A stretch of 64,000 bases of DNA, from contig KV919042.1 of assembly GCA_002049455.2 (NCBI GenBank), positions 1 through 64,000 of the forward strand, given 5' to 3'. The notes below the pieces were generated by a model. That model searched no databases. It had not been told where the DNA came from and saw nothing but the letters and a program-made list of their open reading frames with translations. Below, piece after piece: positions 1-64,000 of this stretch (position 1 is the stretch's first letter; every line of letters starts with the position of its first letter). A program made the translations under genes and the position numbers. Source of the stretch: Porphyra umbilicalis. Lineage: Eukaryota > Rhodophyta > Bangiophyceae > Bangiales > Bangiaceae.

Positions 1-391
1 CGGGGCGGCGGTCGGTGCCGTGCGCAGGCGCTGACGACACGCAGAGGTGGGTGCCATACCGGCGCTGCCGACGCAGAACGGAGGCTGCCCGTCGCGCACG
101 TGAGGATGCGCGCGGCTGCCACGGCATTGCCCGCAGCGTGTGCTGCGCCGATCGCTCGTGCTTGCCAAAGCACCGCTCACGCGAGGCGACGCTCTGACGG
201 GACCTGCGCGGGCTGCCATCACGCATCACCCTCTCCTTTGCACGGGCGTCTGTATTGGCGTGGTCCGCCCCAGACGAGTAGAAGAAAGTGCCACAGAGTG
301 TTTTTTTTAATCTCGACGCACGTTCCTTCTCGCCTGTCCCGGTGTTCACCCCAACCCCTCGGTAGACCCCGCCCCCTCACCCCTCTCTCGC
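1..391. other. GC-rich flank, no gene recognised
   Basis: Short overlapping frames on both strands have no recognisable motif. The stretch lies downstream of the minus-strand gene ending at 392 and could hold its 3' UTR. Confidence 0.4.
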
Positions 392-1386
392 TCAGCACAC
401 GGTCAGCGGGTTGCCCGACGCACTTGCGCCCGGTTCCACCGTACACTTGTCGCCGACCAAGGCCAACGCGGCCACGGCGGACACGTCCGCCCCCCCCCCA
501 GCAGCACCTCCCCCCCTCCCGCGTTGCCGATCGTCGCCGCCCCCCGGACGACACGTCTGCGCCCGACTGGATGATCGTTTTTTCCCCCCCCCAACCGTCA
601 ACCCGCCCGCCCCCGACGACAGCGTCGTCACAAACGGCGACGACGACTGGCTCGGGCCGACCAGCACCTCCACGGCGGCAGTGACCGTCAGCGACGTGGC
701 GCCACGTACGACCGCGCCAGAGCCGATGAGCACATTGCCGGCCGACGAGGTCAGCGCCGCCGCTCCACCCGTCGACCGCACGGCCGTTGCTGCACCCGCC
801 GTCGCGTCTGGGGCGGCCACATCGACGCCCTCGTCGCCCGACAAGGTCACCGTACCAGACCCGACGACCGTTGCGGACGGGCCGACGAGCAGCTCCCGGC
901 CGGCAGAGGCGGACACGCCGCCGCCACCCGAAGCGGCGATCATGCCGCCAAAGCGGATGGTCGTGGCGGACGTCAGCGACACCCCGCCGGCTGCCGTAGA
1001 CGCGACCATGGACCCGCCGTCAAAGATAATGTCGGCGCTTGTCGACCAGGCGATCGCGCCGGCCGTGATGGACGTTCCCGGGCCGACCAAGATTTCCGCC
1101 TCGGTACTCACGCCGGCCGTTGTGACGGTCAAGGCCGCGCCGGCGGGGAGCGTCACCGACACGCCCGCCCCCAGTCGAGATCCTCCCCGGCGCCGACGCG
1201 GATGGTGCACGACGACGCAAAGGTACCGACGCTGTTGTCCGTGATGGTCGTACTGCCAGTCTGCACGGGGCCGTTGCAGGCAGCGTCGAGGAAGGTCTGC
1301 ACGGGCACCGACTGCGCGGCGGCGGCGGTGGCGAGCGCCACCGCGGCGGCAGCGCCGGCAACGACGAGGCGGGTGGCGCCACCCAT
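392..1386 (-). CDS. Secreted repeat-like protein, one frameshift
   Basis: Starts at the ATG complementary to 1384-1386. The first ~25 residues form a typical signal peptide: basic start (MGGATRLVV), a long Ala/Val core and an AAAAQS cleavage region, so the product is probably secreted or enters the endomembrane system. After about 72 residues the frame breaks in a G-run near 1170 and continues in the next frame to a TGA at 392-394, giving roughly 330 residues. The body is Gly/Ala/Ser/Thr/Val-rich with short recurring strands such as ILVGPGTSI, LLVGPSATV and VLIGSGAVV, which suggests a beta-solenoid surface protein. Another run of homopolymers at 565-592 may hide two compensating shifts. No named family is recognised. 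The single break in a G-run could be a sequencing error rather than a true lesion. Confidence 0.6.
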
Positions 1387-2629
1387 GGTGACGTGGCAGA
1401 GGCGGGGGGGACAACGACGGCGTAGGAGTGAGCTGAATGGCCGGATCGACGGCGGCGCTCGGGTCGGGGGGAAGGAGGCGGAAGTGGGTCAGCTGTGCTC
1501 CTGCAGGCGTCGCGCGGTAACTTGCTGTGTTGACGGAGTGGGTGGTGCCAGTCGAGTGGCGACCGCAAGGCCGGCTTTTACCTGGCACGCGGTGCAGCGC
1601 GCGAGCGTTGTGCCGTCGTCACCGCCCTGAACCAACGATTGAGGTGGGTCCGCCATTGCCCCGTGCCTCTTCCCTATGACAAGAGACGGGCAACATTGGG
1701 CAGTATGTACGTCGGGGGTCCGCCGCGGGTGATGCTCGCCGCAGACACGAGATGCAGTACTGCCTCGGCTCAAAGTGCGTCAAGAACGTAGCGCAGCCGC
1801 CTCCCATTGAGCTCGGCGCCGCCCAATCACGGGGATAGGAGACATGCGAGCGCAACCAGCAGGCGCGACGTTGGGCGACGGAGGGGTCCCAAGGGCGCCC
1901 AAGCGCCCGCCGCGGGGCGTTTCAAGGAGAGGGGCGCGTCGCACCAGTGTCACCATCGCGCCGTGCGCTGCTTGCCGGGCGGGGTCCCTACCCGCCTCGC
2001 GCGGGCGAGACTGGACACATTGGCAGCTTGTGATTTGCGCCGGGGCCTCGCTCTGCAGCCAACAAGCGGCGGCCTTCCGGATGCACACCGTGCCCGCTCG
2101 AGGCGCCAGCGATTTACAGCGCCCGCGCGACAACCGGCGAGCGGACCCGCTGTTTTGAATCCCAGATCTCCCGGCCCAAGGGGCCACCGTGGCACCGTAG
2201 AGCCGCCCATCAGAGCCCCGTTCTGACACTACTCAGACAGGTGAGCGATGTTGTCGTCAGTGGGTGGTTGTCCGCAGCCCCAGTACGGAGCCGACAGCTC
2301 AACCGTACAGCAATACCGTGCTTGCGTTTCTCGGTCGGTGCACCTGCCAACGTCGAGCGTGGCCGACACGGGACCCTCAGCAGGCTGTTGCGCACACAGG
2401 TTGCGTGACAGACTTGTTCCGCTCGTTGGGTTCAAGGCGATCGGCCCGCTGCCGTGCTGTCCGCCGCGTCACAGGCTTCTTGGGCGGGGATGCCGCGCAT
2501 GGGATGTACGCTCAGTTCACTGGAGCCGTCTCGCGCCGAGCTTCGTCTGCGCCTGTTCCCGGCTCGTTGCGGAAGACGACGTGTTTCGGATACAATGTGT
2601 GACCAGCATGGTCTCCATTCGTCATGAAT
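1387..2629. other. Intergenic, no gene recognised
   Basis: Frames of 60-180 codons overlap on both strands without a domain, signal peptide or consistent codon bias. It includes the 5' flank of the secreted-protein gene. Nothing further is supported. Confidence 0.4.
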
Positions 2630-3488
2630 GGCTACCTATTGTAGCCTGTGGGGGTGGAAGGAAACCATGGTACTCCTCTGTGGCCAAGTCGAGCAAGTCT
2701 GCCGCAATGCGTGCCTTGCACAGACCCGACGGTGCATTTGCACAAGTACAGAAACCCCTGCCGCGTCACGGCGAGCGTCTCCTCTCGCCCACACGGGCAT
2801 GACCCCCCCACTCTACTGCGAATCCCGCACGTCGTCGAGCCCGCGCATCGCATCCGCGTGGCCGTGCGTCAACACAGTGCCGTCGACGGACGCGAGGCGC
2901 CACTGGCGAATGGCGGCCGACAGCGCGAGGCGCGCCGTCTTGCCCAAATCCACCACCAGCGCGCAGCCGCCCGCACGCCGCAGCAGCACCGCCACATTGT
3001 GCCGCGCGTTGCGTTGGTCGCCGGCCGCGCCGGCGGTCGCCCCCGCCGCCGCCGCCGAGGCGCGCACGGCACTCGCGGGGGGGGCGGCTGCTGGCGGCGC
3101 CGCTGCGGCGAGGAGGCAAGAGAGGCGTGGCAAGGTGGTAAAGACGCCATTGCCAAGGATGATAACGTCGTTGACGGTGGGGGGGGGGTGCCCGCCCCCT
3201 CCGTGGCCGTGTCGGGCGCCGGCGGGGCGGCGGGGGGGCGGGGGCGGCGGTGGCCGAGGGCGTCGGAGCGGGGGCGGGTGGCGTGATGCCATTAACCGCT
3301 GGGGCGGGGGTGGGCCGTGCCACGGCTGCGGCGGCGGCGGTGGCGGCGGCAGCGGTAGCAATGGCGGTGGCGGCGGGGGGGGGGGGGGTGACCGCCGCGG
3401 GGTGGGGGGGCGCGGCGCACACGCCGCCACTGGCAGGCGCCACGGTTGGGCCAGGGGAGGGCGGCTTGTCGGGGATAAAACCGAGCAT
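2630..3488 (-). pseudogene. Decayed metallo-beta-lactamase-fold hydrolase
   Basis: The conserved core lies on the minus strand between about 3180 and 2813. It opens with VIILGNGVFTTLPRLSCLL, the family's GTG-S-PRxxCL start, then RNARHNVAVLLRR, LVVDLGKTARLAL and THGHADAMRGLDDVR. The last is the metal-binding HxHxD plus GLDDxR signature of the PhnP/RNase Z-like eukaryotic hydrolase subgroup. A TAG at 2813-2815 stops the frame right after this motif. A match to the next family block (TLAVTRQGFLYL) is visible in another frame further on, so the gene is broken by a stop and at least one shift. Upstream, an ATG at 3488 begins an Ala/Pro-rich leader in another frame, separated from the core by long G/C homopolymers. 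The family hydrolyses phosphodiester-type substrates; this copy looks non-functional. Confidence 0.6.
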
Positions 3489-5360
3489 GGTCGTCGGGCG
3501 CAGCACGGCAGGGCGGCACAGTCATTGCAGTCGACTTCGCCGACTATTAGGTCGGCAGTGCTCATGCCAAATCATGCCGCTTCAGGAGCTGTGACATAGA
3601 GAAAGATTCACACCACGAACAGCACCCGCGCGCATTCAATCTCGGCGAGCAGCGCGTGGTGCGCAGCGACTGTCAGGAGCCGCCCTCATGGACCCGAGGT
3701 CGTACCGGGCGCCGGCCAGTGCGACTGCGCGCGGCTCTTACTGGCTCAAGCCTGAAGCGGAGGTGCCATGGAGGGGCCTCCAACGCGGCACCAGCTGCCG
3801 TGCAGGACGGACATCCGCGTCACCGCCGCCCGTGGCGGCTCCCTTGGAGACGCCCGCGTTCGTGGCGGCGGCCGGCTTATGGCGTTGCTATGGGCCGAGT
3901 AGACGATGGCGCCGGCGGACCACTCGGGCGGAGGAGGGGGGGGGAGATGGCGGTGGCGGCTGCAACTCCCGCGGCCACCGCCGCCGCGGCCGCGGCCGCG
4001 ACCACCGCCAACGCGCTGCCGTCACCGCCAGCAGCAACACCAGCGCCGGCGACAGCGCCGGGTACGGCCACGCCGCCGCCCACGCCGCCGCCCGACGCTC
4101 GGTGCACCGGCTCCTGGCGGGTCTGCAGCGGCCGCGCCGCCTCCCCTCTTCCGGGTGCGGCAGCCGCAGCGCCCCCGCTGCCGCAATCCCCCCGCACCCC
4201 CACGACGGACGACCGCCGCGCGCCATCCAAGAGCCGCGGCGGTGCGCGCGACGCTTTCCAGGGCGTCTGTGCCGCAATGTAGACACTAGAAATCGGCCGC
4301 GCTGCCGCGGCCGTCGCGTCCACCGCTGCGGCGCACAACGCCTGCGGCTACGGGGCGGCGGCAGAGGTGATGCGGCGGGGGGGACGGCGGTGGAGGCGGC
4401 GCGGCACGGGGGCGGCCTGGGAGGCGGCGCGGCGAGGCCGGCGGCGCGTCGGCCGACGGCCACCACCACCACCACCGCCGCGGGCGTCGGGGTTGTGGGG
4501 ATGGGGGCAGCCCGTACGCAGGGACCTCCCCCCCACCCACGGCACCCGCCGAGACTCGACGCGGGTGGCCGCCACGCGCGGTACTACAGGCAGAGGCGAC
4601 CGACGGCGGCGGCGGCCACACCGGGTCGGCGGTGCCGAGCCGCACGCCACGCGGGCGGGGCGGACCCCCGGGACGGGCAGGCGGCAATGCGCCGCCACGC
4701 GTGCGTGACGGGCGCGGCGCGCCGTCGCGCGGCCGTCGGCGCCACCGCCTGCTCACCGCCGCCGACGGTTGCGCCGACCGGGGCGGGCGCGGTGCCCGCC
4801 GCGGGGGAGAGGCACACCGCACGGGGCGCGCGCGCGGAGCGGCTCTGGGGTGGGCGCGCGCGGGCCGGGGCGCCGTGGGGCGGACGACCGGGTGCCGCCT
4901 GGGAGGGTACACCATGAGGGGCCCCGGGGGCTAGCCCCGGATGCGCGCGGGAGCAAGAGGCAGGGCGTTTCCCTGTTCCACCGCGACGAGCTATCGCGGG
5001 GGAGGTGGAGCACGCGGACGCGCACGCCAGCCGCGCACACGTGGGAGCGACCGAGCCCCTCATCACAGGCGGGGGGGGAAGGAACCTGGACGGCGACCGC
5101 AGTCGTGGCCGCGGCGGCCGCCGCCGACGCCACTGCAGCAGACGGGCGGATGGCGGCGAGCTCGTGGCCGCCGCCGCCGCCGCCGCCGCCCGCTGCGGCC
5201 GCCGTCGCGGCGCTGTGGCGGTCGCCGCGGCGACCCTGCCGGTCGTCGCGCCGCCAGCCACAGGGGCGGCCGCAGGCGGGCGACCCGTCGTCGGCCGCCA
5301 TTTGGTCAGAGGGGCATGCGGGCGGGTCGCCCCTACGGTGAAGGGGCGGGGGAGCAATCG
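3489..5360. other. Extremely GC-rich low-complexity stretch
   Basis: Long overlapping frames exist on all six frames because stop codons are rare at this base composition. None shows a domain or conserved motif; most encode Ala/Arg/Pro/Gly runs. A GCC trinucleotide run lies at about 5167-5190 and G or C homopolymers are frequent. No gene is called. Confidence 0.5.
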
Positions 5361-6842
5361 GAGCGCCAGGAAAGAAGATGGATGGCAGCGTAGGTACGGA
5401 GGAGCGACGAACGTCTATCCCACGCGACAGTCAGGTGGGACAGAGGTATGTGGCCATTGACATTGCAGCTGTTGGTCGGCAGTATGGCTATCGCTGTTGT
5501 CCTAATTCTGTCCTCTTTGAGGGAGAACAGGATATGACTCACGTTTGTTCTTGTGCCCAGCGGAATCTCTTGGGACAGAAGAATATGATTCTTCGTTCCC
5601 TGCACATACGTTACCGAACGAAAACCTATCCGACTGTTCTCGAGGAAACTGGCCAAATACGGTTCGAAGGCGGGTAACCCCCCCTAGATGTGCAGTTCTG
5701 ACTGGTTGAGGTCCTCCCAGCCAGATCAAGCATCGATTCTCGGTGCCACTCGTCGCAGAACCGTTGGTGGGGCTTGGTAGATTCGACGCTCCCCCCTGAT
5801 CAGCCACGACAGCACACGGAGATGTTCTGTGGGTTGCCCACTCAGACAAAGGTCCTGGTGGCAACTTGATCGTGAGCGGGCACACAAGCGCAGACCTCGC
5901 GTGTTGATACCACCCCTGTCAGCTGACGTGGCTGGCCAGTCTCTGACTCTGCGCAGCGTGAACAGAGGATGTCGAGTACAGTTTGTCGGAGGTTTTTCGA
6001 AAACCTCTCTACATATGGCCAGGATGATGTCGATGATGTCGCGTGACTGGGGGGGCCACCGTGCGCGCTGACCAGCACGTGGGGATGCAGTGAACAGTTC
6101 CCGGGCTCAAAGTGTAGTGATGCACACATATACTTAAAACAAGGGACTCTCTCTCCGTTTCAGAGGTGGCAGTCTGCACTCGTGTCCTCAGGGATCTGAA
6201 GGCGTGTCAGTATTGCAAGGGTCGCGATGACGTTAAAAGCGAATGGAGTTACGTGGCTGAGAAGGACTGTCCTGCCAAAGGGGTCACAGGGCTCGAACGG
6301 CGCGTGCCCCCCGCCCCCCCCCCACCGCCCCGAGTTGCGCGCGGCGACCGCGCGCAGCGACTTCCGGGGTTCAAAGCGCCCACGATGATCCGGGGGTGAT
6401 CGTGCCTGCGCGCCGGCTTCTGCTGCGGCGGCGCGTTGGCGGTTGCTGACGCCATCTACAGGCGCGGTTAGAGGCGCCCCGACGCGCGGCAGTCGATCTC
6501 ACCCGCCCGCCCGTGCGGTGTCTCGGCCGCGCGCAGGTGCGCTGCGCGACGGGGTGACGGCCCCGCCCGTGGGCGTTGCGCCACGCCGGCGGGCCGCCGC
6601 CGCTGCGGTGGCGGCGGCGGCACCCCTTTCCCCGCCCTACGCCCCCCCCCGCCACGGCAACGTGGCTGTACGTGCCCCCGTGCGTGCTCGCGGCCATGGA
6701 GCCGGCCGGCGTGCCCGGTGTCGATGCGTCGCTGAGCGCGCCACCGCCCTGAAGGCCAGGGTATTGCACGCACGTGCCTGGGATGGAATCTGTTTGCCTC
6801 TGTGTAGTTCTAGCGATCAAAAGTAGCTGCGTTTGCAGCAGA
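5361..6842. other. Intergenic, no gene recognised
   Basis: Base composition is closer to neutral in 5.4-6.3 kb and GC-rich again to 6.8 kb. Small frames only, none with recognisable content. Confidence 0.4.
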
Positions 6843-6970
6843 GGTGTGATTATAATCATTCTTCGGCTCGGAATAAATTATTATAATCAGTGGCCATGAT
6901 TATAATCATTTTGCGCCTTTACGACAGAGCAGAAGTACGAACAATGACCATGATTATTATCATGGTCATT
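6843..6970. repeat. AT-rich palindromic island
   Basis: In an otherwise GC-rich region this ~130 bp is AT-rich and full of short palindromes. The 14-mer tgattataatcatt occurs twice, at about 6847 and 6898. A 28-nt inverted repeat lies at 6943-6970: two perfect 12-nt arms (AATGACCATGAT) around TATT. Each palindrome is followed by a variant of ttttgcg. It could be a MITE fragment, a regulatory or matrix-attachment site, or a cruciform-forming element. Confidence 0.6.
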
Positions 6971-8082
6971 TTGCGTTGATCAATTAACAATCACCTGCCA
7001 CCTCTGGTTTGCAGCCTCCCGCGTGGGGAAGACCACCAGTCGATGAGGGCTTCAACATCAAATGAGGGAGATTCCTGTGGAAAGAAGTTGGTGAGCCGGT
7101 ACCCGGATATTACGAAAAACAGCTGACCATAGATCATGGCGACGGGAGCACGAGAGCGTACTTTTGCCGCAGTGTCGTTGACGGACGCCCTCTGTGATCG
7201 AGGCGACGTGCCCGCGAACGAGCGCCGTTCGTCTCCACCCTCCCCATGTGTGTATTATCCTCACCCGGTCGACGCCTAGGATGGCAGTCGGTTGGGGGAT
7301 AACGGTGCCCGCCCACCCCGAGGACCGTGTGAGCGCAACGTGGGCGGGGGCGCTGTGCCTCGCGTGCAACCCGCGGCGTCGGCGCTGCACGACGCGGGGG
7401 GGCGGGTTGCACACGCGGCGATCGTCTGTGCCCGTTTGCCGCCCGTGTGGTTGCGCGGGGAGACGAGTGGGGCGCATCTCGACGTCGGAGCTCACGCCGT
7501 TTTTGGTGCCGCCGCGCCGCTATCGCCTCCTTGTCCGATGGTCCCTGCGCGCGGACGCCCGCACGCCCACCACCTGTGGCGATGGTGCGGTGGAGGGGGG
7601 CGCGCGGCGGTGGGCCCGGCCCGCGTGTCTTGTTGTTTTTCCTCCTCGGACCTGCTCGGTCGTGGGGACGGTGCGAGGGGGCGCCACCGGTGTCGCGTCG
7701 CGCTGTCCACCGGCATCGGGGGTGGGAGCCGAGGGGGCACGGGCTCGTGCCGTGGTGCCACCATCCGTCATTGACTTGCGGCGGCGTCGGCGTATAAGAC
7801 CACCCTCAATGAGCGGGTCCAGCGCACCTGCGCGACGCCAAGACCGCGTCGTTTGTACGGCCTCTCCCTCCTGCCTGAGTCCGTACCAGTCGCCGCTGCT
7901 CCCCCCCCCCCCTTCTGCTGTCGGTGGGTGGTACGCCTGTGTTGGGCCTCCGCCATTGGCCGCCGGTTGGCGCCCTGACTACGCCCCTCGCCTTCTTCTT
8001 TGTCGGCACCTCGACGCACGTGGCCGTACGCGGGCGGGTGCCCCTCACGCTTGTTTCCATCGCCGTCAAGCGGGTAGTCAAG
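6971..8082. other. 5' flank of the lipoxygenase gene
   Basis: No gene is recognised. The lipoxygenase frame stays open upstream of its chosen ATG back to 7924, but only from a GTG. A TATAAGAC box-like string lies at 7791, about 290 nt before the ATG, and a C-run at about 7900; neither is strong promoter evidence. Confidence 0.35.
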
Positions 8083-10833
8083 ATGCCTCTGTTTGCGGGC
8101 ATCGGCCAACTGGTCAAGGTCGTGGAGTTGACCGCCGCTGGTGTCCGCGGCGTCGTCGGCCACATCACGGGGGGTGGGCGGGAGGATGCGCCCATGCGCC
8201 CCTTCCTCAAGGTCGAACACGCGGTCGTGGAGGGCACCGTCGCCGCCCCCGTCGAGGAGGTATGGGCGTTGGTGGGGAATTTTGGGGGGTGGATGTCCTG
8301 GTGGCCCGCCTTCACCTCGTGCACCGTCACTGGGTCGGGGGTTGGGCAGAAGCGAACCCTCACCTACGTCGGCGCGCGCTCGTACGTGGAAGTGTTGACG
8401 AAGCTGGATGACAAGCGGCACGTCATTGAGTACCACCTGGTCGAGTCGCACCCGGAGCTCATCGCCGAGAATGTGCGCACGGCGGTGGAGCTCGTGGCGG
8501 CGGGCCCCCGGTCGACGCGCGTGACGTGGAGCTCTGCTTTCCAGCCCATCCACGAGGCGGCGCTGCCCAAGATCCGTGCGGGCCAGATGGCAGCGTACGA
8601 AGCGGGGATTTCGGCCTTGCAGGACAAGCTCTCCCCGGGACCGCCTGTCCGCCCTGTGCGATTGTCGTTTACCAAGGCGTCGATGAACGCCTCGTCGTCG
8701 GTTGCCCACCTGACCATCTCCGTGGCGGAGGTGGTCGTGCATAGTCTTCGCCTGACGCCGTCTGGGACGCCTGTGATGGGCGACGTGGTGACGCTGCAGC
8801 TGGCGAGTGTCGACGACGTGCTGGAGCTCGCCCTGGAGGAGAAGGATGCTACGGTGTTGGGGAAGGGCACTATCTCGGCGTCGGTGCTGCTCGGCACGAA
8901 TGAGGGCCCTTCACAGGCCACGTTTGACGTGGAGCTCAGCGCTGCCGGTGGCGGCCAGCCCGTCGCCACCTACACCCTGTCCGTGATGAACGCGCCGCCG
9001 CCGTCGCCTATCGAGGCAGCGACCAAATTGCTCCTGTCTGTCGGGCAGGAGCTGCAGGAGCATCTGATGCAGACGGCTTTCCTCATTGGCGTCGACGATG
9101 GCGAGTGGCGTTACGCGTCGTACCCTCAAGCGACGGAGAAGACGCCACTGCCCAAGTTTAGCGCCGCTCTGCCCCCGTCGCAGGTCATCCGACCGACGCG
9201 GGTCGGACACCTCTTTGGCCGCAACATGGAATTCCTGTACGCGCAGGCGCGGCTGCTGAAGCTGCTGGCGGATACGAGCCCCGAGGGGGGGATCGCAGAG
9301 CCGCTGCGCCAACGCCTGGCTGCCCTGCAGGCCGATGTGAAGAAGGTCTTGCAGGACGACCCCTTTTGCGCGCCGTTTAATGGCGCTGTGGTCAAGCCGC
9401 AGCGTGTCGCCGAGCGCTGGACGCATGACGATGAGGTGGCGGACCAAATGATCCGCGGCGTCAACCCCATGAAGATTGTCCGCGTGACGGACAACCCGGC
9501 GGACGTCCTGCCCGCTCTGTTTCAGAAACTTGTTGCGCCCGACGGACGCAACTTGACGCAGCTGTGGAAGGACAATGCTCTCTTCTACGTGGACTACCCC
9601 GAGTTGATGGTCGGGGAGCTGGATGCCGCGTCGGGGGCCTACTGTCACCAAGCGGTCTCGTCGATCCTGGACGCGGATGTCGGCGCCAAGAAGTATTGGT
9701 ACGCTCCGCGGCTGGTCTTGTACAAGAAGGCGTCTGGCAAGCTTTCCATTGCTGGCTTCGCGCTTACTCGCAAGGACGACGGCTGCGACGAGGTGTACAC
9801 GGCGGCGACGCACCCGCCCATCACCTATCTTCTTGCCAAGTGCCATTTGACGTGCGCCGACAACCAAGCTCATCAGTTCGTGAGCCACCTCGGCCTCACC
9901 CACCTACTCGCCGAGCCGTTCATCGTTGCTGCTCACAACTCGCTGCCGACGGACCACATTGTCTCCGCGCTGCTCCGCCCCCACTTTGTGGACACGATTG
10001 GGATCAACTTTTTGGCGCGACAGACGCTCGTCTCCTCCGTGGCGCCGTTTACGGACGCGACGTTTAGTGTCGGGACGGCGCACGGTCTCACCATCTTTTC
10101 GACGGCGTATGCGACGTGGGACTTCCTTGGTGACAACTTTGTGAATGGGCTAACTAAGCGTGGTTTCGGCGCGGATGCGTCTGTGGACGGGCTGGACGGC
10201 TTCTACTACCGCGACGACGGCTTCAAGGTGTGGAACGCGCTCACCCGCCACGTGTCCCGCGTGCTCCATGCCCACTACGGGGCCTGCGAGCATGACGCGA
10301 ACGGTGCGGTGGCCGGCGACGCGGACGTGGCCGCGTGGTGCGCGGAGATGCGCGACCCCAAGCGGGCGGCCATCCCTTCTTTCCCCGAGGCCTTCACGTC
10401 GGTCTGCGCCCTCACCGAGGCACTCGTCAGCATCATCTTTATGTGTTCGGCGCAGCACGCGGCGGTCAACTTCCCGCAAGCCGAGTACGTGACGTATGTG
10501 CCAAACAGACCTGATTCGCTTCGCACGCCAATGCCGCCGACGCCCACCGGTGGGGACCTGCCACAGGCGGCCTTGGGGGAGGCGCTGCCGGACATGGCCG
10601 TGTCGCTGTTCCAAACGATGTTTGGTTACTTGCTGTCCGCGCCGACGGACACGCCGGCGTCTGCGTACGCCGCGGTTAAGGAGAGCCACCCTACCGCCGT
10701 TGACGCCTTCACCTCCGACCTGCTCCGCGTCACAGAGGAAATTGATGAGCGCAACCGGTCGTTGGTGTCCAAGGACGAGCAGCCGTACGTGTATCTGTCG
10801 CCGGAGAATATGCCGCTGTCCATCGACATCTAA
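8083..10833 (+). CDS. Lipoxygenase with N-terminal SRPBCC domain
   Basis: Intronless, 916 residues from the ATG at 8083 (A at -3). Residues ~38-180 are an SRPBCC/polyketide-cyclase-type lipid-binding domain (APVEEVWALVGNFGGW, later TRVTWSSAFQP). Residues ~195-300 form a beta-rich C2/PLAT-like region. The remainder is a lipoxygenase catalytic domain, which inserts dioxygen into polyunsaturated fatty acids using non-haem iron. Iron ligands can be placed: His597 and His602 (HQFVSH), His792 and Asn796 (HAAVN), and the C-terminal Ile916 (PLSIDI). The block after the first ligands, THLLAEPFIVAAHNSLPTDH, and INFLARQTLV match plant lipoxygenase blocks. The role is presumably oxylipin formation; no transit peptide is obvious. 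It could instead start at 8194. No stop or shift interrupts it, unlike most other coding sequence here. A lipid-binding domain fused ahead of the usual C2-like domain is unusual. Confidence 0.93.
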   Translation: MPLFAGIGQLVKVVELTAAGVRGVVGHITGGGREDAPMRPFLKVEHAVVEGTVAAPVEEVWALVGNFGGWMSWWPAFTSCTVTGSGVGQKRTLTYVGARSYVEVLTKLDDKRHVIEYHLVESHPELIAENVRTAVELVAAGPRSTRVTWSSAFQPIHEAALPKIRAGQMAAYEAGISALQDKLSPGPPVRPVRLSFTKASMNASSSVAHLTISVAEVVVHSLRLTPSGTPVMGDVVTLQLASVDDVLELALEEKDATVLGKGTISASVLLGTNEGPSQATFDVELSAAGGGQPVATYTLSVMNAPPPSPIEAATKLLLSVGQELQEHLMQTAFLIGVDDGEWRYASYPQATEKTPLPKFSAALPPSQVIRPTRVGHLFGRNMEFLYAQARLLKLLADTSPEGGIAEPLRQRLAALQADVKKVLQDDPFCAPFNGAVVKPQRVAERWTHDDEVADQMIRGVNPMKIVRVTDNPADVLPALFQKLVAPDGRNLTQLWKDNALFYVDYPELMVGELDAASGAYCHQAVSSILDADVGAKKYWYAPRLVLYKKASGKLSIAGFALTRKDDGCDEVYTAATHPPITYLLAKCHLTCADNQAHQFVSHLGLTHLLAEPFIVAAHNSLPTDHIVSALLRPHFVDTIGINFLARQTLVSSVAPFTDATFSVGTAHGLTIFSTAYATWDFLGDNFVNGLTKRGFGADASVDGLDGFYYRDDGFKVWNALTRHVSRVLHAHYGACEHDANGAVAGDADVAAWCAEMRDPKRAAIPSFPEAFTSVCALTEALVSIIFMCSAQHAAVNFPQAEYVTYVPNRPDSLRTPMPPTPTGGDLPQAALGEALPDMAVSLFQTMFGYLLSAPTDTPASAYAAVKESHPTAVDAFTSDLLRVTEEIDERNRSLVSKDEQPYVYLSPENMPLSIDI

Positions 10834-12138
10834 GGCGAGCGGGGAGGGGGGGGAAGAGTGGCGTGGGTTTCGACCTACCCATTGGCGCTTGCGTTCGACG
10901 CAGTTAGACCGCGCCATGCTGGTTGGTGGCAGTGGATCCATAACTGGCTGTTGACAGTCGTTCGTGACATGCGTGGGTGACATTCGTGTCGTTCCTGGAG
11001 TGCGGGAGGGGTCGGTAGGAGGAGCTCGTGGTCAAGCACTCGTGGCGGTGATGGCTGCGACTCGAATTATGGTAGCCGTATTTAAATTTAGAGGGTATTA
11101 TCGTTTCACTAGCTCTAGTGAGCGTGACGCCTCAAACACACCTGCACTGCAACACACCCCTCGTATGGGGCCTGAACGAACACAGTGGGACAAGCACCTT
11201 GCCGCCGCGCTGCCAGTCGCCGCTGGCACGGTCACGGACGGTGGCGCTTGAGCAACCAAGTCCTAACCGGCCGTCGCCGGCGGCAGCAATGGGGGCAGGA
11301 TGACACGAGCCCCTACGCGCGTCAAAACGCCCGCTTTCAACAGCAGCGGGAGCGCCGCATCCTTCCCCTGCCCCCCAGGATGGTACGCCCGGCGCGCCCG
11401 CCACTTCATGCGCTCCGCGCAACAACCATTCAGCCCACCGCCGCCACCGCGCCGTGGCAGCCGTGCGGTCGTCCGCCCCGCGTTGTTTCAGGCAGTGGCG
11501 GCGCGGGGTGCCGGGTGCCGGCCGCGACGGGGAGGGGCGGGGGGGTGGCCGACACGGGCGCCGAGGCACCCGCAATGTCGAGTAGGGGGGGGGGAGGGGG
11601 GGGCACGCGCGCCCGCCGCCGCGTGCCGCGGGCGGTCGCCGGTTGGGTCGTGGGCCGCGGCGGCGGTCCCGCCCGTTGGCTGCGCGGCAGCCGGGCTCGC
11701 CGCAGCGGGCGGGACGCTCCGCGTCCTCGGTCGATGTCCTGCCGGGGGCGTCATCCGTCGGTGATCAGCGTTGCGCACCCGCCCACGCGTCCGCGCTGGA
11801 GCGTAGGCACTGCCATCCCCAGTTCGCCGGGCGGTTCGTGTCGCAACTAGTGGTGGCAATGGTCCGTCAAGCGGGCACCCGTGGCCGAGGTGCTGGCCGT
11901 TGCCAACGACAGGCACAAACTGCCAAGGCGGGCCACCGACGCTGTGGCGAAGGAACCCTGAACGCACCCACGACCAAGCAACGACGGCAGCGACCAACGA
12001 TGCGACGGATGAACGATGACACAGCAGAACCACAACAAGAAGCAGGATCCCACAAGTGCCTTGTTTCAGTGCCGCAAGCGTGGCGAAGACGCCGCTTTGT
12101 CCAACTCTCCCCCCCCCACCGCCCGCCCCACGCTTCCC
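10834..12138. other. Spacer between convergent genes
   Basis: Lies between the 3' ends of the plus-strand lipoxygenase and the minus-strand CZIB gene. It is GC-rich with overlapping frames lacking motifs and a G-run at 11587-11600. No gene is called. Confidence 0.4.
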
Positions 12139-12720
12139 TCACTTGACCTTAACAAAGCGGTACTCAAACTCGGTGACGGCCACCTCTCCCCCTGCGGCAC
12201 CACCCACCCCCTCGTCGTAGCCGTACCATTCCCCACCCTCAATGACGCAGCCATCATCCACGACCGCCCCCCCACCCGCCACCACTTCCATAGGCACATC
12301 GTCAGCCACCACCCACGCGACCGGCTGGACGCCCCGGCAGTCCAGCAGTACAAAGCGCGCCCAGCCCGGGCGGCGGGGCGCGGCACCGACGCCGCCCTCG
12401 GCCGCCGCGCCGTCCACCCCATCCGCCTCCTCGTCGCCACCGCCGGCTCCTCCATCCCCGTCGTCGGCGCCGTACACGTGCTCGCCGGGGAGGAGCACCA
12501 CATCATTGACGCGGGCACACAGCTTGCACTTGAGGCGGGCGGTCACGTCGCCGCCGCGGACGCCCTCCACCACGTCGTCCGCACTAATGACGATCGGCTT
12601 GGCCGTCGTCTCCCCGCATGAGGTGCATTTGATCGTCAGGTGCCACGGGTAGTTGGCAGGGGCGGTCAGGCTGCGGACGTTAGTCAGCTCCGCGCGGAGC
12701 TCCAACGCGAGCTTGGGCAT
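12139..12720 (-). CDS. CXXC zinc-binding protein, CZIB/DUF866 family
   Basis: 193 residues from the ATG at 12720 to the TGA at 12139-12141, intronless. It matches the DUF866/UPF0587 family (human C1orf123, now CZIB), a small eukaryotic zinc-binding beta-sandwich protein. Two CXXC pairs are visible: Cys32/Cys35 in KCTSCGE and Cys65/Cys68 in KCKLCAR, expected to bind one zinc. Other family blocks are present in order: NYPWHLTIKC, the LLDCRG segment and the EFEYRFVKVK end. The family is usually ~160 residues; the extra length is an acidic Gly/Ala-rich insert at about residues 84-110. An upstream in-frame extension lacks family similarity and was left out. The molecular function of the family is not settled; a role linked to copper or zinc handling and mitochondria has been proposed for the human protein. 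Confidence 0.92.
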   Translation of the reverse strand: MPKLALELRAELTNVRSLTAPANYPWHLTIKCTSCGETTAKPIVISADDVVEGVRGGDVTARLKCKLCARVNDVVLLPGEHVYGADDGDGGAGGGDEEADGVDGAAAEGGVGAAPRRPGWARFVLLDCRGVQPVAWVVADDVPMEVVAGGGAVVDDGCVIEGGEWYGYDEGVGGAAGGEVAVTEFEYRFVKVK

Positions 12721-14028
12721 GACGACCACACGGACGCGGACGGAACGACAAAAAGTGCGAGAACAAAGGCGAAAAATGCGAGAACTGGGAGACGGGGAAG
12801 AAGGAGCAAGGGATGGCACAATGACACAAAACAATGTAGGGAGCGTAGAAGGGCAAAAATCCTCTGTACGGCAGCGACCATGAGCAGGGAGGGGTGGCAG
12901 GGTGACAGCGAGTGGCGACCGAAGTCGGCCACCAGGGTTGTCAGCGTTTGGTTTCGTTTGCCAAACATGAACGGAATTCCACCTGATTCACTTGAATGCT
13001 GGAGCGTTCAGGTTGAACGCAACATGTCAAACGGCGTACTTGTTCCTCGTAATACTTAGTTGGCCACATTTCATGTAGTTGAGATGGTGCTTGGGGAAGT
13101 CGGGTTGTCTGACTCGAGCTCCATCGAGCTTGAGTCGCCAAGCCGATGTAGCGTGTACATAGCAGGCCTGCTGCAGTCCCGGCGACAGAGCCCTGATTGC
13201 CTGCCCCACCACCGCGACACAATCCGAACGACTGGTATGAGCCGACGCCGCGGCGACGACGTTGACAACCGCCTGGGCCTCCGCGCAGTAACGGAGACGG
13301 GGGGACCAAACAGAAAGGACCAACCACCGATACGTGTAGACGGGGCGTTGAGGGCGAGTGGATGCCCCGTTGTCCGAGAAGCAGCTTGCTGCACTCCTCG
13401 CAATCCTGGGTGCGACCACGACCCATCCATCCTCCAGCCGAAAAGGCTGTGATTCACGCACACATTGACAGCAGATGAATCGATCTACGTACTCAGCGCC
13501 TAGGGTGCTACACAGCCGATTGGCAACAGTTGACATGAAGGAGGGTCTGGGAGCAGAACTCTCAGTGCGACTGACCTGCGGGGGGTATGGCAACGAGGCA
13601 GTCAGAGCGGTTGCACAGCGCCGAACCACCTCGCTGATCAATTTGAAGTAGATAACGAGAGCTCCTGTCTGCCCGGGCAATCAATCATAAATATAACCAA
13701 GTCGTTTGTCGTTTGGTTTGGTTCGTTTCTTGAAATCAACCTGATTCATCGAACCATCTGTAGATTCAACATGAACTTACAACCCTGCCGGTCAGGCAAT
13801 AGTTGGATTCTGGCCAGCTCATTGGAGGAGATTGCTGGTTCTCGTACTGTCAAGACGAAGCGCTCTTGGCTGTCGTCTCATGCTGTCAGCAAGAAAAATA
13901 CTGTGCCTGCGCGACGGGTACGTCACAAGTCGTGCGCGGGGTCTGAAGGTGCTGGCAAAGTACCTTCTTGCCACAGTTATCCGCCAATCTGCCCGACTTT
14001 GCCGCAGGAGCAACATCTGCCCTTCCAG
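12721..14028. other. Spacer, no gene recognised
   Basis: Contains the 5' flank of the CZIB gene and mixed-composition DNA. Short frames on both strands have no recognisable motif. Confidence 0.4.
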
Positions 14029-14998
14029 TAGGGTTGTGCATCACGCCCCTTTTTGGGTGGCGGGGTGGGCGATGCACGCCTCATCACGCCCATCTGCGCG
14101 CCCCCAACATCGGCACGCCCCTCTTCACGCCCCAAATGTAGCCCCCTTGTTTTGTCACTTACTTGATAGGCGATTCAAAGCACCCAATATTCTTGCAATT
14201 TGGATGGTTCAAAGGACCACAAAAATGCCAGAAAACATGAAGGAAACAGCTGCATGCGGTACACTCTCTTGGCCTCTGCCACTCTGCGTCAAAGATGCTT
14301 TGCAGCATCACAAGACGTCGGCTCGCCTGGCCTCCACCGGCCGCTCCACCGCCCGCAGTCCCACCCATCTCACCGCGCACAAAGCCAGAGCAAATGGTCA
14401 TCAAATCATTCTGGGTCATGGCCGCAGGGACGTCCTCGTCGCCAGGACGACCAAGGTCCTGTCAAGGGACGCTGGCGCCAGCCGTGGCGCATCGGGCGAC
14501 CTCCTCGTTCAGGAGGCGCGTAGCTCGCCGCCGGCGCTCCCTCCATCACTGCCGTCGGCCTGGTCGTTGCCGGCGCGCAATGCGTCGCATTCAACGTCCT
14601 CATTGGCACCCGTGTCGAGGAGCCCCTCTGCGTCCTCCCTGGCTGATGACAGCACGTGGCCGTTGTTGTGCCCATCTCGCACAGATGGCGCCCGCGCATC
14701 ATGGCGTCGAGCACATTGTTTGTGGGCACACGACGGAAAAATGGTCCTCACGCCTCATAGCGTCGAGCATCTTGTTTATGGACGCTCGACGGAGCAGTAA
14801 GACACCGCGCCCTGACAAAGTAACGAAGGTGTACTGGCGCCCCAAGAGCGCATTTGAAATGATGTACCTTTTTGCCAAGTACGCCCCAATCACGCCCCTA
14901 AAATTCTGGGCGTGCAGGGCGTGACACGCCCAAAACACGTGAAATTACATGCCCCAGGCGTGCAATTTAGCACGCCCCGGGCGTGTTGCACAACCCTA
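14029..14998. mobile_element. Inverted-repeat element with CACGCCC clusters
   Basis: The ends are a 20-bp inverted repeat: TAGGGTTGTGCATCACGCCC at 14029-14048 and its complement, one mismatch, at 14979-14998. Inside both ends the heptamer CACGCCC or its complement GGGCGTG occurs again and again, as subterminal transposase-binding motifs do. The flanks fit a TA duplication (GGGTTG... inside TA), as in Tc1/mariner; the TAGGGTTG start also resembles hAT ends, but no 8-bp duplication is seen. No transposase is recognisable inside, so it is probably non-autonomous. Confidence 0.65.
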
Positions 14999-15144
14999 TG
15001 GCGCGTCGCCAAAGAATGATCGGATCTGGGAAACGCTCACAGCACGTCACAGCAGTTCACAGCAGTTCACAGAACAGAATATAAAATTGCTGTGATCGCC
15101 CTTGCCTCCCACAGAGCCATCTAGCAGCCCTCAGAGCAAACCTA

Positions 15145-15773
15145 TGGTGCGTGTCCCAAAAATGAGACATGGCAGTTGTTTCTTTTTTTCTTGGCCCACT
15201 GGCCTTCTGCAACGGTCCGATAATGTAATGTGACCCACTCGGTCCCACTGTGCTTCCAGAAAAGCCCCTGACAGTGTTAGCAGAGGTGGCACATCCTGAC
15301 GTGTCATGGGGGAAAGTGTCATTCATTGCAACTTCGACAGGTGACGATCACGCGGCCCAATCAAAAGCACAGATACTAGAGCAGGCATGCGCTGACAATT
15401 TGTGCACGAGGAAAAGGGCACCACCTTACCAATAAAAACGTGAAAAAGACCCCCCATGTAGCCCCCTGTGAGGAAAACACAATTTAGGACACCCCTCATC
15501 GAAGCTTCAGTTAGCACATGAGCTTTGGCGTTGCAAACCTTTAACCCCAAGAACCTGAAAAAGACTGGCTCCAAGATCGGGGCTATCTGAGAGGTCCACA
15601 GAACAGGGCCTACAGGCGGGTATTAAGGAGTTGTCAGCCAAGTACGCGTCGGGAGAGGCTCTTTTAATGGAGGCCAGTCGAGAATTTTCTCGTACCCCAC
15701 GCCGCCTGCCCCCGTGCAGTGATGTGTCAGTCCTTCAGAAAACGCGCATGTCTCATTTTTGAGACACGCACCA
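15145..15773. mobile_element. MITE, Tc1/mariner-like, TA duplication
   Basis: A 26-bp terminal inverted repeat is read at 15145-15170 and in inverted form at 15748-15773, differing at one base. It starts TGGTGCGTGTC and contains CAAAAATGAGACA. Both ends are flanked by TA (15143-15144 and 15774-15775), the duplication made by Tc1/mariner transposases. The 629-bp interior carries no transposase, so this is a non-autonomous copy. Confidence 0.8.
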
Positions 15774-15775
15774 TA

Positions 15776-16296
15776 GCAATGTCAAAGGACTATCCTTAAA
15801 ATCTCAATTCGGCTTGCGACGTGGCGCCCCCTCACAAGCCGCCTATTCTAGGCTCTTAACATTGGGCGATAAGCGCAATAGAGTTACTCCTGACAGGGCT
15901 ACTTTATCACCGATGGTCCTCTTTGTTGATGGGCGGTTCGTGGCCCGTCCCTTGGAGTAAAACGTCCGAAGAATCTCAGAGCCTCCAGCGAGGCGTGATC
16001 CGCGAGATCCGCTGCAGATTGCCGTCGACAGGCCGACGAAATGCAGCGATCCACTGACTCAAAAGCAGACACGAAGCACAAGTATGGCCAAAAGTGGGAG
16101 ATCGTCGGGAAAGTGCACCACTGTACTTGGGCGTACTGACCAGTACAGCGCGTCGCATTTCGGATTGAGGTGAAATGGGCACAGTACACATATTCGCGGG
16201 GTTACTTGCCTCGTTTTCCCACAGTGTTCTTCGAAACTAGTACACCAGCGATTATTAGCGTTTTAAGACGTGCATGTACTGTGACACTGGCCAATA
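15776..16296. other. Spacer between two MITEs
   Basis: No gene or repeat recognised. Confidence 0.4.
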
Positions 16297-16963
16297 GAGA
16301 GCGTCGGCAAGTCAAATGTGGGTCGGCGGCGTGGATCGAGGACACATTTCGTGCCACGTAGCAGCGGCTACCCACATTTGGAACCCATTTGTGGCTATCT
16401 GGGTCATCCGACCCACGCCAAATACCGGTCGGTGAGGACCACGTGGCGACACACGTGGCGCCAGTTGTGCCACCACCGCTCGTCTCAGCCCGGGCCTGGC
16501 GCCCACCACGGGCGCTTGTGTCTCCAGTTTCGGGTGTATCGAGAAGGCGCATCATCTTGCACCGTACAAGCTGCCTTTGTCAACCGGCACCATACCCCCC
16601 CCGATGCCGTCACCCCCCCCCCCCCCCACGCCCTTAACAGTCGGCGCCCCTCCATCCAAAACTCGCACTATGCCCACTGTATCCCATCTCCATCGACCGC
16701 CGCCCTGTCATATGGTCGGCCGGGGCGTTTCCCCAAGGGGGAAGGGGTGATGGTGCTGGGGGTGGAGGTCAATTGGAAGGTGTTGCTCGCACAGAGGTCG
16801 CTGCTGTGCGGTTGCGGTAGATGTGGAGAGCTCAAATCGTGTCGACCGTTATTTGGCCACTTGCCGACGCTAAATGTGGGTAAGATGTGGGTACATCCGA
16901 CGTGGGTCGGCGACCCACATTCTACCCACTTTTGATACCCACGCCCGACTTGCCGACGCTCTC
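16297..16963. mobile_element. MITE with 17-bp perfect inverted repeats
   Basis: The ends are perfect inverted repeats GAGAGCGTCGGCAAGTC, each flanked by TA (16295-16296 and 16964-16965), again a Tc1/mariner-type signature. Subterminal AAATGTGGGT/ACCCACATTT motifs are repeated in both orientations near each end (about 16312-16330, 16372-16400, 16872-16935). No coding capacity. A long C-run lies at about 16612-16626. Confidence 0.75.
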
Positions 16964-16965
16964 TA

Positions 16966-18877
16966 ATGATGTCTCTGGGAGGGGGGGTGGTTATCATACA
17001 CTCCCCGCTCAAGGGCTCTGTGGGGGCCCTGTCCAGACGGAGTGCAAATGCACAAGACTTGAAGCGTAGCCGACCATTCCATTGAAACGTATCGCGCGCC
17101 GACAACGGTACGTGTCTCGCAGAGATGCGTCTTGCCGAATTTGTGGGCGGTACGCTGAATAATCAGTCAGCACTCTCTTTGTCGGCAGCGCACGGTATAC
17201 CAAAGAAGTGGACCATATGAGCGCAGGCAGTTGATGGTAGTCTCGTATGTCACTGACGCACAAAAAAGAGAAACACACGCGAAAGAGGCGCAATGCCTAG
17301 GACGTACAAGTGCCAACCGTGACCCGCGCAGTGCACTGCACCGTTCACGTCAAAAGAGATCTCGTGCGTTCGCATGCCTGGAAACTATAAGAGAAGAGCC
17401 GGGGCGCCCCTGGGCGAGTCGGCGAGGAGGGAGGCTGGAGGGGGCGGCAGTGAGGAAGACGGTGGGTGCGATTGCAAGGTCGCATGCTACGGGAGCCGTC
17501 ATGTTCCGACTTCGTCGTCGGCGCGTGCTCGCGAAGGTCGCGCCCGTGGATCAGGCTTGCGGTGGCCTCGATCCACAGCGTCGGACTGCCACGTAACTGT
17601 TCTGGGATCACCCGCAGCGGGTAGGAGCCTCCGCGTGAGATTGAACGGGACGCGATTCGTTCGAGGTCCGCAAGGCGGTGTTTTCGTGCGGCCGTGTCGT
17701 ACCACCGAACAACAACTCGGCACAAAGATGGCATGACATACGTATTGGCGCCGCCCACCACAGCTGACAGCATGTGAGCCCGTGTCATTTGGCACATCCC
17801 AGCACGACGTTCGTGCTTCAGCACGTCTTGTTATTGGCTCCTCCATCTGAGTCGGCTGACAAAGGAACCACACACTGTACCCCAGGCATGACGTGTGACA
17901 TTTGGCTGCCACGAATCAATCAGCTGCGCACGTGCTGAAAGAAGAGGCCGCCGGGCATTCCAGCGACGCTGATCATCTCTAACTTGTGACCCGAAGCCGC
18001 CTTCCCGCGCCTAGCTGCCCAGCGGTTGCTGAAAGCGGGCCGAATCGCTCCACTTTTAGCCTGCTTTCAGGCGGGCCACAAGTCGTAGAACTTGGGAGCC
18101 GTCTGGGAATGGCGAGGGTGTGCAGAGTGCCGATGAAATGGCCCCTGAAGCCTTGATTTGCCTGGGTTGTGATCGACTTGTAGCCTGCTTTAGAGGTGGG
18201 CTACAAGACGCGGAATCCGGTCGCCGTCTCGAGCCGTCTCCAACGAGTGCGTGACATGCAGACTTGTAGCCCACGTTTCGACCGCCCTGGCAGAGGCCGG
18301 GCTGCGGCCGGGCTCCATTTTGGGCTCCCGGCCTCCGTTTTGGCTCCACAGTACGGAAATCGGGCCCCAGTACGCACCAGTACCCCCCAAGTAGGGTGGT
18401 ACACATTCCCGACGATCGTCGGCGTAAACGTCGATTGAGTGATACATGGCAGCTCCACAGGCTGCCACCGTGCAGGGCCATGACGACCTGTCAGCAAATC
18501 ACACATGCAAGAATCACAGACGGGATTGTGAGCACCCAAACGTGCTGCACGGGTGGTGACGGCTGGCACAAGGCCGGGAACTTCATGGCTGGAAATTGAC
18601 GTGAGGGCGGTTTTCTCTTCCATGTTGGCCCGTCTACAGCTCTCGCGTACATCATGCGATCTACCTGCAACTTTGCACGAGACCAGCTGAGGGTCGGCCC
18701 CTCTGGTCTTGAGAAGCACAGCGTCTCTGCTAGAGCGGCTTACGCTACCCAGTCGGTTTTAAAGGGCTGTCAGAGACGTCGTGAATGCAGTTGCACCGGC
18801 CCCCCCCTCAGACAGGATGGAATCGGTGATCTGTATGTCGGGCCTCGTCGGAGCGACCCGCGATCGGCTCGCGGTCG
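16966..18877. other. Spacer with a small hairpin
   Basis: No gene recognised. At 18177-18207 the arms CTTGTAGCC and GGCTACAAG form a hairpin; a related string (TAGCCTGCTTTCAGGCGGG) starts at 18057 and TTGTAGCCCACG occurs at about 18265, so this is a decayed short repeat family. Confidence 0.4.
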
Positions 18878-21845
18878 TTGATCAACGCGTCTGTCATCTG
18901 TTCGGTCAAAGAGTCAGAGAACTACGTGCTCAAGGTGACGCCTGCCAAGGCGTCGGCAAGCGTCGCCTCAACACGCATAAAAGGCAAGGCGGAGCTGTGG
19001 CACCGCAGATTCGACCACTTGAGCTTCGAGAACCTCACGCGAGTGGTCGGGATGGTCGACGGGATTCCCGCTTCGGTGGCGGACGCCAAGCGCGTCATTG
19101 TCACGGTCTGCGTCCCGTGTGTCAACGGCAAGATGGCGCGTGCTCCGCACCATCGCTCGACTACAACGATCACGAAGTGCGAGTTGGTCCACACTGACGT
19201 CGCTGGGGCGTTGACGGAGTCGCTAGTCTGTTCAGTGTACCTCATGATGCGTATGAAGGACTCTACTGGCTTCATCACGGCGACGCCCATCAAGACCAAG
19301 GGGATGGTACCGGACGTCATCAAGGCCCGCATTACGCAGCTTGAGACCCTCACCGGGCTGAACATTAAGCGGGTGCGCCACGATGGCGCAAAAGAGTACG
19401 TCAGCCACGACCTCAAGGCGTGGTATGACAACAAAGGAAGCAAGTCGGAAAAGACAGCGCCGTACTCATCGCAGCAGAGCAGCAAGGCGGAGCGCGTCAA
19501 CTGCGACATTATGGAGCGCGTTCGCGCGGCACGGCTGGACGCCGGTGCGGGAGAAGAGCTGCGGGCTGAGGCGCTCTCTTCGGGCATCCACGTGCTGAAC
19601 CGGTCCCGCAAGGCGGGGCAAGATGTGACGCCCCTCGAGGCGCTGACGGAGCGACGCCCCGACGTGAAGGCATTTCGCACATATGGGAGAGCCGGGTCTG
19701 GGCTCTCAATCCCAAGCAGCAGCAGCGCAATCTGGAGCCAAGGACCGATGTTGGCCGCTTTGTTGGCTACACTGTTGGTGGAGATGCATACCGCATCCTG
19801 GCGGATAATGCAAACAAGATCTTCGAGCGCCGAGACGTACTCATGGAGGAGATTCCAAGCAAGACCATCAACAGGATGTCTGTTTTTGGGTCAAGGGCCA
19901 GTCCTCGCCTGACGGCGTGGACGGATTGTTACAAGGAGGACGGTGTGATGAACATGCTGGACGCGGAAGTATCCAGCGGGGACGAGTATGCTCCGCAGCA
20001 ATCTTGATGGAGCGACGGCGCGCCGGACAAGGAGACCGTCCATGACGCGGAACACGGCTATGATAATGACGCCAACGAGGACGCGGCGGCTCAAGAGGGG
20101 GACCAAGTGCGGCCTGACTCCACGACGGAGAGTGATGACGGCGGGGCGCAAAGGCGCCGCCGGTCCAAGCGCAAGCCGGCACCAAAGGTCAGCTGGTGGC
20201 AAAGCAACCCGAAGGCGTATGTGGCAGCGGGACTCTTTGGTGGCGCTATGTCTACCTGGGACCTGAGAAAGCCGCCGAAACACGCGAAGGAGACGCGTGC
20301 GCGCTCGGAATGGCCGCTGTGGAAGGCGGCAGAGAACGAAGAGTACCTGGCGCACAAGAGGCTTGGTACCTGGTCCAAGACCAAAAGCAACAACATGCGC
20401 AAGTATGTCAAGACTCGGTACGTGTACGACATCAAGCGCGGTTCAGAGGGTAGCGTGACGAGGTACAAGGCGCGCCTGGTTGCTCAAGGCTTCAACCAAG
20501 TGCCGGGGCGTGATTTTGACGAGACGCGGGCGCCAGTGCCCAGCTCAGCTACCACACGCGCAATTTTTCCGGTGGTCGCGGCCAAGGACTGGGACGTTCA
20601 CCACGTGAACGTCAAGATGGCTTTCCTCAACGCCAAGATGGACAAGGAGATGTACATCAAGCTTCCAGACGGCACCAAGCCGGGGGAGGCAGACGAGGTC
20701 TTCCGTCTTAACTTAGCTCTGTATGGGACACAGCAGGCGGGGCGTCTGTGGGGCATCAAGCTCGACAAAGAGCTCAAAGCTGTGGGGACGGTCCGGTCCA
20801 AGGTGGACTCGTGCCTCTACTCGTGGAGCCACCCGGTACACGGGCTGGTTTACATTTTCGTCTACGTGGACGATCTCATCGTTGCGGGCAAGGGCCTCGA
20901 CGGGGTTCAGGCGGTCCAGAACTCGGTGTCGGCGACGTTCGATGTGCGCGACATGGGGGAGGTCAATGACTTCATTGGCATGAAGATAATGCGAGACCGG
21001 GCGGCCAAGATGCTCCCCCTGAGCCACCCGGGGAATGTTATCGCACTCCCTGAGACGTTTGGGATGTCCAAATCCACGCCCATCAAGACACCAATGGTGT
21101 CCGGGGCCAAGCTGGCCAAGACGGGGGAGAACCTCTTGCCCGACGGCAACCGATATGCCGAACTTGTAGGCTCCCTGATCTGTCTGGCTACAGCGACGAG
21201 GCCGGACATTGCCTGTGCCATGGGCGTGCTGTCGCGCTACATGGCCTGCCCCGAAAAGGACCACATGCGCGCGGCTAAGGGAGTGCTCCGGTGCCTTCAC
21301 GGGGCTACGCGCCTCGGGGTCGCGTACGGCGCCGGAAAGCCTCTCCAAGGGTACGTCGACGCCGATTGGGCGGGCGACGTTGACGCTCGTCAGTCCACGA
21401 CGGGTTTCATCTTCACCCTTAACGGCGGGCCGGTCTCGTGGGCGAGCAAGCGCCACTCGACGGTGGTGACGTCGACGGCTGAGGCCGAGTACGTCGCCGC
21501 CGCGATGGCGACCAAGGAAGCCCTTTGGCTCCGCCAGACTTATAGGCGCTTGGCGTCGAAGGCGCTGCCGTTTCCATGGGGGAAGACATCCAGGCGTGCC
21601 TGGCGCTCGTCAACAACCCCCATGCAATGGGGCGCACTCAGCACGTGAACGTCGCGTACCATATGGTGCGCAATTACGTGGCGCGCGGCGACGTGACCTT
21701 TTAATTCCTTCCGAACGCTGATATGCCCGCGGACGGGCTCACGAAGGCGCTGCTGGGGCCGGCGTTCAAGACCTTCCGTGACGCAGCTGGGGTCGGGCCC
21801 GACCTGGGCACGGCGGCGGAAGCGCTGGAGCCGGACCCGGCGTGA
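18878..21845 (+). pseudogene. Ty1/copia retrotransposon pol, decayed
   Basis: Order of domains is that of copia: GAG-pre-integrase and HHCC zinc finger (LWHRRFDHLSFENL ... CVPCVNGK), integrase core with its acidic residues (HTDVAG, RHDGAKEYVS, SSKAERVN), the copia linker FVGYTVGGDAYRIL, reverse transcriptase with YVDDL at 20863-20877, then RNase H (YVDADWAGD, STAEAEYVAAA, ADMPADGLTKAL). Lesions: a frameshift near 19690, an in-frame TGA at 20005-20007, a second frameshift near 21560-21580 and a TAA at 21702-21704; the last frame ends at a TGA at 21843-21845. The 5' part (gag and protease) is missing, and no LTR was identified on either side. Function in life: reverse transcription and integration. 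This copy is dead. Confidence 0.9.
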
Positions 21846-21969
21846 TAAGGCATGTCGTCACACTGCCCGGCTTTGGGGCGCTAAACGGCTTTAGCGCATG
21901 CGGCTGGGTGGGCCTGGGCGCCGATTTCAAGACTTCGGGCCCAAATGTGGCGACCTGAAAGATCATTCC

Positions 21970-22095
21970 GGGACCAACACGTTGCGTCGTTGCAACACGT
22001 GGCGTCATTGCAACACGTGGTGTCGGTGCAACGCGTGGTGTCGGTGCAACACGTGGTTTCGGTGCACCACCAGGTGTCGGTGCCAGACGTGGCGA
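21970..22095. repeat. 18-bp tandem repeat, six to seven copies
   Basis: Six clear consecutive 18-bp units from 21988 (consensus CGGTGCAACACGTGGTGT), with a weaker seventh at 21970-21987. They lie 125 bp after the end of the copia pol frame. Confidence 0.85.
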
Positions 22096-22124
22096 TGGGG
22101 CTTAAGTGCTTTAGGCCCTCTTCC

Positions 22125-22460
22125 GGTGGTGCCGGACTGACCGGATGTGGTCGTACGGGCACCCGGAAGGGTCGGGCGGTGTTGGGGCACCTGCCCGGAC
22201 CTTGCTGGGCCCTATCCGAGGTCGGTTGAAAACCCGAGTTTTAGAAGGGGTCTAAAGGGCTTTAGCCCCGCGGCCATCACGGTCATTGTGGGGGTGGTGC
22301 CCGATGGACCGAATGGGGTCCTACGGGCACAAGGGAGGCCCGGAGGTGCCTCTGGCATCCTCGCGGGTTTGCTTTGGACGCATCGGAGGTCGGTAGAAAT
22401 ACCGACCTCTGGACATGGAGCTTTAGACCCCTCTGCATGAAGGAGGTCTCAAGGGCTTTA
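22125..22460. repeat. Two diverged 168-bp direct repeats
   Basis: The segment starting GGTGGTGCC at 22125 recurs with the same internal landmarks (TACGGGCAC, GAGGTCGGT) at 22293, a period of 168 bp. GGCTTTAG strings punctuate the units. No coding content. Confidence 0.6.
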
Positions 22461-22559
22461 GACCGCTCGGTTGGATCGTCCCCGGAGAGCGTTGCACGGA
22501 TTGGCACGGACTGGAATTCGACGGGGTGGCTGTAATTATCCCTAGGGTACTGGGGGGAG

Positions 22560-23140
22560 TGTGAAGTGTACTTTCGCAGTCCCTCATTGACAACTGGCCC
22601 TTGCGTAAGTCGGAAGTCTTCGTATTTGTGTGGTAACACCGCATGCACTTGTTTGTAGATCTTTCAGCGGGGAATCCATCAGGGGTTGAGCTCCGGGGGA
22701 GGATTGTGTGGGGAGCGGCACCTTGTGTGTGGGGCTGTGGGCGCCCTCCTGGGGTGCGGGAGCTGCCCTGGGAGGCGCCGTGCGGGCCTTGTCGGCCGCG
22801 CCATCGGGGGTGCCTGGGAAGGCCCTGTGGCTGAGGTGGCATGGGGGATATGAGGCGCGCCTTCGCAGGCCTGGGAACGCCGTGCCTAGTAAAGTAACGC
22901 ACCCACTCAGAATCATCGACTTCACACTCGCCCTTGGCGTCAAGAGCCACCAGCAGGTTCTCATACTTTGACGTCAGCTTGTTGAGAACGCTCAAGGCAA
23001 CGTCCATCTCCGTCACCTCGCCGCCCATGGCCTTGAGGTTCTCACCGAGTTTTTTGTGGAACGCCTGTAACGATTCAGGCCCCTCGATCCAATTCTGGCA
23101 GCCGACGTGCATTCCATCTTGCGTCGCAGTGTCACCCATC
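22560..23140 (-). pseudogene. Ty1/copia gag fragment, inverted
   Basis: A minus-strand frame reads AFHKKLGENLKAMGGEV, VALSVLNKLTSKYENLLVAL and then, after a Pro/Gly-rich stretch, a zinc-knuckle remnant KCMRCYHTNTKTSDLRKG in which the third Cys is Leu. This is the UBN2/copia gag pattern. It faces the pol relic at 18.9-21.8 kb, so it is either a separate insertion or a rearranged half of the same element. Truncated at both ends. Confidence 0.7.
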
Positions 23141-23550
23141 TGTCACCGCCAACGAGGCGCCGCGTTGGCAACGCGGCTGGATGCGCCTCATTTGAAACAA
23201 CCAAACCGTCGCCTGCCGCCCTGATCGGGCCCGATTCCGATCCACTGTCCCCCTCACTCCCCCGATCACTGCATCAGCAACCCCCGACCACCCTGTCTCA
23301 TCGGCTCTGTGCCCTATTCTGCTGCGTCGTAGTAGTTTACGTGCGCCAAGATCTCGCGAGAATCGCAACCACCACTGCGGTTGCGCTCTTTTTACCACTT
23401 GTTGAGTAGTGGGGTCGATGCCTTTCGCTCCGCCGTATCTCACTCCAAAGGGCGCTCGCGTAAACCGAATCTAACGACACAGCGAACGCTTCCAGTGCGT
23501 GCGAGACGCTTCCGCTACTCTGTTATACATTTGCCTATTGACCTCGCCGC

Positions 23551-24005
23551 GCAGCGGGCCCAGAACCGTCGTCAAAAGCACGTCTGTTTTTGCCTGTTTT
23601 GAGCCTCTTGGAGGCCCGTGTTCCTGTTTGAAGAAACAGAACTCTTGTGCAAAAAACAGATCGACCCCGATGACAGGCTCTCAGAGGCCATCCCATGCGA
23701 GGTCCTTCCATATTTGTGTTTGCGAGAACAGGAATCGTTCCTCACTCCGCACATTGCGCCTGCTAGCAAGGCCATAGATGCTTCTTCGTCTCTCTCTCTT
23801 TCTGGAAGGGGGAAGTGTATACGTCTGATGCTGTGTCTCTCTTTTTACGAGTGGGGATGCATCTATCCCGGCGAACAGATGATTTTGGCGCCTTTTCTGA
23901 AAAAAACCAGCCTTGACAGAGCCCCAGGGCGGTTTGCAGATAATCTGTTCGTCCGAAAACACGCAAAAGCAGACGTGCTTTTGACGACGGTTTTGGGCCT
24001 GCTGC
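23551..24005. mobile_element. MITE with ~50-bp inverted repeats
   Basis: The left end, starting GCAGCGGGCCCAGAACCGTC, recurs inverted at the right end, ending at 24005, over about 50 bp with few mismatches. Translations of the two ends on opposite strands give the same peptide (AQNRRQKHVCFC), which shows the symmetry. No transposase inside; no clear target-site duplication. Confidence 0.75.
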
Positions 24006-24035
24006 ACCGGGATTGCCGATCGGAAGTCGTTGAAT

Positions 24036-25375
24036 ATGGGCTCCCTGCTGATGGCTGGAGGGATCGATTCCGATGTGGATGAGGCTGTTGCGGCTGTTGC
24101 AGCTGCTCAGTTTGTATTCAACCTCAAGAGCACATCCGCGACCGACGGTGGCGTCCTGGATTGGGCGGTGGGCTTAGCCGATCTAATCGCTGGCCTTGAG
24201 CCGTCCGCCGCCCCAACCTGGTGCGTCGCTCGGCGTGCTTTGCTATCGTTGACTTCGGCAGCGGCGGGGAGTGGGGCGGGAGACTGCGAACATGCGGCGC
24301 TGCGCGAGTTGGTCGAGTTGGCCACTTGGTTGATATATGTGGACAGAGCAACCGCGCGGTACCGTATGCGCGCGACCTGAAGAGCGGATTCTACCTCAAA
24401 AGCGTGCCAAAAGGGAGTTTTTTTCGTGATGTAAGAATGACGCACTCTCATTTTGATGAGCTAGTTGTCTTGTCAACTCCACACCTCCCGCCCTCCTCCC
24501 GAGGTCCCACCACCATTCCCCAGGTCTATCGTATTTTAATCGTCTTGTTTTGGCTTGCACGGGGTGGGAAGCAACGCGTCGTCGCTCGGACGGTCGACGT
24601 CGCTGAGTTATAGTTTTCAAAGCTCTGCGCCTCAGTCATCCATGCGATGCTCGCAGGGCTGCCGAAGCCGGAGTGGCCGGGCTGTGCCCAGCGGCAAGAG
24701 ATTTCCAGAGACTTTGCTCGGTTAACGAGCGGCCATGCCGTCGGCAGGAAGGGTTTGTAAGTTGATGCTGCCATTCCCTTTGCTCCTCAACGGCTCCTGG
24801 GTGATTGAGACTTTGGACATGGGGGCTGGACTTAGAAAACATTGGTGGGTCCAACGATGGGAAGGATTGTGCTCCATCGCGATGCATGGCGACGCCATCC
24901 ACACTTTGTCTCGTCATTCGGTCGTTGGAGGATGTAGAGCTAATTGCTCTTGTCTCGCGATCGGGTTTTGGGGTTGACAAAACTGTTGCGCTTCCCATCA
25001 CCGGCAAACGTCGTTCTGCTTTCCAGTTCGACTGTCATTCTCTTGTTGCATGGTCATCACAGCTGTGGCGCCGTAGATGGCTGCCTGACTCCAATCCTCA
25101 TTCCTTCTGGCGAGCATACGGAGGACTCTACCGACAGGAAGTCGCAGCGCTCCTTGCTGACGATAACGATCGTGGACACTCGGAGGTTCAAATACTTCGT
25201 AGGTGGCTTCCTTCCTGGGATCCCGCGGCAACTCTCTCGCTTTACGGAGCAGATCTTGGTACACGACCGTTGAACATCCACTGCTGCGCCGACCACTTTC
25301 GAGCATCGAAGAGTTCATACTCGGCGACGCAGGCTTCGCGCTCTCGAACTTGGATGGCGCACTCATAGTGTAGAA
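24036..25375 (+). pseudogene. Harbinger-type DDE transposase, decayed
   Basis: Fragments in consecutive frames follow the order of a PIF/Harbinger (DDE_Tnp_4) transposase. From the ATG at 24036 comes an Ala-rich leader. At ~24377-24610 there is GSFFRDVRMTHSHFDELV and IPQVYRILIVLFWLARGGKQ, the helical N-terminal domain. At ~25060-25250 the catalytic part reads GAVDGCLTPI, then VDTRRFKYFVGGFLPGIP, and at ~25305-25375 EEFILGDAGFALSNLDG. The last block holds the third acidic position. Stops (TAG at 24610) and shifts separate them. The stretch from about 24748 (GTAAGT) to about 25026 (TTTCCAG) lacks similarity and has intron-like ends. The enzyme would cut and paste its own DNA element; this copy is inactive. 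Confidence 0.7.
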
Positions 25376-28300
25376 ATGTGTGGGGGGGATGGTAGGTGGT
25401 GTAGCACCACGAGCAATGCAGCAGTGGAATGGGTGGGGGGGTCGTTAGGGGTGGACCGTCGTAGAAAGGGAGGCAAGTCAGAGAGTGGGTTCGGGCAAGC
25501 ATTTATACTCACTGGAGCGTCTCTCTACCGACACAGACTGGGCGGTCTGCGACGCAGCTCACGCGGTCGCTCGCACAAGGGTGGCGTGCGCGAGAAAAAA
25601 AGTCGTGCTCGTGAAAAGGAGCACTCAGTCAGAAAAGCCACATTGAGGCCGCGAGAAACAGTGTCACTCCGGCGCCGTCGCTTCAAGCCGCGTGGGAACT
25701 GTGAGAAAGAATTCAAGAAGGACTTGTTGATTGGGACTTGTATTTATGCGCACTTGATGTCTCAAACAAGGGACCCCCCCCCTGTTGCCCGGAAGCGCTG
25801 TTCACACAAACGCACGGCCACACTGAAATGTACAGGAAATGTGAATAGGCGTCAGTGGTGCTTATCGTGTGTTCACGCGCAATTGCGTTTTCCTTGTAAA
25901 AATGTCCGAAACACTCTCTGCAAGGACACGTCGATTCGTGGAGGAACTGTCGAGGAACTGAGGGAGAGGCCACAAGAGTTGGTGGCTTACATTATATGGG
26001 GTGAACCACAGGTTGGTGCACAGAATACTTTCTGCTGTCAAGAGCGACTCGGAGCTAATCGCCATGACGGATAAGAGTTTCCATGATCCAATCGTCGGTC
26101 AATATTGACCACGTCACCGCATGCGTGGCTGTTGTCGGCCAGCTGCACAGGCTGCGGACGGCGGGGAGGTCGTCAATGCACACGGCGTAAGCAACATGGT
26201 CCGTCTATAGCTGAAGGTCGATTCCACACACTAAGGCACACGGGCGGGACCCATATTGCGGCCCACAGAACTCAGCAATGGCTCACTCTTCGTTGCTCGT
26301 CATAGATGCACCTTGAAGCCTATTTTATCGGTTGTTTTGTGACACAAGTTCAGGCGGCAACGACCACCGGCTGGTGAGATAGACCGCTTTTCTTGCATCC
26401 CACCGTTGTATGAAACGCCATTTTCTGTACAAAGGTGCCTGCTGGTGACGCTGCGGGCTGTACTTCGACACGGCCTGACGACAAAATGCGTGTCAAAGGT
26501 ACTGCAGGGATATGTGGACGGCACTCGTGGCCGTTGGAGCGAAAGAGCCGTGCAGGTGGGGGGCTGGTGATGCTCGAAGCCATCCGAGATAAAGCGCATT
26601 TCCAAGAGACGCCAGATGAGATTAATCGCAAATTGTATGGGGGGGCTACAATATCGACAGTGATTCTTAGCTCTTGTGTCGGGAGTGGTGCCCAATATTT
26701 GATCCGAGTGCGGATTCCAGTCCCACTCAGTCGAACGTGGCGCCTTTTTTATCCAAGCAGGCCAACTGACGTACGGCGCGTCTCGCCTGGCTCGGCGGGC
26801 GCACGCTGCCGCGGATAATGCGCCGGGTACCTGCCCACGGTCGTGGCTCCCTGCGTGCGCCGCCATGCTCGTGGCACGGTGGCGGCCGCCCATGGAGTGA
26901 CGGCGGCCGCAGCCGCCCAAGACGGCGCGGCTGTAATTCGAGGAATGACAGCTACCATGCGCGCGCGCGTCGTGCGGGAGCTCGCAGATGATGTAGTGAT
27001 TCTCATTCGAAATGTGCGGAGGCGTGCAGGCTGCAGGGGAGTGGGGGGGGGGAGGGGGGGACGGCACGCCGCTGCTCGTGCAGCCTGGCTACCTTCAACT
27101 CCCCCCCCCCCCTCCTCAAGTGTCACTACAGCATTGCATCCGAGGCAGACGCCGGATGCGGATTCGTGGATCAGGTGGCGCCGGTCGCACTGACAAAATA
27201 AATGAGGGGGAGAGAGGCACGCAGGGCGTCAATCTGTGGCCAGCAGCCGCGAAGAGAACGGACTCGTCTTCATCGCGCGACCGACGAGTTCCTGGCGGAA
27301 GATCTCGACAGCGACTGAAGTAGCATCGCTAATACAAGCATAATAATACGGTGTCAGTATCTAAAATTGGTCAGGATCTGTTACGGATCGGCAGAGACGG
27401 AGAAAACGGAGAGATTCTCGAGGCACAAAGAATCACCGAGGCGTATCTCAGCCCTACAAGACCCTTCGAGCGCATTCTGTTTTTCTCTGAGTACCATGCA
27501 ACAGAGACCAGTCATCTAGCTTCTCATGGCCGAACAATGTATGGAACAGCACATAAAACTCCTTCTTCATACGCTTTAATGCATGGAATACACCTTCGGG
27601 CCGCTTCCATAAGATGCTGACCTCGCAACTGTGTGCGAAGCACAGGGAAGTGGCGACCGAGCTGATGGAAGGCATTGGCCATGCTCAGCGTCTCGAGACG
27701 GTTCCGATGGTGTAAAGTTGACGAATCGGACGGCGCGCTCTTCCGCTGCGCCAATTGCTGTGGGCGAAATCGCTCTTTTTCGCGCCATCCAGACGGGTCC
27801 GCGGGCTTATTACCGATCGATTTACAATAATTGCGCGTTCGCGCAAAAACACCTGATAAGCACTACTGCGCTGCGGTGGTGGAGGTAGCCTCCAGGCGCA
27901 CCAGCGTGCTGTACAGTAGCGGCACGCCACACGCCGGGGTATGTGACCGTCGACGGGTGGTTCCGCCTGCATGTAGGCACGGCTGTAGAGCAGTTTTCGC
28001 CAACGAGGAGCGAGCCTCTATGGCGCTCAAGAATACACGCCGCAGCGTGAGCGTCAGCGCCAAGCACACAAAAAAAGCAAAAAAACACGGTGGTTTTGTG
28101 CAGACGATGCGGTTGGTCAGGGTATCCCATGCATATTCTCGGCTCAAGCATGATCTAATGCTTGAGCTCCTGTGACTCTTCTTCATGGGAGCGATCAGGC
28201 CACAAAAGCGGCCTCGCGCTGAATCGCGATTCACTTTTCTTTCTTGTGGGCATTACACTGACTCATGATTCATCACCAGGCCACACAACTCGCGGTGGCT

Positions 28301-28745
28301 CACCGCAAGCGCCGCGGCTCGCCGTGGCTCGCGGTGGCTCGTAGCTCGTCGCGGCTGGCGGTGGCTTGTACCCACCGCGACGACGATCGCCCGGGGGCTT
28401 TGAACGGCTACCCGGTCTGCGACGACGGCCATGGCTGGCGGCGGCAACGTTGACAACGCGCCGGGGCTACAGTCGTTCTCCAAAAATCTTTCAGTCCCAC
28501 ATGTTAACATGTACTTCAAAAATTACACCTCGAGCAAAGTCGACGGTCTTAAAGTTGGCTTCAGTGCGAGGCATCTTATTTCCATGATCTAGCTCAAGCT
28601 GTCTGTGGACCACCACGCTGCATGAGCAGTGAGAGACTGTCTCGAGATGCCTTCGCGAGACACAAGGACCTCTTCTGTGCCTCACTGCAGGTTTTTTGGC
28701 TCCTTCAGACCGTGAATGCTCACGTGGCTCCTGCAGCCGCTGTTG
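25376..28745. other. Spacer with transposon scraps
   Basis: No complete gene recognised. At about 25900-26200 plus-strand frames give protein-like strings (SDSELIAMTDKSFHDPIVGQ, then HVTACVAVVGQLHRLR in another frame), probably a decayed transposon protein of unknown family. G- and C-runs lie at 27043-27060 and 27102-27112. A 10-bp-arm hairpin (GCTCAAGCAT/ATGCTTGAGC) is at 28142-28167, and cgcggtggct-like short repeats at 28290-28370. Confidence 0.4.
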
Positions 28746-29215
28746 GAGCATCTCCACCAATACGGCCAACCGCCAAAGCCAACGGCCACGTTTTCGCGAC
28801 GTGCGGCCCTATCCTGTGGGCTCTGAAAAGCCTCCTCCAAGATTGACGGCATCACCTCTCAAGCATGGGCAGGCAGTCGTATAGTCGCGATATCGCACCA
28901 TTCTGGCGAGGTGGCGCGATTCCGATCGGGGGACTGCTTCAAACGGCTTTGTCAGCAAACCGGTTTTGATCAGCACGATGGACAAACAAATCACAGGAAC
29001 TTCTAGTGATGGTCGCCGCTAATCTGTTAAAATGAAGAGCTATAAGCAGGTCGATCCAGCAATCTATCGACAAGCTCCAGAATTGTCGGCCAACGGATGA
29101 CGCAGCGTCGATCCGGCGGTAAACTGTTGCGCCAAAGCGATCTGGCAAACACACTCCGTCATCTTCTGCACTGTTTTCTCTGTCCGCCTTTGCCGACCAC
29201 CCTCCTAATGCTGTT

Positions 29216-30427
29216 ATGCGTGACTCGGACGATGACCAGGCAATGTGTGCCAATGCCGCGGCTTTCGCCAACGATGATGACGACGACGTGGCTGCAGCCG
29301 TGTTGGCTGCAGAGCACTACCTCGGAATGCTGGTCCATATGATCGATGACTTTGATACGCGCCGTGGGAGATCGCTTCCCGGGAATGCACCCAACAAGCA
29401 GCGCGATTTCGTATCGGAAGAGAGGGGACTGATGAGGCACTTCTCCGGAGTGGAGTGGATCCGCCGGTCTATGATGAGAAAGGCTTCACCCGCCGTTTTC
29501 GTCTTCCCCGCCTTGTTTTTGACCGTGTGTACCGTGCCTTGTCGTCCGAGCCGTACGTACTTTCAGCAACGTTTGAACGCAACAGTCCAGCCTCTGGAGG
29601 CTTCGACTTTGCAGAAAATGACTGCAGCTTTGCGCGTGTTGGCTTTTGGAGTTGCGTATGACAGTGTGAGTGAGTACGTTCGATGGTCCGAATCAACTGT
29701 GTGCAAGACTGTGCATCGCTTCGCTCACTTTGTGGTTGACGAGTACCACCCTGTTTATCTTCGCAAGCCTACTCTCCCAGATCTGCAGCGCATATTGAGT
29801 GACTACGAGCAGGCTGGTTTCCCGGGGTGCATGAAGTGCGTTGATTGCTCTCACTGTGTGTGGAAGAACTGTCCGATGTCTCTGCATGGTCAATACCAGG
29901 GAAGATAATTGAAGCGATCCATCGTGATGGATACTGTGGCGGACAAAGATTTGTATCTTTGGCACTTTTATATTGGCCTACCGGGAGCCATGAATGAACT
30001 CAGCGTTATGGACGTTTCCCCGCTTTTCCCGTCTATTAGTTCTGGTTCTTTTTCTTCACCAATCTCTTATACCGGTAACGGCGTCGAGAGCGCATTGCCA
30101 TACTATTTATGCGACGGCATCTACCCGGAGCATCCCGTGTTGATCAGCACGTCCAAGGGGGGCAGTGAAAAAGACAAATATTTTCCTGGACAACACGAAG
30201 GGCGGCGCAAAGGTGCGTATATGGTGTACGGTGTCCTCTACCAAAAGAGGCAAGAACTCGACAAGCCGGCGCGCCTCGACAGCGTCCAGAAGTTGGTGGA
30301 GGTAGGCACCTGCTGTGCTATCCTGCACAATAGAATCGTCACGCATCGTCGTGAGAAGGCCCATGCCCCTGATCCAGGTACGTACCAGCTCATTCTCGCC
30401 GCCTGCTGCTCTGTATTGAGAGTCTAG
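29216..30427 (+). pseudogene. PIF/Harbinger transposase, lightly damaged
   Basis: Starts at an ATG at 29216; about 400 residues to the TAG at 30425-30427. It has an acidic N-terminus (DDDDDVAAAVL), PNKQRDFVSEERGLMRHFSG, then the family block KMTAALRVLAFGVAYDSV and SESTVCKTVHRF. The catalytic part shows GFPGCMKCVDCSHCVWKNCP (first Asp), GLPGAMNELSVMDVSPLF and LCDGIYPEHPVL, followed by the GVLYQKR end. It matches the plant transposon protein family (PF04827). Lesions: two compensating frameshifts near 29461 and 29555 (the segment between, YDEKGFTRRFRLPRLVFDRV, reads in another frame) and an in-frame TAA at 29906-29908. The second catalytic Asp is normally in an N-D pair; here it reads N-E. Nicks and rejoins the element's ends together with the Myb-like partner; probably inactive. 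Confidence 0.85.
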
Positions 30428-31498
30428 TGGCATGATGTGATTCCATGTCTTCTCGCTTCATGCTCGTCATTCTGACCGTTGCTTCAATATGTGCATAACA
30501 CCGCGGCTGACGCTCCACTAGCTTCTACCCTCCTTCTGTCGCGTGTGCGTTCTATTTGTTTCGTGCCGTGAGGCGTAAGAATCCGTGCCCGCCAGGGTCT
30601 ACAGGGGATATCTGCGGTGCAGCCGCTTGTGCTGCGCCAGACGCTCACGTGCAAGTCAACGCTCCTCCGCTGGGCGCGGAATCGATTGCAGCGACACATG
30701 AACGAGTGACAAGCCAGACAGACCACCTGCGGCTCAAGAGGGACCTCATTCAACATTTGTGGGATGCTCGTTCAGACGCAAAGTTACGACATGTCTTGAC
30801 AAAACGCAAAATTGGTACAAAAACGACTCAACGTGCCCTGCAAACAAACAGAAAAACGAACAGAGAAAAAACTCAAACAAACGCGGCTACAACGCGGCAG
30901 CTGCGGCCGCCGACCGCTGCATCGCCGCTGCCCCTTGCCGCTGCCGCCGCCTTGTGCCTTGGCGACGGTGCCGGTGACAAGTCGCGGCGGCGGCCGACGG
31001 CGCCGCAACGCCCGACACCGTTGCGGCTTGCTGCCGCCGCCGCCTACACCGGGAATGTCCACCGCATGTCCGTTGCCTTCCCCGTCCCCGTCCGCTCTTG
31101 CGCGTGAGGCTGCCGTCGTCGAAGTCAACTTGTTTGGGCTTGTCTACGCCGCCGTGCGACGTGGCGTCCCCGTCGTAGCCGCCGACGCCTGGCCATGGGC
31201 GGCGTCGACGAGCTCGAACGAGCCAACGACGTCGGTGGTCGCCGAAGGCGTGCAGGCTTTTGGGGCTGGCCCGTGCGGGGGTCGGCTCGGTACCAGCTCC
31301 GTTACAGAGGAGCCCCGTTTCCGGGACCTCCGCGCCGACAGCCACCGGCGCCACCCCCTGCACCGCTGCGAAGGGCTCCTTCACCAGGAATGCTGCCCAG
31401 CGGTGGGATTGCTGCCGAGGTTGCGTGTTGATGACGTTCGCTACAACAAAGCGCAGCCGCAAAAGAGGGTGCTCGAAGTGGGGACAGTGGAAACGGCC

Positions 31499-31997
31499 TC
31501 AACTGATCATCATGGTCTGTTCTTTAGTAGCGAAAGTCAAGCACGCCGCCACCCCGAGAACCAGAACGCTCACAATCCCTCCCCACCGCAGCCCAGGCCG
31601 GACTCCACCCATGACCACCATCAATGCCGAAATCACACTCTCCCTCCCCTGCTCGACCACCCTCGTCCCCATCTGCTCGGATACTGTACCCTTGACGCGC
31701 AGGCACCCCCCCTCCACAGTTCTCAGTCGCGTCGGTCGCACGCAGATTGCGCGGGGGTCCAGCGGATGCTGTACCCACCTCTCTCGGGCTGTCGCCAGGG
31801 GAAGACGGTGCCGCGCGAGCTGATGCCACTACAGCCCGTGCGGCCAACCGCGCAGCACAAGCCGCAGCACGCCGCGTCTTCGCCCGCACGTCGGCGTCTG
31901 CGACCTCCTGTGAACGCCGGGTTTCGCCGTCCTCTCGCTCTCGTGCTGCTACATCGTTTGCCCTTCTGTCGCTGTCCAGCTTGTCGTCGGCAGCCAT
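31499..31997 (-). CDS. Unknown ORF inside Harbinger element
   Basis: Not recognised. From an ATG at 31997, in the same frame as the end of the Myb-like gene and separated from it by one TGA (32046-32048), a charged coiled-coil-like segment reads ANDVAAREREDGETRRSQEV and then an Ala/Arg stretch. After a frameshift near 31720 it continues as EQMGTRVVEQGRESVISALM and a hydrophobic segment GIVSVLVLGVAACLTF before a stop at 31499. It may be a C-terminal extension of the Myb-like protein cut off by a point mutation, or a separate membrane protein. A further open frame lies at 30887-31462. Low confidence that it is expressed. Confidence 0.35.
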
Positions 31998-32045
31998 CTC
32001 TGAAATCGTGTGGGCTGCCGTCCGATCCCGAAAAGCTCTCCCGTG

Positions 32046-32848
32046 TCAAGTTTTTCGCATGGAGGAAGAGTTGTAAATCTTGTTGCGTTCCATGTCCCTC
32101 AAGATTTGCATCTTGAAAGCAGATGCCTCCGTCAGCGTCTTAACACGCTGAGCGAAGAAGGCAGACGAAGCGAGCATTGCCGCTAGATCCTTAGACCGTT
32201 TGAACCCATTGCGGGAGCTCCAGGAGTCCCTGCAGGCAAGGAGGGCTCCTCTCCTCCACTTCCGTCATGACCCGGCGCCAGAGGCCGGTCATCGCCAGCA
32301 GCATCGGGTGCCTCGAGAGCATCTATGGCGGCCACGCCAGCATCAACAGGGACGCCGCCCGCACCTGCCACCACTGGCCGCGCCCGTACCCGTCCCGCGC
32401 ACGTCACAAACGCACGGGTGGTGGCAAAAAAAAAAAACCAGGATGACAAATGAGCAAACTCTCCTCACGAACCGGACACGTCAGTTTCAAACTCCGGTGC
32501 CCTTGTACCGTTCATCTCCGCAATAGCCATATGCTGAATATCGCGCTCTGTCACTTCTGTGTGTGGCTTGCTCTTCACAAACTTGTGGCATGCGCTCATC
32601 CTCGAGCACATCTGCGCAATCACGTCAGACCATTGCGCACGCACGGTGGTCATACTGCGGGCGTGCCCATACCAGGGGTCATCCCATGTAGCAGGAAGTC
32701 TCGTGCGCGCCCCAAAGAAATCAACATGCATGCCAGCGTAAAACGCGGCCCCCGTCATGTTGATACCCAGGTGCGTCGATGTCCGCACAATAAAAGCACG
32801 AGTGATCTCCACTTTCTCACCCTCAGTCCACCTGGTACTCTTTGTCAT
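32046..32848 (-). pseudogene. Myb/SANT-like Harbinger accessory protein
   Basis: From the ATG at 32848. The first ~120 residues form the trihelix/Myb-SANT domain typical of the second Harbinger protein and of NAM-associated plant proteins: STRWTEGEKVEITRAFI, then TVRAQWSDVIAQMCSRM, SACHKFVKSKPHTEVTERDI and HMAIAEM. A stop follows at 32465. An Ala/Gly/Pro linker stays open in the same frame to 32183, and the C-terminal block KRSKDLAAMLASSAFFAQRV ... EASAFKMQILRDMERNKI resumes one frame over and ends at a TGA at 32046-32048. A T-run at 32428-32440 lies near the first break, so either a short intron or homopolymer errors could explain it. Role in the family: bind the element's subterminal DNA and help bring the transposase into the nucleus. 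Confidence 0.75.
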
Positions 32849-33433
32849 TGAGCCGGGGTGCGCTAGCACACCGACGCGCTACATCGATTCTCTGCGACGA
32901 AGATGGGCGCGACGTCGATGAAGGACGGTAGAGTGTGCGACGAAGGTGCCAGCAAGCGCCACCCACGTCAAAAGAAGGGCAAATGAGCGAGATCGACCGC
33001 CTATTGATAGACTTTAGTTCTGCAATGATGGGGTATTTCAATACATGCCGTATATATGTGCGATCGATCGAGACAAATCAAGCGCCTCTTTCGATCGCGG
33101 CGCTTCTAGAGATTGTGTGCCCGCCACGGGTCACGCAATGCATTGGCAAATGATTGGCGAGAATGCAACCATGTTTTGGCCAAGCGCTTTGAAGCTGCGC
33201 TCAATAGGCCTGTTTGGACTAGTGCTGCGGTTCAAGCTACAAGTCTGAGGCTGTCGCGCGTCCGGAACTCGAGGTGCAGTAGCTGATTAGAATATATGAG
33301 AAGTGCTTTTTTTGGACCGTCACACCGCCGTCACACACTAGGTATGGACCCCTTTTCTCCACCAATGCCCCCGTTGGCCAAACGGTGCCAAGTTTGTCTG
33401 TTTGGACGGTTGGAGCCATTGGTGAAGATGCTC

Positions 33434-34583
33434 TCAGGAGGAATCTCACGCTGCCAGGTGTGACCTTGCGATCTCGGACAAACGACGACAATCGCCGGCG
33501 CGATCGTCGTTGCATTCTAGGCAGGTATCGCCCGATCACAGGGCTACCTCTGCCCAGATAACCAGTACAGACTGTGGTAGTCCGGCGCTTCGGGTCCAAT
33601 TTGCGATCATCACGTGGCTCAGCGCCGTACTACTTGATCTCACAGTGCCATATTTTAGAGTGGCACCACTCGGGCGCATCTGAACCGGTCTATGTTGCGA
33701 GATGAATCAGGTCGCATCGCACGAGGCGAGGACGCTTGGCCGGCAAGCCGCTCTTGGCCATGCACCAGGCAGAGCTCTCCTGGTCATAGGCTGGCTGCTT
33801 TGGGGGGGTGTCCAGATAGCATGGCACAAGCCGCGGAAGTCACGTCGGGGGCGTCGTTTGGGCCGCATTCGGCCACTTCCACCCCTGGGCTGGGAACGGC
33901 ACGGGCCGGGCCTAAGAGTGGGACACGAGTCCGGGAGGACAAGCAGTCAGACCCTCGTGCGTTGCCTGCAACCGACCCCCGAAGCGGCCCCGCCACGGGC
34001 TGGGCTAAAGAGGTAGGAAAGACCCGCGGAGAATCCGTCGGTGGGCCCCCGTGGGCAGCACTCAGCTGGTCCGTACCCACCTTTCCCACGACGTAGGTGG
34101 GGCCACAGGGAAAAGTACGCGTGGCGGACGATCTGTCGGCGACCTCGCGTGGGCCACATTGATCTCGCACCAGCCCCGTCTACGTTGCTCGTGGGGCCCA
34201 TACTGTAGTGTGCGTGGCCAAACAGCAGCAAGTAAGAGGTTCGGAAATAATCCTCGGCATGCCCCTGTCAGCCTCTTTCGCCTCACCCATGCCCCGGCTC
34301 TGCCGCGGGCACGGCCCGGAATATACCTCGGCACGCCCCTGTTGGCCGATTTCGGCGCACCCTCGCCGTGACGCGCGTGCCCACCAATTCCAATCCACTC
34401 TTCCACCCGTGGCGTCGGCACTCCTAGGTCCCACGTCTCGCGCACCATCCCATCTACCGCGTTGGCTCCCTTCTCGTGGAAATTTGGCCGAGAGCTGGCC
34501 TTCTACAAGGTTATACTCCTCACGGCTCCCTCTTTCTGCGTGTTGCGCTTTGCCTGGAGCCCGAGGCCCTGTACGAGCGTGAT
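33434..34583. other. Spacer, no gene recognised
   Basis: Open frames on both strands at 33.7-34.4 kb have no motif. Gene-free as far as can be seen. Confidence 0.4.
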
Positions 34584-35820
34584 ATGGCTGAAGCTACCAA
34601 GAATGTCCATGACGCGGCCAAGAAGATTGTTATCGTGATCAAGGGCGCGCTTGATTCTTCGATGACGAGCAATGGCGCGGCAAGCACGTCGGCCGCCTCG
34701 CGACGTCTGGTCTTGAGAGGGGCCGGTGGCTGAGGGAGTGGGAAGCAGAAGGCTGACGGCTACGAGGTGGTCGATCAATTGGCCGAGAAGAAGTTCATTA
34801 TGGACGGAGAGGCCCCGGATAGCAGGGGCGGTGCTGCGCGCAACGACTCTGACGGCGCCGTTCAGGCGTCCAGCATGTCGGCTCCGCTCAAGGCCGACTT
34901 GGTTGACGCGTCCGCCAAGAGCTGCAAGATTCCTGTCGATGAGCTTTCTCGTGCGCTGAAGGCCGTGGACGCGCTCGACCTGAAATGGTCAATGCGCACG
35001 CAGCGAGCAGTCCTCCGCGGCGCTGCTATGGAGAAGCGCGCCATTGCATTCCTGTTGGCCGAGCGTATCTATGCCTCCTAGCTCCGAAAAGAGGCCGTAG
35101 AGAAGGTCTACTTGAGCGTGGCGCGCCGGGCGCACTTGACCCTGAAGGTGGCGGAGGCTTTTGGGCCGCATGGAATGGCCTACGTGAACAGCCAGGCCAT
35201 GAAGGACGTGTAGAGGGGACCGTTAAATGCTGCCACGATCACGACCATGGCCGCACCAGCTGCCAAGGCCAGGGCGACTTCGGCGGCAGCGGTGGAAGCA
35301 AAGTAAGGTAAGGAAAAAAGCAGGGCCGTCGCTTGCTGGACGGGCGTGCTCGGGGCGGACCAGCGTACTTCCGCCGCGGCGTTGATGAGGATGAGCAAGC
35401 CGCCGCGGCCTTGGCTGCTAAGACTCAGAGGGGACGGGCAAGGCCGCAGCAGCCTCGGCGGTTGGGACCGACGACGATGAAGTTGTCAATTTCAACGATT
35501 TCTTTGCTAACAAGATCGAGGCTGCGGGTTTCGCTGGTGCGGCGGGGACGGCGAAGACAATGGAGGAGCTGGCAGCGTGTAAACCGAAGATGGCGACGTG
35601 TGGGGGGCCAGCCACCGCGGGAAGTGAGGCGGGTGCGGCTGCAGTGGCACCAAAGCAGACCAACGAGGTCCGCCGAGGCTCCTTCGCTGAACATGAGCCT
35701 CCCCAGGACGGTGCAGAGGCTCGTGTGGCGCGTCGGGCTGATTCTCTACTTTCTGTGGCAGGTGTGCTGAAAGCAGAGATCTTTGAAGGTCCGGAGTGGG
35801 CCTTGCGGCTTGGCGAGTGA
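34584..35820 (+). pseudogene. Decayed coding region of unknown family
   Basis: Not recognised. Starting at an ATG at 34584, plus-strand segments look like real protein but are cut by stops and shifts: MAEATKNVHDAAKKIVIVIK; then YEVVDQLAEKKFIMDGEAPD through IPVDELSRALKAVDALDLKW to an in-frame TAG at 35079-35081; then EAVEKVYLSVARRAHLTLKV and HGMAYVNSQAMKDV; then, in another frame, DDDEVVNFNDFFANKIEAAG; then MEELAACKPKM to a TGA at 35820. The mix of helical, charged and Ala-rich segments would fit a retroelement gag-like or transposon accessory protein, but no catalytic domain is present. Confidence 0.4.
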
Positions 35821-38800
35821 CGAATTTGGTCGCCTGGTGGGGATGAGGCCTCAAGGTTTGTGATAATTGCACAGCGGCGACTTGTACGACGCGGCCGAGT
35901 ACTGTGTAGTGGCCGGGTGGCCTAGTGTGAGACTGCTTGTTTTGTTCTGGATGAGCGGCCGCGTGGACAGCGTGGTCGTAGATTGTGCAGTATTTGTAGC
36001 GATTGGCGTAGTGGTGGTCGACGCTTCGTCGAGCGCTGGTAGATGCTGCGCGCCTGCTTCATGTTCTCGCATTTGAAGAAGTCGTTCTTCGTATTGTTTT
36101 TTTTTTGTTTTTTTTCTGGCAGAGGACACTGGTCAAATCGGCGCTGCTCATCATCATTTGATTTCCTGCTCCTTTGCAGTACGTTCGTTGCTTCATGTTT
36201 CTCTGTGGTTTGACAAACAGTGGACAACACGAAGAACCCGTCTGGCCGTGCAGAGGCCAGGGCTTTGTACGTGCCTTTCAAGCTGCAGCACATGGTTCCA
36301 GCACCCTTTCGACTCTTTCGCTCACCAGGGCCACCAGTGCTGCACGCTTCCAATCGTTTCGTCTGTGCGTGTTCGACCCGTCGATTAATCAGAAGGTTCT
36401 TTTGTCGTTTCCCTTTGTATCTCGGACACGTCCTGAAGCCGGCTGGGCTCCCCTTGCATTCGTTCTGCTTTGCTGATGCCGATGACCTCGTTGTCCTATC
36501 AATGAATGGGCGCCGCGCGGTGCCCAGAAGCGGGGCCGCAGGTGTCAACAGGCGTTTCCATGAACGTTCATCTATCACGCTTCAGAACAGCGAGAGCGGC
36601 AATAAAAGTGGCGTGGCCGGGATCGTGCAACGGCGTGTTCTGACTGGTTTAGAAGAAAATATGGCTCGGCGCCTCGTATTGACCGACTTTCATGCTTCAG
36701 AAGCACGAGACTGGCAGCGGCGGTCGCATGGCCCAAATCACGCAATATCGGGTTCTGATTGGCGCAGAATAAGCAGTGGGACGGCGCACAGCGATGACCA
36801 GATGTTCCGCTTGAGCACCACGAGACCGACAGCTGAAGTAGCGTGGCCCGTTCTTATTGCTGTCTTTCCAATTTTGGTCGATGCCGTCGATGTCAAGAAG
36901 GGTGATCAACTGTGCGAGCGTGCGACTCAGCCATCCATTCAGCCGGATAAAATAGATCGGCCAATGGGCAGTTGACCCAGACTCTGTTTCGACTTCAACC
37001 AGATCGTCCGAAATTGGGAAGACAGCAACAGTTCAGCTTCCTGAGCTGTGACTGGTCGTGTGATGGCCAAAACTTTAAGAAACGAGCGCGCGCCTGTGCT
37101 TTCGTGTGACGCGGTACTGAGGAATTGTTGCGAACAATGATGCCACTTGGAACGCGAGCTGCGATCCACGCTGCCTGTCCGGTCCCCGCTTCGGCCAAGG
37201 CGAGCCAACCAGCGCCCGCCGTCTACTCCTTTTCTCGTGCAAACCCCACCACGCTGACTGTCAGCGCCATACGACCCCCCCCACGTTCATTTCCGCGACG
37301 TTCTCCCTAGCTGTGCTTTTCCCCAGCTGTGCTGCCGCGCACCTGACGCCAAGCTGGGCGAGAGGGTCTCCTCCGGTCAGTGTCGTTGGCGTGGGTGCTG
37401 CGTCCGCCGTGGCGTCCCCAGACCGTGAGTTCGGTCGACGCTCTCACCTCGACACTAATGTTTATTGATAGCACGTACTTCCATTGCTGACCTCCAAAAA
37501 ATGGCGCTTGCAGTGGTTGCAATCATTCAACAGCTTACGTGGATCAATGAGAAGGCTAGAAGTCATAAGAGCTCCTCGCACAGTCTCCTCATGCAGCTCT
37601 GCGCACTGGAAACGCACGTCAGAATGTTAAGAGATCTGGAGAAGCTTTTTGATCGCATGAGAAATCACAGGTCTGGCCCAGAACCCTCACCATGCCCTCT
37701 TTAAGCCAAAGCAAACGGCCCAAAAACCTCATGAAATCTCGTTGTGGGTTGCAAAGGCTCTCCGTGACTCCGGCAAGACACAGTGATTGGCCTGCAAGAT
37801 TCCTGGCGGCAACTTTCTGCCAATATTGCTGATCGCCGAGTTTTGTCCTGGGAGAAAGAGACAGAGACTGACTCTGAATAAGAGCACTCTATCGGTTTAA
37901 AACGACTGTATGAAGGCATCGAAGCCAATAGAAAGCCCGCATTTTGTAAAAGAACCTTGCATCTGGCAGAACTCACTGTTTGTTGCCGCTTTATCCGATT
38001 TTCTTGGCGCGGTGCAAGCTGCCCACGCGAGATCTTGAGATTTTCTGCTGTCTCCTTGCCAGAAAAAATGAGGAGCTGATGTTGATTTTCAGGCTGTATG
38101 GGCACATGTAAGCAAAGCAATCAGGAGCACCCAGTCATTCCCAGGGGCGCATCTGATTGGTGGAGAGAGTCGGTCCGCAAGTCAGTCTCTGTCCACCAGG
38201 ACAAAATTCGGGGATCAGCAATAGTTCGATCGTCTCTTGTCGAACAGCCAATCTGATTTTCTTTCAACGCTGGGTCGTCGGCTCTGCCTCCCTTCTCTCT
38301 GCAGCCGCCATGTTTTGGAGGTCAGGAATATTTTGTCCTTCATTGGCGCAGCAGTGGACCTGCATTGTGGTCACTGGGACGAACGTACGCGGCCCATCCG
38401 CGTACGTTCGACGTAGTGATCACACTGTCACAGAGGTTAGCCAATCGGATGCCCCGCAGCGCTCGTCACATCACACGAACTTTCAGCTAAGAACGGGCCT
38501 CAATCCCTGTAGACTGGCCGGCGCAGACACCGAGGCACGATCGGCCCTCCGAGGCGTGCCCAGATTTTCTCGATGGAAGCACTGCGCCGCAGCCCCTACT
38601 CAGAGGCTGTCCCCCACTCGCAGCTGAATGGGCCTGGCGGCCGCTTCGTGGCCACTCTGCGTGGAGCCCGCCTGTCTGGGACGGGTCGCGTATTCTGGCG
38701 CCCGGGAGAGGGGGTCCCAGATTGTACGACTGTTTTTCATCTGGACTGTCGGCCAGTGGCCGCGCTGTCCTTTTCACAGGGAGAAGGGGTCGCCGCGGCC

Positions 38801-40080
38801 CGTACTGTGCAGAGAAATCCGACGGAGCAGAGAGTTCCTCGTTTTTTTCTGGCGCCTTCAGCGCGCGTGAATCAAAACTGGCAGCAGACAGTCAATGCGT
38901 AATCCGGAGCTTGCTGGGGTAGGGGGTGGTGGTCCTCTCATTTGCTGCCCTGATTGTCGGCGCGCGTTTGGCCTCTCACGGGCCTGAGTCATGATGCCAT
39001 CCTCACGAGGCTTTCAGGACTCCAGACGGACACCTGTTCTGATCCGCTCGGGAGCTACACGTCCCGGGCCCAAGCGACGAGCTCTGGGGCTACAAAGGGA
39101 GCGTTGTGGTATTATCTTTTGAGGCAGCCAGTGGTCCGCCCCGTGGAGCCATCTAACAGACTCCCTGGGCGCAGTGAAGACACTCACAGGCGGTGCGACC
39201 GCGTGCGCACCAGTACTGCAATCAGGGGTCGGCGTTCGCTCCTGCCAACAGGCCGCGCTCCCCATCCGCCGACCCGACCACGCACGCTCCGTCATCGACT
39301 CGCCAAGCGCGTACTCTCCGTCACTCACTAACCGCCGTATTGCCCACTAGAAGTCGTAGTGATGCCGCATCCCGATCGCACGACGCCACTGTCGCTGTAC
39401 TGCGCCGTTTGTTTGACTAAGACGCCCGCTCGCGAGTAGCAGCCATTTTTTCTGACAGCGGTCATCGACTCGTGCGCACGCGCTCGCGTCATCTACAGGA
39501 CGAGCTGTCGCCACCTAGCTGCGCATGTTGTAGCTATTGGATCCGCTGAGCAAGCAACAAAATGCGGCTCTATCCCAGCTCCAGCCGGGCGGCAGCGATG
39601 GCTTCGACTCCTCCGTCTTTCCGCACGTCCCCTCCGCGGACGCCGCCACGCGCGCGCGTTCCGCCGTCTCTGCCACCCGGGCCGACCGCAGCTAGAGCAT
39701 CGTCACCCTCCCAACGACACGCGGACACTACCTCTCACATTGTGGCCGCTGCTTGTGGGTCGGCACGTGACGCGAGGGCTAGTGCTTCTGCGAGCCCGGC
39801 CGGCGCCGCGGTGATGCCGCAAGCCACTGGCACTGCCACTTTGCCCCTGATGGCCAGGGCGCGCCCTCACAACGACTCCCCCGTGTTCACTCCCCGCCCA
39901 CGCTACGGCCGGCGCGCACCGACGATCTCGAAGTCCCAATTGCCACGGGAATTGGGTAGCATCTGCACCGGGTGTATGAGGTCTCTGAGCGTTACCAGCA
40001 ACGTGAGTATGTGCCTCCGCGGTTTTCCATGCCCTTGGGATGTCCGGCCCGCGGCGCAGCCGGGCTGGGGCTAGCAGTGG
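35821..40080. other. Spacer left of the gypsy cluster
   Basis: No gene recognised. Contents noted: T-runs at 36098-36115, a long inverted repeat at 38367-38423 (listed separately) and, at 39562-40078, a frame from an ATG with Ser/Pro/Ala-rich composition. In an overlapping frame the latter gives LHRVYEVSERYQQREYVPPR just before the LTR, possibly the remnant of a gag or host gene cut by element A. Confidence 0.4.
38367..38423. repeat. Long hairpin-forming inverted repeat
   Basis: Perfect 13-nt inner arms CGAACGTACGCGG and CCGCGTACGTTCG flank a 5-nt loop (38380-38410). The symmetry extends outward imperfectly to 26-nt arms (GTGGTCACT on the left, AGTGATCAC on the right). Confidence 0.8.
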
Positions 40081-40808
40081 TGTGACGGTCCGTCACATGG
40101 CCCCCACACTCCGGGAACCAGATTTCCCGGAAATATGCCCCACTAACGCATGTTTCAAATTGTTGCGTTGGCGACCCACTTGTGATCATCTCGTGGCTCA
40201 CCAACCACAACCGGAACTCCAATACTTCCCTGGGATTCGTAACCCCCCCGAGCGGGCCCCTACTGAAGGGCCTAATTTTGTGTAAACCCAACTTGGATTA
40301 TCGACTTATGTTACTTTGTGCCCCTGACCCCGGGGCGCCGCGAGGGTGTCACGTAGCACCCTTCCCCCGCCTCTACTCAAGGCGGTATTAGAAGCTTCGG
40401 CCGTCCTCCGGCTTATGGGCCCAGTGGGCCCTGATGAGGGGGCTTTCCGTGGGTCCTTTGAGGGTGTCTGAGGAGGGTTTTCCGAGGGTGCTTTGAGGGA
40501 GTCTGGGGAGGGTTTTCCGAGGGTCCTTTGAGGGTGTCTGAAGAGGGTTTTCCGAGCGTCCGAGGGGAACGGATGGGATAAGAGGGTGCGGCGTGAGTGT
40601 CGCCTCGAGGCCTTCGACGCGGGCAAGTAAACTTCCGGTCACACAACTCGTGTTTGTCGCTCGGGGCGCCTTCCCCCGGTCGACGCCGTGCGTGTGTGCT
40701 CTTCGGGGTTTCCTTCCGGGGCGGGTATTCCCCGACAGCACTACCCGGCGACACGGTTTGGCTCGCCCCCCCCCCAACTGGGCGGGGTAGGCTGAGCGTT
40801 TTGTCACA
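40081..40808 (+). repeat. 5' LTR of element A
   Basis: 728 bp, from TGTGACGG to TTGTCACA, the same ends as the other two LTRs in the window. It begins with a palindrome (TGTGACGG-T-CCGTCACA). Three tandem copies of a 35-bp unit starting GGGTCCTTTGAGGG lie at 40451-40555. Confidence 0.92.
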
Positions 40809-40810
40809 TT

Positions 40811-40828
40811 TGGTGGAGCAGCAGGGGA
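40811..40828 (+). other. Primer-binding site of element A
   Basis: TGGTGGAGCAGCAGGGG starts 2 nt after the LTR and begins with TGG, the complement of a tRNA CCA end. The same string follows the LTR of element C (57026) and, inverted, the relic at 52741-52757. Which tRNA it pairs with cannot be told here. Confidence 0.65.
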
Positions 40829-40970
40829 GGAAGGCAACTCAACCTTCCTCGGGGTGGTGGCGGTGCGCCAACCCGCCTCGGGGGGAACCTCGTTGTTCCC
40901 CCTCCCCTTGGTGCCTAGCGCTGCGGGCGGTGCCCCGCAACGCCAGGTTTGGCTAAGTCCGGCCGGGTCG

Positions 40971-43222
40971 ATGGCCGATGGGGGGGGGGATGGAGACCCC
41001 CCTGGTGTCGAGGTGCCTGGTGCCGGGGCGGATGAGATTAGCCCCCCGGAGGCGGATCGTCGGTTGACGATCGCCACACCAGTGCAGGCACCACGGATGC
41101 GGGTGCCCGCGGGGCGCGGACTTTGTTCCAACCCTTGCCCCCGGGCCTCGATCCGAGTGGGACTCGCCCCCCGGCAGGCGCCCCCTCGGGTAGTACTCAC
41201 CCCGAGGCGGTCCTGTCGGGTGCTGGCACTCATTTCGGCGTAGGACAGCTGCCCGACGTTACCACGTGGGGCGGTGGGTCTGTGCCACCACCGGCACGGG
41301 AACCTGCGGGTGGGAGCTCTAGTCGTGCTCCCCCAGGTTCACGGAGTGCCAAGGGTGCCCCGGCGCTTGAGCACGGCGCCGGGACCCACGGTATCGGTCC
41401 CCCGGCCCTCGGGCCCGGTGGCAGATCCCCTCTCGGTGCTTGGGAGGGGGGGGCGATGCCAGGATCGGCACGGGAGCCTGCAGACGGGAGCTCTAGTCGT
41501 GCTCCCCAAGGCTCACGGGGTGCCAGGGATGGCCAGGGTCTCGAGTGTCGAGACGCCGTGGCCGAGGTCGTTCGGTCCGAAGTTACCCGATCGCTAGTTA
41601 CGATGTTGAGGGGCTCTACGCCCAGGCCCGCTGAGCGGCGGGGCCGAGCCCGACGCTCTGCTCGTCGGCGCCGACGCGAGAGCTCGTCGTCGTCGTCGAC
41701 CACTGACGTCTCCCGCTCGGGGGACGAGTCAGCTGTTGCGGCCCTACTTGGTGCGTTCCGTGCTACCCCCCCGCCGTCGACGGTGAGGGAGGGCACTCGG
41801 GGTATTGACCCGAGGGCCCAACCGACTCCTGACTCGGCGGAGGGTGAGCGAGGCGGGGGAGCGGCGCGAGGGTTACCCCGGGGTATTGACCCGGGGTTCC
41901 CGACGCAACTCTCCTCCGCGACCGATCCAGAGGCTGGGGGGTGGCCTACTCAACCCACCCCGACACCTTCAACTCGGGTGGTGCCGCCCAAGATTGTGGT
42001 GAACCACCCGTCCTACCGGGTGATGTTCGATTGTGAGACCTACGCGCTAGACAACAAGTCGGTTGCCTACGCGCGGCGCCAGGCCCGTTCTCTGGTCCGG
42101 CGCAAGAAAGAGGTCGCTCAGTCCTTCGGGGTGAACGACGAGTGGGATGGTTCCCCCCCGGCCAAGGTCTTCCAGTTCTTGCGCAAGTTTGCCAAGGCCT
42201 GTGACGACAACAACATCTCCGAAGGCGAAGCCTTCTACATCCTCCAAGACTTCACGAAGGAACCTCTCAAGTCAGAGGTGATGATGGTTATGCCAACTCT
42301 CCGGGCGGGTAACCCCGGCGAGGTCACTTCATACTTTGAGCTCATCAACTGGATGATCCGGCGTCACGTCGACGAGGCCTCGGTGGCTACTCTAGTCGAG
42401 ACCCTGAAAGTCGCGGTCCAACGGGACGACGAGGACGAGTTGTCCTTCGCCGAGCACCTCCGCCGCCTCAACACCGAGTGCGGGTTCATGTACGGGGAGG
42501 GCGCCCTCAAGGGGCGCTTTGTGGAAGGTGTCCACCGCGCGGCGCGCGCCACTGTGCGCGAGCGCAACACCCCCGGCTTGACTGTGGCGGAGCTGGCTCG
42601 CGTCGCCCAGACTAAGGGCGACGAACACCTCTGGCTACGACTTGAGCAGCACAAGAAGCTGACCAAGGAGCGAGAAGCACTCGCGGAGGAGGCCCGTCTC
42701 CGGTGACAAGCTCGGGCGGCCGCCCTTCCCCGGATCACTGGGGGGGCGCGGGGTTACCAACCGCGGGACGCCCCCGTCCGGACCGTCGGGGCCGTGGGTG
42801 CCCCCACTCCGGGCTCCCGGTACAATGGGTCCCGACCAAAGACTCCGGGCGGCTCGACTCCCGGGGGCAAAGACATCCCGCGCTACCGCTCCCGACCGAG
42901 GGATGGGCCTTCCCGACCCAAATCCCGGTCGGAAGAGTACCCTTGCTGGCAGTGTGGCAAGGTGGGCCAATTGGCCGAGGTGTGCCCCGACTTGGACGCA
43001 CGCGTACGCGACCGATTGGCCATACCCAGTCGGTGGTCCCCTCTCGGGACGTCCTCGGGCTCCCGCGACACCCCGCGAGCGGGCCGTCGAGTAGCCGTGG
43101 CCAATCCCCACGAGGACTCCAGCCCAAGCGGCGAGGATTCGACGCCGCTTGAGAAGGGGGAACCGCAGACCGAGCCCGAGTGCGGACCCACCACCTCCTC
43201 TGAGTCCGAGGAGGGAAACTAG
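40971..43222 (+). pseudogene. Gypsy gag, element A
   Basis: Starts at the ATG at 40971 (MADGGGDGDPPG). A frameshift in a C-run near 41045 moves it to the frame that runs to 43222. A Gly/Pro/Ser-rich matrix-like N-terminus includes a poly-Ser stretch. A capsid (retrotransposon gag) domain follows at ~41990-42640: VMFDCETYALDNKS, NPGEVTSYFELINWMIR, GALKGRFVEGVHRAARATV. An in-frame TGA at 42704-42706 stands where element C has CGA, a C-to-T change. The zinc knuckle reads CWQCGKVGQLAEVCPD, with Gln where the metal-binding His should be. Gag packages the element's RNA in virus-like particles. This copy cannot make an intact protein. Confidence 0.85.
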
Positions 43223-43284
43223 TAGCCACCGGTGTTGGGCCCTCCCCGCGGCAACCGGTGGACCCAACCCGGGACGTGGATAAG

Positions 43285-46200
43285 ATGCCAGTACGCATCC
43301 TATCCCGACCCAAGGAGATCCGCCCCCGGGACGCACCCCTCCCGAAGGGGGTAGGCGGCCAGAACGTGGTGGCCATCCTGACGGGGTCCAACTACCAGGT
43401 GGCCAGTCGCGTCTGGCTAGACGCGGGGCGTGAGCTAGCCCTCCGCGTCATAGTCGACACGGGGTCGTGTGTCTCCCTAGTACGGGAAGCGCTACTCCCC
43501 CCGGAGATGGAGGTGGCGCCCTTAGACGCGGCTACCGCCCAGTTGTTTGACATGAATGGGGGACTCCTTCCCATCACGGGCACCGTGACTCTTACGGTGC
43601 GAGTCGGCACTTACTCCACCCCAGTCACGTGTGGGGTAGTGCCGGGCATGTCGGTCCCCCTGCTCCTAGGGACCGACTACACTGACGTCCGTGTCCCCAA
43701 CATTTGCGGGCCCAAGGGGTACATCTGGTTACTAAACGGATGTAGGGTCCCCATCCTCCATCGGGGTAAGACGGTGTCGTATGCCCGGGCGGACCAACCC
43801 CAGTCGGAGGCCGCTAGTGAGGCGGACACCAAGGTTCGCCTAGCACACGAGGTGGTTATACCCCCGCGGTCCCGGGGATACGTCCCAGTACAGACGTCAT
43901 TCCAAGGGAATGGGGTCATCACCCAGCGCCATCGAGTGTATGAGCGCCACCGCGTGCATGTTGCAATTGGCACCATGGACTGCACCGCCAATCAGACGTG
44001 GTGGGTGGAGGTATCCCATACGCGGAATACGAGTAAGCGACTCCCCAAGGGCATGGTCATGGGGCATATGTCGGCCTTCTCCGGTACGGTAGCCGCCATA
44101 TCCCGAGAGGACTGTGCTGCACTCAGCCCCAGTCCGACCACCGCGCCCGGCGCAACAGACCCCGTGGAGGAGCCTCACGTTCATACTTCGAACGTGCCCG
44201 AGGGGCTGCGGCCTCAAGTGCTCGCCCTAATGGAAAAGCACCGAGCCCTCTGGAGTGGGCAATTGGGCTCCATCAAGGCTACGGAGCACCGGATCGAGTT
44301 GAAGCCGGGCTCCAAGCCCGTCCGGCTCAACCCCTACCGGATGGGTCCCCGAACTAGGGAACTCATCAAGGCCCAAGTCGACCGAATGCTCAAGCTCGAA
44401 GTTATAGAGCCCAGCCAGAGTGAATGGGCTAGCCCGGTGGTACTCATCCCGAAGCCCGACGGGAGTCCCCGGTTCTGCATCGACTATCGGCAGTTGAACG
44501 AGCGCACAGTACGCGACTCGTATCCACTACCCCGGATGGACGACTGCCTCGACTTCTTAGGGGATGCACAGTTCTTCTCCACGTTGGACTGCAGCGCGGG
44601 GTACTGGCAGATCCCCCTAGCCGAGGAGGATAAGCCGAAGACGGCATTCACTTGCCACTGTGGGACGTACCAGTGTACGCGTCTTCCGTTTGGCCTGTGC
44701 AATGCCCCTGCCACTTTCCAGCGGGCTATTGACATGATCCTATCCGCAGTCAAGTGGCAGAATGTGCTCGTCTACTTAGACGACCTCATCATCTTCTCCG
44801 CCGATGCCGAGTCGCACCTGTCCCACTTGGACATGGTGCTCATCTTACTCGGGAAGCACGGGGTCACCCTCAAGGCACAGAAGTGCCACCTCTTTACTAA
44901 CGAGGTGCAGTACCTTGGCCATGTAGTCCGGCCAGGACGCTTGAGTGTGAACGAGAAGAACCTCAAGGCCATCAAGAAGGCCAGCTTCCCCCAGACCCAA
45001 ACCCAACTTAGGAGTTTCCTGGGGATGTGTAATGTCTACCGTCGGTTCACGGTAGACTTCGCAAAGACCGCGAAGCCGCTGAACAACTTGAACAGCGTAA
45101 AGCTTCCTAAGCGGTTGAGTCCCCCTACTCCGGAGGAACAGAACGCGTTCGACAAACTACGCGAACAGCTATGCCACCCGCCCATCCTTGCGATACCGCG
45201 CAAAGAGGGGAAGTACATCATCGATGTGGACGCTAGCTACGACCAGCTAGGGTGCTGCCTACTACAGCAGCAACCCGATGGCAAGTACCTGCCCGTAGGC
45301 TACTTCAGTAAGGGCCTACTACCGGCGGAGAAGAACTACACCGTCACCAAGATTGAGGGACTAGGTGTGGTTTGGGCGGTCGGTTTACTACGACCGTACA
45401 TCGAAGGCACCAAGTTCCTCATCCGGTGTGACCACAAGGCACTGAAGTGGATACTAACCACGACGGCCTGCACCAAAAATCGACTCAATCTTTGGCGCAT
45501 CCTCCTCTCGGAGTTCGACTATGATGTGGAGTACAAGCCCGGCCCCCAACATGCGGTGGCCGACGCTCTGTCCCGCATCCCGACTGAGGGGCTGGACACG
45601 GGACCCATCTCCCAGGAGATCCCCACAGTCGGGGTGACCACTCGATCGGGGGGGTACTCGATCCCCGACTCCCCGAGAACAGGGAGACTGCCCGCATACC
45701 CCTGGGCGAACTAGTCCAGAAGCAGGCGACAGACGAGTTCTGTCAGGGGGTCAAGAAGTTACTTGACACCCCCACACCCACGCGCTTCTACGAGAACGCA
45801 GACGGGTTGTTGTGTCGTCGCGGACACCGCGAGGGGACCCAGCAGGTACTGGTCCCCCAGTCCCTAGTCAAGGACGTATTACGGGCGGAGCACTCCTCCC
45901 CCTTGGCTGCGCATCCAGGTGGGACGCGCATGTACCAGACCCTGCGGGACCAATACTACTGGCCCTCGCTGGCGATGGATGTGTTCGGGTGGGTGGCAGC
46001 TTGCCCCACCTGTGCTAAGAACCGGCTCATGGGTACGCAGAGTAAAGCGTTCGTGAGGTTGTTCCCCGCGATGGAACCCTTCGCAGCGCTGGCCATTGAC
46101 TTACTTGGCCCCCTGCCCAGGACCCCCGAAGGATATGAGTATATCCTTGTTATTTGTGACCGATTTACTAAGGTCACTCGGGCGGTCCCGCTTCGAGACA

Positions 46201-47175
46201 TCACCGCTCTGGATGTTCTCAGCGCGTTCCTCGACACGTGGGTTGCTAGCTATGGGATCCCCGATTCAATTCTATCGGATAACGGACCCCAATTCGCTGC
46301 CGTACTCTGGCAAGGGGTGCTCAAGACCCTGGGTATTGAACCTAACTATGCCACCCCTTACCACCCACAAATTAATGGGCAGGTCGAACGGTTTCATAAG
46401 ACCTTAGTTAAGCAACTACGCCACTACGTAAGTGACCACGTAGTTACGTGGTCCCGATACTTAAGCCTGGTAGTAACGGCTTACAATTCGCAAGTGCATA
46501 GTAGCACCGGGCAGATCCCCTTTGCGTTCGTAAGCCCCCGACGGCTTACTCCCGTGGCCCTCGAGCGACTTACAGCGGGTACCGACCCCGGGGAGATAGT
46601 AACCCCGGGCGAGCCAAGGAGAATTTCCTCCAGCGCCTTGACTCCCTTATCCCCCTAGTACGGGAGACCATGGAGAAGGCACAGGCCCGGTACAAACGAG
46701 CATTCGACAAGCGCGTGCAGACTCGCCGCGAAGCCCTCCAAGTTGGAGACTGGGTATTCGTGAAGTCCCACGAGAACCAGGGGGGTAAGCTCGTCTTCAA
46801 GACACTGGGACCCTACCAGATCTTGAAGACCGACGGGCGTCGGCTTACCATCGAAAGTGACGATGGTATCCGGACCATCAATGGGAACCACGCCACCCGG
46901 GCCCCGGAACCACCCGAGGGGACCCGGCGTGGGCGCGGGCACTGACCGCGTGGCGGGTCCCGTCCCTCCCCTCATCGGCCAGTAAACCGATTGAGGCTGT
47001 CTTCGACCGCTTTGTCGGACAGGGGTACGATGACCAGGAGCGACTCATGCTCAAGGTCAGGTGGTTCGGGTATGGACCCCGGGAGGACTCCTGGCACTAT
47101 GTGGAGGACCTCCCGGCTGAGAAGGTCCGCCAGCACTGTGTGCGGCACCGGCTCACGATGAGAAGAAGGGTATAA
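43285..47175 (+). pseudogene. Gypsy pol, element A, with chromodomain
   Basis: First ATG at 43285, in a frame open from 43258. Domains in order: aspartic protease (VIVDTGSCVSLV, ~43450); reverse transcriptase, with YLDD at 44773-44784 and DCSAGYWQIPLAEEDKPKTA before it; RNase H (IDVDASYDQLGCC, DHKALKWIL); integrase, with an HHCC finger (EHSSPLAAHPGGTRMY ... CPTCAKN) and core residues in AIDLLGPLP, SDNGPQF and GQVERFHKTL; and a C-terminal chromodomain (~46981-47172; RWFGYGPREDSWHYVEDLP). Frameshifts near 45650, 46610 and 46920 break the frame, each one base relative to element C. Makes cDNA and inserts it; the chromodomain would steer integration to marked chromatin. Confidence 0.9.
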
Positions 47176-47297
47176 TACAACTAACAACCCCCAGTACGGG
47201 GTACCCCTCGCACACACCCCCGACAATAGATCCAACCCAACTAGGGACAAGCCCACAGGGGCCGGGCTGCGCATCACTGAGCGCCCCGGCGCCCCAC

Positions 47298-49639
47298 TCA
47301 ACCTGGGTACCTACTCCTACCCGGCGAGTGCGGGCGGTCGTCGCGAACGTACCCACCAAACTGGTCGTAACCCGAGTGGTCCGGGTACTCCTGGGCCGAC
47401 CCCCGGTCCGAGGGGCCCGGCCCCACGACGAGCGCGGCACCCTACTCGGTGCCGCCCCCGCCGCGGCGTACCCCCAACAGTGGAGGGGTAGCCGCCCCCA
47501 TGGTAGGGCGCGGCCGAGCCAGCAGGCTCCCCGGCGTACGGGGCCCGACTGGGCCCCCGCCCGCCGAAGCCCCCGCGGGCCCAGCCGCCACCCGCTGGCC
47601 GTGCCCCTCCAAGCGGGAGGCCATCTGGTACCCGATGGCCTCGGGGTGGTGTCCACCAGGAACTGCGCGGCTGCGGCAGACCGGGGGGACGAGGAGTCCC
47701 GCAGTACGGACCCGCCCCCCGGGTGACCCACGCCAGGGTATCCACCAGGGAGGCAACTATCGCCTCCCCATGGGCAGCCCTCAGCGCCCCCGCCGCACTT
47801 GGATAGGTGGTCGCCAAGGCGTGGGCGCACCGCGGGGTGACGTACCCCCAGCTGAGGCTCTGCCCCGCCCCAAGGGGCGGGTAGTACGGCACCCCCGGCG
47901 GGCAAACGTCGGACGGCCCGACCGCCCCGCGGGGATGCCCCCGCCCGGGTGGTCCGCCGGACAGCGCCCCCACGAGCAGGGGGGCGCTCGGCAGTACCTC
48001 GGGTACGCTTGCGCTGCTGGGGGACACTGGCCCCCGGCGCACCCCAACCCGAGTTGGGCGGGGGCGACGTCGCCGTTACCCCCGCCGAGTAGGGGTAGGC
48101 CAGGTCACCCAGGCCCTCACGGAGGCCTATGCGCCCGGCCACCAGGCGTTTGTCACAGTGGACAAACGCCCGAGGCGCCTCGCCCTCCTCCCCGCCAACT
48201 CGGCGGGCCAGGTAGGGCCCGGCCGCCTCCCAGTCCAAGGACTGGTGAAGGTCCAGCAACTCGCTGAGGTACGCGTGCGCGTCCGGGCCGGCCCCCTCCG
48301 CCACGTTGGCGAGGCGGAGCCCCACCAGACGCCCCACTATGGCGGCTGGCAGGTGCCAGAGGTACCCCTTAGTCCGGGCGGAGGCATACCACACCCCCAC
48401 TACCTCCAGCACCCACTGGGTAGCGAGGATGGCCGCCGCCGGGGTAGACTCCCCCGGCGGAGCGCAGTGCCAAAGTAGGCCACTATGCGCGGCATCCGGG
48501 CCGGGAACCCGAAGGCACCTCCATGGCCGACCACCAGGACGGCGTCGGGACGTAGTATGCCCGCCGCGTCGAGGTGTGGACCTGGGAGCTCTCCACTTGA
48601 GAGGCCCGCACCAGGATGCCCGACGCTTCCCGCACCCGGCGTTCGGTGCGGGCGTCCTGGTGGTGAAAGTGGGGGTCCGTCTCCCCCAAGTACGGGGGGG
48701 AGCAACACGCCCACTCCCACGCCACGACGGGCGGCACGTCGTCGGCGGTGGCCCCGTCCATAACATTGGACAGGCGCGCGGCCACGCGCTCCACCCACGG
48801 CGCGTCCCCCGCCTCCTGTAGGGCGGGGAGGTCCGTCGCCACCCCGGCAGGCAGTTCGTACTGCACGGGGTGGCGCGCCAGCCAGCGCTGCCAAGCCGGG
48901 CCCTGCTTGGGCAGCGGGATCGCAGAGTAAAGCGCCCGCAAGCGGCACTCCCCCATCTGACTGGGGGCAGCCGGGGGCGTCCACTGAACCAACGCCCCCG
49001 GCCCCGCAAGTCCCCCTCCCCCACTGCCGGGAGGCGCTCCCGGCGCGGCACCGGCGGGGGGGACTCCTGCTCCATGGGATCATCCCCCGCCTCGCCCGGC
49101 GCCGCTCCGCCGCCGGGGGTGGCCGGCCGGCTGGGCGGCAGCGGCACGCGCGCCGCCGCCGAGCGGACCCGACCGCGTCCTCCCCAGCCGACCGCGTCGG
49201 CGCACTCGACGCGCGGGAGGCCGACGCCGACCCCGCCGTCGACTTGGACCGGCGGGGGGGAGGCGGCGGTTGGGTTGCTTGACTCCCGCCGCCGAGGACT
49301 CCCGGCTCGGGGCGCGGCGTTGGCCTGGCGCGCCCGGCGGGCTGCCTTGCCCCGGGACGCCGCCACGGCCGCGCCACTTGACTTGGTGGCGCCGGCCGGC
49401 GTGGCAGGTGCCGACGCCGCCGCCCCGCCAACCCGCGGGGTGGCCGCCGTCGAGCCCTTGGCCTTGGGGGCGCCCATACTTCCCGGCGCCCCGCCCACCC
49501 GCGGGGACCCCGCCGCAGGGCTGCCCGACTTGGCCGTAGCCGACGCCGGCGTCCCACTCGGCGCCGGCGTCGCGCGCCCCGCACTTGGGGAAGCCATCTC
49601 CTCGGTCGGCGCCACTGCCGTCGACCGCGAGGAGGCCAT
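47298..49639 (-). CDS. Antisense accessory ORF of element A, frameshifted
   Basis: Not recognised as any known family. It lies 3' of pol and reads on the opposite strand, from the ATG at 49639 (MASSRSTAVAPTEE) to a TGA at 47298-47300, about 780 codons. Residues 1-~210 are Ala/Pro/Ser/Gly-rich. Then comes a structured core read in changing frames: WTPPAAPSQMGECRLRALYS, AWQRWLARHPVQYELPAGVA, RMPRIVAYFGTALRRG, WVLEVVGVWYASARTKGYLW, GAGPDAHAYLSELLDLHQS, AAHGEAIVASLVDTLAWV. A Gly/Pro-rich tail follows. At least five frameshifts break this copy, e.g. near 49003, 48500, 48440, 48000 and 47700. The reading frame at its 3' end matches element C and a third relic at 53-54 kb, which argues for a true protein. 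No membrane segments and no metal-binding motif. Confidence 0.6.
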
Positions 49640-50224
49640 AGCCGCCGCGCCCGGGTAGGGGGGCGGCGAGGGGGAGGGGGGTGCCCCGCGCACAGAGGGA
49701 CGAGGGGGAGGCTCTCAACTCGAGTAGCGGTGGAGGGGGGACGGTGACGGTCGGTAGTGGACGGCGTCCCCGTCTGTCCCCCGCCTACCCCCTTTTTATG
49801 AGCCCCTGTGTGGGGACAGGGGCCCTTACCCCGGGCCCCCTCAGCCCCACCCCGCGGGCCACTCCCCCTGGACGACTCCCCACTGGGGGGGGGGGCCCGC
49901 ACGACAGCCCCCCAGGTGGGGGGCGGGGGGGATGCCATACTGGGCACCCGCCCCCTGTTGGCCCACCGGGCACGGTTAGCGGGCCCGCCCCGGACACGCG
50001 GCAACACCCCTGGCCCCCGCTGCCGTGTCCACCGTACGGCGACGGCGCGTACCCCCTTGCCCCGGGGGGGCGCCCCCACGATCCGGGGCAGCCATCGCTG
50101 GCGAGGACCGGGGCAGCACCCGGGCCCCACACTGGGGAGCCGGCGGCTAGCTGTCCTGGCCCGCCCGCCACACTCGGGCGGGCCCGCCCCCCTGGCTCTG
50201 GGCCGCCGGGACGGCGACCCCTTT
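49640..50224. other. 3' non-coding region of element A
   Basis: GC-rich, with C- and G-runs; between the start of the antisense ORF and the polypurine tract. It would hold the promoter of the antisense ORF if there is one; no recognisable box is seen. Confidence 0.4.
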
Positions 50225-50234
50225 AGAAGGGGGA
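50225..50234 (+). other. Polypurine tract of element A
   Basis: AGAAGGGGGA followed by AT and then the LTR start TGTGACGG at 50237. This is the expected plus-strand primer position and identifies the following LTR as the 3' LTR of A. Confidence 0.7.
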
Positions 50235-50236
50235 AT

Positions 50237-50957
50237 TGTGACGGTCCGTCACATGGCCCCCCACACTCGGGAACCAGATTCCCCGGAAATATGCCCCACT
50301 AACGCATATTTCAAATTGTTCCGTTGGCGACCCACTTGTGATCATCTCGTGGCTCACCAACCACAACCGCAATCCCAATACTTCCTGGGATTCGTAACCC
50401 CCCGAGCGGGCCCTACTTAAGGGCCTAATTTTGTGTAAACCCAACTTGGATTATCGACTTATGTTACTTTGGCCCCTGACCCCGGGGCGCCGCGAGGGTG
50501 TCACGTAGCACCCTTCCCCCGCCTCTACTCAAGGCGGTATTCGAAGCTTCGGCCGTCCTCCGGGTTATGGGCCCAGTGGGCCCTGAGGAGGGGCTTTCCG
50601 TGGTCCTTTGAGGGTGTCTGAGGAGGGTTTTCCGAGGGTCTTTGAGGGAGTCTGGGGAGGGTTTTCCGAGGGTCCTTTGAGGGTGTCTGAGGAGGGTTTT
50701 CCGAGGGTCCGAGGGGAATGGATGGGATAAGAGGGTGAGGCGTGAGTGTCGCCTCGAGGCCTTCGACGCGGGCAAGTAAACTTCCGGTCACACAACTCGT
50801 GTTTGTCGCTCGGGGCGCCTTCCCCCGGTCGACGCCGTGCGTGTGTGCTCTTCGGGGTTTCCTTCCGGGGCGGGTATTCCCCGACAGGACTACCCGGCGA
50901 CACGGTTTGGCTCGCCCTCCCCCCAACTGGGCGGGGTGGGCTGAGCGTGTTGTCACA
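50237..50957 (+). repeat. 3' LTR of element A
   Basis: 721 bp with the same ends and terminal palindrome as the 5' LTR, and the same threefold 35-bp tandem repeat at about 50600-50704. Its right edge cuts into a gag relic that reads on the minus strand. Confidence 0.92.
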
Positions 50958-52290
50958 AGACGTGCATCCAACTTGGGACACGTCTCGGCCCAGTGTCCCT
51001 TTTGGCCACACTGCCGACAAGGCTGAGTGTCCGGTCGATCATCGGAGTGGGCAGTCGTCGGTGTAGTAGCCGCGACTTCCGATTCCTCACCCTCGCCCCG
51101 CGCATAGTAGGCACGGGTACGTGGCGGGGTGCGAGGCACAAGGGGTTGCTTCGCCTGGTGCCGAAGGCTTCTTGCCTCGCTCGCCTTACGGGCTTCCTCC
51201 GCCCGCTCTTTCTGCTGCTCAGAGCGGAGCCAGCGAAACTCGTCACCCTTAGTCTGGGCAAGGCGAGCCAGCTCGGCCAAAGTAATGGCCGGCTTGTTTC
51301 GCTCACGTACTGTGGCGCGCACCGCCCGGTGAACGCCCTCCACGAAGCGCCCCTTCAGGGCGCCCGACTCATGGAGAAAACCGCACTCGGTACTCATCCG
51401 GCGCAGCCGTTCGGCGAAGGACAACTCGTCCTCGCCGTCCTCATGGGACGCTCGATTAAACTCTTCCACTCGAAGAGCGAAGGATGCCTCATCGGCATGC
51501 ATCCGGATCATCCAGTTGACAAGTTCCAAGTAGGAGGTCACCTCCCCAGGGTTGCCCCCACGCCGAGTAGGCATGACGGCCATCACCTCTGAGCGGAGTG
51601 GCTCGCGGGTCTGCAGAACATAGAAGGCCTCGCCTTCTGAGACGAAACTGTCGTCACACGCTTTTGCGAATTTACGCAAGAACTGGAAAACCTTGTGACG
51701 TGGGGTCCCGTCCCACTCGGATCAGGACCCGAAGGAGTGTGAGATATCCTTCTTGAGCCGACCCATGTTATGGGCCTGCTCGCGCGTGTAGAGAGTTGAC
51801 TTGTTCTCCAACGCGTACGTCTCACAGTCAAACATATCTTTATGCGGGGATTGTTCACTGTGCTCCGGGACGGTGCAGCTCGTACCGATGAGGCAAGACT
51901 GCCCCGGATGGGCGCATAGTCCGCGCCCGCACTACGAGGTTGCCCACGCGAAATTGACGCGTGGGTACGCCGCGGCGTTCAGAAGGAGTCCTACTGGGTG
52001 CCGGGTGTACGGATATAGGGGGAGTCCCCCCTGAATACTCTCCGTCTGAGGACTGCGACGTATAGACCAAATGACGACGGGGGGACGAGTTGCCACCCCG
52101 ACGCGTTCAGGCCCTGGGGCTTGGAACCGAAGCCACCGCGGGCGACCCCTGTGGGGATTGCGCCACCTCCGTCCGTACCATGTGGGTGATTGCGTGCACC
52201 AGCTCTGGACCGATCACCCCTCTGAGCCCGAGGAGAACGACTAGAGCTCCCACCCGGCGGCTCTTGTGCAAAAGTGGGCACATTCCAACC
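50958..52290 (-). pseudogene. Gypsy gag relic B, cut by element A
   Basis: Read on the minus strand this is a diverged relative of the A/C gag. A Ser/Arg-rich N-terminal part (QEPPGGSSSRSPRAQRG) precedes DMFDCETYALENKSTLYTRE. A TGA at 51722-51724 follows, then KVFQFLRKFAKACDDSFVSE, NPGEVTSYLELVNWMIR and GALKGRFVEGVHRAVRATVR. An intact zinc knuckle CRQCGQKGHWAETCP lies near 50990. The frame runs straight into LTR DNA at 50957, so the rest of this element has been removed or displaced. Comparison with A and C gives the family's unbroken knuckle. Confidence 0.85.
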
Positions 52291-52740
52291 AACCAGAGTC
52301 GAGGACGGCCTCTCAGTCCGCGACGGACGGGCCGGCCGACTTCCGCCGAAGAGAATGCCAGCACCCGGATGGAGACTCTCGGCATTACTGCGAACCGAGG
52401 GTGCCCAGCCGGGGTGCGAACGCCACTGGGCCCGGCTGGCAAGGCCTGGGGGCGAAACAAAGACCCACGCCGAGGATCACCACATCCCCGTCGCTCTGAC
52501 TCAGTGGGTCGCGCTCGTCGGCGGACCGACACTCTGGGGGAGGTCAACACCGCCCGCACCACTAGTCATTCCGGAGCGCCCGGGGGGGAACTCACGCCCA
52601 CCCCTGTCCATCGGGCCCCAACTTGGGGCTCGCCAACCTGGCGTTGCAGGGTTGCAACGCGAGGGAAGTAATCGCTGGGGAAGAAGGTCGACTCGACTTC
52701 CTCCGAGGGCCCCTCGAGGATGACAAAGTGTGTCCTGCCT

Positions 52741-52982
52741 CCCCTGCTGCTCCACCAAATGTGGCGACAACCCTAACCCAGGCGATCGAAATGCATGGAC
52801 GGTCTCATGGGGCGGCGGTGGTACGTCACGGCTGACCGTCGTGGGCTTGTCGGACGATGGGCCACAAAGGGTGATCGGGATTGTGCCTGACGAACAAGGG
52901 GCTCTCCCAAGGGTGATACGCAAACGACCCGCGTGGAGTTTATTGGTCGCTGACGCGCCGTACGGCACCATCGACACTACAA
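52741..52982 (-). repeat. Probable 5' LTR end and PBS of relic B
   Basis: On the minus strand the PBS string found in A and C (TGGTGGAGCAGCAGGGG) lies at 52757-52741, preceded by two bases and an LTR-like end CCACA at 52760. The LTR itself does not resemble those of A and C. A possible start (TGTAGTG) lies at about 52982, giving ~220 bp, but this end is a guess. Confidence 0.5.
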
Positions 52983-53062
52983 GACCCCTACACTACTACG
53001 CGCTACGACTACGACTCCAGAGGGCACTGCCCCTCACTCTTTCATTACTATCCCACCTTCGG

Positions 53063-54126
53063 TCAACGGCGGGCCGACGAAGGTCCACCCCACTCGAGAC
53101 CGGGCGGAACACGGGGGCGCTGCGCCGGCGGCTCCTCGTGGTAGACGTAGCGGTCGCGGTGATGCTGCTGCCGACGATTGGCACCACCGGCGGCCACGCC
53201 GACCTCGCGAAGGAGAACCGCGCGGATGCTGCGCCGACCGACCAACTGGAGAAAACTCCTCCAAGTGATGGGGGGAAACCCCGGGGTGGTCGCGGCCCAC
53301 TGGGCAATCGAGTCGCCAAACGACACCACGGTGTGGCTCAAGCCGGTTACCAGGGTCCCCATGGTGTAGCCGTGGAGTTCCCCGGGGTCGCAAGCCACGA
53401 TGCGCGCCAACCCCTGCGGGACGCGGTCCGAGGGAATGTGGTCGAGCTGGTCGAAGGCCACGTCGAGGATGTCGCGGTGTTCCACAGGGTCGAACGAGAC
53501 GATGAGGCTACCGCCGGAGTTGCCCCCAGAGGGGGCGGCGGATGCGGTCGGCGGCGACGGACCGGAGGGGACGACCCCGCTGCGCCCGTCACCACGGAGG
53601 AAGCAGGCGGCTCGGTCCCACCCCGGGGTAACGTGGGCTGCCGGCAGCTGAAACGGCGGCGGCCCAACCCCCACGGGCGGGCCGTAGCCACGCGCCTCAA
53701 GGATGTCCGCGGTGTACGGCAAGTCGAAGGGGCGAAGGTCCTCGGCGACCTTGGCGCGGGTTCCGTCGTCGTCCACCTCGAGGGAAGCCCAGATCCAACC
53801 TCGCGGTCCGGACGGTCGGTGCTACGCGCACGGAGGCGCTGATGGAAGGCCTCCGAATCGGGGAGCTGGTCCCGAGGTCCAACAACGCCCCGAGGGTGGC
53901 GGTCGCCTGCGCGTCGGGACCGCGGCGTTGACGCAGATTTTGGGCGGCCCGACGGAGCGATCCAATCGAGGAGACGCGAAGGGTAACGCCACAAGACCCG
54001 ACCGGTGCAAAACGTCTCGAGGATACGACGGCCGCCGCGAGGGCCCACTCGCTACGGAAAGCCCACGAGGCCGCCGCCCCGCAAAGGTCGTCCGTGGCGT
54101 AAGCGTGCACCCACGGGAGTTCCACC
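53063..54126 (-). pseudogene. Relic homologous to the antisense ORF protein
   Basis: Two adjoining minus-strand frames, 54126 to ~53790 and 53776 to 53063, make about 350 residues with no named family. Several blocks line up in order with the antisense protein of elements A and C. QRRGPDAQATATLGALLDLG pairs with GAGPDAHAYLSELLDLH, and EWALAAAVVSSRRF with QWVLEVVGVWYASA. LHGYTMGTLVTGLSHTV pairs with AHGEAIVASLVDTLAWV, and AQWAATTPGFPPITWRSFLQ with AQFLVETTPEAIGYQMASRL. It lies on the same strand as the pol relic to its right, but an N at 54127 separates the two, so their linkage is uncertain. Confidence 0.5.
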
Positions 54127-54127
54127 A
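54127..54127. other. Undetermined base, possible assembly join
   Basis: The only N in the window. Reverse-transcriptase/RNase H sequence lies to its right (minus strand) and the unrelated relic above to its left. It may be a single uncalled base or a placeholder for a gap. Confidence 0.6.
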
Positions 54128-55980
54128 NCACTGTGCTTCGAAGGTCTTCGAATGCGGCGATGGCCTCGTCAGTTGGTGGTGGTAGGTCCGGTGGGATCTC
54201 GGCCCTAGTCAGGGCGTTCAGGGGCTTCGCTCGTTTGGCAAAGTCCTTGACGAAACGTCGATAGACGTTGCACATGCCCAAGAAGCTTTTCAGCTGGGTC
54301 TTTTTCGTTGTAAACTTGGCATGCTTCAGAGCATCCACGTTTTTGTTATGCACGTGCAGTTGCCCGGGGCGGACAATGTGTCCGAGGTACTCGACTTCGT
54401 CCTAGAACCAGGTGCACTTTTCCATGTTTAGGGTAACCCCGTTCTCGCTTAGACGGTGCGGAACCGTATCATCGTCTTTGACGTGTTGTTCCGCGTTTGC
54501 GGACAAGATGATGACATCGTCTGAGCAGACAAGGCATATCTGCCATTGTCAGCCCGAGAAGATAATATCCAACGCGCGCTGAAAGGTAGCGGGCGCGTTC
54601 GTCAAGCCAAAAGGCATTGATAACCAGTGGTATATACCACAATGCGTTGTAAAAGCCGTATTCTCTTGGACTTCCTTGCGTAAGGGCACTTGCCAGTACC
54701 CGGCGGTGCAGTCGAGAGACGTGGACACCTGGACATCTCCCAAGGGGTCGAGGCAGTTCTCCATCCGAGGCAAGGGTCAAGCATCCTTCTTGGTGATGTT
54801 GTTTAACCGACGATAGTCGACACAGAATCGGGCTTTGCCGTTCTTCTTTGGTACAATTACCACGGAGCTTGCCCAAGCACTGTGGCTAGGGGCAATGACG
54901 TTGATCTTCAACATCTTGTTGACCTCATCAGCGATGATCTGCCGTTTGAATGGCCCGGTCAGGTAAGGTTGGGCCCGTATGGGCAGAGCGTCTGGGGGAG
55001 TGACGATGGCTTGCTGCGTAGCACGGATGACACCTAGGGTTCCATCCCACATCGACGAATGCGTCTTGTGCATGTCTCGAACCTGCTTGTGCAGGTACTC
55101 GGGGGCCTCACTGAGGTTAAGGTCCTCGAGTGGGTCACGACTCGCGTCGTCCGATGAAGTATCGGTTCCGTCTTTTGGATTGTTGTCATCGAAAACGGCG
55201 GCCAACATCGGCCCTTGGTAGAGTTCTGCAAACCCCAAGGTTGAGTTCTTGCGAACAATGACTCGGTGTTTGCTAACGTTGCATAGCTTGACTAGGAAGG
55301 CTTCGTCGGGCTTGACGATGGCAAGGCCGCGGGCGACCGCCATTGACTTATGTCGGCATAACCGAGCGTTCGGTGTGATGGTTACCAGGGGTGTCGCATG
55401 TGGCCATGATCCGCTACTCTTGTTGTCCGTCGACACGTACCTGTTTACAGGCTCTCACCCTTGCGGGCTTGTCTTGACAATGGCGGTCCCAGGCACTGTT
55501 ATTAAGACAAGCCAATATCGGCGTTGGCCAAGGAAGCTCCTCCGTGCAGCGCACGTGCTCCTGCCAGACGATCTTCCGCAAACGTGGCAAGATCGCGTCG
55601 ATGTTTTGTTTAATGAACTCGGTGCCAAGACAGCACAGGACTGACAAGTTGTCGGAAACGAGCAATTGGTCAAATAGACGAACACCTCCGTTGTCTACAT
55701 ACAGATTAATGGCATACTTCGTCACGAGACGATTGTTGTTTGCATCTTGGATGCGCGGAAGCGTGGTCAAATATTCGGCGTCAGCCATCCAGTTCGCAGG
55801 GAGAACACTAATTCGCACTATGTTCACCCCGGCATCCGTGTCAAGTACAGGGCGGCAGCTCCGCAACAAGCTCATGCACGGGCCAAGCGTGGCGGAGATC
55901 TCGTAGTGCCGTAAGGCACCACGCAACAGTCTTGTTACCGTACGCTTTCGCGTTCCGACGGGCAACCCCAAGTCTGGCAC
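54128..55980 (-). pseudogene. Second-lineage gypsy pol relic
   Basis: Minus-strand pieces in order: a protease remnant with LDTDAGVNIVR (the family has DTGAG, so the Gly is mutated) at ~55840; a reverse transcriptase N-terminal part, MLKINVIAPSHSAWASSVVI and ARFCVDYRRLNNITKKDA, ending at 54777; STSLDCTAGYWQVPLRKEVQ at ~54700; an active-site remnant CSDDVIILS (usually YxDD) at ~54510; and KTQLKSFLGMCNVYRRFVKD near 54300. Stops and shifts separate them. The protease and knuckle types differ from A and C, so this is another gypsy lineage. Truncated at the N at 54127. Confidence 0.82.
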
Positions 55981-56036
55981 CCGGCCTAGGCGTTTTTCGA
56001 GTCGTCCACGGCGTCGGCCGGATGTTCGATGTCGTC

Positions 56037-56291
56037 TTATTTGACGTTACCGTCGGCAATGGCATGAACGACGATGAGCGGTTGGCGACGCTCGCGAGGG
56101 CGATAGGGTTCGGCACACTGTGCGGCGAAGTGCTTCGGCTGGTTACAATTGTAACAGATGTCAGCGCGATTGGCTTGAGGGACGGCGGCCCGCGGGGGCG
56201 GCGGGGTGCTGACCGGTTTTGACGATCGCTCCGTCGTCGTCCGCTGGTCCTGTGTCGCGAAGGCGAATTTGATTGCCTTTGCGCGGGTCAT
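56037..56291 (-). pseudogene. Gag zinc-knuckle fragment, cut by element C
   Basis: A minus-strand frame with CYNCNQPKHFAAQCAEP, a complete CX2CX4HX4C zinc knuckle, preceded by a Thr/Pro-rich stretch. It lies just upstream of the protease remnant of the 54-56 kb relic and is evidently the end of its gag. Its 5' side is cut at 56294 by the LTR of element C. Confidence 0.8.
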
Positions 56292-56294
56292 CTT

Positions 56295-57023
56295 TGTGAC
56301 GGTCCGTCACATGGCCCCCATACTCCGGGAACCAGATTCCCCGGAAATATGCCCCACTAACGCATATTTCAAGTTGTTCCGTTGGCGACCCACTTGTGAT
56401 CATCTCGTGGCTCACCAACCACAACCGCAATCCCAATACTTCCCTGGGATTCGTAACCCCCCCGAGCGGGACCCTACTTGAGGGCCTAACTTTTTGTAAA
56501 CACAACTTGGATTATCGACTTATGTTACTTTGTGCCCCTGACCCCGGGGCGCCGCGAGGGTGTCACGTAGCACCCTTCCCCCCGCCTCTACTCAAGGCGG
56601 TATTCAAAGCTTCGGCCGTCCTCCGGGTTATGGGCCCAGTGGGCCCTGAGGAGAGGGCTTTCCGTGGGTCCTTTGAGGGTGTCTGAGGAGGGTTTTCCGA
56701 GGGTCCTTTGAGGGAGTCTGGGGAGGGTTTTCCGAGGGTCCTTTGAGGGTGTCTGAGGAGGGTTTTCCGAGGGTCCGAGGGGAACGGATGGGATAAGAGG
56801 GTGAGGCGTGAGTGTCGCCTCGAGGCCTTCGACGCGGGCAAGTAAACTTCCGGTCACACAACTCATGTTTGTCGCTCGGGGCGCCTTCCCCCGGTCGTCG
56901 CCGTGCGTGTGTGCTCTTCGGGGTTTCCTTCTGAGGCGGGTATTCCCCGACAGGACTACCCGGCGACACGGTTTGGCTCGCCCTCCCCCCAACTGGGTGG
57001 GGTGGGCTGAGCGTGTTGTCACA
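56295..57023 (+). repeat. 5' LTR of element C
   Basis: 729 bp, TGTGACGG to TTGTCACA, nearly identical to the LTRs of A. The 35-bp tandem unit is present three times at 56666-56770. A primer-binding site like that of A begins at 57026. Confidence 0.92.
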
Positions 57024-57185
57024 TTTGGTGGAGCAGCAGGGGAGGAAGGCAACTCAACCTTCCTCGGGGTGGTGGCGGTGCGCCAATTCGCCGCGGAGGG
57101 AACCTAGTTGGTCCTCCTCCCCTTGGAGCCCAGCGCTGCGGGCGGTGCCCCGCAACGCCAGGTTTGGCTGAGTCCGGCCGGGTCG

Positions 57186-59440
57186 ATGGCCGATGGGGGG
57201 GGAGATGGAGACCCCCCCGGTGTCGAGGTGCCTGGTGCCGGGGCGGATGAGATTACCCCCCCCGGAGGCGGATCGTCGGTTGACGACCGCCACACCAGTG
57301 CAGGCACCACGGACGCGGGTGCCCGCGAGGCACGGACTTTGTTCCAACGCTTGCCCCCGGGCCTCGATCCGACTGGGACTCGCCCCCAGGCAGGCGCCCC
57401 CTCGGGTAGTACTCATCTCGAGGCGGTCCTGTCGGGTGCTGGCACTCATTTTGGCGTAGGACAGCTGCCCGACGTTACCACGTGGGGCGGTGGGTCTGTG
57501 CCACCACCGCCACAAGAACCTGCGGGTGCGAGCTCTAGTCGTGCTCCCCCAGGCTCACGGGAGGCCAAGGGTGCCCCGGCGCTTGAGCACGGCGCCGGGA
57601 CCCACGGTATCGTCCCCCGGCCCTCGGGCCCGGTGGAAGATCCCCTCTCGGTGCTTGGGAGGGGGGGGCAATGCCAGGATCGGCACGGGAGCCTGCAGGC
57701 GGGAGCTCTAGTCGTGCTCCCCCAGGCTCACGGGGTGCCAGGGATGGCCAGGGTCCCGAGTGGCGAGACGCCGTGGCCGAGGTCGTTCGGTCCGAAGTTA
57801 CCCGATCGCTAGTGACCATGCTGAGGGGCTCTACGCCCACGCCCGCTGAGCTACGGGGCCGGGCCCGACGCTCTGCTCGTCGGCGCCGACGAGACAACTC
57901 GTCGTCGTCGTCGACCACTGACGTCTCCCGCTCGGGGGACGAGTCAATTGTTGCGGCCCTACTTGGTGCGTTCCGTGCTACCCCCCCGCCGTCGACGGTT
58001 AGGGAGGGCACTCGGGGTATTGACCCGAGGGCCCAACCGACTCCTGACTCGGCGGAGGGTGAGCAAGGCGGGGGAGCCGCGCGAGGGGTACCCCGGGGTA
58101 TCGACCCGGGGTTTCCGACGCAACTCTCCTTCGCGACCGATCCAGAGGCTGGGGGGTGGCCTACTCAACCCACCCCGACACCCCCAACTCGGGTGGTGCC
58201 GCTTAAGATTGTGGTGAACCACCCGTACTACCGGGTGCTGTTCGATTGTGAGACCTTCGCGCTAGACAACAAGTCGGTTGCCTACGCGCGGCGCCAGGCC
58301 CGTTCTCTGGGCCGGCGCAAGAAGGAGGTCGCTCAGTCCTTCGGGGTGAACGACGAGTGGGATAGTTCCCCCCCAGCCAAGGTCTTCCAGTTCTCGCGCA
58401 GGTTTGCCAAGGCCAGTGACGACAACAACATCTCCGAAGGCGAAGCCTTCTACATCCTTCAAGACTTTACGAAGGAACCTCTCAAGTCAGAGGTGATGAT
58501 GGTTATGCCAATTCGCCGGGCGGGTAACCCCGGCGAGGTCACTTCATACTTGGAACTCATCAATTGGATGATCCGGCGTCACGTCGACGAGGCCTCGGTG
58601 GCTACTCTAGTCGAGACCCTGAACGTCGCGGTTCAACGGGACGACGAGGACGAGTTGTCCTTCGCCGAGCGCCTCCGCCGCCTCAACACCGAGTGCGGGT
58701 TCATGTACGGGGAAGGCGCCCTCAAGGGGCGCTTTGTGGAAGATGTCCACCGCGCGGCGCGCGCCACTGTGCGCGAGTGCAACACCCCCGGCATGACTAT
58801 GGCGAAGCTGGCTCGCGTCGCCCAGACGAAGGGCGACGAACACCGCTGGCTACGACTTGAGCAGCACAAGGAGCGGACCAAGGAGCGAGAAGCGCTCGCG
58901 GAGGAGGCCCGTCTCCGGCGACAAGCTCGGGCGGCCGCCCTTCCCCGGATCACTGGGGGGGCGCGGGGTAACCAACCGCGGGACGCCCCCGTCCGGACCG
59001 TCGGGGCCGTGGGCGCCCCCACTCCGGGCCCCCGGTACGATGGGTCCCGACCCAAGACTCCGGGCGGCTCGACTCCCGGCGGCAACGACAACGCGCGCTG
59101 CCGCTCCCGACCGAGGGATGGGCCTTCCCAACCTAAACCCCGGTCGGAAGAGTACCCTTTCTGGCAGTGTGGCAAGGTGGGCCATTGGGCCGAGGTGTAC
59201 CCCGACTTGGACGCACGCCTACGCGACCGATTGGCCATAGCCAGTCGGTGGTCCCCTCTCGGGACGTCCTCGGGCTCCCGCGATACTCCGCGAGCGGGCC
59301 GGCGAGTAGCCGTGGCCACTCCCCACGAGGACTCTAGCTCGAGCGGCGAGGAGCCGACGCCGCTTGAGAAGGGGGAGCCGCAGACCGAGCCCGAGTGCGG
59401 ACCCACCACCTCCTCTGAGTCCGAGGAGGGAAACGAGTAA
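57186..59440 (+). pseudogene. Gypsy gag, element C
   Basis: From the ATG at 57186 through the same domains as gag of A. One frameshift near 57612, a missing G compared with A, moves it to the frame that stays open to the TAA at 59438-59440. The capsid part is uninterrupted here. The zinc knuckle reads FWQCGKVGHWAEVYPD: first and last Cys are replaced by Phe and Tyr, while the His lost in A is kept. The early frameshift region found in A (C-run near 41045) is in frame here. Confidence 0.85.
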
Positions 59441-59499
59441 CCACCGGTGTTGGGCCCTCCCCGCGGCAACCGGTGGACCCAACCCGGGACGTGGATAAG

Positions 59500-62400
59500 A
59501 TGCCAGGACGCATCCTATCCCGACCCAAGGGCATCCGCCCCCGGGTTGCACCCCTTCCGAAGGGGGTAAGCGGCCAGAATGTGGTGGCCATCCTGACGGG
59601 GTCCAACTACCAGGTGGCCAGTCGCTTCTGGCTGGACGCGGGGCGTGAGCTAGCTCTCCGCGTCATAGTTGACACGGGGTCGTGTGTCTCCCTAGTACGG
59701 GAAGCGCTACTCCCCCCGGAGATGGAGGTGGCGCCCTTAGACGCGGCGACCGCCACATTACTTGACGTGAATGGGGGACTCCTTCCCATCACGGGCACCG
59801 TGACTCTTACGGTGTGTGTCGGCACTTACTCCACCCCAGTCACGTGTTTGGTAGTGCCGGGCATCCCTACTCGTAGGGACCGACCACACGGACGTTCATG
59901 TCCCCAACATTTGCGGGCCCAAGGGGTACATCCGGTTACTAAACGGATGTAGGGTCCCCATCCTTCGTCGGGGTAAGACGAGGTCGTATGCCCGGGCGGA
60001 CCAACCCCAGTCGGGGGCCGCTAGTGAGGCGGACACCAAGGTGCGCCTAGCACACGAGGTGGTTATACCCCAGCGGTCCCGGGGATACGTCCCAGTACAG
60101 ACGTCATTCCAAGGGAATGGGGTCATCACCCAGCGCCATCGAGTGTATGAGCGGCACCGCGTGCATGTTGCAACTGGCACCATGGACTGCACCGCCAACC
60201 AGACGTGGTGGGTGGAGGTAACCCATACGGGGAACACGAGTAAGCGACTCCCCAAGGGCATGGTCATGGGGCATATGTCGGCCTACTCCGGTACGGTAGC
60301 CGCCATATCCCGAGAGGACTGGGCTGCACTCAGCCCCAGTCCGACCACCGTGCCCGACGCAACGGACCCCGTGGAGGAGCCCCACGTTCATACTTCGAAC
60401 GTGCCCGAATGACTGCGGCCTCAAGTGCTCGCCCTACTGGAGAAGCACCGAGCCCTCTGGAGTAAGCACTTGGGCTCCATCAAGGCCACGGAGCACCGGA
60501 TCGAGTTGAAGCCGGGCTCCAAGCCCGTCCGGCTCAACCCCTACCGGATGGGTCCCCGAACTAGGGAACTCAATAAGGCCGAAGTCGACCGAATGCTCAA
60601 GCTCGAAGTGATAGAGCCCAGCCAGAGTGAATGCGCTAGCCCGGTGGTACTCATCCCGAAGCCCGACGGAAGTCCCCGGTTCTGCATCGACTATCGGCAG
60701 TTGAACGAGCGCACAGTACGCGACTCGTACCCACTACCCCGGATGGACGACTGCCTCGACTCCTTAGGGGATGCACAGTTCTTCTCCACGATGGACTGCA
60801 ACGCGGGGGACTGGCAGATCCCCTTAGCCGAGGAGGATAAGCCGAAGACGGCATTCACTTGCCACTGTGGGACGTACCAGTGTACGCGTCTTTCGTTTGG
60901 CCTGTGCAATGCCCCTGCCACTTTCCAGCGGGCTATTGACATGATCCTATCCGGAGTCAAGTAGCAGAATGTGCTCGTCTTCTTAGACGACCTCATCATC
61001 TTCTCCGCCGATGCCGAGTCGCACCTGTCCCACTTGGCCACGGTGCTCACCTTACTCGGGAAGCACGGGGTCACACTCAAGGCACAGAAGTGCCACCTCT
61101 TTACTAATGGGGTGGAGTACCTTGGCCATGTAGTACGGCCAGGACGCTTGAGTGTTAACGAAAAGAACCTCAAGGTCATGAAGAAGGCCAGCTTCCCCCA
61201 GACCCAAACCCAACTCAGGAGTTTCCTGAGGATGTGCAATGTCTACCGTCGGTTCATGGTAGACTTCGCTAAGACCGCAAAGCCGCTGAACAACTTGAAC
61301 AGCGTAAAGCTTCCGAAGCGGTTGAGTCCCCCTACTCCGGAGGAACAGAACGCGTTCGACAAACTACGCGAACAGCTGTGCCACCCGCCCATCCTTGCGA
61401 TACCGCGCAAGGAGGGGAAGTACATCATCGATGTGGACGCTAGCTACGACCAGCTAGGATGCTGCCTACTACAGCAGCAACCCGAGGGCAAGTACCTGCC
61501 CGTAGGCTACTTCAGTAAAGGCCTACTACCGGCGGAGAAGAACTACACCGTCACCGAGATTGAGGGACTAGGTGTGGTGTGGGCGGTCGGTTTACTACGA
61601 CCGTCCATCGAGGGCACCAAGTTCCTCATCCGGTGTGACCACAAGGCACTGAAGTGGATACTGACCACGACGGCCTGCACCAACAATCGACTCAGTCGTT
61701 GGCGTATCCTCCTCTCGGAGTTCGACTATGATGTGGAATACAAGCCCGGCCCCCAACATGCGGTGGCCGACGCTCTATCCCGCATCCCGACTGAGGGGCT
61801 GGACACGGGACCCATCTCCCAGGAGATCCCCACAGTCGGGGTGACCACTCGATCGGGGGCGGTACTTGACCCCCGACTCCACGAGAACAGGGAGACTGCC
61901 CGCATAACCCTGGGCGAACTAGTCCAGAAGCAGGCGGCAGACGAGTTTTGTCAGGGGGTCAAGAGGTTACTTGACACCCCCACGCCCACGCGCTTCTACG
62001 AGAACGCGGACAGGTTGTTGTGTAGTCGCGGACACCGCGAGGGGACCCAGCAGGTACTGGTCCCCCAGTCCCTAGTCAAGGACGTATTACGGGCGGAGCA
62101 CTCCTCCCCCTTGGCTGCGCATCCAGGTGGGACGCGCATGTACCAGACCCTGCAAGACGAATACTACTGGCCCTCGCTGGCGATGGATGTGTTCGGATGG
62201 GTGGCAGCTTGCCCCACCTGTGCTAAGAACCGGCTCATCGGTACGCAGAGTAAAGCGTTCATGAGTTAGTTCCCGGTGACGGAACCCTTCGCAGCGCTGG
62301 CCATTGACTTACTTGGCCCCCTGCCTAGGACCCCCGAAGGATATGAGTATATCCTAGTTATTTGTGACCGATTTACTAAGGTCACTCGGGCGGTCCCGCT

Positions 62401-63385
62401 TCGAGACATCACGGCTCTGGATGTTCTCAGCGCATTCCTCGACACGTGGGTTGCTAGCTATGGGATCCCCGATTCAATTCTATCGGATAACGGACCCCAA
62501 TTTGTTGCCGTACTCTGGCAAGGGGTGCTCAAGACCCTGGGTATTGACACTAACTATGCCACCCCTTACCACCCACACACTAGTGGGCAGGTCGAACGGT
62601 TTAATAAGACCCTAGTTAAGCAACTACGCCACTACGTAAGTGACCACGTAGTTACGTGGTCCCGATACTTAAGCCTGGTAGTAACGACTTACAATTCGCA
62701 AGTGCATAGTAGCACCGGGCAGATCCCCTTTGCGTTCGTAAGCCCCCGACGGCTTACTCCCGTGGCCCTCGAACGACCTACAGCGGGTACCGACCCCGGG
62801 GAGATAGTCACCCCCGGGCGAGCCAAGGAGAATTTCCTCCGGCGCCTTGACTCCCTTATCCCCCTAGTACGGGACACCATGGAAAAGGCACAGGCCCGAT
62901 ACGAACGAGTCTTCGACAAGCGCGTGCAGCCTCGCCGCGAAGCCCTCCAAGTTGGAGACTGGGTGTTCGTGAAGTCCCACGAGAACCAGGGCGGTAAGCT
63001 CGTCTTCAAGACACTGGGACCCTACCAGATCTTGAAGACCGACGGGCGTCGGCTTACCAACGAAAGTGACGATGGTAGTCGGACCATCAATGGGAAACAC
63101 GCCACCCGGGCCCCGGAACCACCCGAGGGGGACTTGGCGTGCGCGCGGGCACTGACCGCGTGGCGGGTCCCGTCCCTCCCCTCATCTGCCAGTAAACCGA
63201 TTGAGGCTGTCTTCGACCGCTTTGTCGGACAAGGGTACGATGACCAGGAGCGACTCATGCTCAAGGGCAGGTGGTTCGGGTATGGACCTCGGGAGGACTT
63301 CTGGCACTATGTGGAGGACCTCCCGGCTGAGAGGGTCCGCCAGCACTGTGCGCGGCACCGGCTCACGATGAGAAGAAGGGTATAA
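59500..63385 (+). pseudogene. Gypsy pol, element C, with chromodomain
   Basis: Same domain order as pol of A: protease VDTGSCVSLV, reverse transcriptase (FLDDLIIFS at ~60984), RNase H, integrase (SDNGPQF, GQVERFNKTL) and an unbroken C-terminal chromodomain ending RHRLTMRRRV at the TAA at 63383-63385. Lesions: an 8-nt deletion near 59864 after the protease, and in-frame stops TGA 60410-60412, TAG 60962-60964 (a Trp codon in A) and TAG 62267-62269. The integrase-chromodomain part, 62276-63385, is one open frame, so comparing it with A locates A's three shifts. Dead as an autonomous polyprotein. Confidence 0.9.
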
Positions 63386-63522
63386 TACAACTAAAAAAAC
63401 CCAGTACGGGGTACCCCTCGCACACACACCCGACAATTGATCCAACCCAACGAGGGACAAGCACCATGGGGTCTGGGCTACCCATAACTGAGCGCCTCGA
63501 CGCCCCACTCAAACCCGGGTAC

Positions 63523-64000
63523 CTACTCCCAACCCGGCGAGTGCGGGCGGTCGTCGCGGACGCACCCACCGAGCTGGTAGTGACCCGAGTGATCCCCCGG
63601 GTACTCCTGGGCCGACCCCCGGTCCGAGGGGCCCGGCCCCCACGACGAGCGCGGCGCCCTACTCGGTGCCGCCCCCGCCGCGGCGTACCCCCCAACAGTG
63701 GAGGGGTAGCCGCCCCCATGGTAGGGCGCGGCCGAGCCAGCAGGCTCCCCGGCGTACGGGACCCGACTGGGGCCCCCGCCCGCCGAAGCCCCCGCGGGCC
63801 CTGCCGCGACCCGCTGGCCGTGCCCCTCCAAGCGGGAGGCCATCTGGTACCCGATGGCCTCTGGGGTGGTTTCCACCAGGAACTGCGCGGCTGCGGCAGA
63901 CCGGGGGGACGAGGGGTCCCGCAGTTCGGACCCCGCCCCCCGGATGACCCACGCCAGGGTATCCACCAGGGAGGCAACTATCGCCTCCCCATGGGCAGCC
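63523..64000 (-). CDS. Antisense accessory ORF of element C, 3' part
   Basis: Continuation of the antisense ORF family, open without a stop from the window end (64000) to a TAG at 63523-63525, about 159 codons. It reads AAHGEAIVASLVDTLAWV, RSAAAAQFLVETTPEAIGYQ, a Gly/Pro/Ala-rich tail and VRDDRPHSPGWE. Element A encodes the same tail (VRDDRPHSPG) in its matching frame with mostly conservative changes, though A is broken elsewhere. The start lies outside the window. Function unknown. Confidence 0.65.
   Translation of the reverse strand, partial: AAHGEAIVASLVDTLAWVIRGAGSELRDPSSPRSAAAAQFLVETTPEAIGYQMASRLEGHGQRVAAGPAGASAGGGPSRVPYAGEPAGSAAPYHGGGYPSTVGGYAAAGAAPSRAPRSSWGPGPSDRGSAQEYPGDHSGHYQLGGCVRDDRPHSPGWE

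Follow-up and report, generated by a model that had tools for sequence, protein, structure and literature searches.

Downstream of pol in a gypsy-type retrotransposon, on the strand opposite to gag and pol, lies a long open reading frame (ORF), which raises the question of whether this frame is a protein gene or a by-product of base composition, and of what its product might do. We examined it in a window of 64,000 nucleotides (contig C282), and searched the genome of 83.8 Mb in 665 contigs. Elsewhere in the window, a lipoxygenase gene (7879-10833, plus strand) was recognised, whose relatives carry PF10604 and PF00305 and whose best named relative is from Pyropia vietnamensis (55%), closer matches also existing. 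By its sequence, this gene alone would place the host among the bangialean red algae. Fragments of a Copia-type pol were seen by eye, from the translation, at 18830-21648 (plus strand).

The ORF belongs to element A (Table 1), a Ty3/gypsy element with a pair of long terminal repeats (LTRs) with TG..CA ends and the order gag, reverse transcriptase-RNase H, integrase. Because the two LTRs enclose the sense gag-pol, the antisense ORF can be placed between pol and the 3' LTR, on the strand opposite to gag-pol, which bears out the initial annotation in putting it downstream of a gypsy pol. The gag was recognised from its place and from a CCHC-like knuckle seen by eye at 42707-43222, not from Pfam, a search of 41042-42706 having given no match. 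The protease match within 43204..45714 was weak and under the Pfam cut-off (gag-asp_proteas, 0.032). Inspection of the flanks by eye (40061-40080 versus 50958-50980) found no matching pair for a target-site duplication despite LTR identity of 96%, and element A may be a product of recombination between copies. Each of its LTRs carries a tandem array of 3.7 copies of a 35-bp unit (40435-40561 and 50583-50710).

Table 1. Coordinates of element A, of its antisense gene and of related pieces; positions are those of the window unless a stretch (L) is named
Feature	Position	Strand	Remarks
Antisense accessory gene, frameshifted copy (element A)	47298..49639	-	homologues intact: L011:3078-5423:-, L014:3134-5479:-, L024:3249-5609:+
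Conserved core, first part (WW..EVP.G motif)	48507..48992	-	phase 2; 96.9% identity to P0001 residues 219-380
Conserved core, second part (ILA.QW..EVV...LWHLP)	48074..48424	-	phase 1
C-terminal helical domain region	47470..47934	-	phase 0; 61% to P0001 residues 573-728
Gly/Pro/Tyr-rich tail	47316..47645	-	phase 2; 64% to P0001 residues 670-780
TATA-like CATAAAAAGGGG, candidate internal promoter	49785..49802	-	~160 nt upstream of antisense ATG; motif match only
Element A 5' LTR	40081..40808	+	TGTGAC...GTCACA; 96.3% identity with 50237-50957; ends inspected
Element A gag core region	41942..42661	+	inside open stretch 41042-42706; 91-92% identity to gag of two other copies
Element A pol, reverse transcriptase and RNase H	43204..45714	+	Pfam RVT_1 1.7e-35, RT_RNaseH 8e-27
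Element A pol, integrase	45588..46658	+	Pfam Integrase_H2C2 8e-17, rve 2.6e-12
Element A 3' LTR	50237..50957	+	purine tract immediately 5' of LTR
Diverged gag pieces	51206-51844; L012:7074-7757; L020:272-940	-; -; +	window piece outside 3' LTR
Family-4 antisense gene fragment, third element in window	53066..54125	-	72.5% to L047 protein residues 299-544
Element C 5' LTR	56295..57023	+	antisense gene of element C starts past window end
Element C antisense gene, 3' part	63523..64000	-	open; tail matches

The minus strand of element A is free of stops from 47153 to 49714, a run of 853 codons that includes an ATG at 49639. GC content here is 71-79%, high enough in principle to keep long frames open without any coding function. 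In 1000 dinucleotide shuffles of 47153-49714, however, the longest run averaged 254 codons and never exceeded 553, so that high GC alone is insufficient to account for the run observed. Phases were assigned against P0001, an intact protein from the stretch L014. The matching pieces of copy A were found in phase 1 (49639 to about 49000), phase 2 (48992-48507), phase 0 (48513-48448), phase 1 again (48454 on), phase 0 (47934-47470) and phase 2 (47645-47316). As a consequence of these phase changes, the 853-codon ORF has the second part of the conserved core in frame but not the first, which is read instead in a 198-codon ORF at 48483-49079. Copy A is thus a decayed, frameshifted mosaic, and its ORF mixes native and off-frame stretches. 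The claim of about 780 codons opposite gag-pol holds as far as the open run and its ATG are concerned, but the family protein is spread over three phases. That much of the ORF lies off the native frame would suit an artefact of high GC; against it stand the shuffles, the conservation of homologues at the protein level across families, and the codon-level test of selection described below, which refutes it, and we give this explanation next to no weight.

The genome was searched with the first part of the conserved core of copy A as the query, and the best 150 of 265 candidates were scored, their identity falling from 100% to 28%. The copies sampled from these were either top matches or picked by hand for open frames, and are biased toward intact and conserved ones. 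Twenty stretches of family 1 (L009-L028) were hand-picked, mostly for open frames, so that frame counts among them do not represent a fair sample. All three core pieces lay in one open frame in 13 of the 20 (L010 and L012 with part of core 3 only), and at least three (L011, L014 and L024) were uninterrupted between the conserved ATG and stop, with 781, 781 and 786 amino acids. Family 2 (P0022) had a 679-aa ORF in 12 of the 13 distinct copies read, and one of 469 aa in the remaining copy; these copies were the top search matches plus three chosen ones, two of which repeated places. The antisense gene is present in at least four pol lineages, with families 1 to 4 sharing the core at 28-35% identity (family 3 being L029 and family 4 being L047, comparisons with the latter covering 130-184 aa).

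Further copies lie in the window itself. The stretch of element C was said to be cleanly open with a conserved tail, which is correct up to the window end; past it (L028), however, core 1 is divided over two frames. The family-4 fragment of a third element also matches the L047 protein at 41-42% in overlapping pieces within residues 187-373. The sole N of the window (54128) falls at the junction of this fragment with a reverse transcriptase piece on the same strand, the reverse of the usual arrangement and possibly an assembly join. At the three places given in Table 1, a diverged gag piece (67-72% to the gag of element A) shares the strand of the antisense gene and lies past its start.

Purifying selection in the antisense frame was evident from the substitutions. 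The three full ORFs compared in family 2 gave pairwise dN/dS of 0.20-0.24. For the N/S ratio, we used a null in which a real copy served as background and the changes were redistributed among identical trinucleotides in 2000 draws. Across six comparisons that share some of their copies, family-2 N/S was 0.23-0.47 of this context-matched expectation, and none of the 2000 draws was as low as the observed value in any of the six; in one comparison, one change, placed singly on the background, would create a stop. Variation in family 2 was highest at the third codon position of the antisense frame. Pooled values of dN/dS in family 1 were 0.52 for core 1 (19 copies) and 0.38 for core 2 (21 copies), compared with 0.36 for reverse transcriptase (RT; 13 copies) and 0.39 for integrase (IN; 15 copies), with the proviso that some of these copies carry stops and that decay shifts the ratios toward 1. 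The loci used for these ratios were chosen by hand or were the leading matches of protein searches, which favours conserved copies. Core 1 of family 1 is under less constraint than pol. The initial annotation had named two outcomes that would speak against a gene, namely a lack of any intact antisense frame and dN/dS near 1. Neither occurred, since frames of 781-786 aa and 679 aa are intact and substitutions show a strong bias toward synonymous sites relative to the context-matched null. The antisense ORF family is therefore almost certainly a selected protein gene.

The same evidence bears on the proposal that the antisense transcript rather than a protein is what matters, pairing with the genomic RNA and limiting copy number via double-stranded RNA. 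Such a role has been put forward for plant antisense ORFs (PMC7264820), and the convergent layout would permit double-stranded RNA. The synonymous excess, the intact long frames and the third-position variation nevertheless point to selection at the level of codons, making this alternative improbable.

Linkage of the antisense gene to its carrier was surveyed with 150 integrase matches scored of 1259 candidates, partners being counted among the antisense matches listed, with repeated places omitted. Among these matches, at least 111 of the 150 integrase copies were followed by an antisense gene, on the opposite strand, no more than 4 kb downstream. The other arrangements within 4 kb were rare in the same listed set (downstream same strand, 2; upstream opposite, 1; upstream same, 0), as were those at 4-8 kb (downstream opposite, 6; downstream same, 3; upstream opposite, 4; upstream same, 2). 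The 19 family-1 stretches of the 20 in which an integrase was present all had the two genes on opposite strands, separated by 983-1019 bp in 18 cases and by 2481 bp in the other. The layout is that of an aORF-3R, an ORF between pol and the 3' LTR and antisense to gag-pol, the 3' LTR having been located for element A only. The gene is also retained as an aORF-3R would be, by the count of at least 111 in 150 and by dN/dS of 0.38-0.52 against 0.36-0.39 in RT and IN.

The remaining 39 of the 150 integrase copies had no antisense partner among the matches listed, and seven of these have more than 1000 open pol codons. Of these seven, the one that was read, on contig C9, gave no antisense match at E<=0.01 in the 2.6 kb past its integrase, so that the antisense gene is absent from at least one element whose pol has a long open frame. 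Copies of this kind would depend on others, or the function would be dispensable; partnerless integrase copies count against the antisense gene being essential. On C9, in a close relative of element A (L050, C9:52900-55400), a tandem array with periods of 225 bp and 51 bp occupies the slot of the antisense gene (1395-2281).

The antisense protein begins with a disordered N-terminus rich in Ser, Pro and Ala, followed by the conserved core, a basic linker rich in Arg and Gly, a helical domain, and a tail rich in Gly, Pro and Tyr. The core carries W-W-x3-EVP-x-G and LW[HR]LP-type motifs. The linker lies between the core and the helical domain in the modelled proteins of families 1 and 2, and a similar place is indicated by sequence in family 3. 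Residues 606-688 of P0001 were predicted to be helical, with blocks of pLDDT 79-95 and one block of 68; the models were otherwise of low confidence (mean pLDDT 46-48) and poor outside these residues. The earlier description of a disordered N-terminus, a structured core and a Gly/Pro tail was right in outline. So was the statement that the protein resembles no known family: Pfam, PDB and fold searches gave nothing convincing, the model used for the fold search being poor outside residues 606-688, and Pfam across 72 members revealed no family similarity and no Gag family.

These searches bear on the origin of the protein. Its layout, with a disordered N-terminus, then a helical core and helices at the C-terminus, is reminiscent of gag-type proteins, and its constraint is not far from that of pol, as might be expected if the antisense strand encoded a second structural protein, either capsid-like or another component of the particle. 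The element, however, has its own gag upstream, and hhalign of the antisense protein against it gave a probability of 0.3-0.4%, the gag profile being weak (three sequences, Neff 1); nor was a capsid among the fold matches listed for the poor model. A structural role is accordingly quite unlikely, and the suggestion of a gag-like origin finds no support in the same comparison, made with the weak three-sequence profile. A captured host protein, also suggested, was not borne out. Two protein searches, with about 8000 candidates scored in each, yielded 20 and 61 relatives, all without Pfam domains, and the only relatives found lie on JGI/ENA contigs. Among them, P0002 and P0006 are by eye almost indistinguishable from the L021 and L025 proteins, so that some of these contigs may come from the same species.

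The protein families have drifted far apart. Identity of the antisense protein is 31% between families 1 and 2 and 35% between families 1 and 3. For integrase the values are about 57% to 58% (the latter over 262 aa) and 79% (75 aa), and RT keeps about 64% between families 1 and 2. Judged by these identities, the antisense protein diverges faster than integrase and RT. Fast divergence (31% and 35% where integrase keeps 58% and 79%) would fit an arms race in which the protein counters silencing of the element by the host, through chromatin or small RNAs, and the basic linkers would suit a nuclear protein. Disordered accessory proteins commonly diverge fast as well, however, and the protein has neither similarity to a Pfam family nor a named relative; the silencing suppressor suggested by the initial annotation is neither borne out nor contradicted by these results, and we consider an anti-silencing factor unlikely, if less so than a structural protein.

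The explanation that we favour overall, as somewhat more likely than not, is that the ORF of element A is a decayed copy of a true antisense accessory gene whose product is predicted to be a nuclear, nucleic-acid-binding regulator. The gene would be transcribed from its own promoter inside the element, toward pol. The TATA-like CATAAAAAGGGG is a candidate for this promoter: it is found in all nine family-1 copies whose start was located by exact motif, one having one A fewer, although copies of the same family are not independent for such a count. A similar motif is present in one of three family-2 copies, and it is missing upstream in the other two and in the family-3 copy. The protein most probably enters the nucleus and binds nucleic acid, and may regulate expression or integration of the element in trans, a role already put forward for the antisense products of Grande and Retand. 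On the nuclear regulatory mechanism itself our judgement is evenly balanced.

Antisense ORFs were said to be known in plant Ty3/gypsy elements, and Grande, RIRE2 and Retand are indeed precedents (PMC7264820). Between pol and the 3' LTR they are described in these three, in PvRetro13 and, among fungi, in Boty (PMC7264820); in the Retand lineage, TRP28 is reported in that interval in 97% of clusters (PMC11963269), and gene23 of Grande is reported to be expressed from its own promoter and to encode a protein found in the nucleus (PMC7264820, PMC11963269). In plants, LTR retrotransposons with antisense accessory genes have been well described, the function of these genes being reported as not known (PMC7264820). 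The elements described here resemble the angiosperm aORF-3R in the Gypsy-type carrier, the slot between pol and the 3' LTR, the antisense orientation and the retention in most copies (PMC7264820, PMC11963269). Tandem arrays are reported for Retand in the same interval, where one was seen here on C9. Retand differs in that its host is not a red alga and that no TRP28 was matched here: TRP28/Transposase_28 (PF04195) gave no match in the genome at E<=10 and none in 72 proteins at E<=0.1. Among the control genomes of that search, a match was seen in E. coli alone, under the cut-off. Retand is also described as a non-chromovirus (PMC11963269), whereas a chromodomain is present in at least some of the carriers of this genome. 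Pfam Chromo exceeded the cut-off about 430-440 bp past the integrase match at C19:373683, C42:172643 and C136:141601, the first two being paired with the antisense gene; it was under the cut-off in family 1 (E 0.19), and none was found in one family-2 copy, whose stretch ends short.

Two further comparisons extend to an algal element and to a retrovirus. The ORF of REM1 contains a PHD finger, and HBZ of HTLV-1 is a bZIP factor much shorter than the algal antisense protein. REM1 of Chlamydomonas reinhardtii is likewise a Ty3/gypsy element of an alga, has been termed a chromovirus and includes a reverse-oriented reading frame; the part in reverse frame is described as a truncated integrase that keeps only the GPY/F module and the chromodomain (PMC2774666), whereas no Pfam domain was found in the protein studied here. 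HBZ shares antisense coding in an LTR element, and its nuclear localization is reported (PMC11963269); it was compared in sequence through Pfam only. Boty of Botrytis cinerea and Sclerotinia sclerotiorum has an antisense ORF between pol and the 3' LTR (PMC7264820), but is fungal and likened by layout alone, not by protein sequence.

Our literature search found no report of an antisense accessory ORF from red algae. Since the layout is that of Grande, Retand and Boty while TRP28 was not found, the arrangement is of a known kind and the protein family appears to be new. We suggest, tentatively and with somewhat more doubt than confidence, that the slot between pol and the 3' LTR was filled independently by unrelated antisense proteins in red algae, flowering plants, green algae and fungi, unrelatedness being judged solely by the absence of TRP28. 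If so, antisense expression at this slot would solve a general problem for Ty3/gypsy elements, and the red algal solution would be a new protein family retained while at least four pol lineages diverged. The red algal lineage offers an independent case far from flowering plants, with unrelated sequence, many intact copies and clear codon-level selection, and comparison with TRP28 proteins would separate the features general to the slot from those of one protein.
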